Of a DNA stretch of 64,000 nucleotides, positions 1 to 64,000 are shown one piece after another. The stretch lies in NCBI GenBank assembly GCA_963924555.1, contig OZ004583.1, forward strand, positions 5,923,501 to 5,987,500. Reading direction: 5' to 3'. This stretch comes from Crambe crambe. Lineage: Eukaryota; Porifera; Demospongiae; Poecilosclerida; Crambeidae. The translations under genes were made by a program, and so were the position numbers. Every line of letters begins with the position of its first letter. Positions within the stretch are counted from its first letter, which is position 1. A model generated the notes under the pieces. That model was not told the DNA's origin and made no database searches. It worked only from the letters and a program-made list of their open reading frames with translations.

Positions 1-1599
1 TCCCTAAGATGTGTTCAATTTTGGAACGCATTAACCAATTCCTTGCTTGAGTTATGCAAGTAATTTCCTTCCTTATTGCATGGTGTCTGAAATGTGCTGT
101 GGGTCTTTGAGCGTGCATAACTCATGAATGTAGTCTTATTAGCCCAAACTTGGATATTGTCAATATGCAAACTGTTATGCTTCCCCTTGGGACCTGTCCT
201 GATTAGAGGGGTGACCTCATTTTGTGTAAGGGTGGTCTAATTTCCGTGGTCCAGATTAGAGGGAGTTCACTCATGCTACAAAAACCTTTGTAACATGAAC
301 ATGATCCAGTTTATTAGAGTATGAAAATACATGTACTTACGAAGACTCAGTCATGGCCAACACAATGTATGGGACTTCAGAATGTTACCTATCTACATCT
401 AAGCATACATAGCATAGAATTAGCCACCATTGTCTGTCTTTAAGTCATCGTTTTTGCTACATGAATATAATCTGATTACTGGGAGTGTGTCAAGCAAATG
501 CAAATATAAGCAGAACTCTACCATTTAAAAAGTTTAGTCACACACAGTCATAAGGTGGTCTGACATGACTACCTCATTTCCATACACTGAGAAGCTTATC
601 AATCCCACAGGTATGCAGTTGGTCAGATTGAAGTGGGTAGAACATGAAATCAGACTTTGCACATTAAAAGCCTATTATGCTATCCTCCAATGCTTTTCAA
701 ATCTCCCTGTTATGCTCCAGATTATGCTCCCACACTTCACATATCATACTTAATTTATAACACAATAACAAAATCACAATAAGAACAAAAAACATATTTA
801 GTGCCTCATTATATTGTAACATTGTTTCTATGGAATCCTCTAAAGGTCAAAGGTGCTTATTCAACCAACAAGTTGGACATCAGTATCACTCACATTACTA
901 GCTGATTTTCATGCACAAAAAACAACAACAACAACAACAACAAACAAATGAAACAACAAAACAAACAAACAAACAAACAAAAACACCCTATCATTCCAGC
1001 ATTATGCTTAATGCTTCAGCATACTTATTATGCTCTAAGTTATGCCGGCATATTGTGCAAAGTTCTAGCTACAGCTGCAGGATGTGGTTATAAAGGGTAT
1101 CACCTTGTCCACAAGGGACCTTATAGGGTGGTCTAATTTACCGTGGTCCAGATTAGAGGGAGTTCACTCATGCTACAAAAACATTCAGTTTATGAAGAGT
1201 ATGAAAATAAATGTACTTACAAAGACTCAGTCATGGCCAACACACAATGTATGGGACTTCAGAATGTTACCTTATCTACATCTAAGCATACATAGCATAA
1301 AATTAAGTCTTTGTAGTAGTGTATGCTCCAAGAACCTTTGCTACATGAATATGATCTGATTACTGGGAGTGTGCAAAGCAAATATAAGCAGAACTCTATC
1401 AAAGTTTAGCCACACACAGTCATAATATATGGGACTTAGGGAATTTCCCCACTTCCATATACATGGTCACACTGAGAAGCTTATCAATCCCACAAGTATG
1501 CAGGTCATATTGGTCAGATTGAAGTGGGTAGAACATGAAATCAGGGCTATAACTGCAGAGACCATATGGATGACCAGTGAAGTGGGGTGCGTGACCTAC
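1..1599. repeat. Dispersed ~480-bp repeat, two copies here
   Basis: No coding exon could be supported in this stretch. Two related copies of a repeat lie at about 175-660 and 1085-1560. Both share the block around GATTAGAGGGAGTTCACTCA, the string CATGGCCAACACA, and an end with GAGAAGCTTATCAATCCCAC followed by AAGTGGGTAGAACATGAAAT. A third copy is at 26,060-27,330, split by a 702-bp insertion, and a partial copy is at 23,440-23,760. The stretch is probably an intron of the minus-strand gene whose exons start at 1600. A CAA/AAAC-rich run at about 918-985 produces meaningless polyglutamine ORFs. Confidence 0.75.
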
Positions 1600-3391
1600 C
1601 TGAGGTGGGTGTGGTTGGTGTGAAGGATGCATGTGAGCCGTAGGAGGACATGGGTCTGGAAGGATAAAGAGTAGACAAAAGAGGTTGTCTCTATGATAAT
1701 AATAATAAAATTTGTGTCCCATTAAGCAAGAATTTCTCCAATTACTGTGGACTTTGACCTTACTAAGGCCCAGAGCCTCTTCTAATAAGGGAAAAAACAT
1801 TTAAAAAAAATGAAAGGTGATGTAGGGATGACAAAAAACAGTGTACAAAAAAATAAAGAAACAAGGGAAGAAATTGTGGAAAGAAAAAGGTTTGACTTAT
1901 TATCATCCCTACATCAAGCCTATGAATGGAATTATTGTAGCTAATTGACATCTACCAAAATAGCTACTGGCATCTGACTATAATATTGAAACCTCCCTAA
2001 TAGTAGAATATTAGAGGCTCTCCCCTCTTTCAGAGGTGAAATCTATTAGCAGTCACTCTTAGCATGCTTTAGGTTGTTGAGACTGTCCTTTCAGTACCCT
2101 TTATCAGAGGTTGAATTGTGAGCACCAAGTACATGCAGTGAAATGAGTAGCTACATTCAATTGTACCAGTGAATTAAATGAATCATGAATTATGCAATTG
2201 TCCATAGTTATGCAGCCTTTTTGGTAATGAAAACAATTTAGTGTAAAAATTGAATGAATCAATGGGAAGGTGGGATGACTGTACGTATACACTCCATGTA
2301 ATCAGAGCATAGATAAGACATTATTGTACAGGAAGAGAAGGTGGAGGAAGAGTAGAAGGTAGGGGAAGAGTATAATAGTCTAAGTAACTATAGCTAGCTA
2401 CGTACAATAATTCCATTCATAGGCTTGATGTAGGGATGATAATAAGTCAAACCTTTTTCTTTCCACAATTTCTTCCCTTGTTTCTTTATTTTTTTGTACA
2501 CTGTTTTTTGTCATCCCTACATCACCTTTCATTTTTTTCTTCTAATAAAGTAGTAAAAACCACACCAAATAGCTACACCCACCTGTTCATTTAAGTTTAA
2601 TAAGGTGGCAGTACAACTTATTTTTGGCACAGTAATAGAACAATCCCTACACTTTGTTTAGCTACATTTTGCTCAATCTTAGGCCAGGCAAAGTTGATTC
2701 CTTGTTCGTCATCAGACACTTTTTTTAAACCAAAATCTAACCCAATAAAGCCCTATTTTGTGGACATGGCTCCTTTAGTCAGAGAAGTGTTGAGGAATAC
2801 ATTTTTTTAGGTCTCACCTTCAAGCTTCAGTTGTTTAGTATGAGGTCCTTCAGTTTGATCAACCTCTAAATCAGGAAATGATAACAAATTGGTAACTAAC
2901 GGTAGATATGAAGCCCTTCTAGTCCACCACACAGGAAGAAAGGAAGTGATTATTGATACTTATAGCATTGTCAGTAGATTCACTGTATAGTTAACTAATA
3001 AAAGGGATGAGGCTATGTGATCTCTCTGACTATCCATCATAGCCTATGGAGTATTGTAGTCACAAACAACATTCCATAAACAGCTAATACCTTTATCAGC
3101 TGCTCTAGTCTTAGTCTTGGGTCCAGGGTTCACTTCCACGTCCCCAGAGAGTAACAGGATACCCATCAGGAACCAAGTTGGCCTGCCTTTTCCTCTGGAT
3201 CCTGATCTTTCTCCCACTACCCTCCTCCATAGTCTTGTCTTCCTAAAGTAGCCGTGCAAGAGGTGTTTGACAGCTACATCATAGCTTGTCTTGTTGTTGA
3301 CCTGCCACTCTCCCTTCCATTCATCATCACACCACTGTCGCAGCAGAGACACACAGAGACCAATCAAAGCAAAACGAAAGAAGCAAGACAT
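1600..3391 (-). CDS. Death/ROCO-type gene, copy 1 (5' end only), with 2A-like leader
   Basis: Three exons are visible: 3391-3091 (start Met, phase 0 to 1), 2865-2818 (phase 1-1) and 1655-1600 (phase 1 to 0). All have GT donors and AG acceptors and correspond exon by exon to the start of the large gene at 10,137-29,187. Exon 1 (100 codons) has a hydrophobic stretch running into the 2A-like motif DVEVNPGP at residues 84-91. Exon 2 is acidic and lysine-rich (ending KQLKLE). The third exon is proline- and histidine-rich (PPTAHMHPSHQPHPPQ). The counterpart of copy 2's third exon (27,709-27,801) is missing here, and a foldback element occupies that interval. Later exons must lie left of position 1. 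Whether the gene ends in death and ROC domains like copy 2 is inference from paralogy. Confidence 0.7.
1803..2540. mobile_element. Foldback element with ~140-bp inverted arms
   Basis: The segment 1803-1943 recurs almost perfectly as its reverse complement at 2404-2540. Both arms contain ATGAAAGGTGATGTAGGGAT, a run reading CAAGGGAAGAAATTGTGG and the end CATCAAGCCTATGAATGG. About 460 bp of unrelated sequence separates the arms. No ORF resembling a transposase is present, so this is a non-autonomous foldback or MITE-type element. It lies in an intron of gene copy 1, where copy 2 carries an extra proline-rich exon. Confidence 0.8.
3119..3142 (-). other. 2A-like ribosome-skipping motif (copy 1)
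   Basis: The eight codons read DVEVNPGP and fit the 2A consensus D-(V/I)-E-x-N-P-G-P. Hydrophobic residues precede it (FLMGILLLSG). In known 2A sequences the Gly-Pro peptide bond is not formed and translation resumes at Pro, which here would be residue 91. Activity is inferred from the match only. Confidence 0.75.
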
Positions 3392-3665
3392 GTCTACTTT
3401 TTAAATTGGGGTGGGGGCGTATACTTGCAGAAAGTGCGCACGCGCAGAACCTGCCAAAAATAGCGGGAATTTCAAAATATTCATCCTCTTGCTAGCTACG
3501 TAAGAAGTTAGCATAATTTTAGCGCAAGAGCTAATTCTTTATTGCTGCAAAAGCACTTGCACTCATAGCCCTAGTCCCCACAAAGTCTGTACTAACCTCT
3601 CTTCCTCAGAAAATATATTAAAACAATAGGAGAAATTTTTTTACGGCTACAATCCAGTCACCATC

Positions 3666-3696
<31 letters not shown>

Positions 3697-4907
3697 AGCT
3701 TCCCCCCAAAAAATTTCCATTGCTAATACTATTGTACATCTCCATTAACACCCCTGGACATGATGTGGCAATCACACACACCCATGCCAGTGGATTATTT
3801 TTCCCACACACAAGCGCGCGGATATTCTCCCCCCCCCCCCCCCCCCCCCCCCCCTATTAAAAATTCCTAGATAGAACCCTGATCGAATCACTTATTTCAC
3901 AAGCTCAAGAGCTAATTCTTACACTAATTAGGGTAGAAGGTCTCGAGCTGTAAAATAAAGCTTTAGCTAGCTCTATGACTGAACTTGAATTATAGAGGCT
4001 ATGAATGAGTTGGGGTAGCTATGGTTTGTTCCAGAAACAAGCCAAGGAAAGAAAATATTCTCACAAAGTGAATTTCAACCCAAGCAGTGATCAGTATATT
4101 CAAACTGCACTTAATTACAACTACTCACATCTGTCCACAGGTCCATAACTATTATCATGCAATATTACAATAACCAGCTAACTACTTTATTTCCACTAAC
4201 ATTACTTGCTCTGTAAAATCATTACCAAGGGAAGAAGACAAAGGAAAGTCTGAATCATGAGATCACCAGCCACTCTACAGCACCAAGGCCATGTTCAGGC
4301 AGATCATGCCTATTATTATAAATGAATTATTATATCCAGAAACTGTTGGGGTATCCAGAAACCCTTGGGTCCTTAGTACGTAGCATTCTGCTAAATGAAC
4401 ACAGACTCATTGATGAGTTCTTCCTGCCCAATTGCATCATCTCTGTGGAGAAATTTCTGTTTAATTTAACTACTAACGTTAGGATGAGTCATGTGAACAT
4501 TAACTTTGCCCCAAAATAGTTAGTGTTTTGTTTTCATAATAGTACCAAAATAGCTCCATTAGCTTTTGAGTGAAGCAGTTTCAATAATAACTGTATCTGC
4601 TGCACTCACATACTCTTGGGAACAGAAAGAGTGTCCTGTGTGTGCCACAGAGAGAATTAATGTCCTCATAGCCACTTCGTAGTGAATGCTTGAGAGAAAG
4701 AAGTGTATGTAGATTGTCATGCTTTATAATATTCACGATAGGGTGAAGGCACATCCTTTAAAGCTTTGTGTAGCCAATGGCCAACTTTTTTTGTGAAATT
4801 GACACCAAGTTCACCAAATTACGTAGCCTGATGTATGTACCTTTGCTACGTACCTTGGCTACTAGAGAGCAGTGGACTTTACACTATTTATTTCTCTTTT
4901 CATGCAG
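3392..4907. other. Intergenic stretch with homopolymer runs
   Basis: No exon could be supported. Upstream of the copy 1 start codon, an NRF-1-like palindrome TGCGCACGCGCA lies at about 3435-3446. A run of G occupies about 3671-3697 and a run of C about 3831-3854. Such tracts are often miscounted in assemblies. No Rab P-loop exon (GDSGVGK type) was found here although it would be expected upstream of 4908. Confidence 0.5.
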
Positions 4908-6565
4908 TTGCAAATCTGGGACACAGCAGGTCAAGAAAGGTTCCGGACCATCACACAGAGTTACTACAGAGGAGCTCACGGGGTCATCATCACATACGAC
5001 ATCACCAATGCAGACACATTCAGTCACGTCCCACAGTGGGTGGAAGATGTTAAGAGATATGCTGGTAACTCAATAATATTATTTGGATGTGCATGCATAG
5101 TTATGTGGGTTTAATTATTCATTGCCTCCCTTATCCCATTCTCAACTTGGGAGTCACACCCACAAAAGTCAATTTTGCCTGGCCTTATAACACTCTCTTT
5201 AATTGGTAGATCCAAGATTTTTGATGAGGGGGTAGTTACACATGACAGGTATGGGGTGGAGGAGAGGAACTACATGGCAGAAGGAACAAAGCAAAATTCA
5301 CTAGTTTCAAGGTCATGATTATAGCAATCATCCCCCTATGGATCCACCCCTGATTTATGTTACGTAACTACTGAGATAGAGGATTATATTGTGTTCCATG
5401 GCAATCATGTAAGCGATGCTGGCTGACTGATGCCATCAGCTTGTGTGCTAAGCTGCAATGATTAAAGTGCATAAGTGCATATAATGTGCAAGAGGTGATG
5501 CTGTTGCCATCAGCTTGTGTGCTAAGTAGCTGCAATGTTACAAAAGATAAATAATTATTTTCATCAGGGCTTAAAGCGTGAGAAGGATTTAAAAGTTCAA
5601 AGGTTAACATTGACAGCTAGTGGCTAGATGGGAAGGCAGAGCATTGTGGACCCCATAGTTCCCTCTTTAACTCCATCTTTGCTATGCTTGAGGGGAATAG
5701 ATGAATGGGATCACCACAAGTAATTACTCCTGATGGATACTGTTATAGGGCTGCCCAACCAATACAAGCAGCTGTAAATGCCTCCTAAAATTAATTATTG
5801 CAAAGTTACGTGAAATCTTTGAATGAAGGATACCATTTCTTCCTTGGACCAGCATGATGGAGATGTCTCCCTTATCCTACCTGTTGTGTAGATCCTTCTG
5901 CCAGTAGTATAAATTACAAAGCTACGGATTATCTTGATGATGACTCAGTCTAAACTTCCATTGTTAGCAAAATTATCATGACATAAAAATTTTTTTGGGA
6001 AGTATAATAGGAATTATAAGAGTAAAATGTGCTCAAGGCTAGTGCTAAGGGCATGTGCATTAATTATGTAGCTCCAGCACCTCTGAGGTGAATGCAGTAA
6101 GTGTAATATAAACCATTATCAATTCCTTTTGACCACAAAAGTTTGTGCAACTGTCTGCAACAATGACATGCTATTAGAGTAAATAGACAGAATGTAAGTA
6201 AGTAGCCTGAGTCTGTGCTTCCCAACTTTACACCATCTTTCTGAGGTTCCATTGCATTTATTATTATGTTGGTAGGTTCAAATGCCATAACGCTTCTGGT
6301 GGGCACAAAGGTGGACATTGCCAATAGCAATCCAACAAGAAGACAAGTGAAGTCGGAAGAAGCAAGGAGCCTTGCTGACTTGAAACACATGATCGGTGCC
6401 ATTGAGACATCTGCTAAAGAGGACACCAACATCACTAGAACTTTCCTCAACTTGGCCCTCAAGTTGAGAGAAAAGAACGAAAGACTGAGCAGCATTGGGG
6501 AGTCTGAAAAATCCATTAAACTGAGTACAGTCAATGTTAAAGAAGAAAAAAGATGTCCTTGTTAA
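4908..6565 (+). CDS. Rab family small GTPase (3' exons; P-loop exon not found)
   Basis: Two exons join in phase: 4908-5064 and 6276-6565, with the split Gly codon G|GT across the intron. The first encodes the switch II and G3 region ([20 protein letters not shown], then [13 protein letters not shown]). The second encodes the G4 region GTKVD, the G5 motif ETSAK and a C-terminal CPC, a typical Rab double-geranylgeranylation signal. The ETSAK context resembles the Rab19/Rab43/Rab30 group, a membrane-traffic regulator; the subgroup call is by eye. The usual NKxD is TKVD here. The acceptor at 4908 is a normal splice site, so at least one N-terminal exon with the P-loop must exist. None was recognised between 3392 and 4907, so the gene may start further away or be 5'-truncated. 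Confidence 0.8.
5065..6275 (+). other. Rab intron with degenerate repeats
   Basis: This 1.2 kb intron holds no supportable exon. At about 5210-5355 there are degenerate ends of the form GTAGATCCAAGATTTTTGAT and TATGGATCCACCCCTGA, which look like a decayed relative of the hAT-type miniature element at 50,128. Around 5405-5530 a short direct repeat (GCCATCAGCTTGTGTGCTAA) occurs twice. Confidence 0.5.
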
Positions 6566-6708
6566 GGTGATTTTTTATTTTTTTAATCTAGCTAGCTAGC
6601 TAGCTAGAATAATGATATCAATTTTATGACAAAATATTATAGACTTTTTATCATTGTAAAAGTATGTGCGCATGCGTCAATATTCGAAGCAAACTTGCTT
6701 GGCGCAAG

Positions 6709-7230
6709 ATGATGAAGGCGTGTTTACTGTTAGCTGTTCTTATACCAGTCGTGGTCTGTTTAGATGGCCCTTGCAACTCCTATGACAGAGAGAAACTCAA
6801 CGAAGGCTATTACAAGTGCGTCTACAAGGACCCCGTTGGCATACCCACCGTTGGCGTGGGCTTCAACCTGAATAAGTTCGGTGCCAGGGAAGAAATAGAA
6901 GCCGTGGGAGCAAACTACGGTAAAGTCTTGAACGGAACGGAATGTCTGAGCGACTCTCAGATAAGAGAGCTATTCGATAAGGATATGAACTCTGCCGTGT
7001 CTTGCGTGGAATCGTGGATTAGTAATTGGTCCTCCATCGGCACGTCACGGCAATCTGCTCTGGCCGACATGTCTTTTAATTTAGGGTGTGCTGGTATTAG
7101 GGCATTTGTCTCGATGAAGAGCTCCATAGAGAGCGGAAATTATGAAGCAGCTGCTGAGGATATGCAGAAGTCTTTATGGTGTAGGCAAGTTGGAGGGAGG
7201 TGCGATCGTGATGTTGACTGCATGAAATAA
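6709..7230 (+). CDS. Secreted phage-type (GH24, T4-like) lysozyme
   Basis: An intronless ORF of 173 codons, counted from the Met at 6709. An in-frame Met at 6664 would put a charged stretch before the signal peptide, so 6709 is preferred. Residues 1-17 form a hydrophobic signal peptide (KACLLLAVLIPVVVC). The catalytic signature follows: Glu32 in NEGYY, Asp41 in YKDPVG and Thr47 in PTVGVGF. The spacings E-9-D and D-6-T are the same as E11, D20 and T26 of T4 lysozyme. The predicted role is hydrolysis of bacterial peptidoglycan outside the cell, in defence or digestion. Several cysteines suggest an oxidised secreted fold. The lack of introns among intron-rich neighbours, and the phage/bacterial family, suggest an origin by transfer, but an intronless animal gene is not proof. 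An NRF-1-like GCGCATGCG sits about 35 bp upstream. It starts 143 bp after the Rab stop. Confidence 0.88.
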   Translation: MMKACLLLAVLIPVVVCLDGPCNSYDREKLNEGYYKCVYKDPVGIPTVGVGFNLNKFGAREEIEAVGANYGKVLNGTECLSDSQIRELFDKDMNSAVSCVESWISNWSSIGTSRQSALADMSFNLGCAGIRAFVSMKSSIESGNYEAAAEDMQKSLWCRQVGGRCDRDVDCMK

Positions 7231-7789
7231 GCTGTTACAGAAAGAAAAACAAAAAAGGAACAACGTGCTATTGTTAGCTAATGCTTTAGTGAACTGTAGC
7301 TATAATTCATAGCTATATACCTCCCATACTGCTTTTATTTTTAAAAAACCAACATTTATAGCTATGAATAGAATGACCTTTTTGCATGATAGCTGATATT
7401 CATAGCTTATGTGGTCTATAAAGAATCTGATAAGTGTATGAAGGTCAGGGAGCTTAGTAGTAGTCTAGATTCACCCATAATACGTCTTGGTTTAGCTATT
7501 ACTGTGAAATCCTTCATCGTAATGATGAGTGGCCTGCTACCTTGCCTATTGTGCCCCACTCTCAGTCCCGACTGCATCACTATTATAGGAAACCCCTGAA
7601 TAGGAACACGTACCCTCAAACTTCATTCTCCAATGGTGGCCACTAGAGAGGTTCCTCTGTATTATACCTCATCATGGAGTTAGGATGGTATGTAGTTAGA
7701 ACATTAACAATGCATAATAACATAAGTTCATTTACATAAGTGGTCCAACGAAAAATAGACTATTAAGTATTAACTAATAGCTAATGCTT
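7231..7789. other. Intergenic, convergent 3' ends
   Basis: The lysozyme (plus) and lectin (minus) genes converge here. No exon or RNA gene could be supported. Confidence 0.5.
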
Positions 7790-8812
7790 TCATTCACAAT
7801 ACAATACTTGAAATCCTTCTAAAACATCAGAAGCAGCCCCAGCAAGACCGATCATATTCTTGTGAGCACGACCTAGGATAAATGAAAAAGAATCACTACC
7901 AGTTGTGCCATAAGGTCCATAATAACTAGTCTTCCTCTTTTCACTGATTGTGATGAATGTGAGCTGGACGACCACATGCAAGGGACTGTCATCAACTTTT
8001 CCTTTGAAGCCGATTAAATGTTCATCAGATGCAAATTTCAATACAGTCAAGTTTCCCCCCTTGCCTCCATGTCTATCCCCTTTCTGTATCCCACCACCTA
8101 ATAGCTGGTATTCAGCTTGAATCGAATTTATCTGGGATCCGTGTTGTATGAATAGTTTGCTGATTTTAACAACTGGTGGAAAACATCCATCAGGATCATC
8201 AGAAAAACCAGATGATGCGTTTGAATAGCCAAAGTATGGGCTTTTTTCTACTGGTGCCATGATATAGACACCAAGGCTGCTCAGAACATACTTTCCTGCT
8301 GATCCATGAAATCCTACGATATTTCCTTCAAATATGTAACTTTGTGTAGCATTCAACTTTGGTGTTCCATATGGACCGTAAACATTTATTGAGCGACTCA
8401 GTGGCATATAAGTAGTTATTGTCATTTCATTGACATATTCTCCATTAGTCTTGCCTTCTATCTTTTCAACATATTCATCAGCAGCTAGGGTGATAGTGTC
8501 TGGAGTGAATATACCGTCTCCATGAATGGGTGCTTTGTAGAAGGAACCATTTGACAGTAAGTACGTGACTTGAAGATAATCTACTTGATAAAGGGAGCCA
8601 ATATCAATAGAATGGATCTTGAGTATGGAAGCATTAGCGATGCTCTTTATATCATCAAACACAGTTCCATCTTGTCCTCCATGACTAGGCAGCCTCAAAA
8701 TTTGACGTGTGTTTGGAAAATTATCATCATAAGGAAGTATCTGAGATTTCACTGGTACAACTACTAGATTAATACTTACAGTAACAGCAATCACCATAGA
8801 ATAATACCACAT
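7790..8812 (-). CDS. Secreted protein with two jacalin-like lectin domains
   Basis: A single-exon ORF of 340 codons. Residues 1-23 form a hydrophobic signal peptide ending near VKSQ. The first jacalin-like repeat covers about residues 40-185, with the typical opening SHGGQDGTVFDDI, an alternation such as SLYQVDYLQVTYLLSNGS, and the closing YIFEGNIVGFHGSAGKYVLS. The second covers about 205-338, with HGSQINSIQAEYQLL, HGGKGGN, EHLIGFKGKVD, YYGPYGT and MIGLAGAASDVLEGFQVLYC. These are the G-rich and GxxG patterns of beta-prism (jacalin) lectins, which bind carbohydrates. It has no transmembrane segment after the signal peptide and several N-glycosylation sites (NAS, NGS, NAT, NLT), so secretion is likely. 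A role in recognising microbes or self glycans is inference. Two NRF-1-like GCATGCGCG motifs lie 70-110 bp upstream. Confidence 0.85.
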   Translation of the reverse strand: MWYYSMVIAVTVSINLVVVPVKSQILPYDDNFPNTRQILRLPSHGGQDGTVFDDIKSIANASILKIHSIDIGSLYQVDYLQVTYLLSNGSFYKAPIHGDGIFTPDTITLAADEYVEKIEGKTNGEYVNEMTITTYMPLSRSINVYGPYGTPKLNATQSYIFEGNIVGFHGSAGKYVLSSLGVYIMAPVEKSPYFGYSNASSGFSDDPDGCFPPVVKISKLFIQHGSQINSIQAEYQLLGGGIQKGDRHGGKGGNLTVLKFASDEHLIGFKGKVDDSPLHVVVQLTFITISEKRKTSYYGPYGTTGSDSFSFILGRAHKNMIGLAGAASDVLEGFQVLYCE

Positions 8813-10136
8813 AATGTGTTCATTTGAGAATTATTACTTAATCATAATTATTATTGTCATGTGATAATGTTATGTGATTACGCATGCGCGTATATATATA
8901 TATATACAACTGAGCATGCGCGTATGTAGCTTAATTGAGCATTGCATCTGCAAGTAGCCATATCGTTTATTGAACAGTAGAAAGGAACAGTGGAAATCAA
9001 ATTCTGTAAACATATATCATAGTCTTCAGTCAACATCACATCTCATTCAAATTCTCTGCAGCAACAAGACTGCAGCCTAGCTAAACACTTACTTTCTTTT
9101 GAGGATTGGAATCAGTTCTAAGTTTCTGCTACATGGCTTGTGGTAAATAAATACAAGCCCTTACAATGTTAAGTGTATGCTTGTAAATGTAACTTTTAGC
9201 TATTACTAGTTCTTTCTGTGGCAAGTAGCTATACCAGTAAAGGACATCTATCAACAGACTCTCGAGCTGTGGGTGCTAAACTTTGGAAATGGAGTATAAA
9301 TTATAAGCAGAAATGGTCACATCCTGGAGAATGATAACAAGGTCTGGAATAGACATGCATGGCCTTCACATTCCGAGTCCATGCTGCCTCTGATGTACTC
9401 TCCACTCCACTGAACCTGAAACGCTGGTGCTATACCAGGTTGATGCCAGATGTGAGCTTTGTAGCTCAACCCCAATGGCTGTCCCCAGGCCCATTTTACC
9501 TGGAGACATAACAGTGTCTTCCTGAAGCTGGTGTCCTCCTTTAAACTACTTCTTCCACCAGAAGGGAAGACCTACCGGGTGTAAGAGTTTCAGAAAACCA
9601 CCCCCTCGCCACCGTACCTCCTGATATTCTCGTAACATCAGCACGTTCTGACATTGTGATCATTCAGATAAAGACACCTTCCTCATTGAACTTACCGTCC
9701 CTTATAATTCACCAGACTCCATCAAGAAGGCTGGCCGAATAGCAATTTCTGCATCCCACTCAATCTTTATGGCCCATAGAGACTCATTTTGGAACACTGA
9801 ACGCAATCTTCTCATTATGACTCAACATTCACTTTTGTTTTTTATCTCACTTTAGCTACATGTTTGTTTTGTTTAGTTTTTTAATGTTTTCCCTTCTAAC
9901 CTTACTTTGTAGCCTTGAGGCCTAGGGTAGCTTTTATTTTACACACTTTTGCTATCTTAATTCCAGTATTCCATCCCATTCTGCCATTCCATTCACAAAT
10001 AGACGAGACACCAATGCAGCTACAAGCTAGCTGGACTTCATTCTTTTTCATCATGGCATTCAAGGTGAATAAAGATAATCACTGCTTCTAGCTATTGAAT
10101 AGAATTGTAATAGTTATAGAGTTAACTAATATATAG
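8813..10136. other. Intergenic, with promoter-like motifs at the left edge
   Basis: The NRF-1-like strings CGCATGCGCG (8881-8890) and GCATGCGCG (about 8914-8922) flank a short TA repeat upstream of the lectin gene. The rest has no supportable gene apart from a retroelement-like fragment at about 9540-9750. Confidence 0.5.
9540..9750 (+). pseudogene. Possible decayed non-LTR retroelement fragment
   Basis: Two overlapping frames read SARSDIVIIQIK and then FLIELTVPYNSPDSIKKAGR. This looks like the short C-terminal domain (R-x-DIV...ELTVPY) found after reverse transcriptase in some animal retroelements. The frames are shifted relative to each other and stops surround them, so it is non-functional. 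The call is from pattern memory and is tentative. Confidence 0.35.
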
Positions 10137-10316
10137 CTAGTCCAACTTTGTGATTTTAGCTGGAGGTGGCTGATCAGACTCTGCATCCTTATCATGCTAT
10201 AATAAGAAAGGGGAAGCTCAATGGAGTTGAAATCATAGCTCATTCTAGAATAATACAAACCTGAATATGTTGAACAGGAAGTGCAGACTGATCAGCAGAA
10301 CTGTTGCCTTGCAGTG
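10137..10316 (-). other. Last two exons of the large ROCO/death gene
   Basis: Exon 10316-10261 (phase 1 to 0) reads SLQGNSSADQSALPVQHIQ. It is followed after a 64-bp intron by 10196-10137, which reads HDKDAESDQPPPAKITKLD and then TAG. Acceptors TTATTCCAG and CTTATTATAG and donor CAG|GTTTGT support them. The proline-rich end matches in character the last exon of copy 3 (ends PPPPNH). Confidence 0.7.
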
Positions 10317-11203
10317 CTGGAATAATACATTATGGCATGCAAATGATTTTATAGTGTCATAACTATAAAAAAAATTCTATAATAGTGCCCCCATAAATTG
10401 TTTGGCTCTTCCATAATAATTATATTATGAGTCTGATCCTCAAATTAAACTAAATTAGTGATATTTTTATGCTGGTTGCAGCCATATTCACTCCAGAAGA
10501 TACTCACATTTCTTAATTTTTCCTGCTACTCCTTTGAGTTTGATTTTCTCGAGAGCTTTTATCAAACTGGCCCAAGTGGGTTGACCACTGGTGGCAACAA
10601 CATTGTCAGCGCCATTTAGCCATCCTTCCACCAAATCCTCACAGAGCATAGTCATCTTCTTGAGATTCGGCCAAAGCAATCCCAGAGCTGAACCAAGTTT
10701 AAGAAGCTCTTCTTTAGTCAGGTCAGATAAGTACTCAGTCACTTGAAAGTGATCCTTCATGCCTATGTAATGATGTATATAAGAAAAATAAAGATTCTGT
10801 ACATAGTTAGTTACAGGTTTATAAATTTTGTAGCTAAAACACTCGCCCCTATAAAGTTTAATGGGATTCATAAAACCCTTGAGAACCTATGACCTTCATG
10901 TATAAAAAATCTGACCATGCACCCAACCCAATGAAAGATTTGGCTGTAGACTTGGATGTAGCTATTTAAATATACTAACTCAGTTCAGTGTCAATGACTG
11001 CATCATGGGATGTGACATATTCCTGACTTGAGTGTCGAGCTGTGGTACATAACAATACCATAAGTTAAAGGTTCTATGCAACTACTATGTTAATCAACTC
11101 CATACAAGTTTGGTCACAGTCTTTTAAACATCCAATTCACAGTGCATTACCTTTATTAGTTAAAGGATGAGTTATTCTTCGATATCCACTTGACTTGAGA
11201 TTC

Positions 11204-11281
<78 letters not shown>

Positions 11282-14200
11282 CACCATGTATTACACTAGC
11301 TACTGACATGCTGACCTTTCTTTGGTCTGAACCAGGATAAGCAATCCTCAGATAAAACACAGCTCTTATGCTCACTTTCACAGTACATGATGTAGTCGTC
11401 ATCCTCGTAGTCTGGATCTTGGACTTGGTGGGTAGAGGAACATGAATCACACTTGATACAGAAGTAATGTTGGGTCTTCAGACTGTTGTAGTGCAGATCT
11501 TTTACCGAAGATTTGATACTTTTATCGACTATGTTGCGCATATCATTGCATAGATGGCTGATGTGAGGGCGACAAGACTCGCAACAAGATGGGTGCAAAA
11601 CCATTTCTAGAAATGAAGACGAAAATTTGAGACTTACTCTGTCTTTAAAGCGACCAACACTGAAGGATACTTGGTCTCTGAAAATAGAGTCGGGTATAAG
11701 CTCCCACTTAAGCTTGCTCTGGACTGTATTTGAAAGTAAAGTGTTTATTAAAACACCGAATATCCCTTTTGGGCAGTGATTGCATTCGAACTCAATGTAG
11801 AGTGTGGGGATGTTAGAAACAAGTTCAGGTCTTTGAGCCACCTGGACATGGTTAAGGACACATGGGATGAAGTATCTGTCCTCTTCATTTTCTGATGAGG
11901 TAATTTGGGATATGATGCGGAGATGCACCAGTAATTTCAAGAATGAATTTGGATTGATGCCATCTTTTGCTGTTATCACTTTCATAAAAACTGAAGCTGA
12001 AATAATGCCCCTATGCTTAAAATCCGAAAGCTCTTGTCGATAAAGCCGCTTAGAGGAAAATGTCTCAACAATGAGGTCTGTGACCTTATTGAAAAGCACT
12101 TGAGGTTCTCGTACGACGATGTTATGCAAGCCTTTTACGGGAAAATACTTGATCCTTCCAATTCGGGTGTGAAGAAATCGCAATAGGTGCTTCACTTGGT
12201 CTCTACTGATGCCATACTGAGCAGCTAGAGACACACATTCATCAAAAGAAACAATGCTCTTCTTCATATTTTCAAAATCAAGGCTGAACTGTAAGTAGCT
12301 GATAGGATAGTCAATGGTAAACTCATCTCGACCAATTACTATTTCACTGACTCTTGATCGGATACGTTCAAAGTCCTCTTCACTCTTGCTGTAATTATCA
12401 ACAGTGAACATCAACCTGTTGGATTGCTGATCTGCATACTGAACCAAGTGCTGGTATCCATGCTTACAAACTAGATCATTCAACTGTCGATCTATCTCAC
12501 TGATTTTCTCTTCAGCATTGGAACCAAGCAGATCCTTGTGTGTGCCTACGATGAAAACTAGAGGCTGATGGGTCTTGACTTCGCTTTGGCCAGTTACGTC
12601 CATGGCATCGACACTAGCAAGGCACTGCAGCAGAGCATCCTCTGTGCTGATGGAAGATACATATGAATTGATAACTGTTCTGTCTTTTTTTCGATACGAT
12701 ATTTTGAATTTGCTGCGGAGATCTTGATCGATGCGAAATAGGAAGAAAAATATGGATGGTCCAGATATCAGGAGAGGCACCATCTCTTGGAACTCCACTT
12801 GACCACCAGTATCAGTCAAATAAATTGAATAGGAGTTCTTTAGATACCTTTGAACTCTGCTGTAGCCATATTTTCTTATTACAGATGAAATGTTCTGGAT
12901 TGATGGTGGAGGTGGTGGTTGCAAAAGTTGTCTCCTTGAGAGATCTACTCCATCACTTGTTAACATTTCTGAAGTGGCAGAGCCACTGGTTTGACATGGA
13001 TTTGCAGACTGTGATACAAGTGGAGATGGTATTGGTTGAGGTGGAGCAATCGTAGTGGTGCTAGTCTGCACTGGTGATGCACTCTCACTAGCAGTGGATG
13101 GTGCAGGAGGAGGCACTGCTTTGGGTGTCATTGTTTTGGGTGTGATTGTTATGCTTTCCTTGTTCATTTGCCTCACAACAGACACCTCAAACTCGGCTTC
13201 GGACCACTCTCCAGCCTGCAGTAGAACTGTAACTGATGCATGTTTGGCAGAAGAATCTTCTATTCCAACATCCACTATAACGACAGGTTCACAGACACCA
13301 GTGGAGGGAGAGAAGTCCTTTAGTTCTTTGCGAACAAGGCGAGTGATTAACGAACTCTTTCCAGAACCAGGAGAACCTAGAAAGACAGAATGTACTAATT
13401 TTCGTTTTATCACTCCAGATTTGTTGATGGCTTCTTGAATCACTTTGAGAAATTCTTTTTCATCTACTTCATCCTGACCAGAATCGTGGTCTCCTACAAG
13501 TATAGTAAGAAACCATTAATAAAATGTTTCTGGACAGATAACATACTGATGTGGTAACTATAATTAGTATATTAATCATTACTAGGCAACATTTGACAGC
13601 AAGCAAGAGAGCAAGTATTTCTATAGCTTTTAGAGCTGATAGGCTCCAATTAATTTGTACTGAAAGACTGTGGATGATACTGGGAAAAATCTTCTAAGTT
13701 CATCAGCAGTCTTATAGAGGCACCTGCTAAACTGAATGTGACAAGCTATCAAGCTAGCACTATGAACCCAAGCCATCAGTTCTACACTTGGGTCAGAGAA
13801 CCCAGAGACACCAGAGGTTAGCAATGAAAGGAAAGTAGCTGTCTCTAAAGTGGCCATGATTGATATGGACAGAGTCATAATCTAAGCAACAGTTAGCCTT
13901 CAGACTTTGGATTTTCTACTGTTAGATAGCCTAAAGAATCCTCTTTTGATATACTGCGAGTGCAAAAAATTTCTTCTAAATAATAATGCTAAATAGGGGT
14001 GGCCCCAAATTTAGCTGGACTATGACTGCAGCATCATATCAAACCAAGCCGTATGGTCTCAAAATCTATGCACTTTGACTGCAGCACATATCAAACTGGG
14101 CTTGGATTGATACGATGTTGCAGTCAAAGTAGTACATAATCTAGCTAGATTTTTTGGGGCCATACGGCTTGGTTTGATAATTATGATGCAGTCATGGCCC

Positions 14201-17200
14201 AACTTTTACCAGTCAGATTTCATGACACATAATGGAATCCCCATACGAGTGGGGTCCAGTAACCTTCCATTTTAAGTAAACCAGATCACCAACAGCAGAC
14301 GTACAAAGAGGTTTCTTTGAATCATGCAATTGTTTCTGCATTAACTGTTGATTTTGAACTTTTGGTGTGAAATAGTAAATCAAGTCTGGATCAAAGATGA
14401 CGACCAATAAGAAGTTCTGCCGGATAGAACTGTCTTTGATACTTTTGATCCCCAATTTGAATGACTGGATTGTTAACAGGTAGAGGTAGCTACAGGTTTA
14501 GCCCTGGAAATATGCTAGTCAGTATGGTGGAGGTGCAGCTGCTTAGGGAGCTCAAGCAGAAAGTGACCGAGTCAACTGTTCACCCCATCAAGAAGGACTT
14601 CATTGAAAGATTAAAAAGAAAAAAAAGTACTGAGGATGGTGATGTGAAAGTCTTGCCATGGAGAAAGCAAGGCAGACCACTTCTCCTTGGAGAACATTTG
14701 TACCATAGAGTTCAGTTATATTTGAAGAAGGTTAGGGATAAATCATTCAGTGAACCAATACAGCAGTTGCTAAAAGCGAGGTCAAAATAAAGTCCAAAAA
14801 AGAGAATATTTCAAACACGGGTTCCAGTTTAGCTAGACTTCGAGGGATAAAGTTACTCTAGCAAAATTCAAACCTTTTGATCACATGGCAAGAGCTCTTG
14901 ATTCATTATAGTTCATTCAAACTGGCTGTTAGAAAACAGCTGCTAAAATCGGTCAATTTTTTTGGCTGCATTACACCTATGGGGGACACATGTGGAGGAA
15001 GAAAATGTTTCCCATAGGCATAATACATGGAGCAAAAAAATATTTTCAATTCAATTTTGACTGGAGCAGTAGCTAGTTTCTGAAAAATGAGGACAGTATT
15101 CCACTGACTCAGCCAAAATGTGACTGGATTTAAAATTTCTTGCAAGTTGTTAGAGCCTGTTAAAGTTTAAAAGCCACATACAAAATGTACATGAACTTTA
15201 ATAATGAACCAAATTGGTTTTGATCTTGATAGGATTGATTCTGAATTCATAATAATTATTATGCTTATCTGCGTGAAATTGTACCTTTCAGAACAAAATC
15301 AACACCTGCTTTGAAGAAGATAATTATGTGTGTAGACCATGTTCTAATTATAAGAACAGTACTTGCTTCAAAACTTTTCAAAAAGTTTTCAGATTCATAC
15401 CTTTGAGCCTGGTATCCAAGCAATAAAACATTTTAATATGAAGTTGATTAGTGTGTTGACCTGCTTTGAAACATTAGTTAGTGTGTCTGTTTGCTTCAAC
15501 ACTCATGGGTAGCTTTTCAAGCAAGATGTTATATATGATATAATATTCCACTGACACAGGTAGAAATTGCCAGTCTGCCAAATGTTACTAAATGTACAAT
15601 TTCAAGCAAGATGTTATAAGTTGTTAGAGCTTGTTAAAGTTTACAAGCTACATACAAAATGTACATGAAGCCTAATTTTCAAACCAAGATGATCAAATTA
15701 AGATCTTGATATTATTCTGAAATCCATATAATTACATGCTTCAAATATGTTATCTGAGTGAAGTAGTACCTTTAGAACAGTGAGTCACTTCATCAATGAG
15801 GGTCAATGGTATACTATTAACCCAGGTTAATAGGCATATGGAATGAGCGTGGGCAGGTTGCATAGGCACATGTAGGGGTGATATTCAAGCAGTGGTCAGA
15901 CTGAGAAGCAGAAGGCAAGCGTATGATAGCAGAGCTGAAAAATTAACCCACCCACCCACTTCCTGTGTAGCCTAACAAGGCTTGGGACCAAGTGCTGGGC
16001 ACAGCATGGGTATTCACCATCCCAACATGTCTCATCTAAGCTGACTAAGTAGCAGAGGTGGGGCATGACCTGATATAGCAACCACATTGGTTGCTAGGAC
16101 TACACCCATCCTGTCCACTAGCCTAACAAGGCTTGGGTCTTGTTAAGACCAAGTGCTGGGTATTCACCCAACATGTCTCACCCAAGCTGAACTTGAGCAG
16201 CATAAAACAGGACAGGGTGGGACATAACCATATAGCTGGAAATATTGATGGGAATTATATTTACCATTTCATAAAATAATTTGACAGAAGGAAACTGTGC
16301 AAAATAAATAATGCGCGTGCGTTGCACATGTGTGCTGTGTACAGCTAGCTATCATCATTTAGCATGGATACTTTCAAGTTCTCTAGTTGTGTGAGGGGCC
16401 ATCACGTCTAAGAAAGCGTATGAACTCCAGAAGAATTAGAGTGTAGAAGAGCAATCCTTATGCTGTTGCTGTTCTTAAGGCGGCTGCAATCGTTGGACAC
16501 GTCCCTTGAAGAATTTCAGCCGCTTTTTCTCTCTTTCTTTACAGTGATGGCTTTGCAGGTTCAAGGCAGTACTGCTCTAATTTACCCCAGGGAAGGTCTA
16601 TCAGTGTGACTTCTCTTCTTTGGTAGAATATATTTCAGCAAAGACACACAGTATGGCAGCCGCATGTAGTGGTGTGCAATAAATGGCACGCAATATGTGC
16701 ATGTGTACATATCGCATGAACTTAATTAAACAATGCGACTTTTTGACGGTTTTATTTTTGGTGATATGATACTTAAACCGCCAAAGCATCAAATTAAAAT
16801 CTTTGTATACATTTCCGGCCACACAGTAGCAACCACATCAGTTGCTAAGGGGGAATTGCAGCAAAGCACTCGAGCCCGTGCCCAGCACAGGTGTGTACAA
16901 GGGGGCTATATAATATTGTAGGCAAGATATTAAACAATCATACACCCTCATCTCTTTCTGTACATAAATATGCACAGTATGTGAAACGTAATGAAACCAT
17001 GCATGACTGTAATAGCAGCAACATTACCCCTTTAAGTTTCAATGCTAATAGGCAGTTATTGGTGTGTGTAAGTCTCACCTTTGACATACTTGGTGGTCAC
17101 ATCCTCAGCAAGTGCATCATAACCTGTACACCTGAGTGCCCAGGCCAAGTCATTCCAATCAATAATAACAGGGTTAAGACGCACCATGATCTCAGCTAAG

Positions 17201-20200
17201 GCTTTCTTTGGTGTAGTATTCTCATCGATTCTTTCCATTAGAAAATCAGAAAGAGGTAGATTTCGTGCCACTTTCTCCCAATCTTCCACTTCCTCCAACA
17301 CCTTGTTTATTCTCTCAATGCTGAAGTTGGAATCTGTCAATGATGAAATGAAGATGTACAGGTATAATTATTCCAACATGATTACTCAAAAACTAAGTGA
17401 CTATCCCATGCACTGTAGAATGAGAATTAGAATAGTATTGTGCACATAGCTACACATCATACATGAGTCAATAAATTTCCCCTACAACATGTGCACACCT
17501 GTACTGATCATTCTGGCTATAGCTGTAATGGATCACTAAAAACAACTAACTCACCTCTAGTACAATAATCACAAGCTTTAATGGCCACATCGACTTCCAC
17601 AACTATAATATCTTCTCCATAGAGTGCAGATGTAGCAATTGCCTTCCAAGTAGGTTGATCTGGATGGCTACTGATGTAACACATGGCAGCTGCCTTCACT
17701 TGCTGCTCCACACTGGGTATACAGGATATACGCTCCATTACTTCAGAGAATGGTCTGTAGTCACCAGAATCTTCCACGTTGGATATAATGTCCAATGGTG
17801 ACTTCTTTGCACTCATCAGTACAGTTGTCAGGTTCTCAACTGTCATTGTGGGGTCTGCAGGGAAAACTTGATTACAGCTAGAACTGAATGGAAATAATGA
17901 CCTATGACACAATAGCTACTTTAATCACTTAAAGGGAATTGTCTATGGAAGGGATAGTTTGTGTCATGAAACCATAGAGTCATTTTGGATTCCACTGTAT
18001 CCCATATGAACCATACACTGCAATTTAGTTGCTATGGCATGTACACATGCTATTGAGATCTTATAACTCTAACAAAGCATGGAAAGGGTTTTAATAGAGG
18101 GTACAAAGTTGAATTCAAGTGATCCATATACACTGTTTGAGAATAAGTGTGTTCTAATTGTATTGCAGCCATACAGCTAGCTGATGGGATGTAATAGTTG
18201 ACAGAGTCAGTCACTATGAAATGGAAACAAGTTTCATCAGTTTACACTCAAAACTTAATACAGTTCTTAAAATAGTCCAGCTATATGTACTATAATGGGA
18301 GGGGTTAAGTGAGAATCTGAGAATACAATCATCTAATGAATCAATCTGGCTGAGCCAATTACAAAAACTCTGAGGAGTATGCCATGGGTAGAATCTTAAT
18401 AAAGATATTAGCTAGCACACAGTCAGTCAATTAGTCTAAAGTTAGGAGAGGTATGTGTGTAATGGAATAGGGGATTTCCCCTAAATTACCTGTCACTGGC
18501 TCTGCAAAGTTTCTGATGCTGTCAGCATACTTGCATCGATCAATTCTATCCATTATGCTTATGAGTTCTCTCCATGTAGTGATAGCATAAGCAGTCAGGA
18601 ATTCGTCCCAAGAGTAGTAGTAGTTTTCATCATACTCCAGAAGTACATATGTATATTTCTGCACATTCTCAACAGAGAAATCTGATCCTAAAAGAGAATA
18701 ATAATGTTACTTAGTCGGGATTCTAAGCATGCAATGTACGTATGCAGGGCCTAACTTTTTAAAACTCCAGGAACTATAATTTTAAGTATCAGTTCTGATA
18801 TTAGATAAGTATGAATGCTATTAATGCTACTATTATTATGCATATGAGAAATTTTATAGGAATCCCATTCCTTAGGTTATATAGGCTAATGAGATTCTAG
18901 TGGTCACATGGTCATACCAAAAAGATATAGTCCACTTAGATTTCACTTGGTAAGTCAAAAGACAACTCAAGAGTTTCTAAACTACAGAATCTTTGCAACA
19001 GAGCTTGAAGACTGAAGACCCAAGACCAGTCCTTATTTGGAAGTAGTGGTAGCTAGAACAATAGGCCTGGACCACACTATCACAACAATTTGAGCCTATT
19101 CTTGTTGCAAAGATTCTGCAAAACCCTGTATAGCCAGCCACTCACATCAAGATCATTACATTCCTGGATCCTATATGGATCATATCAATACTACTAGAAT
19201 TTCTTACACTGTTAGCTTACAAAGTATCAACAAGAAATGTATCTCTCACCATTAGGAAGGTACTTTGATGCCTGTTCAGCTGCAATCTCCTCCCCACAGT
19301 GAGACAGTGCTGTCACCACATTCCCCCAGGTCACATAGGGGCACACATGGACTAGGTGATGAACGAGGGCTCCTTTCTGATCGTGAGCAGACTTGATCTG
19401 TGATATAGTATGGTCAGCGATCCCCATGTACTTTGATATGGTCTTCCAGTCCTCCACCTCCTTTAATATCTCACTTAACAACTCAGCAGTAAATGTTGGA
19501 TCTGCTAAGAGGAAAACGTAGTCTCAAGTGTATGCCCAGGAACAGTGATGACTACGTATGTCGTACTCATCACTTTATTTATATGTATCATATAGCACTA
19601 AATTTTCATGGTTTTGCAATAGAAGTGTGAACCTCTAATTATTTTGCAATACCACCAAATCTGCAAAAAAATTACCCCATGAAAAATTCCTGCAATATGG
19701 TAGCTTACTGTCCCCTGACCTTTTGAGAAGTTAGTCATGGCACTCTCAGCAGCCTTCATCTCTCCAACTTCATAGAGCAGTAGGGATAATAACTTCCAAG
19801 AGGGACAACCATGACTGGTTATGTAAAGAGAGGCAGCAGCTCGTATCTTCTCCTCTCCACTTAGGGATGAGATGCGGGAGCAAACAGACAGAGGACAGCC
19901 ACCAATAGAAAACTCCTGTTTCTCCAGCACTGATGACACATCTCCCTCTATCTGCATGAGTACTGCTGCTACATTCTCTACACTCAAGGTGGATTCTACA
20001 GGAGTAAACACAGCATGTTGCATGACATGGATCATAAAGTACAACCATGCAGGTTAGGTGCTATTCAGATGGCTGCATGTATGAATGAATCACACTCATC
20101 AAGATTTAGTGAAGTCTGCATGTGCTCATGTAGTCATCCTTGTATGTCTCATGCAAACATTTCTCATAAGATAATGCATGGAGGTAAAGTATAGAGCTCA

Positions 20201-23200
20201 TTAAGTTCGTATTGTGTAGCATTTTATTTTCAACTTTTTTGTGGATCTTAAAATATGAAAATGGAAATTAAAACAAATACTCAAATCTTCCTACCAGTGC
20301 CACCTGGCTGGGTACTGATACTAATTGTCAGTACTGAATCTGCAGTTGATTAAGTTTTAAGTTTTCTTGTGACTGTTAATTGCTCAGACTTGCCATTTTC
20401 ATTCTGGGTGCACATTATTTAAAGTACTGTGCAGCAATTAGCTGGATTGATATTTGATACAAATGTAGTCTATAGTCAGAGCGGCAAGAAAACCAGAACA
20501 CACAAACACATTTGTATGAATATAGCCTGCTGCATAAGGGGTAGGTGCCAAGATTTGTTAAAATACTAGATGGTCAATCTGCAAAAGTTGTACAGTGGAA
20601 CCTCCAATAAAGGACCCTCCAAGAAAAGGACAACCTCCCAACAAAGGATGCTCTTTTGGGCCCCTTTCCCATAGCATTAGTACATTTTTAACCTCCGAGA
20701 AAAGGATAGCCTCTCTGCAAAAACAAAGTGGCTGATCCCAAAGTGTCCTTTACTCGGAGGTTCCACTGTAATGAAAATTGAGCTCCTCCATTACAAATTA
20801 CTATGTAGTATCTATAGGTGGGCATTAATATAAGGGGTCATGATGGCAAAATAAAGTTATCTTGGCAATGGACTCTTCCAGATGATCATCACCCTGACAT
20901 GCTTCAAACAATGTTCAAACTTATGCAACTTTCTCAGGACTTCAAGCTAAAGTCAGGTCACACACATCAGGTCACACACAGAGAGACCTGAACTCTGGGC
21001 TATAATAATATCAGCTAACAATACAGTCATGCATGATGATCATACCTTGTGGTGGCTCAGCAAACTTTCGGATGTTATCAGCAATATACTGTTGTTCATC
21101 TTCTATTAGATTGTGAGCCCAAATAAGTCTCCTCCATGAAGAAGGTGCTCCCTTTCCTTCTAGCCAGGCATTGAGAACCAATTCAACACTAGATGCAGGA
21201 GCATCTTCCACTGCTAGCAATTCTTTCAATGATGCTGCCTCTATCCCCAGTATTTGTGGGATGTACTTGGTGATGTTAGGTAGTGTCAACTGTGGGACTG
21301 CATGGGAACACAAAATAGTAGAACACATGATCACTACATGATCCAGTCAGAACATAATACCAGACAGTTCACCATTGCAGTGCATACCATGGTTAGTACA
21401 TCACTGCTCACTAAACATAGGGATAGTACATTACTACACACTGTACTTCACTCCACACCATATAGGAATAGTACTTCAGGATTTTATGTGGGGGGAGGAA
21501 TTATAGGGAGGTTTGTGAGGTTATAGGGGGGCAGGAAGTCTTGATGTCACTATTATTTTAGACCTTGGTTACATGTGATTTGTGTATGTAATATTAGCAA
21601 GTTTAACTTTGATGTGTGTACACTGAAAGTATGTGCAACACATTTACATAGTTCTCTTGATACACACCCCTAAGGAAGATATGGGATCATAACTGCATGA
21701 CAAGGAGATGCTGAACAACCTGAACACTTTAGCTAATATCTGTCTTCTATTGTTGTTGGAATAGAAAGACAGACCACAGATGAAGATAGAGAAAAACTTG
21801 ATTAAACTTATTAATGAAAATAGCTAGTGATAGAACTAACAGATAATGATTTAGAAAAAGATGTATGGATGTATGGAATAAAAGGAAGACTAGTTGTGTG
21901 ATTTTACAAGGGGGCAGCTGAGGGGAGAAACCCTCTTGAAAGAAACCCAGATCACTGCACACCATATAGGGATAGTACATCACTACACACCATATAGGGA
22001 TAGTACATCATTACACACCATATAGGGATAGTACATCACTACACACCATATAGGGATAGTACATCACTGCACACCATATATGGATAGTACATCACTGCAC
22101 ACCATATAGGGATAGTACATCACTACACATCATATAGGGATAGTACATCACTGCACACCATATAGGGATAGTACATCACTACACATCATATAGGGATAGT
22201 ACATCACTACACACCATATAGGGATAGTACATCACTGCACACCATATAGGGATAGTACATCACTGCACACCATATAGGGATAGTACATCACTACACACCA
22301 TATAGGGATAGTACACCATAATATAGGGAGACTCTCAGCTCTTCAAATTATGAGCATTTCAGGTGACTCTTAATAAGTGATAATTTTATAAACCACTTAC
22401 TCTGATCAGGATGGACTGGTGTCACCACTTGGAACACACGAGGAGGACGCACTTGGAACACAGGAGAAGAAGGACCCACTTGGAACACAGGAGGAGGAGG
22501 AGGAACTGATAAGACCTATACATAATTATGGTAAAACAGTAACTTGAATCCTACGTATCTTTCCTAAATCCTTTCATGAAAAATGCATCAAAACCTTCAA
22601 TTGAGTTATTGACTGACCTCTGGTCTGAAGGGATTGGTCCACTGAGGGTTTTGCTGGAAGAGGGAGGAGTCAACTGGAGAGGAAAAGGAAGTGGGTGCAG
22701 ACCTCACTAATTGGGTGGGTGGAGTCTGGAGTGGGAGCTGTGAGAATGGGTTGAGGTGGGTGGGATGAAACGGGCCCTGTGGGTGTGGTGGAATGGACAG
22801 GGGTTGAGTGGAGAATGAGGAAGGTGGTGAGGTGAGTGAAGGAGGCATACATCCAGTGAAGTGAGTAGGTTGGAGGGACACCTGTAACAAGTTTAATTGA
22901 AGTCATGTGTCATACATAGACCACCAAGTTATAACGAATATTCTATTTCTAATTTCACAAGTGAGCGCAAAACATTTCTTCTAGGTTAAGTAGGGATAGC
23001 CTAAAATCTAGCTGGGCTGTATAATGTACTGCAGCCTCATATGAAAACAATCCCTACTTTTACATCCACTGCCTATAGCTAGCTATGGCAGTTGTAAAAG
23101 TAGGGATTGTTTTCATACGAGGATGGAGTACATTATACAGCCCAGCTAGATTTTAGGCTATCCCTACTTAACCTTTTTATTTAGAAGAAATTTTTTGTGA

Positions 23201-26200
23201 ACCAAATTAAACCACATGACTTTTTGATGGTTTTATTTTTGGTGATGTGATGCTTAAATTACCAGCTATACGGTATGTCCATCCCTTGAGTCTCTCATTC
23301 ATTAAAGCTTTTCCATTACAACTTGATTTACTATGTATAAAGATCTCCTCCTCCCCCCTCCCACCAACCTCGTCCTGGATTGAAAATAGGGAACCAGGTG
23401 TCTTGGGTTTATGTTCTGTGTCTATTACTACTTCCAGTTATCTGGTGACCCTTGGGACTTGTCCTGGTTACAGGGGTGGCAAGTGACCCAAATTTCAGGG
23501 ATCCAGATTAGAGGGATATAGCACATTTGCTCCAAAAACATTTATAACATGAAATCAGGATCCAGTTATCATGAGTATGAAAATACACGTGCTTAGTCAT
23601 GGCCATCACATCCAGACTTATCTAACCACCATTGTCTCTTTGTAGTAGTGTATGCTCCAAGAGCCTTTGCTACATGAATATGATCTGATTACTGGGAGTG
23701 TGCAAGCAAATATAAGCAGAACTCTAATACTAGTTTAGCACACACAAACATGTACGTAGGTGGTCTGACATATACTGTATGGCCGGAAATATTGGCAGAA
23801 ATTAAATTTAATGGATTGCTCTCATTCAGGAAAAATTAAAACTTGGTGGATTTAATATTGGTGGAATACTTGCACACGTGCGAGCACATGGAAGTGGTTA
23901 TAAAGGGTACAACTTTATATACCCCTCCCTCCCTCCCGAACTTTGTAAGTTTGTCTGATGGGGCCTGGTTTCAGGTAGGTGTGGTTGGCATCTGATGCCT
24001 GTGGGCATGCATATAATCACTGGACATGAAGTCTATTCCCTATAGGAGCTAATACTGTGGAAGCATCACAATGCATGATAGAATTATTATGTATGTATGT
24101 CACAAAAATCATACACTGGTCAGGAGTTTCACTACTCCAACTCCATTGCACTTTTGGAGCAGCCAATCTCCACAAACCAAAGGTCATAGAGAGGTGATAA
24201 CACAACACATTTAAACTGCTCTAGCCAGCATAATTATTCAGAATCCAGTGAGTAGCATGTGAAAATTCCTAATTGGAGCACACCAAAAGGGGGCTAGGGA
24301 TTCTATATTCAAGTCTTATACTTCCTAAGATGTATTCAATTTCACATAAGCAATACCTTGGTTGAGTTATGCATGGCTGGGTCAGTTGTCAATTTTGCTA
24401 TGGGGAAAGTAAATCTTTGAGCATGCATAACTCATGAATGTAGTAACCTATTAGTGATATTATCATTATGGCTACTGTTATGGTTTGAATATTGAACCCC
24501 CTAGACCCATTACAACACTACTAGTTTGGAACCCATGAAAATTCATAACATTTACTACACTTTTCATGTGTTCACCAAAATGTTAACATTTCATAGCACG
24601 AGTATTATGTGAAAAAGGAACGAAAAGGCAATGAATTACCAAATGAAAAAATACAATTTTGCATATGGTCCATTGTGGTGAGTAAAGCGAGTCCCCTACT
24701 AGGAAGAGATTTATATATTTCCGTTCTATCATTGGAATTTCTTTGTGAATTTGTTGACTGACCTCTTTTCTGATGAAAGGTGGTGGATTGGTCCACTGAG
24801 TGATATGCGGTGTGGGCCTCACTAATTGGGTGGGTGGAATCTGCTGTGGGTGGGAGTAAGTGGGAGGAGTTGGGCCCTGAGGGTGTGGTGGAAGGGACGG
24901 GTGTTGAGTGGAGAATGAGGAAGGTGGTGAGGTGAGTAGGGAGGAGTATGAAGGAGGCATACGTCCAGTGAAGTGAGTAGGTTGGAAGGAGATCTGTAAT
25001 AAGTTTAAAGTCATGTGACATACATAGACAGTTAAGTCATTACAGCCTGCTCAACTTCATAAGTGAGCAATACGATGTGGACAGTGTACATGTAATTATG
25101 TTATGTCCATCCCTTGAGTCTCTCATTCATAACTGTGTACTTTTTTGTCTCATGCGGAGGCACAGTGCTGAAGGCAACTATGGTGGTACATTATTAGTAG
25201 CACGTGCAAATAGTTATACACATGTGCATGACCAAGCCACATGTACATGTATGTATAAGTGAGAAAGTAACAGCAGGCTGGGCAAGTTAACGACTGTCTG
25301 AGAGCAAACAGCGAGAGCAGAGTGCACAACCTCAAGATTTTATGAATGTCTGAACAGCAAGAGTGAGCCTTAAATAGCGAATAACAGAAGCTACAAAGTC
25401 GAGTTAAGACTCTGAGTTGTGAGAAAACAGAAGGAGAGCCAAGCTGAAGACCAGGCATGTTATAATAACAGAAAGTAGGCAAGAAAACCAACATGAAAGC
25501 CATAAATAGCGAGACCAGAGGGTACAAAGCTCAAGATCATCTAGCAAAGCCTGCAAGAAAGCCTTAAGAACAGAAGCTACAAAGTCAAAAGTAGGCTGAG
25601 AAAGCTGAAAGATACCCAAGCCATAGCTATGACCAAGAGTTTGTAGCCAATGGTTAACCAAAACTCTGGTTAGGCCAGTGTTAATGACATTCATGTTTCT
25701 AGTCAGGATTTTTCCTCACAACCATGCCCGGGGGGGGGGGGGGGGACATTGTCATAGGATGCTAAAAAAAAAATCAACTGTATGGTTACTGGGCCCATTT
25801 TCGTATGCAACCATTATGAGGTTAAGTAACTGTTACATTGCACTGGGGGTAGCATCATGAAGGTATGGACGGAAATAAAAGTATGCTTTATTTCCCCCCT
25901 CCCCCAACTGGATTTCATCCTCCCCCCTCCCACCAGGATTGAGAATAGGGAACCAGGTGTCTATATAAATAGGGAACCAGGTGTCTATATAAATAGGGAA
26001 CCAGGTGTCTATATAAATAGGCTAGAAATTCACTGGATTCTGTTTATTCAAGTACTACTTACAGTTATCTGGCCACCCTTGGGACCTGTCCTGATTAGAG
26101 GGGTGGTCTCATTTTGTGGGTAGATTTGGGTTGGAAATAGCTACTTAAATATTGGGACATTTACAAGTGACCTTATAGGGTGGTCTAATTTGGTCCAGAT

Positions 26201-29187
26201 TAGAGGGAGTTCACTCATGCTACAAAAACCTTTGTAACATCAACATGATCCAGTTTATTAGGAGTATGAAAATACATGTACTTACAAAGACTCAGTCATG
26301 GCCAACACAATGTATGGGACTTCAGAATGTTACCTATCTACATCTAAGCATACATAGCATAGAATTGTCTGTCTTTAAGTCTTTGTAGTAGTGTATGCTC
26401 CAAGAACCTTTGCTACATGAATATGATCTGATTACTGGGAGTGTGCAAGCAAATATAAGCAGAACTCTATAAAAGTTTAGCATAATATATGGGACTTAGG
26501 GAATTTCCCCACTTCCATATACATGGTCACACTTAGCCTCGTTCCCAGGCCCATTAAAATAGGGCCTGGTATACACTGATTGCGCATGCGCAAGATTAAA
26601 TGGTTATAATGACAGCACGTGGTTATTATGACGTAGAAATCAATACTATTAGTATTACTAGGCTTGTCAGAGTATCCCTCCACTATAGATCTTCAGGATC
26701 ACAAAAGAAAGTACTGTCAGTGCAGAGGTTCGAGTCTGAAGCAAGAGATACCGTTTTGAGATGAGATGACTACCGATTTTATGCCTCTCAGTCTCTTCCT
26801 AAGAGTTTAAACCTGTCAACCATCAGAGCGATGAGTGGAAACACTACCAGCACAGCGCTGGTCTTCAAACTGCCAGCCAGGAAGCAAGCCAGCCAGCCAG
26901 GAAGAGAAGCACTTGGTAGCACAGACTCTTCCCAACATCTGGTTTGCGAGACTACCTGTGGGGAGACACACACGAAGACATCTTTACTCTCGTAAATGGT
27001 TGAGTGGACAGGTGCTGTTCTTCTTTCAAAGCAAGAATGCTCCAAAAAACGATCTTAAGAAATTAACCACACCCATTATTCTTACGTAGTAGTAAAGGTA
27101 TACGGATGACATTACGATGTAGTATACGGAGGCCCTGGAATGCCGGGGCATTTTAGCGCATGCGCAATCAGTGTATACCAGGCCCCTCCCTCCCTCCCCC
27201 CCCCCCCCCAAAAAAAAAGCCTGGAAACGAGGCTAGGTCACACTGAGAAGCTTATCAATCTCACAAGTATGCTATTGGTCAAATTGAAGTGGGTAGAACA
27301 TGAAATCAGGGCTATAGCTGCAGAGACCATATGGATGACCTACCTGAGGTGGGTGTGGAGGATGCATGTGAGCCGTAGGAGGTTGTAATGTAGGATCGAG
27401 TGTTGGATGAAAACCAGGAGTAAGAAGTCCAGGAGGAGGGTCTGGAAGGATACAAAGTAAACAAAAAGAGGTTGTCTCTATGAGAACTTGTCTACAACCA
27501 AAATATCAAGTTTGCCTTTTTAACTTTGACCTTACTATGTATATGGCCTCTCATAGAGTAGTAAAAACCACACCCAATAGCTACACCCACCTGTTCAATT
27601 TCAATTGGGTCTATCATTTAAAGTCATTCAATACTTGATGACCATTACCTAATATCATTGATCAACCTTAGCAGCTTTAATGGAGACTCCGACCCTGTTA
27701 CTACTTACTGTTTGGCATTGAAAGTGTTGGAGGAGACGAGTGTAGTGAAGCAGAGACTCCTTCAGGGAGACAAGTGGGAGTGAGGGTTTTTGATAATGGG
27801 ACTGGAGGGTTATAAGACATATGAGAAGTCAAGGGGACAATATCACAATTATTCATTAAGAAATTGCAAAAATAAATGATTGGGTGATAATAAGGTGGCA
27901 GTACAACTTTTATCTTTGGCATAGTAATAGAACAATCCCTACACTTTGTTTAGCTACATTTTGCTCAATCTTAGGCCAGGCAAAGTTGATTCCTTGTTCC
28001 GCATCACATATTTTCAGTGAGGGAGGGAGGGAGGTCACAAATTGAGCCCAATAAAACCTGTATTTTGTGGGGGTGTGGCTCCTTTAGTGAGGGAGGTGTC
28101 CAGAAATACATTTTTTAGGTCTCACCTTCAAGCTTCGGTTTTTTAGTACAAGGTAGGTCTTCACTCACTTCAGTTCCTGAATCAGGAAATGATAATAAAT
28201 TGGTAACTAGGTATGAAACCACCACACCAGAAGAAGATTGCTGTGATACTTATGACATCATCAATATCGTATAGCACTCTATTTAAGAGGCACTAATATT
28301 TCAAGGATAGCTATTTCTAAATATTTCGTGGAATGATTTTAAACCCCACCTACAAAATGAAAATAATAATTATAGTGTGCACACATAGAATTGAATGCTT
28401 TTGTAGTTCCCCTTGATAGTAGCTGCTGTCTCACTCCCAGAATTTGCCAGCGTAGTGAACGTTCTACTGCTCTTCTTCCTATTTCAGCCTTTTTATTTGA
28501 CGAAAATCTAGTGTATGGCCCTCTGGTGGTAGATCCCTGCTTCAAAACGGCAGAGATTTTTGAGTTTGCTGCTTCAATAGAAGAGGACGAACTGTCAGTG
28601 ACATTTTACCACTAGGATCTAGATTTGTAGGTTGCTTTGAAGGATTTTTAGAGCTAAAATAACGACAGAGCATGACAGCTGCATGGCTACTTAGGCAAAA
28701 TTATTCGAGGGCATAATTTTTGTTTTTTGAGCAAAATCCATGAAAACCTCGAAAATAAAGAACCTCAAAAGTAAAGCGCTATACGGTAGATTCACTGTAT
28801 AGTTAACTAATAGGATGAGGTTATGTGATCTCTCTGACTATCCATCATTGTTCCATTCATAGCCTATGGAGTATTGTAGTCACAAACTACATTCCACAAC
28901 CAGCTGATACCTTTATCAGCTCCTCTCATAGTCTTTGGTCCAGGGTTCAATTCTACATCCCCAGAGAACAACAGTATACCTATAAGGAACAATACTGGCA
29001 TGTTGGAGTGGGACTTTCTCACTACCCTCCTCCAAAGTCGAGTCTTCCTCAAGCAGTTACTCAAGAGGTGTTTGACAGCTGTACGATCATAATTAACTTG
29101 CCACTCCCCCTCATCACACCATTGCCACAGCAGAGACACAATCAAAGCAAACCGAAAGAATAATACGCTGCCAGAACAAGATGACAT
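10137..29187 (-). CDS. Large 2A / death-domain / ROC-COR (ROCO) protein gene, copy 2 (17 exons)
   Basis: Seventeen exons join without a phase break to 1,736 codons: 29187-28911, 28176-28126, 27801-27709, 27441-27344, 24993-24763, 22881-22618, 22515-22401, 21297-21046, 19995-19720, 19501-19250, 18687-18490, 17854-17555, 17333-17079, 13493-11316, 10762-10508, 10316-10261 and 10196-10137. Order of parts: 2A-like leader (residues 1-92), acidic and proline-rich linkers (93-376), six death-like domains (377-887), ROC GTPase plus COR-like region (888-1613), a canonical death domain (about 1614-1698), and a tail ending in QPPPAKITKLD. Death-domain and ROCO proteins are cytosolic signalling scaffolds in cell death, stress and innate sensing; a receptor or adaptor role here is inference. 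Every junction from the leader to the ROC exon allows in-frame exon exchange. Exons could be missing or alternative, but the fully closed frame argues the model is near correct. Confidence 0.75.
10508..10762 (-). other. Exon encoding the canonical C-terminal death domain
   Basis: A phase 1-1 exon of 85 codons. It opens MKDHFQVTEYLSDLTKEEL and contains LLKLGSALGLLWPNLKK and the death-domain hallmark PTWASLIKALEKI ending GVAGKIKKC. Acceptor TTACATAG and donor GTGAGTAT flank it. This is the most typical death domain in the protein and probably mediates homotypic contacts with other death-domain partners. Confidence 0.85.
11207..11278. repeat. (GA)n microsatellite
   Basis: About 36 uninterrupted GA units lie in the intron between the ROC-COR exon and the last death-domain exon. 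The apparent Ser-Leu-rich reading frame on the minus strand is an artefact of this repeat. Confidence 0.95.
11316..13493 (-). other. ROC-COR exon of copy 2
   Basis: One phase 1-1 exon of 726 codons. G1/P-loop GSPGSGKSSL (about residues 927-936 of the protein), G3 DTGGQVEF and G4 VGTHKDLLG are clear, so GTP binding is likely. Between G1 and G3 lies a Ser/Thr/Pro-rich insert with one copy of a ~52-residue unit (APSTASESASPVQ ... SEMLTSDG). After the G domain, a winged-helix COR-like region begins near YPISYLQFSLDFENMKKS and runs past LLRFLHTRIGRIKYFPV and REPQVLFNKVTDLI. A cysteine-rich end (CCESC, CIKCDSC) may bind metal. The exon is entered after TTGTAG and left at AAAG|GTCAGC. No leucine-rich repeats or kinase domain were found, unlike LRRK-type proteins. 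Confidence 0.85.
13965..14215. mobile_element. Foldback MITE
   Basis: GGCCCCAAATTTAGCTGGAC and CCAAGCCGTATGG on the left are mirrored on the right by CCATACGGCTTGGTTTGATA and ATGCAGTCATGGCCC. It starts with GTGCAAAAAATTTCTTCTAA just upstream, the same terminal string as the elements near 22,970 and 30,670, so it belongs to that family. Confidence 0.65.
14213..14455 (-). pseudogene. Probable Ty3/gypsy integrase C-terminal remnant
   Basis: The frame contains NQQLMQKQLHDSKKPLCTSA followed by VGDLVYLKWKVTG. This resembles the end of the integrase core and the GDLV-type C-terminal motif of Ty3/gypsy retrotransposons. Only about 80 codons remain. Confidence 0.45.
14461..14790 (+). pseudogene. Transposase-like N-terminal fragment (pogo/DDE type, tentative)
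   Basis: A 109-codon frame contains KVLPWRKQGRPLLLGEHLYHRV followed by LYLKKVRDK in two steps. The phrase GRPLLLGE-x-L-x-x-x-V-x-x-Y is one I associate with the DNA-binding N-terminus of pogo/jerky-like transposases of marine invertebrates. The frame ends soon after, so it is at most a fragment. Confidence 0.35.
17079..18687 (-). other. Death-like cassette, second copy (A'-B'-C', three exons)
   Basis: Exons 18687-18490 (66 codons), 17854-17555 (100 codons) and 17333-17079 (85 codons) are each phase 1-1. A' ends SIRNFAEPVTG and has TTWRELISIMDRI. B' opens DPTMTVENLTTVLM and has PTWKAIATSALYG. C' has VLEEVEDWEKVARNLPLSDF and DWNDLAWALRCTGYDALAED. Each is closest to the exon in the same position of the upstream cassette at 19,250-21,297. 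A' has lost about 18 codons from its middle. These are helical death-fold-like domains by their W, TW/SW..L and hydrophobic spacing. Confidence 0.75.
19250..21297 (-). other. Death-like cassette, first copy (A-B-C, three exons)
   Basis: Exons 21297-21046 (84 codons), 19995-19720 (92 codons) and 19501-19250 (84 codons) are each phase 1-1. A: LNAWLEGKGAPSSWRRLIWA, ending NIRKFAEPPQG. B: STLSVENVAAVLMQIEGDV, with CPSWKLLSLLLYEVGE. C: LKEVEDWKTISKYMGIADH, with VTWGNVVTALSHCGEEIAAE. The order and signatures are repeated by the next three exons, so a three-exon block was duplicated. Confidence 0.75.
20591..20770. mobile_element. 180-bp MITE with TA-flanked inverted ends
   Basis: The ends TACAGTGGAACCTCC and GGAGGTTCCACTGTA are exact inverted copies starting at a TA, the target of Tc1/mariner/pogo elements. 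The interior is made of diverged repeats of the AAAGGACA type. It lies in an intron of the ROCO gene. Confidence 0.8.
21950..22320. repeat. 28-bp minisatellite (~13 units)
   Basis: The unit is CACCATATAGGGATAGTACA plus TCACTGCA, with minor T/C and A/G variants. Scattered single units lie at 21,400-21,480. It is tandem with no spacers, so it is not a CRISPR array. It sits in the intron between the PPVFQV exon and the first death-like exon. Confidence 0.9.
22401..22515 (-). other. Proline-rich exon with PVFQV repeats
   Basis: A phase 0-1 exon of 38 codons. It reads VLSVPPPPPVFQVG, then SSPVFQVRPPRVFQV, then VTPVHPDQ. Three copies of VFQV in a proline context suggest a flexible binding linker. 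Acceptor ATGTATAG and donor GTAAGTGG flank it. Confidence 0.65.
22618..22881 (-). other. Proline-rich exon, PTHFTG type (copy b)
   Basis: A phase 0-0 exon of 88 codons. It opens VSLQPTHFTGCMPPSLTS, continues PPSSFSTQPLSIPPHPQGP and ends QWTNPFRPE before donor GTCAGTCA. It is a duplicate of the exon at 24,763-24,993. The flanking intron ends are also alike. Confidence 0.65.
22965..23205. mobile_element. Foldback MITE of the GCAAAAAATTTCTTCTA family
   Basis: The left arm GTAGGGATAGCCTAAAATCT with CCCTACTTTTAC is mirrored by AGATTTTAGGCTATCCCTAC on the right. Outer ends are GAGCGCAAAACATTTCTTCT and AGAAGAAATTTTTTGTG. The same end appears at about 13,955 and 30,670. It is about 240 bp and non-coding. 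Confidence 0.75.
24763..24993 (-). other. Proline-rich exon, PTHFTG type (copy a)
   Basis: A phase 0-0 exon of 77 codons. It opens ISFQPTHFTGRMPPSYSS, contains TQHPSLPPHPQGPTPPTY and ends PPFIRKE before donor GTCAGTCA. It precedes its duplicate (22,618-22,881) in the transcript. Both carry QLVR and QWTNP. Confidence 0.65.
25940..26025. repeat. 24-bp tandem repeat (three to four units)
   Basis: The unit AATAGGGAACCAGGTGTCTA plus TATA is repeated three times, with a partial fourth. A single unit also appears at about 23,385. Confidence 0.85.
26534..27235. mobile_element. 702-bp non-autonomous element with RecQ-gene remnant
   Basis: It begins TAGCCTCGTTCCCAGGC and ends GCCTGGAAACGAGGCTA, flanked by the direct repeat GGTCACACT at 26,525-26,533 and 27,236-27,244. 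Read on the minus strand, the interior preserves fragments matching the RecQ gene at 60,055: KDVFV, then VFPLIALMVDRF, then RGIKSVVISSQNG in other frames, plus GTTGGGAAGAGTCTGTGCTA (compare the P-loop GKSLCY). It is therefore an internally deleted derivative of a RecQ-bearing transposon. Inner inverted strings TGATTGCGCATGCGC and GCGCATGCGCAATCA lie near both ends. Confidence 0.85.
27344..27801 (-). other. Two proline-rich exons of the large gene
   Basis: Exon 27801-27709 (phase 1-1) reads PLSKTLTPTCLPEGV and SASLHSSPPTLSMPN. Exon 27441-27344 (phase 1-0) reads PPPGLLTPGFHPTLDPTLQ and PPTAHMHPPHPPQ. The second is the counterpart of the copy 1 exon at 1600-1655. A pyrimidine-rich acceptor precedes the first. 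Confidence 0.6.
28911..29187 (-). other. First coding exon of copy 2 with 2A-like leader
   Basis: Ninety-two codons from Met at 29,187 to donor AAAG|GTATCA. A hydrophobic N-terminus (LFFRFALIVSLLW) is followed by a basic segment (LRKTRLWRRVVRK), then VLFLIGILLFSG leading into DVELNPGP (residues 77-84, nucleotides 28,936-28,959). In sea urchin immune receptors a comparable hydrophobic 2A leader is known to allow dual targeting of the downstream protein; that analogy is inference. NRF-1-like motifs (TGCGCACGTGCA, GCATGCGCA) lie 40-65 bp upstream. Confidence 0.8.
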
Positions 29188-32027
29188 GTTCGTGGCATTA
29201 GAATTAGGATATGCTTGCAGTAACTGCGCACGTGCAGAATCTGAGCATGCGCAAAAATAGCGGGACTTTAAAAATAAAGTGTATGTTGTAGTAATAATAT
29301 GTTGATGGAAACATAATACTTCAAAAATGACCGATGTCCGCCTGTTATTTTTAGCTCTGCATACCACTCAGGTTACAGGTATTATGGGGAAGAGTCTGAC
29401 TAGTGAGACTAATTTGCCTGACTAATGCACAAAACGCTGCTACAGTGAGAGGTGCCGGTAAGCACTACTGGCAGCCCGCAACAATGACGTATGAGCAGAG
29501 ATGCATATGGAACAAGGACACTTGAAATGAAATGACAATGGGTCGTCTGATGAGAAGTTCAAAAAGAAGTAAGACCAGAGAACAGATATTTTCCTAATGG
29601 TGACTAGATTCACATAGGTAGTTGTACAAAACATTATCCTCGCTTCATGAAACTCGTGTTGCAATGTTCGAGAATTTAGTGAGACTACTAAAGCTGGGCT
29701 GTTCTTGATCAGAACGCTAGCTTTCATTTCTAAATAATGAACACCTCATGGGCAGATCATGAACTTGAGCATTACTTACCATTCAAAGTGTACCAGCCGT
29801 CCATAGCTAATAGGTACCTAGACTAGCTTAGTTCTGACCTCTGAAGAAATGCTTTTTGTTGAGAACTTCAAGAATTCGAGAGTCATAATAACTAAGTTTT
29901 TACACATGCACGCGTTATGCTTAATAGCTACTTTGTAGAGCTGACTCTACTGAGGAAGCAGCTTTTTATCTGAGTGAATTAGATGCTAACACACTGCACA
30001 AAATGCTACACATTCAATCATCATGACATGGAACAAAGCTATAGTGCGGCCCAATTTTGAGAACAAGAAACCATGAAAAAGTGTGTGCTTCCATGTTTAG
30101 TCATTCAGCCTCCAAAATTCTCCTGCATGATAAGAATGTGCATAAAATACACATAGCAATGTTTTCTTAGAAAATCCAACTTTATTTTATATTAGTCCTA
30201 TGGAAGGTCATAGGTCATCCCTACATACGTAGAGAGTGCTATCGCACTCTCTGATATCAGTTACATATATATGATGCGCAGTGATGCGCATCGAGCACGT
30301 GCATTAGCAGCTCTAGCTCTCTAGCTAGCTAGCCAACATAACTTCAAGCTCTACTACAGTACTAAAGACAAATAGACAGGCTCAGGCTCGCAGTCACTAC
30401 GCAGTAATGCTACACCGTGAAGAGAGTGCTGATGCTTCTTGGCCGTCTTTGTCAACAAATCAAGCCCATGCAGAGAAGACAAAAACAACAAAGACAATGT
30501 ACACAAACTAGGTGATCGTTAGAAGTGCCAAAGAGAGAACCATGTTGAAGGAGAATCTAATGAAAGAACACATACTTCAATCAAGCTATGCGTGAGAATC
30601 ATTCAAAATGGCAGTTTGAAAGCATTGAACAGCAAGAATACTAGCTGTGTAAATACCAACCTTATAATGAGCGCAAAAAATTTCTTCTAAATCAAAAGTG
30701 AAGTAGTAGGGATAGCCATAAAATTCAGCGCTACATTCCTATCACTCCTAGCCCTCCTAATTTTAATAACCACGCCTCCCAACTCTTCACTCCCCCTTCA
30801 GCAATAAGTAACCACTACCCGTACCCATCACCAAACTCAAGAATCACAGCAATAATATTATTACAAAATTACTATTCCTACTTCACTCCTAAGGAGGCCT
30901 AGGAGTTTTTTTATACTTTTTTTACTTTTAGCAAAGATTTTAAACAAAATTTGTGTAGTTGGAGGTGCACACACTGGCATGATAAAGTGAGCAGACTAGC
31001 TATACGTACAGCCATGTAGGATGAGCATCTGTACTGAGGAGTGGGGGGGGGGGGGGCTAGGGCTAATATATGCAGGCTTGCATTGATACATTTTGAGGCC
31101 ATCCCTTTTTGCACTCACTATTTCCATTCTTTTTCTTTGTAATTTAGCTATAGCTATGACAATTCACTGAACACTTTCAAGGTATTTTTGTTGCCTGTTG
31201 TCTTGAGGGAGGAGAGTATGACCACCTTGAAGGAGTGACTGCAGCATAAAAGCTTTATTGTAGAATTCTGTCTGATCAGAATAACTAGCTAAACACATTT
31301 ATATAATGGCTGCTGAGATTTGGTTGTCTTGCTTGAGGGAGGAGAGTATGGGGGATGAGCATCTGCAGTGCAAATCAGCAGTGCTATAATGAAAAGCGCT
31401 GAAGTGCTAACCCTCTGTGCACACTATGTGTGTGTTTGTGGATATTGAGCAGAGATGTTTTAATCGATAAAGCATTCAATACTGTTGAGCTAGCTAGCAG
31501 TGTCTGTACTACAGACTCCACATTCTCATTTTGAATTATCGGATGTAAAAATATACTGCTTGGAGGACTGCACAGATATGATTAAGCATGCAGGTAATAC
31601 TGCAGCAGCTAGATAATGCATAAAGCCGTCGTAGACTTGTAACTAAAGATACTCCAGCTATCTGAGATTTATGCTGTTCTAATCAACTCACCTTGTAGTA
31701 TAGCCTAGATGAAGTAGGTAATGGTCGGCAGCACAGAGTGTACATTATATGGAGTATAGGCTATATAGTACACAGCTGGAATCGTGCCTTTTTTCTGGAG
31801 TAAAGCCTTTCTAGTTTTAATAAATAGCTGCAGCCAGTAAGTCTGTACACTGATCTGAAATTATTATTATGAACAAAAGTCAATTTTAGATGTCGTTTTT
31901 TTTTTCGTATGTTAGCGAATGAATTTTAGGTTTTTGAGCACTTTCCTCTCTTCTTTGTAGATGTAATGATTCACTGTAGCCTTCTGAAAACCTGTAGAGT
32001 AAGGGTAGAAGAGAAAGAAGAGTTTTT
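29188..32027. other. Intergenic region without supportable genes
   Basis: A short hairpin AGAGTGCTATCGCACTCT near 30,235 recurs in the same orientation near 32,706 together with flanking CTATGGA and CATCCCTAC strings, marking a dispersed repeat. GAGCGCAAAAAATTTCTTCT at about 30,670 is the end of a foldback family also seen at 13,955 and 22,970. The short ORFs here have no recognisable features. Confidence 0.5.
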
Positions 32028-32657
32028 TAGCCTCGTCCCCCCAGGCCCTCTTTTTAGTTATGAATGTGGAGGGCCTGGTACGCGAAGTTTCGGGGGGATA
32101 GAACTGGGGTAGAACTGTCTTAATTGGGCGTGGACAGTGCACGAGAGTATTATGACCATGCCCACACATTTGGGCTACGGACTGGAGCGACTACAAGATC
32201 GACCTAAAGGCACCAGGTGTTCAGAAGAACTTCTGCTGTTTCGCTACAACTAAAAGACCAATTCGCTATGGCTATACAACCAAGGACTTACTAAAACTCG
32301 TGAAGAATTCTGAGGCCGATCTATATATAATCTAGCTAAGCCTAAAATCTAGACTACTCGATAGCTTTACTATCTAGACGATAGGCAGCTCCGATACTAT
32401 CTGCTGCTAGGCTAGCAAAGCGTAGCAAAACTCGAATTCAGTGGCAGCTCAATGGCTCAACGCCTCTTCTTTCTAAGGCCTGGCCAGGTCATATGCTAGT
32501 GCGTGGTCGTAGCACCGATTCGTCATGGTGACGTATGCGATGGGAATGCATTTCCTTGGACACACCCACGCTATGGGGTTTCTACGGTTTTGCGATATTT
32601 TCGCGTACCAGGCCCTCCATAATCATAATTAAAAAGGAGGGTCTGGGGACGAGGCTA
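32028..32657. mobile_element. 630-bp MITE of the TAGCCTCGT family with 8-bp target duplication
   Basis: The ends TAGCCTCGTCCCCCCAGGCC and GGTCTGGGGACGAGGCTA are inverted. The inner strings GAGGGCCTGGTACGCGAA and TTCGCGTACCAGGCCCTC are also inverted. The flanks are the direct repeat GAGTTTTT (32,020-32,027 and 32,658-32,665). No transposase is encoded. The termini match those of the RecQ-bearing element starting at 59,927. Confidence 0.85.
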
Positions 32658-32818
32658 GAGTTTTTAGTTTATACAGTCCTATGGACTTTGACCTGCCATC
32701 CCTACTTGAGAGTGCTAGCGCACTCTCTGATAAGCCATGTTGCTCAGTGCACATTATTTAGAAAGTTTAATAATAATAAAGGTTGCACTGTAGTCGTGCC
32801 GAGGCATTCCTAGTCTTT

Positions 32819-33330
32819 TTAAAAGACTAACTTGTTTATCTTAGTGAGAATGTCAGCTTCTACACAGTCAGATAGGACGGCCAAAAAGTCATCAATCATC
32901 CAATGAGAGGTATAGCTAGCATTTTTAGCAACTTCCAGCTCAGATAGATAAGAGCATCCAAGAAACTTTCCTAGCTGTAACAAGGAACTAAACTTTGTCT
33001 GACGAGCTATTTCTTCCTTTGCAAGCCAGTATAAGCATTTTAGAGCTCCTTTGATTGCCTGCCGTTGGAAGAATACTTGCTCACTCAAATAAGAACCAAT
33101 GCCACCAGAGAATCTGGTGCTAAAGTTTCAGGTTTAGTGGCATCAATGTGACAAGATCGTTCATGCTCTCGAAGCTTGTCTTTACGGAATTGCTTGCAAG
33201 GTACAGATATCCATGCCATCCGCTTTGTAGACTCGTTATACTTCTGGCAAAGTGCACAAAACATTGATGGCCCACTTACATGGTGAGGATCATAATGGAG
33301 CCAAGGGAATAGCTCTCCCCACTTAGTCAT
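32819..33330 (-). pseudogene. ZNF862/hAT-like zinc-finger protein fragment, frameshifted
   Basis: The first frame (33330-33085) reads WGELFPWLHYDPHHVSG, MFCALCQKYNES and FRKDKLREHERSCHID, a TTF-type zinc-finger pattern of ZNF862/C17orf113-like proteins that are related to hAT transposases. The second frame (33088-32819) continues the family pattern with ALKCLYWLAKEEIARQTKFS and LLQLGKFLGC. The two frames overlap by 4 nt in different phases, so a frameshift or a tiny unrecognised intron separates them. The protein stops far short of a full transposase. Probably a decayed transposon-derived gene. Confidence 0.5.
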
Positions 33331-34261
33331 AGTTGTCCCTATGCTTATTCAACTTGGGTCCTTTTGCTGGCTATAGTACTTACTGGTACTGGAGTAGTCA
33401 ATACTTTCATCAGTGCTACTGGTGCCAGATCCACCAGAGAAATATATAGAAATATTTTCCTTTTCTTAGACATAGCTACAGCTTCAAATACAAACTAGCT
33501 CCTACTGTCCATTGCCGGTTGGTTGTCAGGAAGGTTAGGGGAATAGGTGGATACAATTTGTCCTATGGTTTACACAACTGCATGGATTGTATAGGACACG
33601 AAAGGATCAGGTTTCTTGGGTCCTTGTAAGCCACTACCTATTTCTCATTCCTTACTGACAACCATCCTGAAATCTACAGTACTGTAGCTAGCTAGCTACA
33701 CATGCAAAAAAAAACAACCTCACAATGTAAGTGCATAGGTCAAACCAATGTTTTCATAAGAGCTATTCAAGTAAATGTTCTTGTGTAAACTCAATCAGGG
33801 CAGACAGCCATGTATTTCATATGCTAGGGGAAACATTGTGCTTTGTGGTAAGCTTTCATGTATATAGCTGCCTGCCAATCAACAGCAAAATCTTCTCCTG
33901 GAGTTGAGCATAAATGAATATCAGCTCAAAAAGCCTATAGGAATACTAGCTCGCTCGCTGTGACTTAAATGTTGCACATTGCCCTAGTCTTAAACACTAA
34001 ACCGTAATTCATACCTGAATTCAATAAATGCTCCATCTTGAGAGCATACAAAAAGATGACTGCTATCAGTCCTGATCATTCTCCCAGATCTGACAAAAAA
34101 TAAAAGCTTGTAAATTTTAGGTTAGTAAAATAATTTGCCTACCTCTAGACAAGCAACAAAAAAATGATCACAGGCCAGGCCTGTCAATTCTGAAGGTAGC
34201 ATCGAACCAGTCTCCTTTTTACCTTTCACAGTAGCTAGCTAGCTAGCTAGCGAGTGCTAGT
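33331..34261. other. Intergenic stretch with a dispersed repeat
   Basis: No gene supported. The segment at about 33,855-33,990 (GCTGCCTGCCA, TATAGGAATACTAGCTCGCT, TTGCACATTGCCCTAG) is related to 44,625-44,790. Confidence 0.45.
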
Positions 34262-34341
34262 AGCTAATGCACGTGCTCGATACGCACCGCACCGCGGTGT
34301 ACCGCCGCGCCGCTCCGGCACCTGCACCGCGTACCGGGCCG

Positions 34342-34555
34342 TATGGAGCGCCATCGTGGACAATATTCGATATTCTATGAATCAGCGGTGTATAGGTACT
34401 GAAGGTCGATCTACTGATTCGATCATCTATCTAGATGAGCGGTGTATTGTTATTGAAGGTCGACCTGCTGATTCGATCGATGAGCGGTGTATAGGTACTG
34501 AAGGTCGATCTACTGATTCGATCATCTATCTATCTAGATGAGCGGTGTATAGCTA
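34342..34555. repeat. Left terminal inverted repeat with subterminal tandem units
   Basis: Three direct copies of a ~50-bp unit (GAGCGGTGTATAGGTACTGA, then AGGTCGATCTACTGATTC) follow TATGGAGCGCCATCGTGG. Such arrays are typical transposase binding regions. The inverse is at 39,615-39,853. Confidence 0.9.
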
Positions 34556-34683
34556 TAGTCGCGAAGGGCATAACTGACTCAATGCGCACGCGCACTAGGT
34601 CTATTTATTATTATGTCATCTTGTAAAAACACGTGGAGCGGAGCTTTAGATCATAGAGACCAAGTGTAGTGCAGTTGCTTGAT

Positions 34684-37551
34684 ATGGGGGAGGAAGGAGA
34701 TAAAATTCAGCAGGCCATTACCATTTTAACCGCAGTGGCTCAATCCCAACCTCAATCCCAACAATCTCAACCTCAATCTCAACCTCAAGGCAAGCTTATT
34801 TTATTGCTATTCTTTTTTGTTCTTAGACCTTGGCATTAAATTTTCTTGTCAAAAACTGTCCACAAATTGGAGGGACATGTATAGAGAGATAATTGTTTAA
34901 AAAGTGATCAAAGCAAGTAGATATCTTCAATTTTTAACGTTGACCATAGCTTGGGGAGGCATCATAACTTGAGGGAGGGAGAGAAGGCCTGAGAAACCAT
35001 TATTTAATGAACATCTTTTATCCAAAGGTTCAAGGCAGAGGGCTACTGGTTCGTGCAACCGAGCCCTTGCTGCTGTTCGGTCTATACGGGAGAGGCTAGG
35101 GTCAACTAGTGAAGTGGCAAGAGAGCAGAGGTCAAACTTTTCTCCATATGGGTCATCTAATAAAGGAAAGAAACCCCGTAGCTGGACCACGAAATTTTTT
35201 TGCCTTAGCAACCGTGATTCTTTAAAAGTTCCTTGTGGTCTCCAAGAAAGAGATGATTTAGTTCAGGCTGGCTTGGGAGAGAAGAAAGTTGTAATCCCAG
35301 ACATTGATTGCAGCCAGAAAGAGTTTTATGATGTTCTAATTAAAACTTTTCCGAAACTACAAGGGATCGGTGGATTTGATTTGTTACGCTGCATTCCTAA
35401 TAGTAAAGAACTTGAACCACTTTCAACCACTGTATCCCAGTCACCAAAGTTATTAAAATCAGTTCTTGGTAATGGTCGAATCTTTATCCGTCCCATCCAA
35501 AGAAATATTGATCTGGATATCGATGAGGGCTTAGCTTCATCAGCTGATGTGGTATGAAGATGTACAAGTTATTTCATGATTAATAGTCTGGCTTAGTGTC
35601 TACCCTTATAAGCTGTTGTTTAGTACTGACTTATTTTTAATTGTAGATTAAGGAAAAGTGCATCCATTGTGGGACTGAAATTCCAATACGGGATTTAAGA
35701 AAACATGTTCGTGGCTGTAAATTTGAGAGGTAAAATGACCTGCTTCATAAGCTGAAGTTCATTAAGTTTGTTGCTTATTATAGAATGAAATTTGATTCAT
35801 CAAGTGATTCTGACTTTGAACCTATCTCAGCCAAACAGTCTTGTACCAGGCCAGTGCGTGTTGTATTGTCATCTTCTTCGGATGAGGTATACTTTAATTT
35901 TAGTGAGGACAATCATGGTGTGTTTAGTAGCTCCTTACAACTAGAATGATGTAACCGAAACAGAAAATGCAATTCTAGACCATGTGATTGTGATATCATC
36001 GGAAACAAAGTATATTAATTTTGTTGTTTTGTTTTGTTTACTTATCATAATGGGCAATATCTAATAGTGATCAACCATCTCCAGTCATAGCTCCCAGGAC
36101 TCTCAGAGACATAGTGAAAAAGTTATCACAAAGTATTTCAGACAAGGAGGTTGTTCTTCCAGTGCGAAGGGATCACGTACTTGATGATGCACTACTTAGT
36201 GTCAAGCGCAAGAGCTTCCCACATAGTTATTTTTTGAAGGTTCAAGTGCTGGCTTGTACTTTCACTTTCCTATTAATATTTGAATACCTACTTAGGTTGC
36301 TTTCATTGGGGAGGCTGCTCAGGATGGTGGAGGGCCTGGAAGGGAATTTTGGAGCCTACTTTCAAAGGAAATTAAAAATTCCCTTTTTGAAGGTGTGGAC
36401 AATTGCTGTGTATTGAGGCATGATGCAGTGGGATTGCAGGTAACTACTGATTAATAAATTTTTGGAACATTGGTATTGATCAATATCACAGGCCAGGAAA
36501 TTTTTCTTTGTGGGTAATCTCATGGCAATGGGATTTGTTCAAGGCTGCAGTGGTTTTCCCTTCATGGCCCCTCCAGTATATGAATACTTATGTGGAAAAG
36601 ACATCTCTACTATCTGTGTGAAGAAAACAGATGTACCAAATTGTGAAGTTCAGCTTCTACTTAAAAAAGTACAGATATAGCTACGTACCACTCTGGGTTA
36701 CCCATTGATTTGGAGCTTACCATCCACAATGATTATTTCAAGAGTGCCCAACTGATATTCTAAATAATGCACAGTTAATCTAAGTGATGGGTTCTAATTT
36801 TTAGATTGAGGAAGCAGCAAATGATGGAGACCTTCAGAAGATTTGTTTACAAGATATCGATATGATTCTGGATGCTGGCTATTCAAAACCTATTACTACT
36901 ATTACATCTTTGGGGGTTGATGAGCTGGTATCAACATTGACGTGTCACTACACATTATATAAAAACAAAGCAGTTTTGGACCAGTTAAAAAGTGGATTAA
37001 ACATTCTAGGGGTATATGATGCCATGCACAGCCATTCCGATATCATTGAATCTTTTTTTGTGTGTGGGAAGCAACCACCCCTTACTGGAGGTAGGTATTA
37101 AAAATTATTGGCTTTAATATAAGAGTTTTAACATGACATGCAGCTGTGATCAAAGATCTTTTGCAAACAGTACATTACTCTGAGCCTGGTTCTTCACAAA
37201 GGATCAGAGAAGAAGCTACTTACATGCTATTTCTTGATTTTGTATATGATCTTGAAGGCAAGTCGTTTGTTTCATTGAATTGAGTATTTATGAGTGTTGT
37301 TTATGGTTACAGAGAATGAGGCCAATGGTGTTTCACTGGGACACTTGTTGAGTTTTTTTACAGGAGCCGATTATCCTCCACCAATGGGGTTTCATGTAAA
37401 ACCAGAGTTGCGGTTCAATGGTAGTAATGATTTTCCCACTGCATCAACATGTGCATTGCAGTTAACACTGCCAACAAAACACCAAGCTAGTCAATTTAAA
37501 CAAAAAATGATTTATGCTTTACTTAACCATGGTGGATTTGGGGCATTGTGA
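34684..37551 (+). CDS. HECT-type E3 ubiquitin-ligase-like protein carried by the transposon
   Basis: Eleven exons close in frame to 670 codons: 34684-34789, 35028-35551, 35647-35729, 35784-35886, 35945-36009, 36068-36239, 36296-36439, 36492-36668, 36805-37090, 37144-37257 and 37313-37551. Exon 1 is Gln/Ser/Pro-rich. Exon 3 has a C2HC finger (CIHCGTEIPIRDLRKHVRGC). The C-terminal half is a short HECT domain: FIGEAAQDGGGPGREFWSLL at the start, FFVGNLMAMGFVQG in the middle and, at the end, FFTGADYPPPMGF and PTASTCALQLTLP with the presumed catalytic Cys638, then GGFGAL. This resembles G2E3-like proteins of fish and invertebrates. The predicted role is ubiquitin transfer, perhaps affecting transposition or host proteins; that is inference. 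The introns after exon 1 and exon 10 start with GC instead of GT (AAG|GCAAG). An NRF-1-like ATGCGCACGCGCA lies about 95 bp upstream. Confidence 0.85.
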
Positions 37552-37699
37552 GTTATTTTGCCCCCCTACTGTTTCATTCATACTGACTTTATCTTTTTTT
37601 CCTCCCTCTCCTTCTTTTGTGTACATGTACACACACACAAGAACAAGTTTCTTAATGTATTGATGCAAAATTAAAAATATATATTGGGTATAATGTACT

Positions 37700-39500
37700 T
37701 TACATAGTAATGCTGGAAACAAATGCTCGCGTCATCATGTAAATAGAAATGCCAAGGTCATCACACTGTTCCAATGGATCCACAGATCGTTTCAGTTCAT
37801 CCATTTGTTGACATGTGAAAGGGCACACTGTGGCAGGAATCACAACACTCTCATCATTCTCAGTGTTCAGTGGTCCACTTAAGTCAATTCCATACAAATC
37901 CTGTGGAGATAGAAAAGTCATAATCCTCAGATATAAATAATTATTTACAATTACCATGGCATCATCAAGAACACCTTGCAGTGCTTCATCATCTCCTGAT
38001 CCTTGTGATAAACCTCTAATCCACAGCTGAAAAGGACTGCGGTTTTTTTCAGTACGTAAACGGTGGTGACTATATGATTGCTGAAATATGTTAAGTTGAT
38101 GATTTATTCGAGGAATAAATACATAGTGCAGAGAAAATAGATCACTATTACTTGATGGATTAAGCATTCCATTATCTTCAAGAGTATAAAATAGATGGTA
38201 AAACAGTGATGCACAGCCCATGTATAAGTCTCTCCATAAGCGCTCAATCCGCTGGTTGTGCACACTTTTACCCGTTATACAACTTCCTCTGCCAGGTCCC
38301 CTATCAGGATGATTGAGCATATACTCGGACACTCTTACATTCTCACCACCACGATCGCACCTGACCCTTGAAGGTAATCCAAATTGTTGCACAGCTTCAA
38401 TGAAGCAATTGAGTACAGTTTCTGCTTCATTATTAGTAGAAGCTCGGAGATACACAGGTAATCTTGAATACCCATCTATTCCACCATGGATAACGATACG
38501 CCATCTAATCAGTTTATGATAGCCATCTATGTGCCATAAACTGTTAGGCATACAAACATTGTAGCGTCTCCGATGAAGAACCCGTCTAAATCTTGTCTGT
38601 ACTCCTCTGGGATCAATCCTCAATAAGCTCTCTCTGACTCTGGAACGCTGAATCCGTATCCCCATTCCCCTTAAGAATCCAGCTAAAGATCTCCCTCCTG
38701 ATTCCGGGTGAGAATTCACGAACTGACTGGTAATGGCATCTAACTCTGCATCATCCATCTCTGTGTAGTTGGCTTCCTCTTGCAAACCATATTGAATTAT
38801 CCTTCTTCTGACTGTTTTAGGGGATACTTGCAATAAGTTAGCTATGTCTCGGGTTGAAAATTGTAGTTCTAATAGTGCTATGAGTTGCTCTTCACTAACT
38901 TGAATTTGAGGACGTCCCCTAATGTGACTACAATGATTTATGTCAATAACGAGCTGTATATCTCGAACTAAATCCACAATAGCCTCTACAAGTATGTCCC
39001 CATCTGGTTGAAGCAGCTCTAACACCACATCTCTTAGAAGAAGTTCTGCTTGCACTAGCAAACCATCAATATCCATTTCTATTGATAATAATTCCATATG
39101 ACAAATCAACTACTGTAGCAAAACCTATTATTCATATTGATTCTTACAATACAAGAAAGCCAAAAAACTATGAAGACATACACAACCCATACCAACCAAA
39201 TTAGATCATAATTCTTTTTGCCCTGAAATCATGTAATCATTTTGACTTTCTTTTTTTTTCTCTCTCTCTCTCTCTAAAATTTTCTGTACAAACCTTAATT
39301 TAAGAGTCGATATTCTGGTAGACAGCCTAATAAATTTAATCTACCACACCTTTTTCCATAGTATAAGTTTTCAAAACTTGAATTTGTCAACCACAAATTG
39401 ATAATGATAATCACGTACCTTCATCTGTATTACTAATAATGGATAGCATCCTTGTAATCACATCTTCTACTTCCACCACGAAATCTAGAACATTTTCCAT
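37700..39500 (-). CDS. Integrase-like DDE transposase
   Basis: The main frame (39109-37700) has a helix-turn-helix (LIALLELQFSTRDIANLLQ, then VSPKTVRRR) and an RNase H-like core. The acidic triad is Asp195 (WHIDGYHK), Asp252 (RCDRGGEN) and Glu289 (HNQRIERLWRD) in that frame's numbering. The last two are separated by 36 residues (DD36E). Proposed exons are 39500-39419 (MENVLDFVVEVEDVI...), 39054-37955 and 37900-37700; they join in phase to 460 codons. The 54-nt intron 37,901-37,954 is a multiple of three, so the frame also reads through it. The acceptor at 39,054 is weak; a start at an internal Met near 39,097 is the alternative. It should bind the inverted termini and cut and join the element. 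It ends about 150 bp from the HECT gene's stop. Confidence 0.85.
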
Positions 39501-39614
39501 AATACAACTAGCTACAAGGTTGATCACATGCTAATCACATGCTGATCACATGTCAATGGTGATATCCTGCGCATGCGCAATGCCTAGCGCGGCCAGCTAC
39601 GGCTGGCTACCTAT

Positions 39615-39853
39615 GAAGATAGATGATCGAATCAGTAGATCGACCTATACATCGCTCATCTAGATGATATCAGTAGATCGACCTTCAGTACCTTTACACC
39701 ACTCATCTAGATAGATGATCGAATCAGTAGGTCGACCTTCAATAACAATACACCGCTCATCTAGATAGATGATCGAATCAGTAGATCGACCTTCAGTACC
39801 TATACACCGCTGATTCGTAGAATATCGAATATTGTCCACGATGGCGCTCCATA
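39615..39853. repeat. Right terminal inverted repeat
   Basis: The inverse of the left terminus, including ATCGAATATTGTCCACGATG and GGCGCTCCATA, with three to four subterminal units (GATCGAATCAGTAGATCGAC). The units vary slightly (CAATAACAATACACCGC is the inverse of the left unit with ATTGTTATTG). Confidence 0.9.
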
Positions 39854-40205
39854 GTACCGTACCGGTACCGCGCGCGCATTAGCCTCTCTTTTCCTTTTTT
39901 TGGGGCGGGGGAAAAAGAGAGCCTGCATGGTATCCACTGTTTGCGCATGCGCCAGTTTTTCCCAGAAATCTGGGAATTAGGATATCACTCGGATATTTCC
40001 GCTACACGATCGTCATAATTAATGGGCGCGGTTGCACAACTAGTACAATGCTGCATGCTAGCTATAGTTTTGCTGCTGCATGCTCTACACACTGCCTACG
40101 ATGGGAAGGATACTTCTACCAAACTGGTTATAGAAAGATCTGTTCTACCAGACTCTCCCCTTCATAATGATGCTGGTGAAGCGTTGCTCTGACCATAGAT
40201 ATATG

Positions 40206-40663
40206 TAGTCTGGGCGAGCAGACCTTTCGACCTTTGGGGGGTGGGGCGGGAGGAAAAGAAAGGTCTGGAGACTCTTGACACTACTATTCCGTGTTCCGGA
40301 GGAATGTAATTAAAATCAATATCACATGGAAAGAATGCACGTGCGCCCGCGCGCTCACACCCACGCACCATAGGCATAGCTAGCTATAATTATCTAGCTC
40401 GAGCTCGATCGATCGATGAGAGATAAGTGTGTCTGGTAGATTTACCCATAGCTAGCAAAAGAAGAAGACCGCTTACTAGCTTCACGCATGTACTGTGCTC
40501 ATACATGCGCGCTTATTATTATCTGGTCATGTGACTACTCGAATCTGATTGGCCTATCGAAATTCCTGCAGCAGAGAACACAAAACCATGTCGAGTGTCT
40601 CCAGACCTTTCTTTTCCTCCCGCCCCACCCCCCAAAGGTCGAAAGGTCTGCTCGCCCAGACTA
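40206..40663. mobile_element. 458-bp MITE with ~68-bp near-perfect inverted repeats
   Basis: The left end TAGTCTGGGCGAGCAGACCT and GGGTGGGGCGGGAGGAAAAG is mirrored by CTTTTCCTCCCGCCCCACCC and AGGTCTGCTCGCCCAGACTA. The near-identity of the arms points to recent insertion. Flanks share AGATATA. No protein is encoded. Confidence 0.85.
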
Positions 40664-42208
40664 AGATATAATTATGCTCTGATGATCGACCAACGATGTT
40701 TTGGCCAGTACTACCTCGCTACATCTGCCAGTCTTAGATCAGATAGCCTTCTCTTCTGTGCCAATCACCAGACTACCGTGTTCTAATTATTACATAAGTG
40801 CTCAAAAAGCAGTAATTATTGTCCAGGCAAGATACTTCCTAGCCCCCTGATACTTCTGATGCCCCAGGAGGATCTAAGCATTCTCGAAATATGGGGCTAG
40901 TGACCCAGGGCCGCCGGAACCGCTCCAGCTGGTCAGGCCAAAACCGGACCACTCGTCGATCGAACAACATTGGTAATGGTCGTCAACATTAAAAAATTGC
41001 CCACGTATATATTTTATAGGCGGGTCCGGGTGTGGTTATAAAGTGGGCGTGGTCAGTATTTTCTCATGCACAATAGGTAACACATTTTCATTGCACTGGG
41101 CAGCATTAGGCTCTATTCCCTGCACTAGGCAGATTCATTCATGCACTATAGACCGATTTCAGAGCCTAATTTTAGTCGCCCAAAAAATCCAGTGCAAGTT
41201 TGCAAGTATCCATGATGGTAGCTACTGGATGGCCATGAGAACCAAGCATGTCCTCCTTCACTGTCCCAGCATGGAAAGTTAAGGTTGGGAAACAAGCTGA
41301 CCTTTTGCACTGTCTGGAGAACTGCATAGAGCTGAATGATAAACCAGAAGCAGGGTAACTACAAAAATAATTTGCTTTCTTGGTGAAGCCCCCTTGTGAC
41401 TATGAGGAGGCTGATACACCTGTTAATAAGGGCTACAAGAAGATCCAGATGAGGATGTAGGTATGCTGGAGCGATTCACTATCCTGCTTTATGATCTATA
41501 AATTGATGAAGCTCGCCGAGAATTGTTCACCCATAGATGGACAATGCAGTGCTGGATCAGTCCAGGGGTGAGGTTGAGGGGCCCCTTTTTGTTCCCAAGC
41601 TATTATAAAATGAAAATGCAATTCGACCATGCCTATCTAGCCATGTCTATTTTTCTTTGACAACTTGTGTTTCTCCTCTAAAGTAGTGTAAGTTGAAGAG
41701 AGGACATGTTTCATGTGTGGGTTAACTAAACTAGGAACTAATGCAGTTACTATGGTTACAGTCAAAGAAAGAAGCAATCTATGTATACATGACACATCTA
41801 TTCTGGCTTTCACTTTCAAGGTCACACATTGGATAACTTGGTGCATACTAGCTTACATTTTCAAGGTCACACATTAGATAACTCAGTGCTGTGATTTGAG
41901 GTATGACCTTACATGTCAGTGAATGGCCCACATGGGTCCTCCAAATAACTATGCTCCTTCCCTCATGGTCCAGTGTTTGAGCTGTTAGTCCTGCAACCCC
42001 ACCTATCTAAAAATCCTGGATATCCATGCAGTGTGATTCATAATGGCTGCTGTGAAATGAACAATAAAATGAGCAGCTTTGATAAGCTAGCCTAAGAATT
42101 CAGATGAGTTCAATGTTCCATTTCCAAATGGAATCTCTTTCTTGCCTCCTCCCTGCATGATGTAACATTGTAACATTATAATCTTTAGCTTGATAGCTAG
42201 GTAGACAG

Positions 42209-42245
<37 letters not shown>

Positions 42246-42431
42246 AAGAAGACTTCGTCTAGAATGCTTTCTTTTATCTTTGAAACAAACAGTATCTCTG
42301 TGGGTGAATGATACCTCCTTCAACCTATGTAGCCAGCTATGTATTGTTTTGAGTATAACTATATAGTAGTGGTTTGGGGGGGGGGGGGGGGGATCTTTAC
42401 ACCCTGGTTTTATAGTGAATCAGCTAGCTAT
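40664..42431. other. Intergenic region without supportable genes
   Basis: Only short ORFs with no recognisable motif. Runs of G lie at about 42,211-42,243 and 42,376-42,392 near the 3' end of the decarboxylase gene. Confidence 0.45.
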
Positions 42432-45400
42432 CTATTCTGGATGAGGACCAGTTATAATAGATTCTATATCTATAGCTAATAAGAATTTTCCATACTTTTC
42501 ATTGTCTCTGATGAAGTAATGGACAAATGGCTTTGGAAATCCACAGAATGGCATCCACGCAGACTGGCTGTATGATCCCATATTCTCGTAGAATACCCAG
42601 TCACCTTGATCCAGAGCCGATATCTCAGCAGACTCAACTTTACCAATCTTATCAGCTGCACACACAGAGCCCCACATATAAACAGTCTTGGACTTTTCAT
42701 TTGTGGTTTCTTGACGATCTAGAGTCTGAACAAAATAAATACTGGTAAGCAGAACAACATCACAGTAAACAGCTAACACTGTAATATCTAGTGGCTGGCC
42801 ATACCACAGACCCCCATAGCTGGTTAGCCAATAGTCTGGAGACCTTTCGTTTGTACATAGAAACCCACAGAATTGGTCTTTAGTATAAAATACAATAGGC
42901 TAGGATTTATGCATTAGCTATAACATAGTGACCTGAGGAATTGTAAATTGCAATAGTAACTCTGTAGCTAATGTGTCCAATGGTGGACTGACAGACTTTA
43001 TAGCTGTAGATTTTTCAGAATATTGCTTTGGGTGCATGTATTGGACTTTGAAGTATGATAATACATGTACAGTAACTATAGCTACCAATAGTTAGCTGAC
43101 AGCTTCTTCAATATGTAGATAGTACAAATTTTTTCTGGGGGAAAATATTGTATTAACACACTTCAATTTATTTTGTTACACAGCAGTCATCTATAGAGTT
43201 GTCTATGTGGTTACTTACTTTCTTCAATTTGAGTGGGATAGGTGTGAGAGGATATGAAGGAAAGTAAGACAATGCGTTGAATGAGCCATACTTCCCATCT
43301 GAGAAGATGCAAATGGTTGATCCATCCTCAGCATATTTCTTACAGACCAAACATATGGCTATTGTATAGACAGAACAGCAGAAAAAGCGACCTACGTAGA
43401 ATTACATCATTGAATTAAGGTTTGGTAATAAGTTCATGATCTTTTATCTTTTGGATGGGAATCTTCCAGATAATTAAAAGGACGTACTCCTTCTTTATAT
43501 TGATGCCATATAGCTAGCTAGCTATTATTAACTATATTATTATAAGTCTTCAACTACTATAACACAAAAATTAATAGAGATCCAATATAATTTTATTATG
43601 GAAGAGATATGGAATTAGCACCATGGACTAAAGCACACACATGCACTACTGAAAGGAAATTCCGGATTAGGGATTATATGTATAGCAATGATTGAATGAA
43701 CACATGTGCATAATATTGGTAAGATTACATAATATGTCTATACGTAGCACCATACCAGGTTCAGCAATGACTTTGCTTATGTGAGGGTATTTCCTGACTA
43801 TCTCATCCACGTGAGCATTGATACTGGGACTCAATTCCTCCACGCCCTTCAGGAGGTGTGAGTGCCCTGAGTAGCCACCTCCAATATCGATGACTGTGAA
43901 TTCATAGCCGATTTCTGCACCATAACCAATCAGCTCTTCACAGAGTGTGAGAGTAGCTATGTAAGAAGAAGAGGAGCTACAACCAGACCCGTCCACTCCT
44001 ACACCTAAATGGAAACTGTATATATGAAGAAAAGTCACGTATACAATCAGTCTGGAGGAGAATTTCTTTGAACATACATAGTTGAGATAAAATTAATACT
44101 ATTTTGATGTGAGAAATTTTGATGTGGGATTTGAAGTTTAGAAGTGGATATATAGTTAAAGCATTGGTAAGAGAAGTGGATAATTGGCTAACATTACTTG
44201 TTTAACAAACATTGAGTGTTACATTGTTGAATTTCATGCAGTAGTTACTGTAATTGCAGCGAGTGAGCGCAGCGAGCGAGCTGACTCTCAGGTCATGACT
44301 CATTGAAATTGTAAATATATATATCTATGTCTACACTCCAAAATGCCTCAGGTGTACTGTCCTGCAATAGCGCCCTGCACATGCCATGCTCCAATTGTAA
44401 TTGCTTGATTGATTTCTACATCTCTTTGTTTATAGCATGGTGGATAGTAGGCCTAGGCTTATCTAAGTGGATTGGACATATCTAAGTTACTTAGCTTCTA
44501 TGCATGCAGCTGCCTGCCACTTACAAAGCATAAATGAACTCAGTTCAACAGTCTTTTGGGCAGCAGGCACATTAGACAAGGCTTATCTAAGCCAGTGCTT
44601 TGAGGTAAGCATTACAATTTTTCTATGTATGCAGCTGCCTGCCACTTACATATAAAACTCACATCAAAATCTTCTAAAGAGTTGAAAGCACAATGAATAG
44701 CTAGCTATCAGCACAAAATCCTATAGGAATACTTGCTCGCTCGCTCGCTGTGACTCAAATGTTGTACATTGCCCTAGTTATTAGCATGAAATCTTTATGA
44801 GTTTAAATTTTGTGGTTTTGGGAAAATAGGGAGCCCAGCTATATGTGACACTAATTCTCTAATAATAATTATTCAAGTTCTACATGAATTATCACATAAT
44901 AATTATGGTTCACACTTAAATTAATTGCTACTCCACAAACTTTTCACGTTATGTAGTAACTAAGAAACAGTTACTTCTTAATCACTTTGTAGCCATGCAC
45001 TGGCTTACTGACCTTACTCCAACCACTTCCATGCTGAGTGATTTTGCTTTATTAAGTAGACTTCTGCCTTCTTCCACACTACAGCCGAATTTGTATTTGA
45101 TGCCTTCCACTTTTGTACTATAATATTCATCAATGTCTCTAGGGCGAACACGTAACACCAACCTAAAAGGGAAAGATATTATCACCACAACTATTAGAAT
45201 CTATGTATTACTTTTGTTGGACAAATGATACTATTAGGTATTCTGGATGCTAGTATTCAATAAATACATACATAGTATCCAAAATAATATCCAAAATAGT
45301 GTCCAAAATAGTATCCAAAATAGTATCCAAAATAATATCCAAAATAGTATCCAAAATAGTATCCAAAATAGAATATGAAATAGTACCTTTGGAAAGTTTT

Positions 45401-47246
45401 CTGTTATTATTATTATTAGTTGTAGCCACAACCTTGTTGCTTTTGCTGTTCTTCTATTATAGGATGAGGTTTCAGTAATGGGAGGAGAAAGAGCTGCTTA
45501 CTTTGCTGAAGGATGGTGAGCCTTCACTTTGAGCAGCTCCATCTCACAGTCAAAGGTCATCAGGTCAATACCATTTCTGGCTGCATACTTGAGGTGGGAA
45601 ATCTCCTTGAACGTGTTGTCATAAATGATACGATTTGGACTCACTCCAACATCAAGAACCATCTGAATCTCATTCTGAATAATTATAACAATATATAGAA
45701 GCTATATACAATGAAAAATCTAAGCTTCTAACAAAGAAGTGATTTGCAATACATTTTTGCCTCGTACATAAGATGGTAGACAATAACACAAAAAACAAGG
45801 ATGCTGCAGCAGCTATAGAGGGTATGTGCATCGATCCATGTATGTATGGGAGAACAGAAGTTAGAGATAGCTAATGTCATTGCTATAATCATTATGCAAT
45901 CCTCATGGAATGCCCGTATTGATACCCACCTTAGAAGAACAATCAAAGCCTGCACCAAGAGATGCTAGCAACTTCAGAAGGACAGGATCTGAATTGCACT
46001 TAAGTGCATAGAATGGATGAATTTTAGGGAAGAATTTTCCCCATGTGTCATAAAGTTTGATAATGTGGCCAACATCTGCCACAAAGAAAGAATCTTCCAT
46101 ATCCTATAAAAAACTTGATATTAAGGCTTGCAATTTTATACATAGCTATTAAATGTTCATGTTATAGTTCCCCTCACCCTCACATAGCTCAGTACAACTT
46201 GATAGTTGATCTTATTATTGTCATGCAGGATTCAATTACAGTACACAGGTTTTCATAATTTGTGGTAAAAACAATGTCATATGCACCAAAGATATTTTTT
46301 AGGATGCAGGCATTCATACTCTTTTTATGGTTAATGAAAAATTTGTGCAGCCATTAAGTCTTAGTAAATAATGTGGTAGCTGTAATTATTGTGCAATTAA
46401 CTTCCTTCCTTCATCTGTACATTATCAAACAAGTGCCATAAATGAACCATTGAAGTCTAAATATAGCTACATGTAGCTAGCACAAGTCAAAATTGAAACT
46501 TATCATTACAATAACAACAATAAATAGTGACTAGTTGGCATGTAGTATTACTAACATTATCCAAATATGTATGTGGTTACTAAACAAGCTTTGATGACTT
46601 GGCATTGTTTCAGAATACAGCCACTGCTGATAGACTGAAGGTGGACCTATGCAAGGCCATGGCCAATGTAGCTAGCTATTGGAGTAGCAATACTGCTGTG
46701 TTACTGTTCAGTTGTCCAACTGTATATAAACTCAAACCACTTCTAAGTACAGAGTTTATACCATTACACCATTTCTCCTTACTCTTGATGCTTATATATA
46801 TGAGGTTTTTGCAACAGAACAGCTTCTAGCCATGTTATGATAAGGCTATACAGTAGTAATCAAGGTTATTGTGCTCAACTACTTGCAAAGATATTGCAAA
46901 ATCCTGTACTTGCAGCAACCAAACCTCTTTGAGAGATGTGTAGGTCATGTGATTGCCTTTAATACATGCAGGCAGGGAATCTGTTATCATTATCTCCCTA
47001 AATACAACACGCTACATTCATTCTGCTACATAAAACATGTGCAGACTATTATTTTGGTAATTTAACGGATCGTTTAATCCGATTAGTCAAGGTCAATAGC
47101 CAATCGGTTAATGTCGTAGTACACGCACTCACATCTCGCCCAATTTTTGCCTCCACCTTGGCTTGGATTATGTCCCGAAGTTCATGTTCGGCAGGAACTG
47201 ATTCAACGGACACCAGCTGCTCTCCAACGGTTACTTTTAGGCTCAT
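42432..47246 (-). CDS. Ornithine-decarboxylase-like PLP enzyme (group IV decarboxylase fold)
   Basis: Seven exons close in frame to 445 codons: 47246-47133, 46103-45930, 45674-45502, 45162-45013, 44015-43756, 43391-43219 and 42725-42432. PLP-binding Lys73 is in FYALKCNSDP. The phosphate-binding loop appears as IDIGGGYSGH, the strand SFHLGVG precedes it, and EPGRFF follows. The active-site cysteine is Cys370 in WGSVCAAD, and ENMGSYS and FCGF are typical of the C-terminal barrel. Length matches eukaryotic ornithine decarboxylase. However, the Asp after the catalytic Cys (CDGLD in animal enzymes) is Ala, and the LYDHA segment with the other substrate-contacting Asp is SYFPSYP here. Ornithine may therefore not be its substrate; it could use another amino acid or be a regulatory homologue. 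It is divergent with the IP3-receptor-like gene. Confidence 0.85.
44040..45012 (-). other. Decarboxylase intron with dispersed repeats
   Basis: The segment at about 44,500-44,545 (ATGCAGCTGCCTGCCACTTA) recurs at about 44,628. The stretch 44,625-44,790 is related to 33,855-33,990. No exon is needed here, because flanking exons join in phase (AG|T). Confidence 0.6.
45277..45371. repeat. 12-bp tandem repeat (~8 units)
   Basis: The unit ATCCAAAATAGT, with some ATCCAAAATAAT variants, lies in an intron of the decarboxylase gene. It creates a spurious Phe-Trp-Ile-Leu frame on the minus strand. Confidence 0.9.
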
Positions 47247-47401
47247 CTTAATGCCAAGAATTTTGAAGGGGCGTGGTAATCACAATAACACTCAAATTAC
47301 GCATGCGCAATGATCGACTTCGGCCCCACCCCCTGCATGCTCCACTGTATGATTTAATGAAGTGTTGTTCACCACCTATTCACAAAAAAACTATTGTAGC
47401 G
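47247..47401. promoter_or_regulatory. Putative bidirectional promoter
   Basis: Only 155 bp separate the start codons of the decarboxylase (minus, 47,246) and the IP3-receptor-like gene (plus, 47,402). An NRF-1-like palindrome ACGCATGCGCAATG lies at about 47,299-47,312. No TATA box is evident. A shared promoter is inferred from geometry. Confidence 0.6.
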
Positions 47402-50400
47402 ATGGCCACTGTAGGGCAAGCCAGTGGAGCAAAGTTAAAGAAGCACTCTCCTTTGAGAATAGGAGACACAATAATGCTGTACTTCAATGCAGACAAGAGA
47501 TCCAAAGATGAGGCTGAGAATAGTGGCTATATCTTATCAGATCTCTCTGTGTAAGTATTGCTTTGGAAAAATAGCGCTGCAATAATGATAGACACTCCAG
47601 TTCAAGTTTCTTAATAGTGACCTGTGCTTAATTTCAGGACAAACAATCACTCCTTGATACTATTTCCAAGCGATTTTGTCAACCCAAGTTTGCCTAATGT
47701 GCAATGTGAGTGGCATGTTTTATTAGCTAGCCATAGATACTTGGTAGAATCAACTATTGTCTTGATTCCTATTTTAATAGAAGAGAGAACAGTATGAGTA
47801 TTATTGTATAGGAATAGGAATAAGTATTATTCTGCATGTATATCTAGCTAAAATTATCATATAAATATTGAAATTCATATGTAATAACAGCATCATCAGT
47901 TATAGTACGATAATTATTAATTCCATTCAGTTGCCACCTTTAAAATTCTTGCTGAAAATAAATATGAAGCTCAGGCCAGATTCAACCTGGAGATGCAGAA
48001 TCTGAAAGCTTCCCGTGAGAGGTGAATACAGTAGCTACAGATACTTCATTTAGTATCTATTAGTGTGCAGGTATAATAACTAGACTGTTCAGACTGTACT
48101 TTCAAACATGGGTCAGTCATGGTGTTTAATAAGTAATATTAATGCCATACATGAACCCAGCCCACTTTCTCTTTGAAGTTCCTTTATCCAAAAAGGGTGT
48201 CCCGCCCTGCATTTAGTGTATTGGAGGAAACACTGCTCGCAGCAGAGTAGAGACAGTCAAAGTGCAGGTGGGGGAGACAAAAGGAGGGGCTGATAATGTA
48301 TGATACAACCAACCAACATGGCTGCTACTTGGAGCTGTCCCTGGTCTTTCTTCCAAAAGTTTAATTTAATAAAATTAGCTCATTCTTATAACACTAAAAC
48401 ATAATAGCTGTATTATGCATGTTATTATGATGTTGTCATGGTTAATATGATAGGGAAGCTCTCCAGGCTGGCAAGCAGAGTTCGGAAGAAGAGGAATCTG
48501 TTCAAATAGCTCAAGCAAAAGTATGAATAATTATAATTAGCTATAATGTGTGCAAACTATAGCCATCACTGTATATAGAATCATAAGGGGGTGTGGCAAC
48601 TCATCCCCATGGTGACTATGTCATATTTCCTCTCTCTTGATACAAATACAGAAAGATGTTAACCTTGAACTGAAAGAGAATCGAGCCAAACAGAGGAGGT
48701 TGAATGGAGAACCAATTTTCTATGGACACAACATTCAGTTGCTCCACACCCTCACTAAGAAGTACCTCGCGGCCAGCACAACAGAAACATCTCGTACTGA
48801 ACACACAAAACTCAAGGTTAAACACTAAACATACAATCCCCAATAAAAGTTTAATTTTATAACCCATTCATAAAGTGTATGGGAACCTTATATGCAGCTA
48901 CAGGAGTAGATTATATGATCCCCATATTCATACATACTATATGTACCAATCTAAAATAGCTACATTTGTAAATTTAATTTTTTAGGTGAATCTGCAAGAA
49001 CAGGATGGCAAAGGTTGTATTTTTAAGATTCTACCTCGGTATAAAGTTCAGTCAGTTGGTGAAGAGGTGCACTACAGTGACCAAGTTATGTTTGAGAGTG
49101 TGGCAGCAGAGGGTCAGTACCTTCACTGCAGTAGAGCAAAGTTCGGGGACGTGAAAATCAAAGTCAACAAGCAGTGGTAAGTAAACTTGTTTACATTCAA
49201 TGTGCCAACTAGATTAATAATTCAATGATTAATATACTTCTAGAGTACGTATATCACATCTACGTAGTTGCCCAGTAATGACTCAACTATTTTTTCTGTT
49301 TTGCTTATTAGCAATGAACTTAATTTAGCAGCTACTGACTCCCCTCTGACGATAGTGAGACATTACCAGCCAAACACCACTGAAGAAACTGACAAAGTTG
49401 CTCTAAAGGTCAATATTGTTTATCTTTGCTATAATGAGACAATTAGTATACAACATTAGATACATTCATTTAATTTGTTTTCATATGGTCCATAACTCAG
49501 GATTATTAGAATTGTGCATGGTTGACATTTAATCTTGGTGTGTAAATATCCAACCATTATAGCACCATGTGACATAAGTTCAACAAAGCATGGTTGAGAA
49601 ATTAATTGCTAGCTACATGTAAGCCTTGGAGGGCTACAGTATGCTAATACTATATATAGCTATCTCCATATATCTCCTTGGTGGGCTACACTATACTAAT
49701 CCATAATTACAATTTTGAATAATATATAGCAGAAGGTGCCATTGCTATGGCAGAAGGTGCTAATGCTGTTTGTTGATCACGAACTCTGCTAATTAATATT
49801 CATGACAGTGATCATTGGAGTAGTTTTGTTTTTATTACACCTTTTTCCATAATTGCCACGTTCAGAAAACAGGTCAAAGGTCAAACTTCTGAGCAGGTTC
49901 AGTTGGAATTGGCTTCATTTAAGCTATCTCTGAACTCGTGTTACATTCTACAGAATAAAATTATGCCAGAAATAAAAATTAAAAACCCTCTAGCCCCCCC
50001 CCCCCCCCCCCCCCCCCCAATCCAGTTCGACCATTATGCTACTTATCCCCTTTTTCCACCGACTCCTTCAAATACTTTTTCTTCTGAGACTAGCTACAAA
50101 TTGAATGCTAATAACCATAACCATGGCCAGTGGTGGATCCAGGATTTTCAGAAAGGGGGGGGCACATAGATGCAAAATATCCGCGCGCTTGCGTGTGAAA
50201 AAATTTTTTTACCCGGCTTTGGCCCTTTTTAGGGAAATTGTCATGCACCACTGTAATTCTTATAAGTGGCCACACCAAAAAAGGGGGGGCATGTGCCTAG
50301 AATGCCCACTCCTAGATCCACCACTGGTGGCTAGCTATAAAAGACTGTAACTATAAACAATACTTACAATACATAGCTAGCTACAGAGGACACTTGGAAA

Positions 50401-53400
50401 GAGGATAACCTACGTAAGACGATCGTTCTAATACTACTACTAAATAACCTCCAAAAGAGGACAACCTCTCTATGAAGAACAAAGTGTGTCCAATAATTAT
50501 TCGATGGTTCCATTGAAAGTGTACACTGCACATGTATAGGGACATTGTTAGTGTGTACTACACACTTATAGTGTGGACATTTTAGTGTGCTATAATGCTT
50601 CTGTTTTTAGAGTGGTATACATGTACAGCATAATATTATTCAACAGACCTTTTGTTATTATTGTATATATAGGGTGGTGGTACAGTTCGACTCTACCACA
50701 AGAGACATCAGAGTTACGTTGTGGCTGAGGGAAGCTTTGCTGGGATATTCGCAAGTTTGGAAGAGATCAAGCGAGTACACAGGATGCATCCGGATTACAG
50801 GATCAAAGCAGCTGAGAGATCAATTAAAGGAAGAGTGGAAACTGAACATTTCATTAGTCCACAATCCTCTCACCCAACGACAACAACAACAACAGATCCT
50901 CAGAAGTCAAACTTGAAGAAAGGAAAGCAAACAGTCAGCAAAACTGTCAAAGTCCAAGCAGATATTGAATATCAAGATACAAATCGAGTATCCAAACCTG
51001 AGACGCATCAATGGGTAGCAATGGAGCAGCAGAGATCCTCTGCTCCTTTGCAGCCAAGACAGAATATTGCTGCTACTTCAAATCATGATAGATCTCACTA
51101 TGACACTCGAGAATCTGAGAGGACTGGGTTGGATTACTTTGATCTTGGGGAAGATCGCAGGAACATTGGAGTAATAGATGAAGATGGTGAGTTTTCTAAT
51201 AATGATGGGGCCAATCATGACAAGAACATAGAGTTGTTATTCCATCCTTTTTTGCAGTTCATTTTCGAAGAAAGAGAACTGAAAATGGCTTTAAAAAGAC
51301 TTCACATACTTCAGCTAACACATTTTGGCAGATAGAAAAATTGAGTGACTCAATAAGTGGTAAACATAATAGCTAACTAATAATTTATACGTGTATTTCA
51401 AGCAAATGCATGCATGAATGCACTATTGTGTACTTCAATAGGAGAACCGATTATGTGGAATGAGAAGTGTAGAATTAAGCACCTTCCAACTAGGATGTAT
51501 TTGGCTGTCACCACTATCAGAAATAGCCCAGAGCCCAAGGTACTCATATCTTGATGTACGTACAATAGAACCTCTGAATCTGATTGGTCTATTCTAGGAC
51601 ACAATTTCACTTAGTCTAACTATTATTACTGCACACAAGATTAGTTATATTTAGCGTTCCAGTGTGCACTATGGATATTTTGTTCTGTTTAAGGTAAAGC
51701 TGGTGAGTTTTAGGGAGGATTTAGACAATGAATCAACTGTCTTTGTACTCCTTCCCACCATGCATCAGGTAAGTTAGATAAACATTCATGTATGTACGTA
51801 TGTATATCAAATCAATTTTTTTCCTTTTTAGAAAGGAGGTGTGATCCATTATGAATCCTACTCACAAATCAAACATTGTATGACAGATACATGGCTCCAT
51901 TTCAACAAAGGTATCTGAAACTAAAAATACTGCTTGGTAGCTCTTCATACCAAAATCTTAAGGTGGGGGTGTACGTAGGTGATACTTAATTTCCATGTAA
52001 TCAGTCCTTGAACAAAACAACAATAACGAAAATTTCCCAATTTATGGTACAAATCGAAGAAATCTAATGAACTTTCTTCATGCCAGATGAAGTATATCAG
52101 CAAAGGCAGCTGTCATATTATGGCTTGAGTTACAATGGTAGTATTGCTCAGGACTCTCATACTGGAACTACAGAATTATTCCAGGTCAGAATTATATACA
52201 TGCATGAAATAGTACACTGACTATAAGTGTATCAAGTAAGACGTAGCTGGTTGCATATGGGAAATTTTTTATGGGATGAAATTTTCTTGGTTTTTTTAAA
52301 AACTACTAACATAAGATACAAAACCCAATGAAAATGTCATCCTATGCGGTAGATAGATAATAATAAGTATGTATTTACGTATATACCCAGCTCTGTGCAG
52401 CCAAAGAGTTGAACCATGAAGATGCCTTCATTTTGGAAAGAGTAAGTCCTAGACAATGATAGCACTACCTATACTTATGTATGAGACTCTCACCAATTGA
52501 ATTTCAATCTCATACAAATTGGTTACATTGTCTCATGTAGCATGTCCATTATGTTTTACCATAGACTCAGCCTTCATATGTACCTTGAATTATCAATGCC
52601 ATACGTACGTAGGTTGAAGATGAGCTGGTAACAAACTTCAACTACGTGGCTGGAATTACTGCTGTTTTGACCAATCAGATCAAAGAGGTCTGGTATTAAT
52701 AATAGGGAAGCTAATTAGCTACTAGTATTCAGACATTTTTTTCTTTTTTTTATGATACAGTGCAGAGAGTTTTCTTCGTGGACTCAGGGTCCTCACCACA
52801 TGCATCAACACTGTCACTCACTGCACACGTTGGATGCCCTGAAGGACCTCTACCACTTCCTCAATGAGTCAAAGTCCCCAAGGATGGCCAAAAATAAGCA
52901 GAAACTCCTCAGAAACCTGAAAGTCAGTTTTATCTGTGTTTAATTTATTATTGGAATGTTTGTATGATAACATACACAGCAGTTGAACTAGTAAAATATT
53001 ATTTATTTTATCATTTATTTATTTATTTTAATTACTAATTATTTTTAAGGTTGTAGAATTGGTGGTGTACCTCGTGGAAATACACAGAGACGACACTGTC
53101 AATGATCAGGCTGTTTGTGGCACTTGCTTCAAGGTCATCTCAAAGTACTTGGAAGGAAAGAGCTCAAAGAACAAGAAGTACACCACACCAATGGCTGACT
53201 ACCTCTTTTCAGGAACTGTAAGAGAAACTAGCTGTGTTATAAAAGAATCATATGTACACCTTTAATACTTGTAGGTGTGGAGAACTGAGCTCGAGGATGA
53301 ACATAGTATTGAGGAGATGTTAATCAGCATGGTGAAAAATAGTCCGTAAGTATGATAATCATACTGTCTGCATTGCCCCAGACAGCATACTGCTAATGCA

Positions 53401-54648
53401 TGACCTTGTTAGCCACAGCATTGACCATGGATTGCTACATATAGTGGAGTCCATTTATTTAGCTACTGCCTACAATTCATTGCAGGTCCCTTCTCATCAG
53501 AGATCATGAATTTGTGTGCCAAGTGGCCAAACATGTGGTGGAGAAATTGGTCAAATACAGCGATACAGCTCAAGCCCCACGGCTGTTGGATGCTCTAAGC
53601 GTCCTTTGTGAGTGCAATGGAGTTCCTATCAAGAAGAACCAAGGTGATGATAAAAGTGCACAGTTTTATAGCTACTTAAGTTTTCCACACAAGAAAGAGG
53701 CAAGTGTTCCTGTTCCGAGAATAGGAAATGTCTTGGTATGTGATGCACTATTTAAGGGAGGGACGCTACCATAATCATATGAAAACTCTATTCAAAGTGA
53801 TTATTATTAGACACCAGTTTCATTTTCAATGTTTAGCAGCTTACAATTTTAATCATAGATATTAATGACGATGAAGATGTGAGTTGGAATAATTAACCTA
53901 CTAACTGTGTCAGCTATTGTAGCACAATAATTATGTGTAACACTAAAAGTGTCAGGAAATGACACTGATGAATGGCTTTTGGAAAAACATGTTATTCAAG
54001 CCATAGACTTTCACTCCATGAAAAGAACCACAAGGCACCACCATATAGGAATCTTATCATTAAATTTCAGCCACTTCTTCATACTTTAGCTCTTCATAAC
54101 TCATGTTTATAGCCTTGGGGCTCAAATATTATAGAGATAGTCCAACTATTATAGATCATTTATTGTGTTTTTTTTTTGTTTTTTTCCGGCTCTAATAAAA
54201 ATAGACCAAATACTGTCGCATCTCAGAGAAGTCTTTCAGGGAGAAGGAAAGCAGGTGAATATACTGTACATATGTAGCTAGGTAAGGAGTCATGGTACTC
54301 CCCCAGGTGTTAATACTTTCAGACTTGTGTAGAATATATATCTCATAGTTGTTTCCACATGCATAAGGTAAGGTGGGACAATTCTGATAATTTCAGTCGG
54401 CCTTGTCAAATGATGGAATTGCCCCACCTTTGTAAATGCCTCGCCTTACCTTATGTACTTGCTGAGCTAAATTTAGTTCATCCTCCTTTTTTTAATGAAG
54501 ATTTTCTATACACTTGATGTGGGAAGATACTCACACCCTAAGATGGACAGGAAGATGACCAAGCATGTGGACCAGGATGGATATGTAGTATCGAGATGGA
54601 CGATGATCGGTTGTATAGGACCGAAGGAACACCACTACTATATATAGT
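47402..54648 (+). CDS. Inositol-trisphosphate-receptor-like protein, N-terminal half only
   Basis: Eighteen exons join in phase up to 53,643 (792 codons): 47402-47550, 47638-47705, 47931-48021, 48454-48520, 48652-48816, 48986-49176, 49312-49408, 50673-51186, 51442-51539, 51694-51768, 51832-51910, 52087-52184, 52391-52441, 52613-52687, 52761-52922, 53050-53217, 53275-53345 and 53486-53643. The start (LRIGDTIMLYF, then FKILAENKYEAQARF) matches the suppressor domain of IP3 receptors. MIR-like parts follow (FYGHNIQLLHTLTKKYLA, GGGTVRLYHKRHQSYVVAEG). The RIH-type helical domain has MAKNKQKLLRNLK, FKVISKYLEGKSSK and LLIRDHEFVCQVAKHVVEKL ending LLDALSVLCECNGVPIKKNQ. The beta-side IP3-contact string RTTGR was not found. 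Later exons (20-nt 53,859-53,878; 54,205-54,254; last frame to TAG at 54,648) are uncertain. No transmembrane pore is present before the next gene, so a soluble, channel-less protein is suggested. Confidence 0.75.
50128..50326. mobile_element. 199-bp hAT-type MITE
   Basis: The ends CAGTGGTGGATCCAGGA and TCCTAGATCCACCACTG are inverted and resemble widespread hAT termini. The interior has GGGGGGGCACAT and AAAGGGGGGGCATGTG in inverted-like positions. It lies in an intron of the IP3-receptor-like gene, next to a C run at about 49,997-50,018. Confidence 0.75.
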
Positions 54649-55125
54649 TCTTGATACCACTAGCTATTAATTAGTTAAGTTTAAAATATAATCATATTCA
54701 TATACAAATAATTGCATTCCTTTAAAACTACAATGAACCGAGTTCGACACTATAAAAACTGCCCTTGAGAATACGAAGGTGCTTATGGAGCTCAGGGTAG
54801 TCTTGCTCTACTGATCATTAATTAGTTTAATGCCCTGATGGCTGGTAGTTTCCCTGTTTTAAAAACCTCATGGTCAAAACTTGAAAGCATAATATTATGG
54901 ATGCCATAGTCTAAGAGAGGGTTTCCATTTGCCACTTCTTCACTATTAGCTGTGTAGCTTCATGTTAGAGATGTGTAGGATGTCTGCCTTTGTTAACATG
55001 ACAGCATTAGGTATAAATTGTAAAAGCGCATGAGGCAAATAATGCATGACATAATTGGTTACAATAACTTCAAGTGAGTGAACTACATGTAGTGCTAAAT
55101 AAGAAGATACAAGATACAGTAACAG

Positions 55126-58100
55126 CTAATGGTTAGGTGGAGGAGGTTCATGAATTCCAGACAAGTCAACTTTCCTCATCACACTATAAGAAGAAGAAGA
55201 AGAAGAAAAGATCACTAAAGTCAGAATAGGTTAGCTAGTTGTTTACTAGTCTCGTCCCCGTGCAGGCTCTAAAATTGTAGAGCCTGGGACGAGGCTAGTT
55301 GTTATACTTGAAAGAGGTCGGGTCGGAGGTTAAGAGAATAATAAAAATGAAGCAGTGGCTACCCTGTTGTACTAAAAATATCAAGATACAGCTGCTATCC
55401 ATAGCTACACAGCTAGCTAGTGATGACAGTAGCTATGTTACTCATACGTACTTTGATATTTATTGGCAATTTTTTCAAATAGTGCATGATCCAAGGGTTT
55501 CACAGCCTCTGCTAGTCTCCTCCAACTTGGTTTGCCATGCCTGTCATGGTCGTAGTTCAGTTTGAGCCACTGTAATAGAGCTTGGAAGAGACGCATGATG
55601 ACACCCTGATGATCACTTTCGATCCTCTCTAATACTGAATATCTGAGACCCAGCTTGGTGGCAAGAACCATCCAATTAGAGGATAGACTTTCAACAGAGT
55701 CAAATACGTCACCATGATCGTCAGTACCTACAAGGATAGATCAGCAATACTTAATATTAATCTTATTATGTGTATTATTCTTGTTTGCTAGCGAGTGCAA
55801 GGTTAACAGGAGGCTATAACAGGTCATTTTGCTTCGATGTTATAGGCTTTGCATGGCTCTTAAGAATTATATATTTATCTATTAGACTTTATGGAATAAT
55901 CACAAGCCACACTTTCATGACAGTGCTTAGATATTATTTGTTAATAGGTAAAACTTTTTGCATGGCTCTTAAGAATTCGCTACATTTTATTTACTAAGAT
56001 TAATGAATAGGCTTCATGGAACAATCACACTACCTATCATATAGTAATTTACCCAGAGTGGATGGGATTGCTGAAACTGGTTCACTGCATTCTGAAAGGG
56101 TGAGAGTTCATTAAAGCAAGCAAGCCTTGTATAAAATGTACATAGCTCCCTACACAAAGATCTTGGGGGGGGGGGGGAGATTTATAATTCTCCCTTCATT
56201 TGAAGGGGTCGTAATCCTTTATATGATCCCAATTCCCTCTTGCTACAGCAAAAATTCCTATAGAAATTGAGTGAGGTCGGTGTATAATACCTAGCTATAG
56301 CTATATCTATGGCTATTATAAATATTACCTATTTCCCCACATATTTCTTCATTCTCTGCATGAGATAAATAAACAAGTAATAATAGTTTTGAGTCTAAAA
56401 TTTTCATGTTACAGCTTAGTTATAGCTACTTGTACACTATTTTACATGTACAACTAATTTATATGTAACTAGCTAGTCAACCTTCATAAGATTCTCAATT
56501 TACAGGTAGCTAAATTTATAAAATATGTAACCAGTGCTGCAATATCGGATCTTGGTGAATGGAAATCATTTTTACTATGTCAGGTATATACAGAGCTACT
56601 GTGATTCATAAATCATTTTACTCACACATAGCTATACTGCATAACTAGCTCTACTCTGTGCACACCTTTTTGTTGGAACCAGACCAGGTTGTCTTCTGAT
56701 AAAATACAGATCTCGTGCTTTTTACTGCAGTACATGAAGTAGTCTGCTTGCACCCAGCCTCGATATTTGACACGATGATTCAACGAACACAATTTACACT
56801 TGCAACAAAAGTAATGTTGGGTCTTGCCACTGTCGTAGTGAAGATCTTTTACTGAAGAATGGATGCTCTTCTCGATAACTTTACGAACATCGTTACATAA
56901 ATAACTGATGTGAGCATGTCTTGATTTGTTTCCAGATGGATGTAGTATTACTTGCAAATGGGATGCAAAGAATTTAAGAGTCACTCGATCTTCATAGCAA
57001 CCGACACGGAATGATACTTGGTCCCTGAATATGAAATCTGGAAGAAGTTCCCATTTGAGCCAGCTTTTGAGAGTAGTAGTGAGCAAGGTGTTGATTAAAA
57101 CACCGAATATCCCCTTAGGGCAATGATTACATTCAAACTCAATGTAGAGTGTGGGGATACTGGATATTTCGTCAGGAGTTTGCAACATCTGGACATGATT
57201 AAGAACACATGGGATGAAATACCGGTCTTCTTTATCTCTTGATGTGGTGATTTGGGATATGATACGGAGATGCACCAGTAATTGCAAGAATGAATTCGGA
57301 TCGATATCATCCTGTACTTTAATGACTGTTTTAAAAACTGAAGCTGAAATGATGCCGCTGTATTTGAAATCTGCAAATTCTCGACGGCAAAGTCGGTTAG
57401 AAGAAAAAGTCTCCACTATGAGATCTGTGACTTTATTGAAAAGCACTTGAGGTTCTCGCACGACAATGTTATGCAACCCTTTCACAGGAAAATACTTGAT
57501 CCTTCCAATTCGGGTGTGAAGAAATCGCAGTAAGTGCTTCACTCGGTCTTTACCGATACCATACTGAGCAGCTAAAGCCACACATTCATCAAAAGAAACA
57601 ATGCTCTTCTTCATATTCTCCAAATCAAGGCTGAACTGCAAGTAACTGATTGGATAGTCAATGGCAAACTCATCTCGACCTATCACTATTTCACTGACTC
57701 GTGATCGGATGCATTCAAAGTCTTTTTCGCCCTCATCGTAGTTATCAACAGTAAACATCAGCCTATTAGAACGTTGGTCAGCATATTGAACTAAATCTTT
57801 ATATCCATGCCTATTGATCAATTCATTCAATTGTCGATTAATCTCACAAATTTTCTCTTCAGCATTGGAACCAAGCAGATCCTTGTGTGTGCCTACTATA
57901 AAAACAAGAGGTTGGTGGGTCTTAACGTCACTTTGTCCAGTTATATCCATGGCATCAACACTAGCAAGGCATTGCAGTAGAGCATCCTCTGTGCTGATGG
58001 AAGATATGTATGAATTAGTTATTGTGCCATCCTTTTTTCGATACTCTATTTTAAATTTGCTGCGAATGTCTTGATCAATGCGAAAGAGGAAGAAGAATAT

Positions 58101-59440
58101 GGATGGTCCAGATATCAGGAGAGGCACCATCTCTTGGAACTCCACTTGGCCACCAGTATCAGTCAAGTAAATCGAATAGGAGTTCTTTAGAAATCTTTGA
58201 ACTTTATTGAAGCCATATTTTTGTATTACAGATGAAATATTTTGAATTGGAGGTTGTGGTTGTAAGAGTTGTTTCCTGGAGAGATCTGCTCCATCACTTG
58301 TTAACATTTCTGAAGTAATGGAGTCACTGGTTTGAATAGAATGTGATACATGTGGAGATGTTACTGGTTGAGGTGGAGCAGTCATAGTAGTGCTAGTCTG
58401 CACTACTGATGTACTCTCACTAGCAGTGGATGGTGCACCATCACTTGTTAACATTTCTGATGTGATGGAGCCACTGGTTTGACATGGATTCATAGAATGT
58501 GATACAAGTGGAGATGCTACTGGTTGAGGTGGAGCAGTTATAGTAGTGCTAGTCTGCACTGGTGATGCACTCTCACTAGCAGTGGATGGTGCACCATCAC
58601 TTGTTAACATTTCTGATGTGATGGAGCCACTGGTTTGATATGGATTCATAGAATGTGATACAAGTGGAGATGCTACTGGTTGAGGTGGAGCAGTTATAGT
58701 AGTGCTAGTCTGCACTGGTGATGCACTCTCACTAGCAGTGGATGGTGCACCATCACTTGTTAACATTTCTGAAGTGATGGAGCCACTGGTTTGATATGGA
58801 TTCATAGAATGTGATACAAGTGGAGATGATACTGGTTGAGGTGGAGTGGTGCTAGTCTGCACTGGTGATGTACTCCCACTAGCAGTGGATGGTGCACCAT
58901 CACTTGTTAACATTTCTGAAGTGATGGAGCCACTGGTTTGACATGGATTCATAGAATGTGATACAAGTGGAGCTGCTATTGGTTGAGGTGGAGCAGTCAT
59001 AGTGGTGCTAGTCTGCACTGGTGATGCACTCTCACTAGCAGTGGATGGTGCAGGAGGAGGCAGTGCTTTGGATGTCATTGCTTTTGGTGTGATATTTAGG
59101 CTTTCCTTGTTCATTTGCCTCACAACAGACACCTCAAACTCAGCTTCGGACCACTCCCCAGCCTGTAGTAGAACTGTAACTGATGCATGTGTGGCAGAAG
59201 AATCTTCTATTCCAACATCCACTATAACGACAGGTTCACAGACACCAGTGGAGGGAGAGAAGTCCTTTAGTTCTTTGCGAACAAGGCGAGTGATTAACGA
59301 ACTCTTTCCAGAACCAGGAGAGCCTAGAAAGACCGAATGGACTAATTTTCGTTTTATTACTCCAGATTTGTTGATGGCTTCTTGAACCACTTCAAGAAAT
59401 TCTTTTTCATCTACTTCATCCTGATCAGAATCGTGGTCTT
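55126..59440 (-). CDS. Death/ROCO gene, copy 3 (3' portion, 1,050 codons visible)
   Basis: Exons 59440-56666 (phase 1-1), 56091-56053 (39 nt, phase 1-1), 55727-55448 (phase 1-2) and 55183-55126 (phase 2, TAG) join in frame. The first encodes a ROC-COR region highly similar to copy 2: GSPGSGKSSL, DTGGQVEF, VGTHKDLLG, and the COR-like winged helix. Its Ser/Thr/Pro insert carries five units of a ~52-residue repeat, where copy 2 has one. The small exon reads ECSEPVSAIPSTLG. The next encodes a death domain (SNWMVLATKLGLRYSVLERI, KPSWRRLAEAVKPLDHALFE). The end reads VDLSGIHEPPPPNH. No upstream exon is seen before the RecQ-bearing transposon at 59,927; earlier exons presumably lie beyond the window, with the transposon in an intron. 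Confidence 0.75.
55247..55297. mobile_element. 51-bp minimal foldback of the TAGCCTCGT family
   Basis: TAGTCTCGTCCCCGTGCAGG and CCTGGGACGAGGCTA surround only a few bases. It is almost nothing but the two termini joined, with GTTGTT on both flanks. A (GAA)n run lies at about 55,187-55,209. Confidence 0.65.
58270..59050 (-). repeat. Coding minisatellite, five ~150-bp units in the ROC domain
   Basis: Five in-frame units each open APSTAS and close SEMLTSDG, with inner PVQTSTT, PPQP and SHSMNP. Units 3 and 4 are nearly identical, which suggests recent duplication. The corresponding place in copy 2 (about 12,930-13,110) has a single unit. Confidence 0.95.
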
Positions 59441-59527
59441 CTACAAGTATAATAAGAAAACATTATTCATAATTACAAAATGTTTCTGGACTGATAACAT
59501 ACTGATATGAAAAACTACTTGAATAAT

Positions 59528-59665
59528 TACAGTGGACTCCCTCTAACGTGACCACCTCTGGGGCCAGCAGAAGTGTACTGATTAGAAGGGTGGCCTCATT
59601 TCTGGGGTGTCACTGTATAAGGGTGTCCTCATTTCAAGGATTCCAATCAGAGGGAGTTCACTGTA
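59528..59665. mobile_element. 138-bp MITE, TACAGTGGACTCC type
   Basis: The ends TACAGTGGACTCCCTCTAA and AGAGGGAGTTCACTGTA are imperfect inverted copies beginning at TA. The right half AGAGGGAGTTCACT is also part of the dispersed repeats at 255, 1155 and 26,205, so those are probably relatives. Confidence 0.65.
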
Positions 59666-60054
59666 GCGTAAGGCATCAAATTTTGACCGCATCTTAAATC
59701 GACCGTTTTAATGACACGGAAAGTTTACGGTAGTAAACCCTTGTTTGTTTCTCTTTTGGTGTTGTCTTTTCACAATCATCAGAATTCAGTCAAAAACAAA
59801 AAAACAACAAAACAAAAAAAAACAACAGCATATATGATTTGCAATACTCTTTAAATATCAAATATTGATAGGGTTGCTGTTGTAGTCGCGCGGTAGTGTG
59901 TTGGCTCGCGAGGCCTGAGTACTCGGTAGCCTCGTACCCAGGCCTTTTCCTTTTCGGGGGGAGGGGAGGAAAATCCAAATCCAATGAATTCCTTGTCGTC
60001 TACCGTTACACGTGACGACAAAAATCATTACGTCATTCAACTTATTTCGAGAAG

Positions 60055-61468
60055 ATGGCTGAGAGTTCTTGCCAAGATTCTTTTGATTCTGCTGTTGCGT
60101 ACAGTCTTGCTACGCTCGCCTCCCCTCATCTCACCCTCAAAAGAGAACAGTTACTATCAGTGAAAGTTGTGTACGATGGGAAAGATGTGTTCGTGTGGCT
60201 ACCGACGGGGTTTGGGAAGAGCCTCTGCTACCAGATTCTCCCTTTTGTCTTCGATCATAAGCTTGGTTTGATAGGCTCAGACAGGAATAGCGCTGTTCTG
60301 ATTATTTCTCTGCTAATTTCACTGATGGTGGACCAGGTCCAGAGTTTGAGAATTAGAGGTGCCAAGTCTTCTATTATCTCATCTGGTACAGCAATCGCGG
60401 AGAATTTACTAGCAACTGATTCAAGTCTCCTGAGTGACAGCCTCCTTTTTTGTGCCCCTGAATCTCTCATGAAGATCAGATGGAGAGAGGTTCTTGAGAA
60501 CCAATCTGTTTCATCAAGAATTGTGGCAGTAGTTGTAGATGAGGCTCATTGTGTCTCCAAGTGGTAAGTAGATATGCATACACAGATATAGATATAGCTA
60601 ACTTCCCTAACATGAAAATAAGTTTGTATGTTGGTATATGTAGGAGCAAAGAATTTCGTCCTTCCTTTGGCCATATTGCTGAGATCAGCGCTCTGGTGCC
60701 TCCTGGTACTCCGTACATGGCACTCACAGCAACTGCTACCAAGAGCGTGCACAGCGAAGTGATGCAGTGTCTAGAGATGGAAAAGTGTGTGCAGATCAGC
60801 TTGTCACCGGACAGGCCGAACATCTTTTATGAAGTCCGTGGTCGCACAACTATTGAGTTGGATTTGGCATGGCATGGCTGATACTTTCTCTTCAAGAAAA
60901 TCTGCAGAAGACCCCTCGAGTGATTGTGTACTGCCAATCACTAGACATGTGTTCATCTATATATGCTGACTTTCACTTCAAACTGGGAGATGCATCATAC
61001 TATCCAGTTGGTGCTGCACATCTCAGTGAAAATCGCCTGCTTGGCATGTTCCACTCAAATACCCCTCAACACAATAAGGATATCATCCTTCAGAGCTTTT
61101 TGAAGCCTGATGGTATTGTGAGAGTAGTTTTTGCCACTATTGCTCTAGGGATGGGAGTTAACCGTCAGGATATTAACTGTATTGTCCACTATGGTGCTCC
61201 ACAGAGCATCGAGGATTACTTTCAGGAGAGTGGGAGGGGAGGAAGAAGTGGTGATAATGCACAGTCGATTATCTATTGGAAGCCTTCTGATTGTAAGGTT
61301 CAAAGTGAGCCATCTACTCCACAGCATCATGAAGCAATTGCTGTGAGAAGTTATCTGGAGAACACATCAACCTGCAGACGTCAGTGGCTACTGGAGTACT
61401 TCCTTCCAGGGTGTGCACAACCAGGAGACAATGATAGGTGTTGTGATGTGTGCTCTCTGAAAAGCTGA
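60055..61468 (+). pseudogene. RecQ-family DNA helicase with a 5-bp frameshifting duplication
   Basis: Exons 60055-60563 and 60644-61468 join in phase (TG|G). Motifs in order: P-loop LPTGFGKSLCYQ (GKS at about residues 54-56), LISLMVDQ, DEAHCVSKW, ALTATATKSV, then VIVYCQS, RVVFATIALGMGVNRQDIN and QESGRGGRSGD, and a cysteine-rich zinc-like end (CRRQW ... CCDVC). Around 60,865-60,879 the 5-mer TGGCA is present twice before TGGCT, and this puts the second half in another frame. Without the extra copy, the reading would be continuous for 442 codons. It would act as a 3'-5' DNA helicase, presumably in replication or repair steps of the transposon. It lies in an element with TAGCCTCGT termini. Whether the duplication is natural or an assembly error is open. 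Confidence 0.85.
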
Positions 61469-61547
61469 ACATCCAGTGAGTATATATATATATTATCATT
61501 TCCATTCTCCCTTTACATTTATGTGAATTATTTTATTTTCTCTTTGT

Positions 61548-63931
61548 TTAAACATCTATATCACTATCACTATCACTTCCATTCTCTTCACTGTCATCAC
61601 TAATCATGTCAGCTCTAAATCTCCCTTCATATTTCAAGTAGGATTTCTTTTTCTCTTTAATCCAGGACTTCGTTTTTTTCATATCCCACTTGTGTAATGG
61701 GTTCAGTTGCAGGTTTGGGAAGGACCTGTGCTTCCTGGATTTGACTGGTGTGATGAGCCTGTGCTGAGATACTATCCTGAAAACTTTTTTGATGTCACTG
61801 GTGTCTGATTGAGTTGAGTGAGCACTGGTGATGCATGGAACATTGGATTCCTCATCAAACCTCTCACTGATAATGCTGAGGCTGGATACACTGCGTGCTG
61901 CTCTCTGCAAGGAATCTTCTGTTAGGTTGGAACCCATGTTGATAATTATATTCTTAATCAGCTTATTCATGTGTTCATTGAATAGGTCGCATGGAATATT
62001 TCTTCCAATCCCTCCCTTGACATTTACGAACCTATTCCACCTGACCTGGTGGGCAAGATTCGGAGAGAGGACAATACTGGTCTCGAACTGAAGTCTGAGG
62101 GCTTCAAGTGCATACTTGGAACTGCCAGATGTTTTAAAATGTGGCATGAACAGTTTCCAACAGCGCAACATCCTGTCACCATCTCCTTCAGCCCAGGCAT
62201 CCCGAAACTCCATCACCAGGCTACCATAGTGGCAGAGCACGCGGGCATAGTTGTAGACAGTGTCATCAGTCACCGTCTCATCTTCACTGTTATCTTCGCC
62301 ACTCACAAAAGCTGAGTCTACAAGAGTCATCCGTTCAACAACCTCCTCTGCTATTCCTTTGATAAACAAAAGCTGCTCTGCTGTGCCTGCCTTCTTCAAG
62401 CCAGGTGGTACCTTGATGGTCTCATCAAGATTTGAAATCCCAAGAACCTCGCAAGCACAGACCAGCCAATGACCAATCACCACAGTGTTCAGGAAATCAA
62501 CAGTGGCATCAACTTGCTTCTTTGGTTCCTTGCCAATAGTGACACGGTTTAGCCTGGTCTTAAAGAAGGCAAGTGTGCCATAATCACCAGATGACTTGCG
62601 GTACAGACTCTTCCATGCAACCTAGTAAGATTGTTATTTTATATTATTTTATTATTATTAATATTGTATTTACTTTCAGCAGGCACACAAGAGCATGCCA
62701 ATCCTCAACCACTGGCTCCAATAGTTCCATACGTTCTCGTGGTGTATCCCCATCCATCAGATGCCTCTGTGCCCCAATCTGACGCTCAACTGTGAGATGG
62801 TCCCCCCCACAAGCAACTACACGCCCATCGTGGTACCCTTCACCAAGGTAGCCCTGCATAGCACTCATGATATCGATCATGTCCGTATGTTTAGCTTCAT
62901 TCTTCATTAGAACATCAAGCACAAACACTTCTGATTTTTTGGACATAACCTTGGAGTACTGATGCTGTTGGGCACAGCCTTAGCAAAAGGCACCAGTCCA
63001 GGAATGTAGTGCGTGAGGATGCGACTGACAAGAACTACCAGGTTCGTCTTCACACTCTGCACATCATCAGACGAAGGAAGGAAGAACTCTAAGGGGGTCT
63101 CATCAAGGGTTGATAGATGACCAATGTGAGGAAGCTCTGGAGCTGGTGTCCGGCTTAGACCAACCATAATGCTGAACATGTGGATCATCTTGCCTCCATG
63201 GTCAGAGCGATAGTCACAAACTTTCTGCTTTTTGTCAACATTGTCACCCCAGTACTTAACCACAGCCCCATCCTTGATCCACTTCTCCAATGGCACCATA
63301 TGCTTCTTGCTCAACTCATCAATCAGATGCAAGGTACTGGAGTAGCTAAGACAGATATTCAGGTGATTGAGTCGACTGTACATCTATATTAGGTATATAA
63401 GCAAATTTTTTTATTACGTATAGAATTGTATCAAGGAACAATGGTAACCTGTTTCTCACAGTGGCAGGAGTACATCAACATAGAAGCAAGTGACTGAAGT
63501 CCAGACATGTGACAGTTCCTCTCCTTCAACAGGACTGCAGCTGCAGTGCCAATCCCTGGATGATGTGCTGGGCCAACCTTCTTCTTATTTCTATGGTCAT
63601 TCCTCACAGCTATGGAAGTGAGAATCTTCAGTAATAGTGGGAACTTTGACTCAAGCTCATCTATCAACGTATTCCACTTGAAAATTTTAAGCTGATCCAC
63701 AGGGATGTGTCTGAAGTGAGAAACAGTGGATGTTTGGCATAGCACTGAACACTCTCTATTGATGGACTCTAAGAAGGATGTGAAAATAGCCTCTTTCACT
63801 GCCTCCATTGCCAAAACTGCACTGGCAATAGAAGGGGCATGTCCTTCAAGTAAAGCCATAGCAACTTTGCCTTCAGCATCACCAAGACTCTGAGAAAAGG
63901 ATGTTTCTTGTGATGGATTGTTAACTGTCAC
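61548..63931 (-). pseudogene. DUF6589-type transposon protein, 3' part, one frameshift
   Basis: Exons 63931-63449 (phase 0-0), 63383-62674 and 62621-61548 are supported by splice signals. The middle exon is 710 nt, one short of the 711 needed to keep frame. The break lies near 62,955-62,970, where the frame with AKAVPNSI shifts to the frame with HQYSKVMSKKSEVFVL. Conserved parts: WIKDGAVVKYWGDNVDKKQK, DYRSDHGGKMIHMFSIM, GYLGEGYHDGR, CGGDHLTVERQIGAQRH, LLEPVVEDWHALVCLLK and AWKSLYRKSSGDYGTLAFFK. I recognise this as the DUF6589 family, abundant in corals, sponges and mushrooms and found near transposon genes; its biochemical function is unknown to me. The first exons lie beyond 63,931. It converges with RecQ; the stops are 79 bp apart. 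Confidence 0.75.
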
Positions 63932-64000
63932 CTGTATTATAATGTGTGTATTCAAGTGGTGATGATGTCCTTTCTCTATGTAAGTTATTCTTACAATTAC

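Follow-up and report, generated by a model that had tools for sequence, protein, structure and literature searches.

The window analysed here (the whole stretch of 64,000 nucleotides from Crambe crambe) contains an element of 5,512 bp, at 34342-39853, which very probably has the anatomy of a two-gene DNA transposon, with a transposase and a HECT-type ubiquitin ligase encoded between long inverted termini. On balance, we favour reading the whole as a recent-looking, structurally complete DNA transposon of the IS3EU kind that carries a probably working HECT ligase, perhaps directed at the host. An intact-looking transposon had originally been predicted between 34262 and 39880; for this copy, homology bears out the element itself, as do its termini, its splice sites and the open state of its frames, but its ends had to be moved inward because of the positions of its inverted arms.

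Using an inverted-repeat search of the window, we found two outer arms of 137 nt that are 99% complementary (2 differences in 137). The 18-base terminus has two exact matches in the window, one per element end, and when up to 3 mismatches are allowed 0.02 matches would be expected by chance; a third match, at 61186-61203 and with 3 mismatches, sits within a RecQ-like helicase ORF. Running inward from within the arms, four subterminal cores per side are spaced by 45-58 bp, two of the four on the right (39647 and 39694) being variants of the core, and these units, predicted together with the long termini and recovered here, are putative transposase-binding sites. Among the 25 longest of the 32 inverted pairs in 33900-40300, all those of at least 30 nt lie in the terminal arrays. 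The weakest structural point of the element is its imperfect target-site duplication: the candidate 6-bp flanks, GGGCCG and GTACCG, agree at 4 of 6 positions, and 4.1% of the 6-mer pairs taken from the two 300-bp flanks are equally good. As the flanks hold TACCG repeats, slippage or mutation may have blurred the duplication; an 11-bp candidate (9 of 11 agreeing) was not adopted since the flanks consist of such repeats.

The termini enclose two convergent stop-free genes, the transposase on the reverse strand and the HECT gene on the forward strand (Table 1). The expectation of exactly two genes agrees with the ORF list of the window, which holds no third ORF of at least 150 aa inside the termini, and the two stop codons are separated by 148 bp. 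The HECT gene starts about 130 bp inward of the left subterminal array, and the transposase about 120 bp inward of the right array if a tentative first exon is accepted, otherwise about 520 bp. The window is eukaryotic in character: its genes are rich in introns, and Roc-COR, jacalin and DUF6589 proteins are among those encoded by its ORFs; it gave no Rfam match at gathering scores and no tRNA by tRNA scan.

Table 1. Positions of the features of the element in the window
Feature	Position	Strand	Basis
Left flank GGGCCG, candidate half of imperfect 6-bp target-site duplication	34336..34341	.	flank comparison
Left inverted arm, outermost 137 nt, starts TATGG	34342..34478	+	repeat search
Left subterminal array	34372..34556	+	4 units, cores 34386, 34440, 34485, 34543
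HECT exon 1, start codon, GC donor	34684..34789	+	gene model
HECT exon 2, conserved N-terminal region (AGLGEK / GGFxLLxC)	35028..35551	+	model, sponge homologues
HECT exon 3, 83 nt, C2HC finger C-x2-C-x11-H-x3-C	35647..35729	+	L022 exon, L022/L023 pattern
HECT exon 4, serine/acidic linker	35784..35886	+	gene model
HECT exon 5, weakest coding support	35945..36009	+	gene model, codon score
HECT exon 6, N-lobe start (VRRDHVLDDAL)	36068..36239	+	E6AP, HUWE1 alignments
HECT exon 7, N-lobe	36296..36439	+	gene model, E6AP/HUWE1 alignments
HECT exon 8, N-lobe	36492..36668	+	gene model, Pfam HECT, sponge relatives
HECT exon 9, HECT	36805..37090	+	gene model, Pfam HECT, sponge relatives
HECT exon 10, HECT, GC donor	37144..37257	+	gene model, Pfam HECT, sponge relatives
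HECT exon 11, C-lobe, Cys638, C-terminus GGFGAL + stop	37313..37551	+	E6AP/UBE3C/AREL1 alignment, L025
Transposase ORF, 465 aa + stop	37700..39097	-	Pfam rva_4
Tentative upstream transposase exon, joined to 39078, total 485 aa	39419..39500	-	open frame, GT..AG
Right subterminal array	39617..39830	-	4 units, cores 39647, 39694, 39748, 39802
Right inverted arm, outermost 137 nt, ends CCATA	39717..39853	-	repeat search
Right flank GTACCG, candidate other half of target-site duplication	39854..39859	.	flank comparison

The transposase frame (39097 down to 37703) has 465 codons and no internal stop. It matches the Pfam family rva_4 with an E-value of 2.4e-82 and, under the cut-off, rve (2e-7) and, near the N-terminus, HTH_Tnp_ISL3 (0.0045); matches to the NCBIfam families IS481 (4.8e-14) and IS3 (4.5e-11) are likewise under the cut-off, and PHROGs returned general transposase families only (2.6e-12). 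By these profile matches the protein is a transposase of integrase fold, and the predicted DD36E triad is found at D191, D248 and E285, the second and third of which are separated by 36 residues. Pfam gave no zinc-binding integrase or HHCC domain at E-values of 0.01 or below, and an AlphaFold model without confident structure (pLDDT 41) was discarded. The upstream exon is tentative: it improves the alignment to the start of a related protein on sponge contig L004 (see below), but 54 of 1000 shuffles score as well.

The HECT gene (34684..37551) closes, as had been predicted, in 11 exons and 2013 nt including the stop, that is 670 codons and a stop, and both frames of the element are open. Eight of its ten introns are GT-AG and two (introns 1 and 10) are GC-AG, and seven of the ten measure 52-58 bp. 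With a codon score trained on the other long ORFs of the window, transposase included, the modelled frame outscores the other two forward frames in all exons but exon 5 (10 of 11). On the reverse strand, exons 4 and 5 have a frame with a slightly higher score. When segments of the window were drawn at random 2000 times, no set reached the total for the gene. The model is independently supported by relatives from another sponge, described below: the contig L022 has an 83-nt exon with phases equal to those of exon 3, the finger is kept, and L025 retains the cysteine and the C-terminus.

The protein encoded by this gene matches the Pfam HECT domain PF00632 (E-value 1.8e-15, positions 35-304 of the 306 of the profile), and in sequence alignments both the N-lobe and the C-lobe align to E6AP. 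Cys638, in FPTASTC, pairs with the cysteine of LPTSHTC in E6AP, the active-site region being also aligned to UBE3C and AREL1, and we take this aligned cysteine to be the catalytic residue. The protein ends in GGFGAL where E6AP ends in GFGML, with retention of the phenylalanine four residues from the end, which presumably matters for HECT activity. The predicted finger and the HECT-like domain with its active-site cysteine are both recognised, and, to judge by the residues kept, the ligase is probably catalytic. Like the HECT E3s E6AP/UBE3A, UBE3C, AREL1 and HUWE1, the protein has the lobe matches and the active-site cysteine, and like E6AP a GFGxL-type C-terminus, but it differs from them by a distinct N-terminal region with a C2HC finger, by its low similarity and by its location in a transposon. 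The spacing of the exon 3 finger equals that of the RAD18 finger in the alignment; fingers of the RAD18-type UBZ and TRAFD1/XAF1 kinds are its nearest known counterparts, but its matches are weak (PDB, 0.008 for TRAFD1/FLN29 and 0.14-0.15 for RAD18; Pfam, 0.0034, under the cut-off). No UBZ family, as for a UBZ4-type finger, was among the 6 Pfam families listed at E-values up to 10, a search whose filters drop most weak matches. An AlphaFold model of exon 2 alone (pLDDT 39) was discarded. G2E3-like (G2/M phase-specific E3) proteins, which combine zinc fingers with a HECT domain, are numerous in fish and invertebrate genomes; none of them appeared among the matches obtained here.

On sequence grounds the element fits the IS3EU superfamily in its termini and transposase, with a target duplication agreeing at 4 of 6 positions. 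According to the available part of PMC10045372, TA..TA termini hold for all complete IS3EU families, which usually produce 6-bp target duplications and have no HHCC motif; fungal IS3EU, in the excerpted text of PMC12730594, have terminal inverted repeats longer than 30 bp and ends of the form TAYGG..CCRTA. The termini found here, TATGG..CCATA, agree with both descriptions in those partial texts, and the transposase is an IS3/IS481-related DDE enzyme that lacks HHCC. So far as the same excerpts go, the element thus has in common with IS3EU and GingerRoot the TA..TA termini, terminal inverted repeats above 30 bp and an IS3/IS481-like DDE transposase without HHCC. In the TET-bearing fungal IS3EU, as excerpted, an alpha-kinase gene and the transposase run in opposite directions and TET/JBP lies between the two (PMC12730594), and the second gene of our element is also opposite to its transposase; by contrast, it encodes a C2HC-HECT ligase and neither an alpha-kinase nor TET/JBP, and the target duplication is imperfect. 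The IS3EU of Repbase were compared by description only. Membership of a different integrase-type group (IS481EU, Ginger or GingerRoot) is improbable, although IS481 is the best NCBIfam match, ahead of IS3 (both under the cut-off), and GingerRoot forms one lineage with IS3EU and has, in the available text, 6-bp duplications and mostly TA..TA ends too (PMC10045372). IS481EU, described there as encoding a single protein between TNT..AYA or TGT..ACA ends, with inverted repeats that in most cases are shorter than 50 bp, is ruled out, as far as that partial description reaches, by the ends, the 137-bp repeats and the two proteins found here, and against Ginger1 stands its HHCC domain (PMC10045372), of which Pfam finds none in our transposase at the threshold given above.

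Among the matches listed in the open-licence literature (titles and beginnings of abstracts), none describes a HECT gene in a transposon, and an earlier description in Repbase or in a subscription journal is possible; the word HECT is absent from the transposon papers PMC10045372, PMC12730594 and PMC9587614.

Relatives of both genes were found in another sponge, and since close relatives of the two turned up in sponge contigs alone, a demosponge is the most likely source of the element. A degenerate pattern recovered 7 genome contigs, where an earlier, first pattern had given 0 matches; three of these are sponge-like and belong to one metagenome-assembled genome (MAG) of a Cycloclasticus symbiont with a poecilosclerid host, and the other four were set aside as they come from genomes without an rva_4 match. 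In a set of 61 genomes (the MAG and 60 relatives) the transposase is present at E-values up to 1e-20 in the MAG itself only, and because it is missing from the 60 relatives we read the sponge-like contigs of the MAG as contamination from the host. Three contigs of the MAG hold rva_4 transposases and a fourth (L027) a fragment; the L004 protein is 49% identical to that of the window over 357 residues, and its gene likely has one more exon at the C-terminal end (an equally high score was reached by 0 of 2000 shuffles). The protein search found HECT-family stretches on five contigs of the MAG (L022 to L026), one of which (L026) is weak at 6.7e-4. A Pfam HECT search of the MAG gave no match, which we attribute to a limit of that search since the protein search recovered the family. 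The N-terminal region encoded by exon 2 is common to two sponge homologues (42 and 47% identity), the C2HC pattern is kept in the three rows where it was read (window, L022 and L023), and L025 keeps the cysteine and ends in GGFGVV directly before the stop. Two of the five HECT relatives (L022 and L024) have stops within the matched exon.

The two genes were never found on one contig in this second sponge: the five HECT contigs gave no credible transposase match and the four transposase contigs no credible HECT match. Past the gene end, the partner is absent at both transposase loci whose end lies in a contig (no HECT within 518 bp of the stop on L004 or 1,942 bp on L005) and at the single such HECT locus (L025, with no transposase in about 9.8 kb past the stop). 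This count leaves out L024 and L026, in which the end of the gene cannot be recognised, as well as L022, L023 and L003, which run off their contigs. Nine sponge contigs were searched for a terminus of the window type, and none has one; three 8-base matches to the terminus motif (L024, L025 and L027) were taken as chance, as were blastn-short matches, none of them longer than 13 nt. The pairing of transposase and HECT gene was seen in the window alone, which speaks against a universal pair, and the idea of HECT as standing cargo of a transposon family finds no support outside the window. As these sponge relatives are diverged and some are broken, their bearing on the window's own family is limited.

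Searches elsewhere returned no relative of either protein in viral contigs, where one terminus match (L001) inside a phage gene resembling, by sequence, a replicative helicase was taken as chance, and 0 matches in phage records. Plasmids gave, by tblastn, 5 records with IS3/IS481 transposases at 25-29% identity.

In the mechanism that we propose, the transposase would bind the subterminal units, cut the element out and insert it with a short target duplication, while the second protein would be a genuine HECT E3 that uses Cys638 to transfer ubiquitin and has a C2HC finger for contact with ubiquitin or with a partner. For the role of this ligase we tentatively prefer an action on host nuclear proteins that limit the expression or movement of the element, because fungal IS3EU, in the excerpted account, carry other genes that modify proteins or DNA (alpha-kinase and TET/JBP). 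We favour this possible role over passive carriage, and passive carriage in turn over self-regulation. The HECT gene may, in a rather unlikely case, be a passenger from a multi-copy host family, captured between the termini and without part in transposition, its intactness then being due to a recent capture or insertion. It retains ten introns, as expected of a host gene, and the HECT-family matches of the other sponge are spread over five contigs (counting the weak one), none with a transposase, L025 running on for 9.8 kb past its stop; the compact layout of the element, with no further ORF of at least 150 aa and so short a gap between stops, argues against a mere passenger, as do the in-exon stops of L022 and L024, which resemble those of old mobile copies, although dead host copies would look the same.

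It is unlikelier still that the ligase regulates its own transposase, marking it or its complex with DNA for removal and so keeping the number of copies down or freeing the ends for repair. The convergent placement of both genes in the same element would suit such regulation, but the authors who describe TET/JBP in other IS3EU interpret that gene, in the text available, as directed at host methylation (PMC12730594). A chance nest, in which a HECT-bearing repeat or gene lies beside a transposon and the termini belong to one of them alone, would agree with the unlinked relatives elsewhere and is nevertheless very improbable, given that the 99% identical termini flank both genes and that the long inverted pairs listed are confined to the terminal arrays.

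Enzymes that travel on transposons and target the DNA methylation of the host have already been published, namely TET/JBP in fungi (PMC12730594, as excerpted), and both those transposons and our element join a DNA transposon to a gene for a host-modifying enzyme; so far as that excerpt allows the comparison, they differ in the target, DNA methylation there and proteins, through ubiquitin, here. We consider it doubtful, though worth stating, that there is an animal IS3EU lineage with a standing ligase gene that removes host repressors, and that much of the HECT family of sponges, perhaps of other animals, is borne by transposons. With a complete-looking HECT ligase on a transposon, the idea of carried host-modifying enzymes would reach protein turnover as well and a defined two-gene test system would be at hand, and, if this is true, some of the HECT gene expansions annotated in animals may consist of mobile DNA.

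Close to the end of the window, the DUF6589 ORF and the RecQ-like helicase ORFs, the latter with DEAD, Helicase_C and RecQ_Zn_bind domains, are arranged tail-to-tail (Table). Together they could be a helicase-bearing transposon; however, among the 25 inverted pairs listed, out of 30 in window 54000-64000, convincing long inverted termini were not found. A 138-bp stretch with inverted ends looks like a small non-autonomous transposon, presumably of the pogo/Tigger kind.

The two Roc-COR ORFs are similar. In the second, a 156-bp unit of coding sequence is repeated five times in tandem (58287-59052). Another ORF carries GDVELNPGP, a 2A-like peptide motif, and a Pfam search with this ORF at E up to 0.01 returned zero matches.

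Table. Further features of the window and of contig L025
Feature	Location	Strand	Details
Minisatellite	21951-22315		28-bp unit, 13 copies, 95% matches
RecQ-like helicase ORFs	60016-61468	+	Pfam matches
DUF6589 ORF	61548-62621	-	Pfam match
Roc-COR ORF, first	11296-13515	-	
Roc-COR ORF, second	56622-59462	-	
ORF containing GDVELNPGP	28864-29367	-	
138-bp stretch	59528-59665		17-nt ends TACAGTGGACTCCCTCT, 94% complementary
RAG1 importin-binding domain	L025 11126-11827	-	9.4e-11

The RAG1 importin-binding domain match sits on a contig of the Cycloclasticus symbiont MAG that we interpret as sponge DNA. The contigs of this MAG with transposase relatives (L003, L004, L005, L027) or HECT-family stretches (L022-L026) look like host sponge DNA binned into that of a bacterial symbiont, with ORF cover that is mostly low, introns and animal-type transposons.
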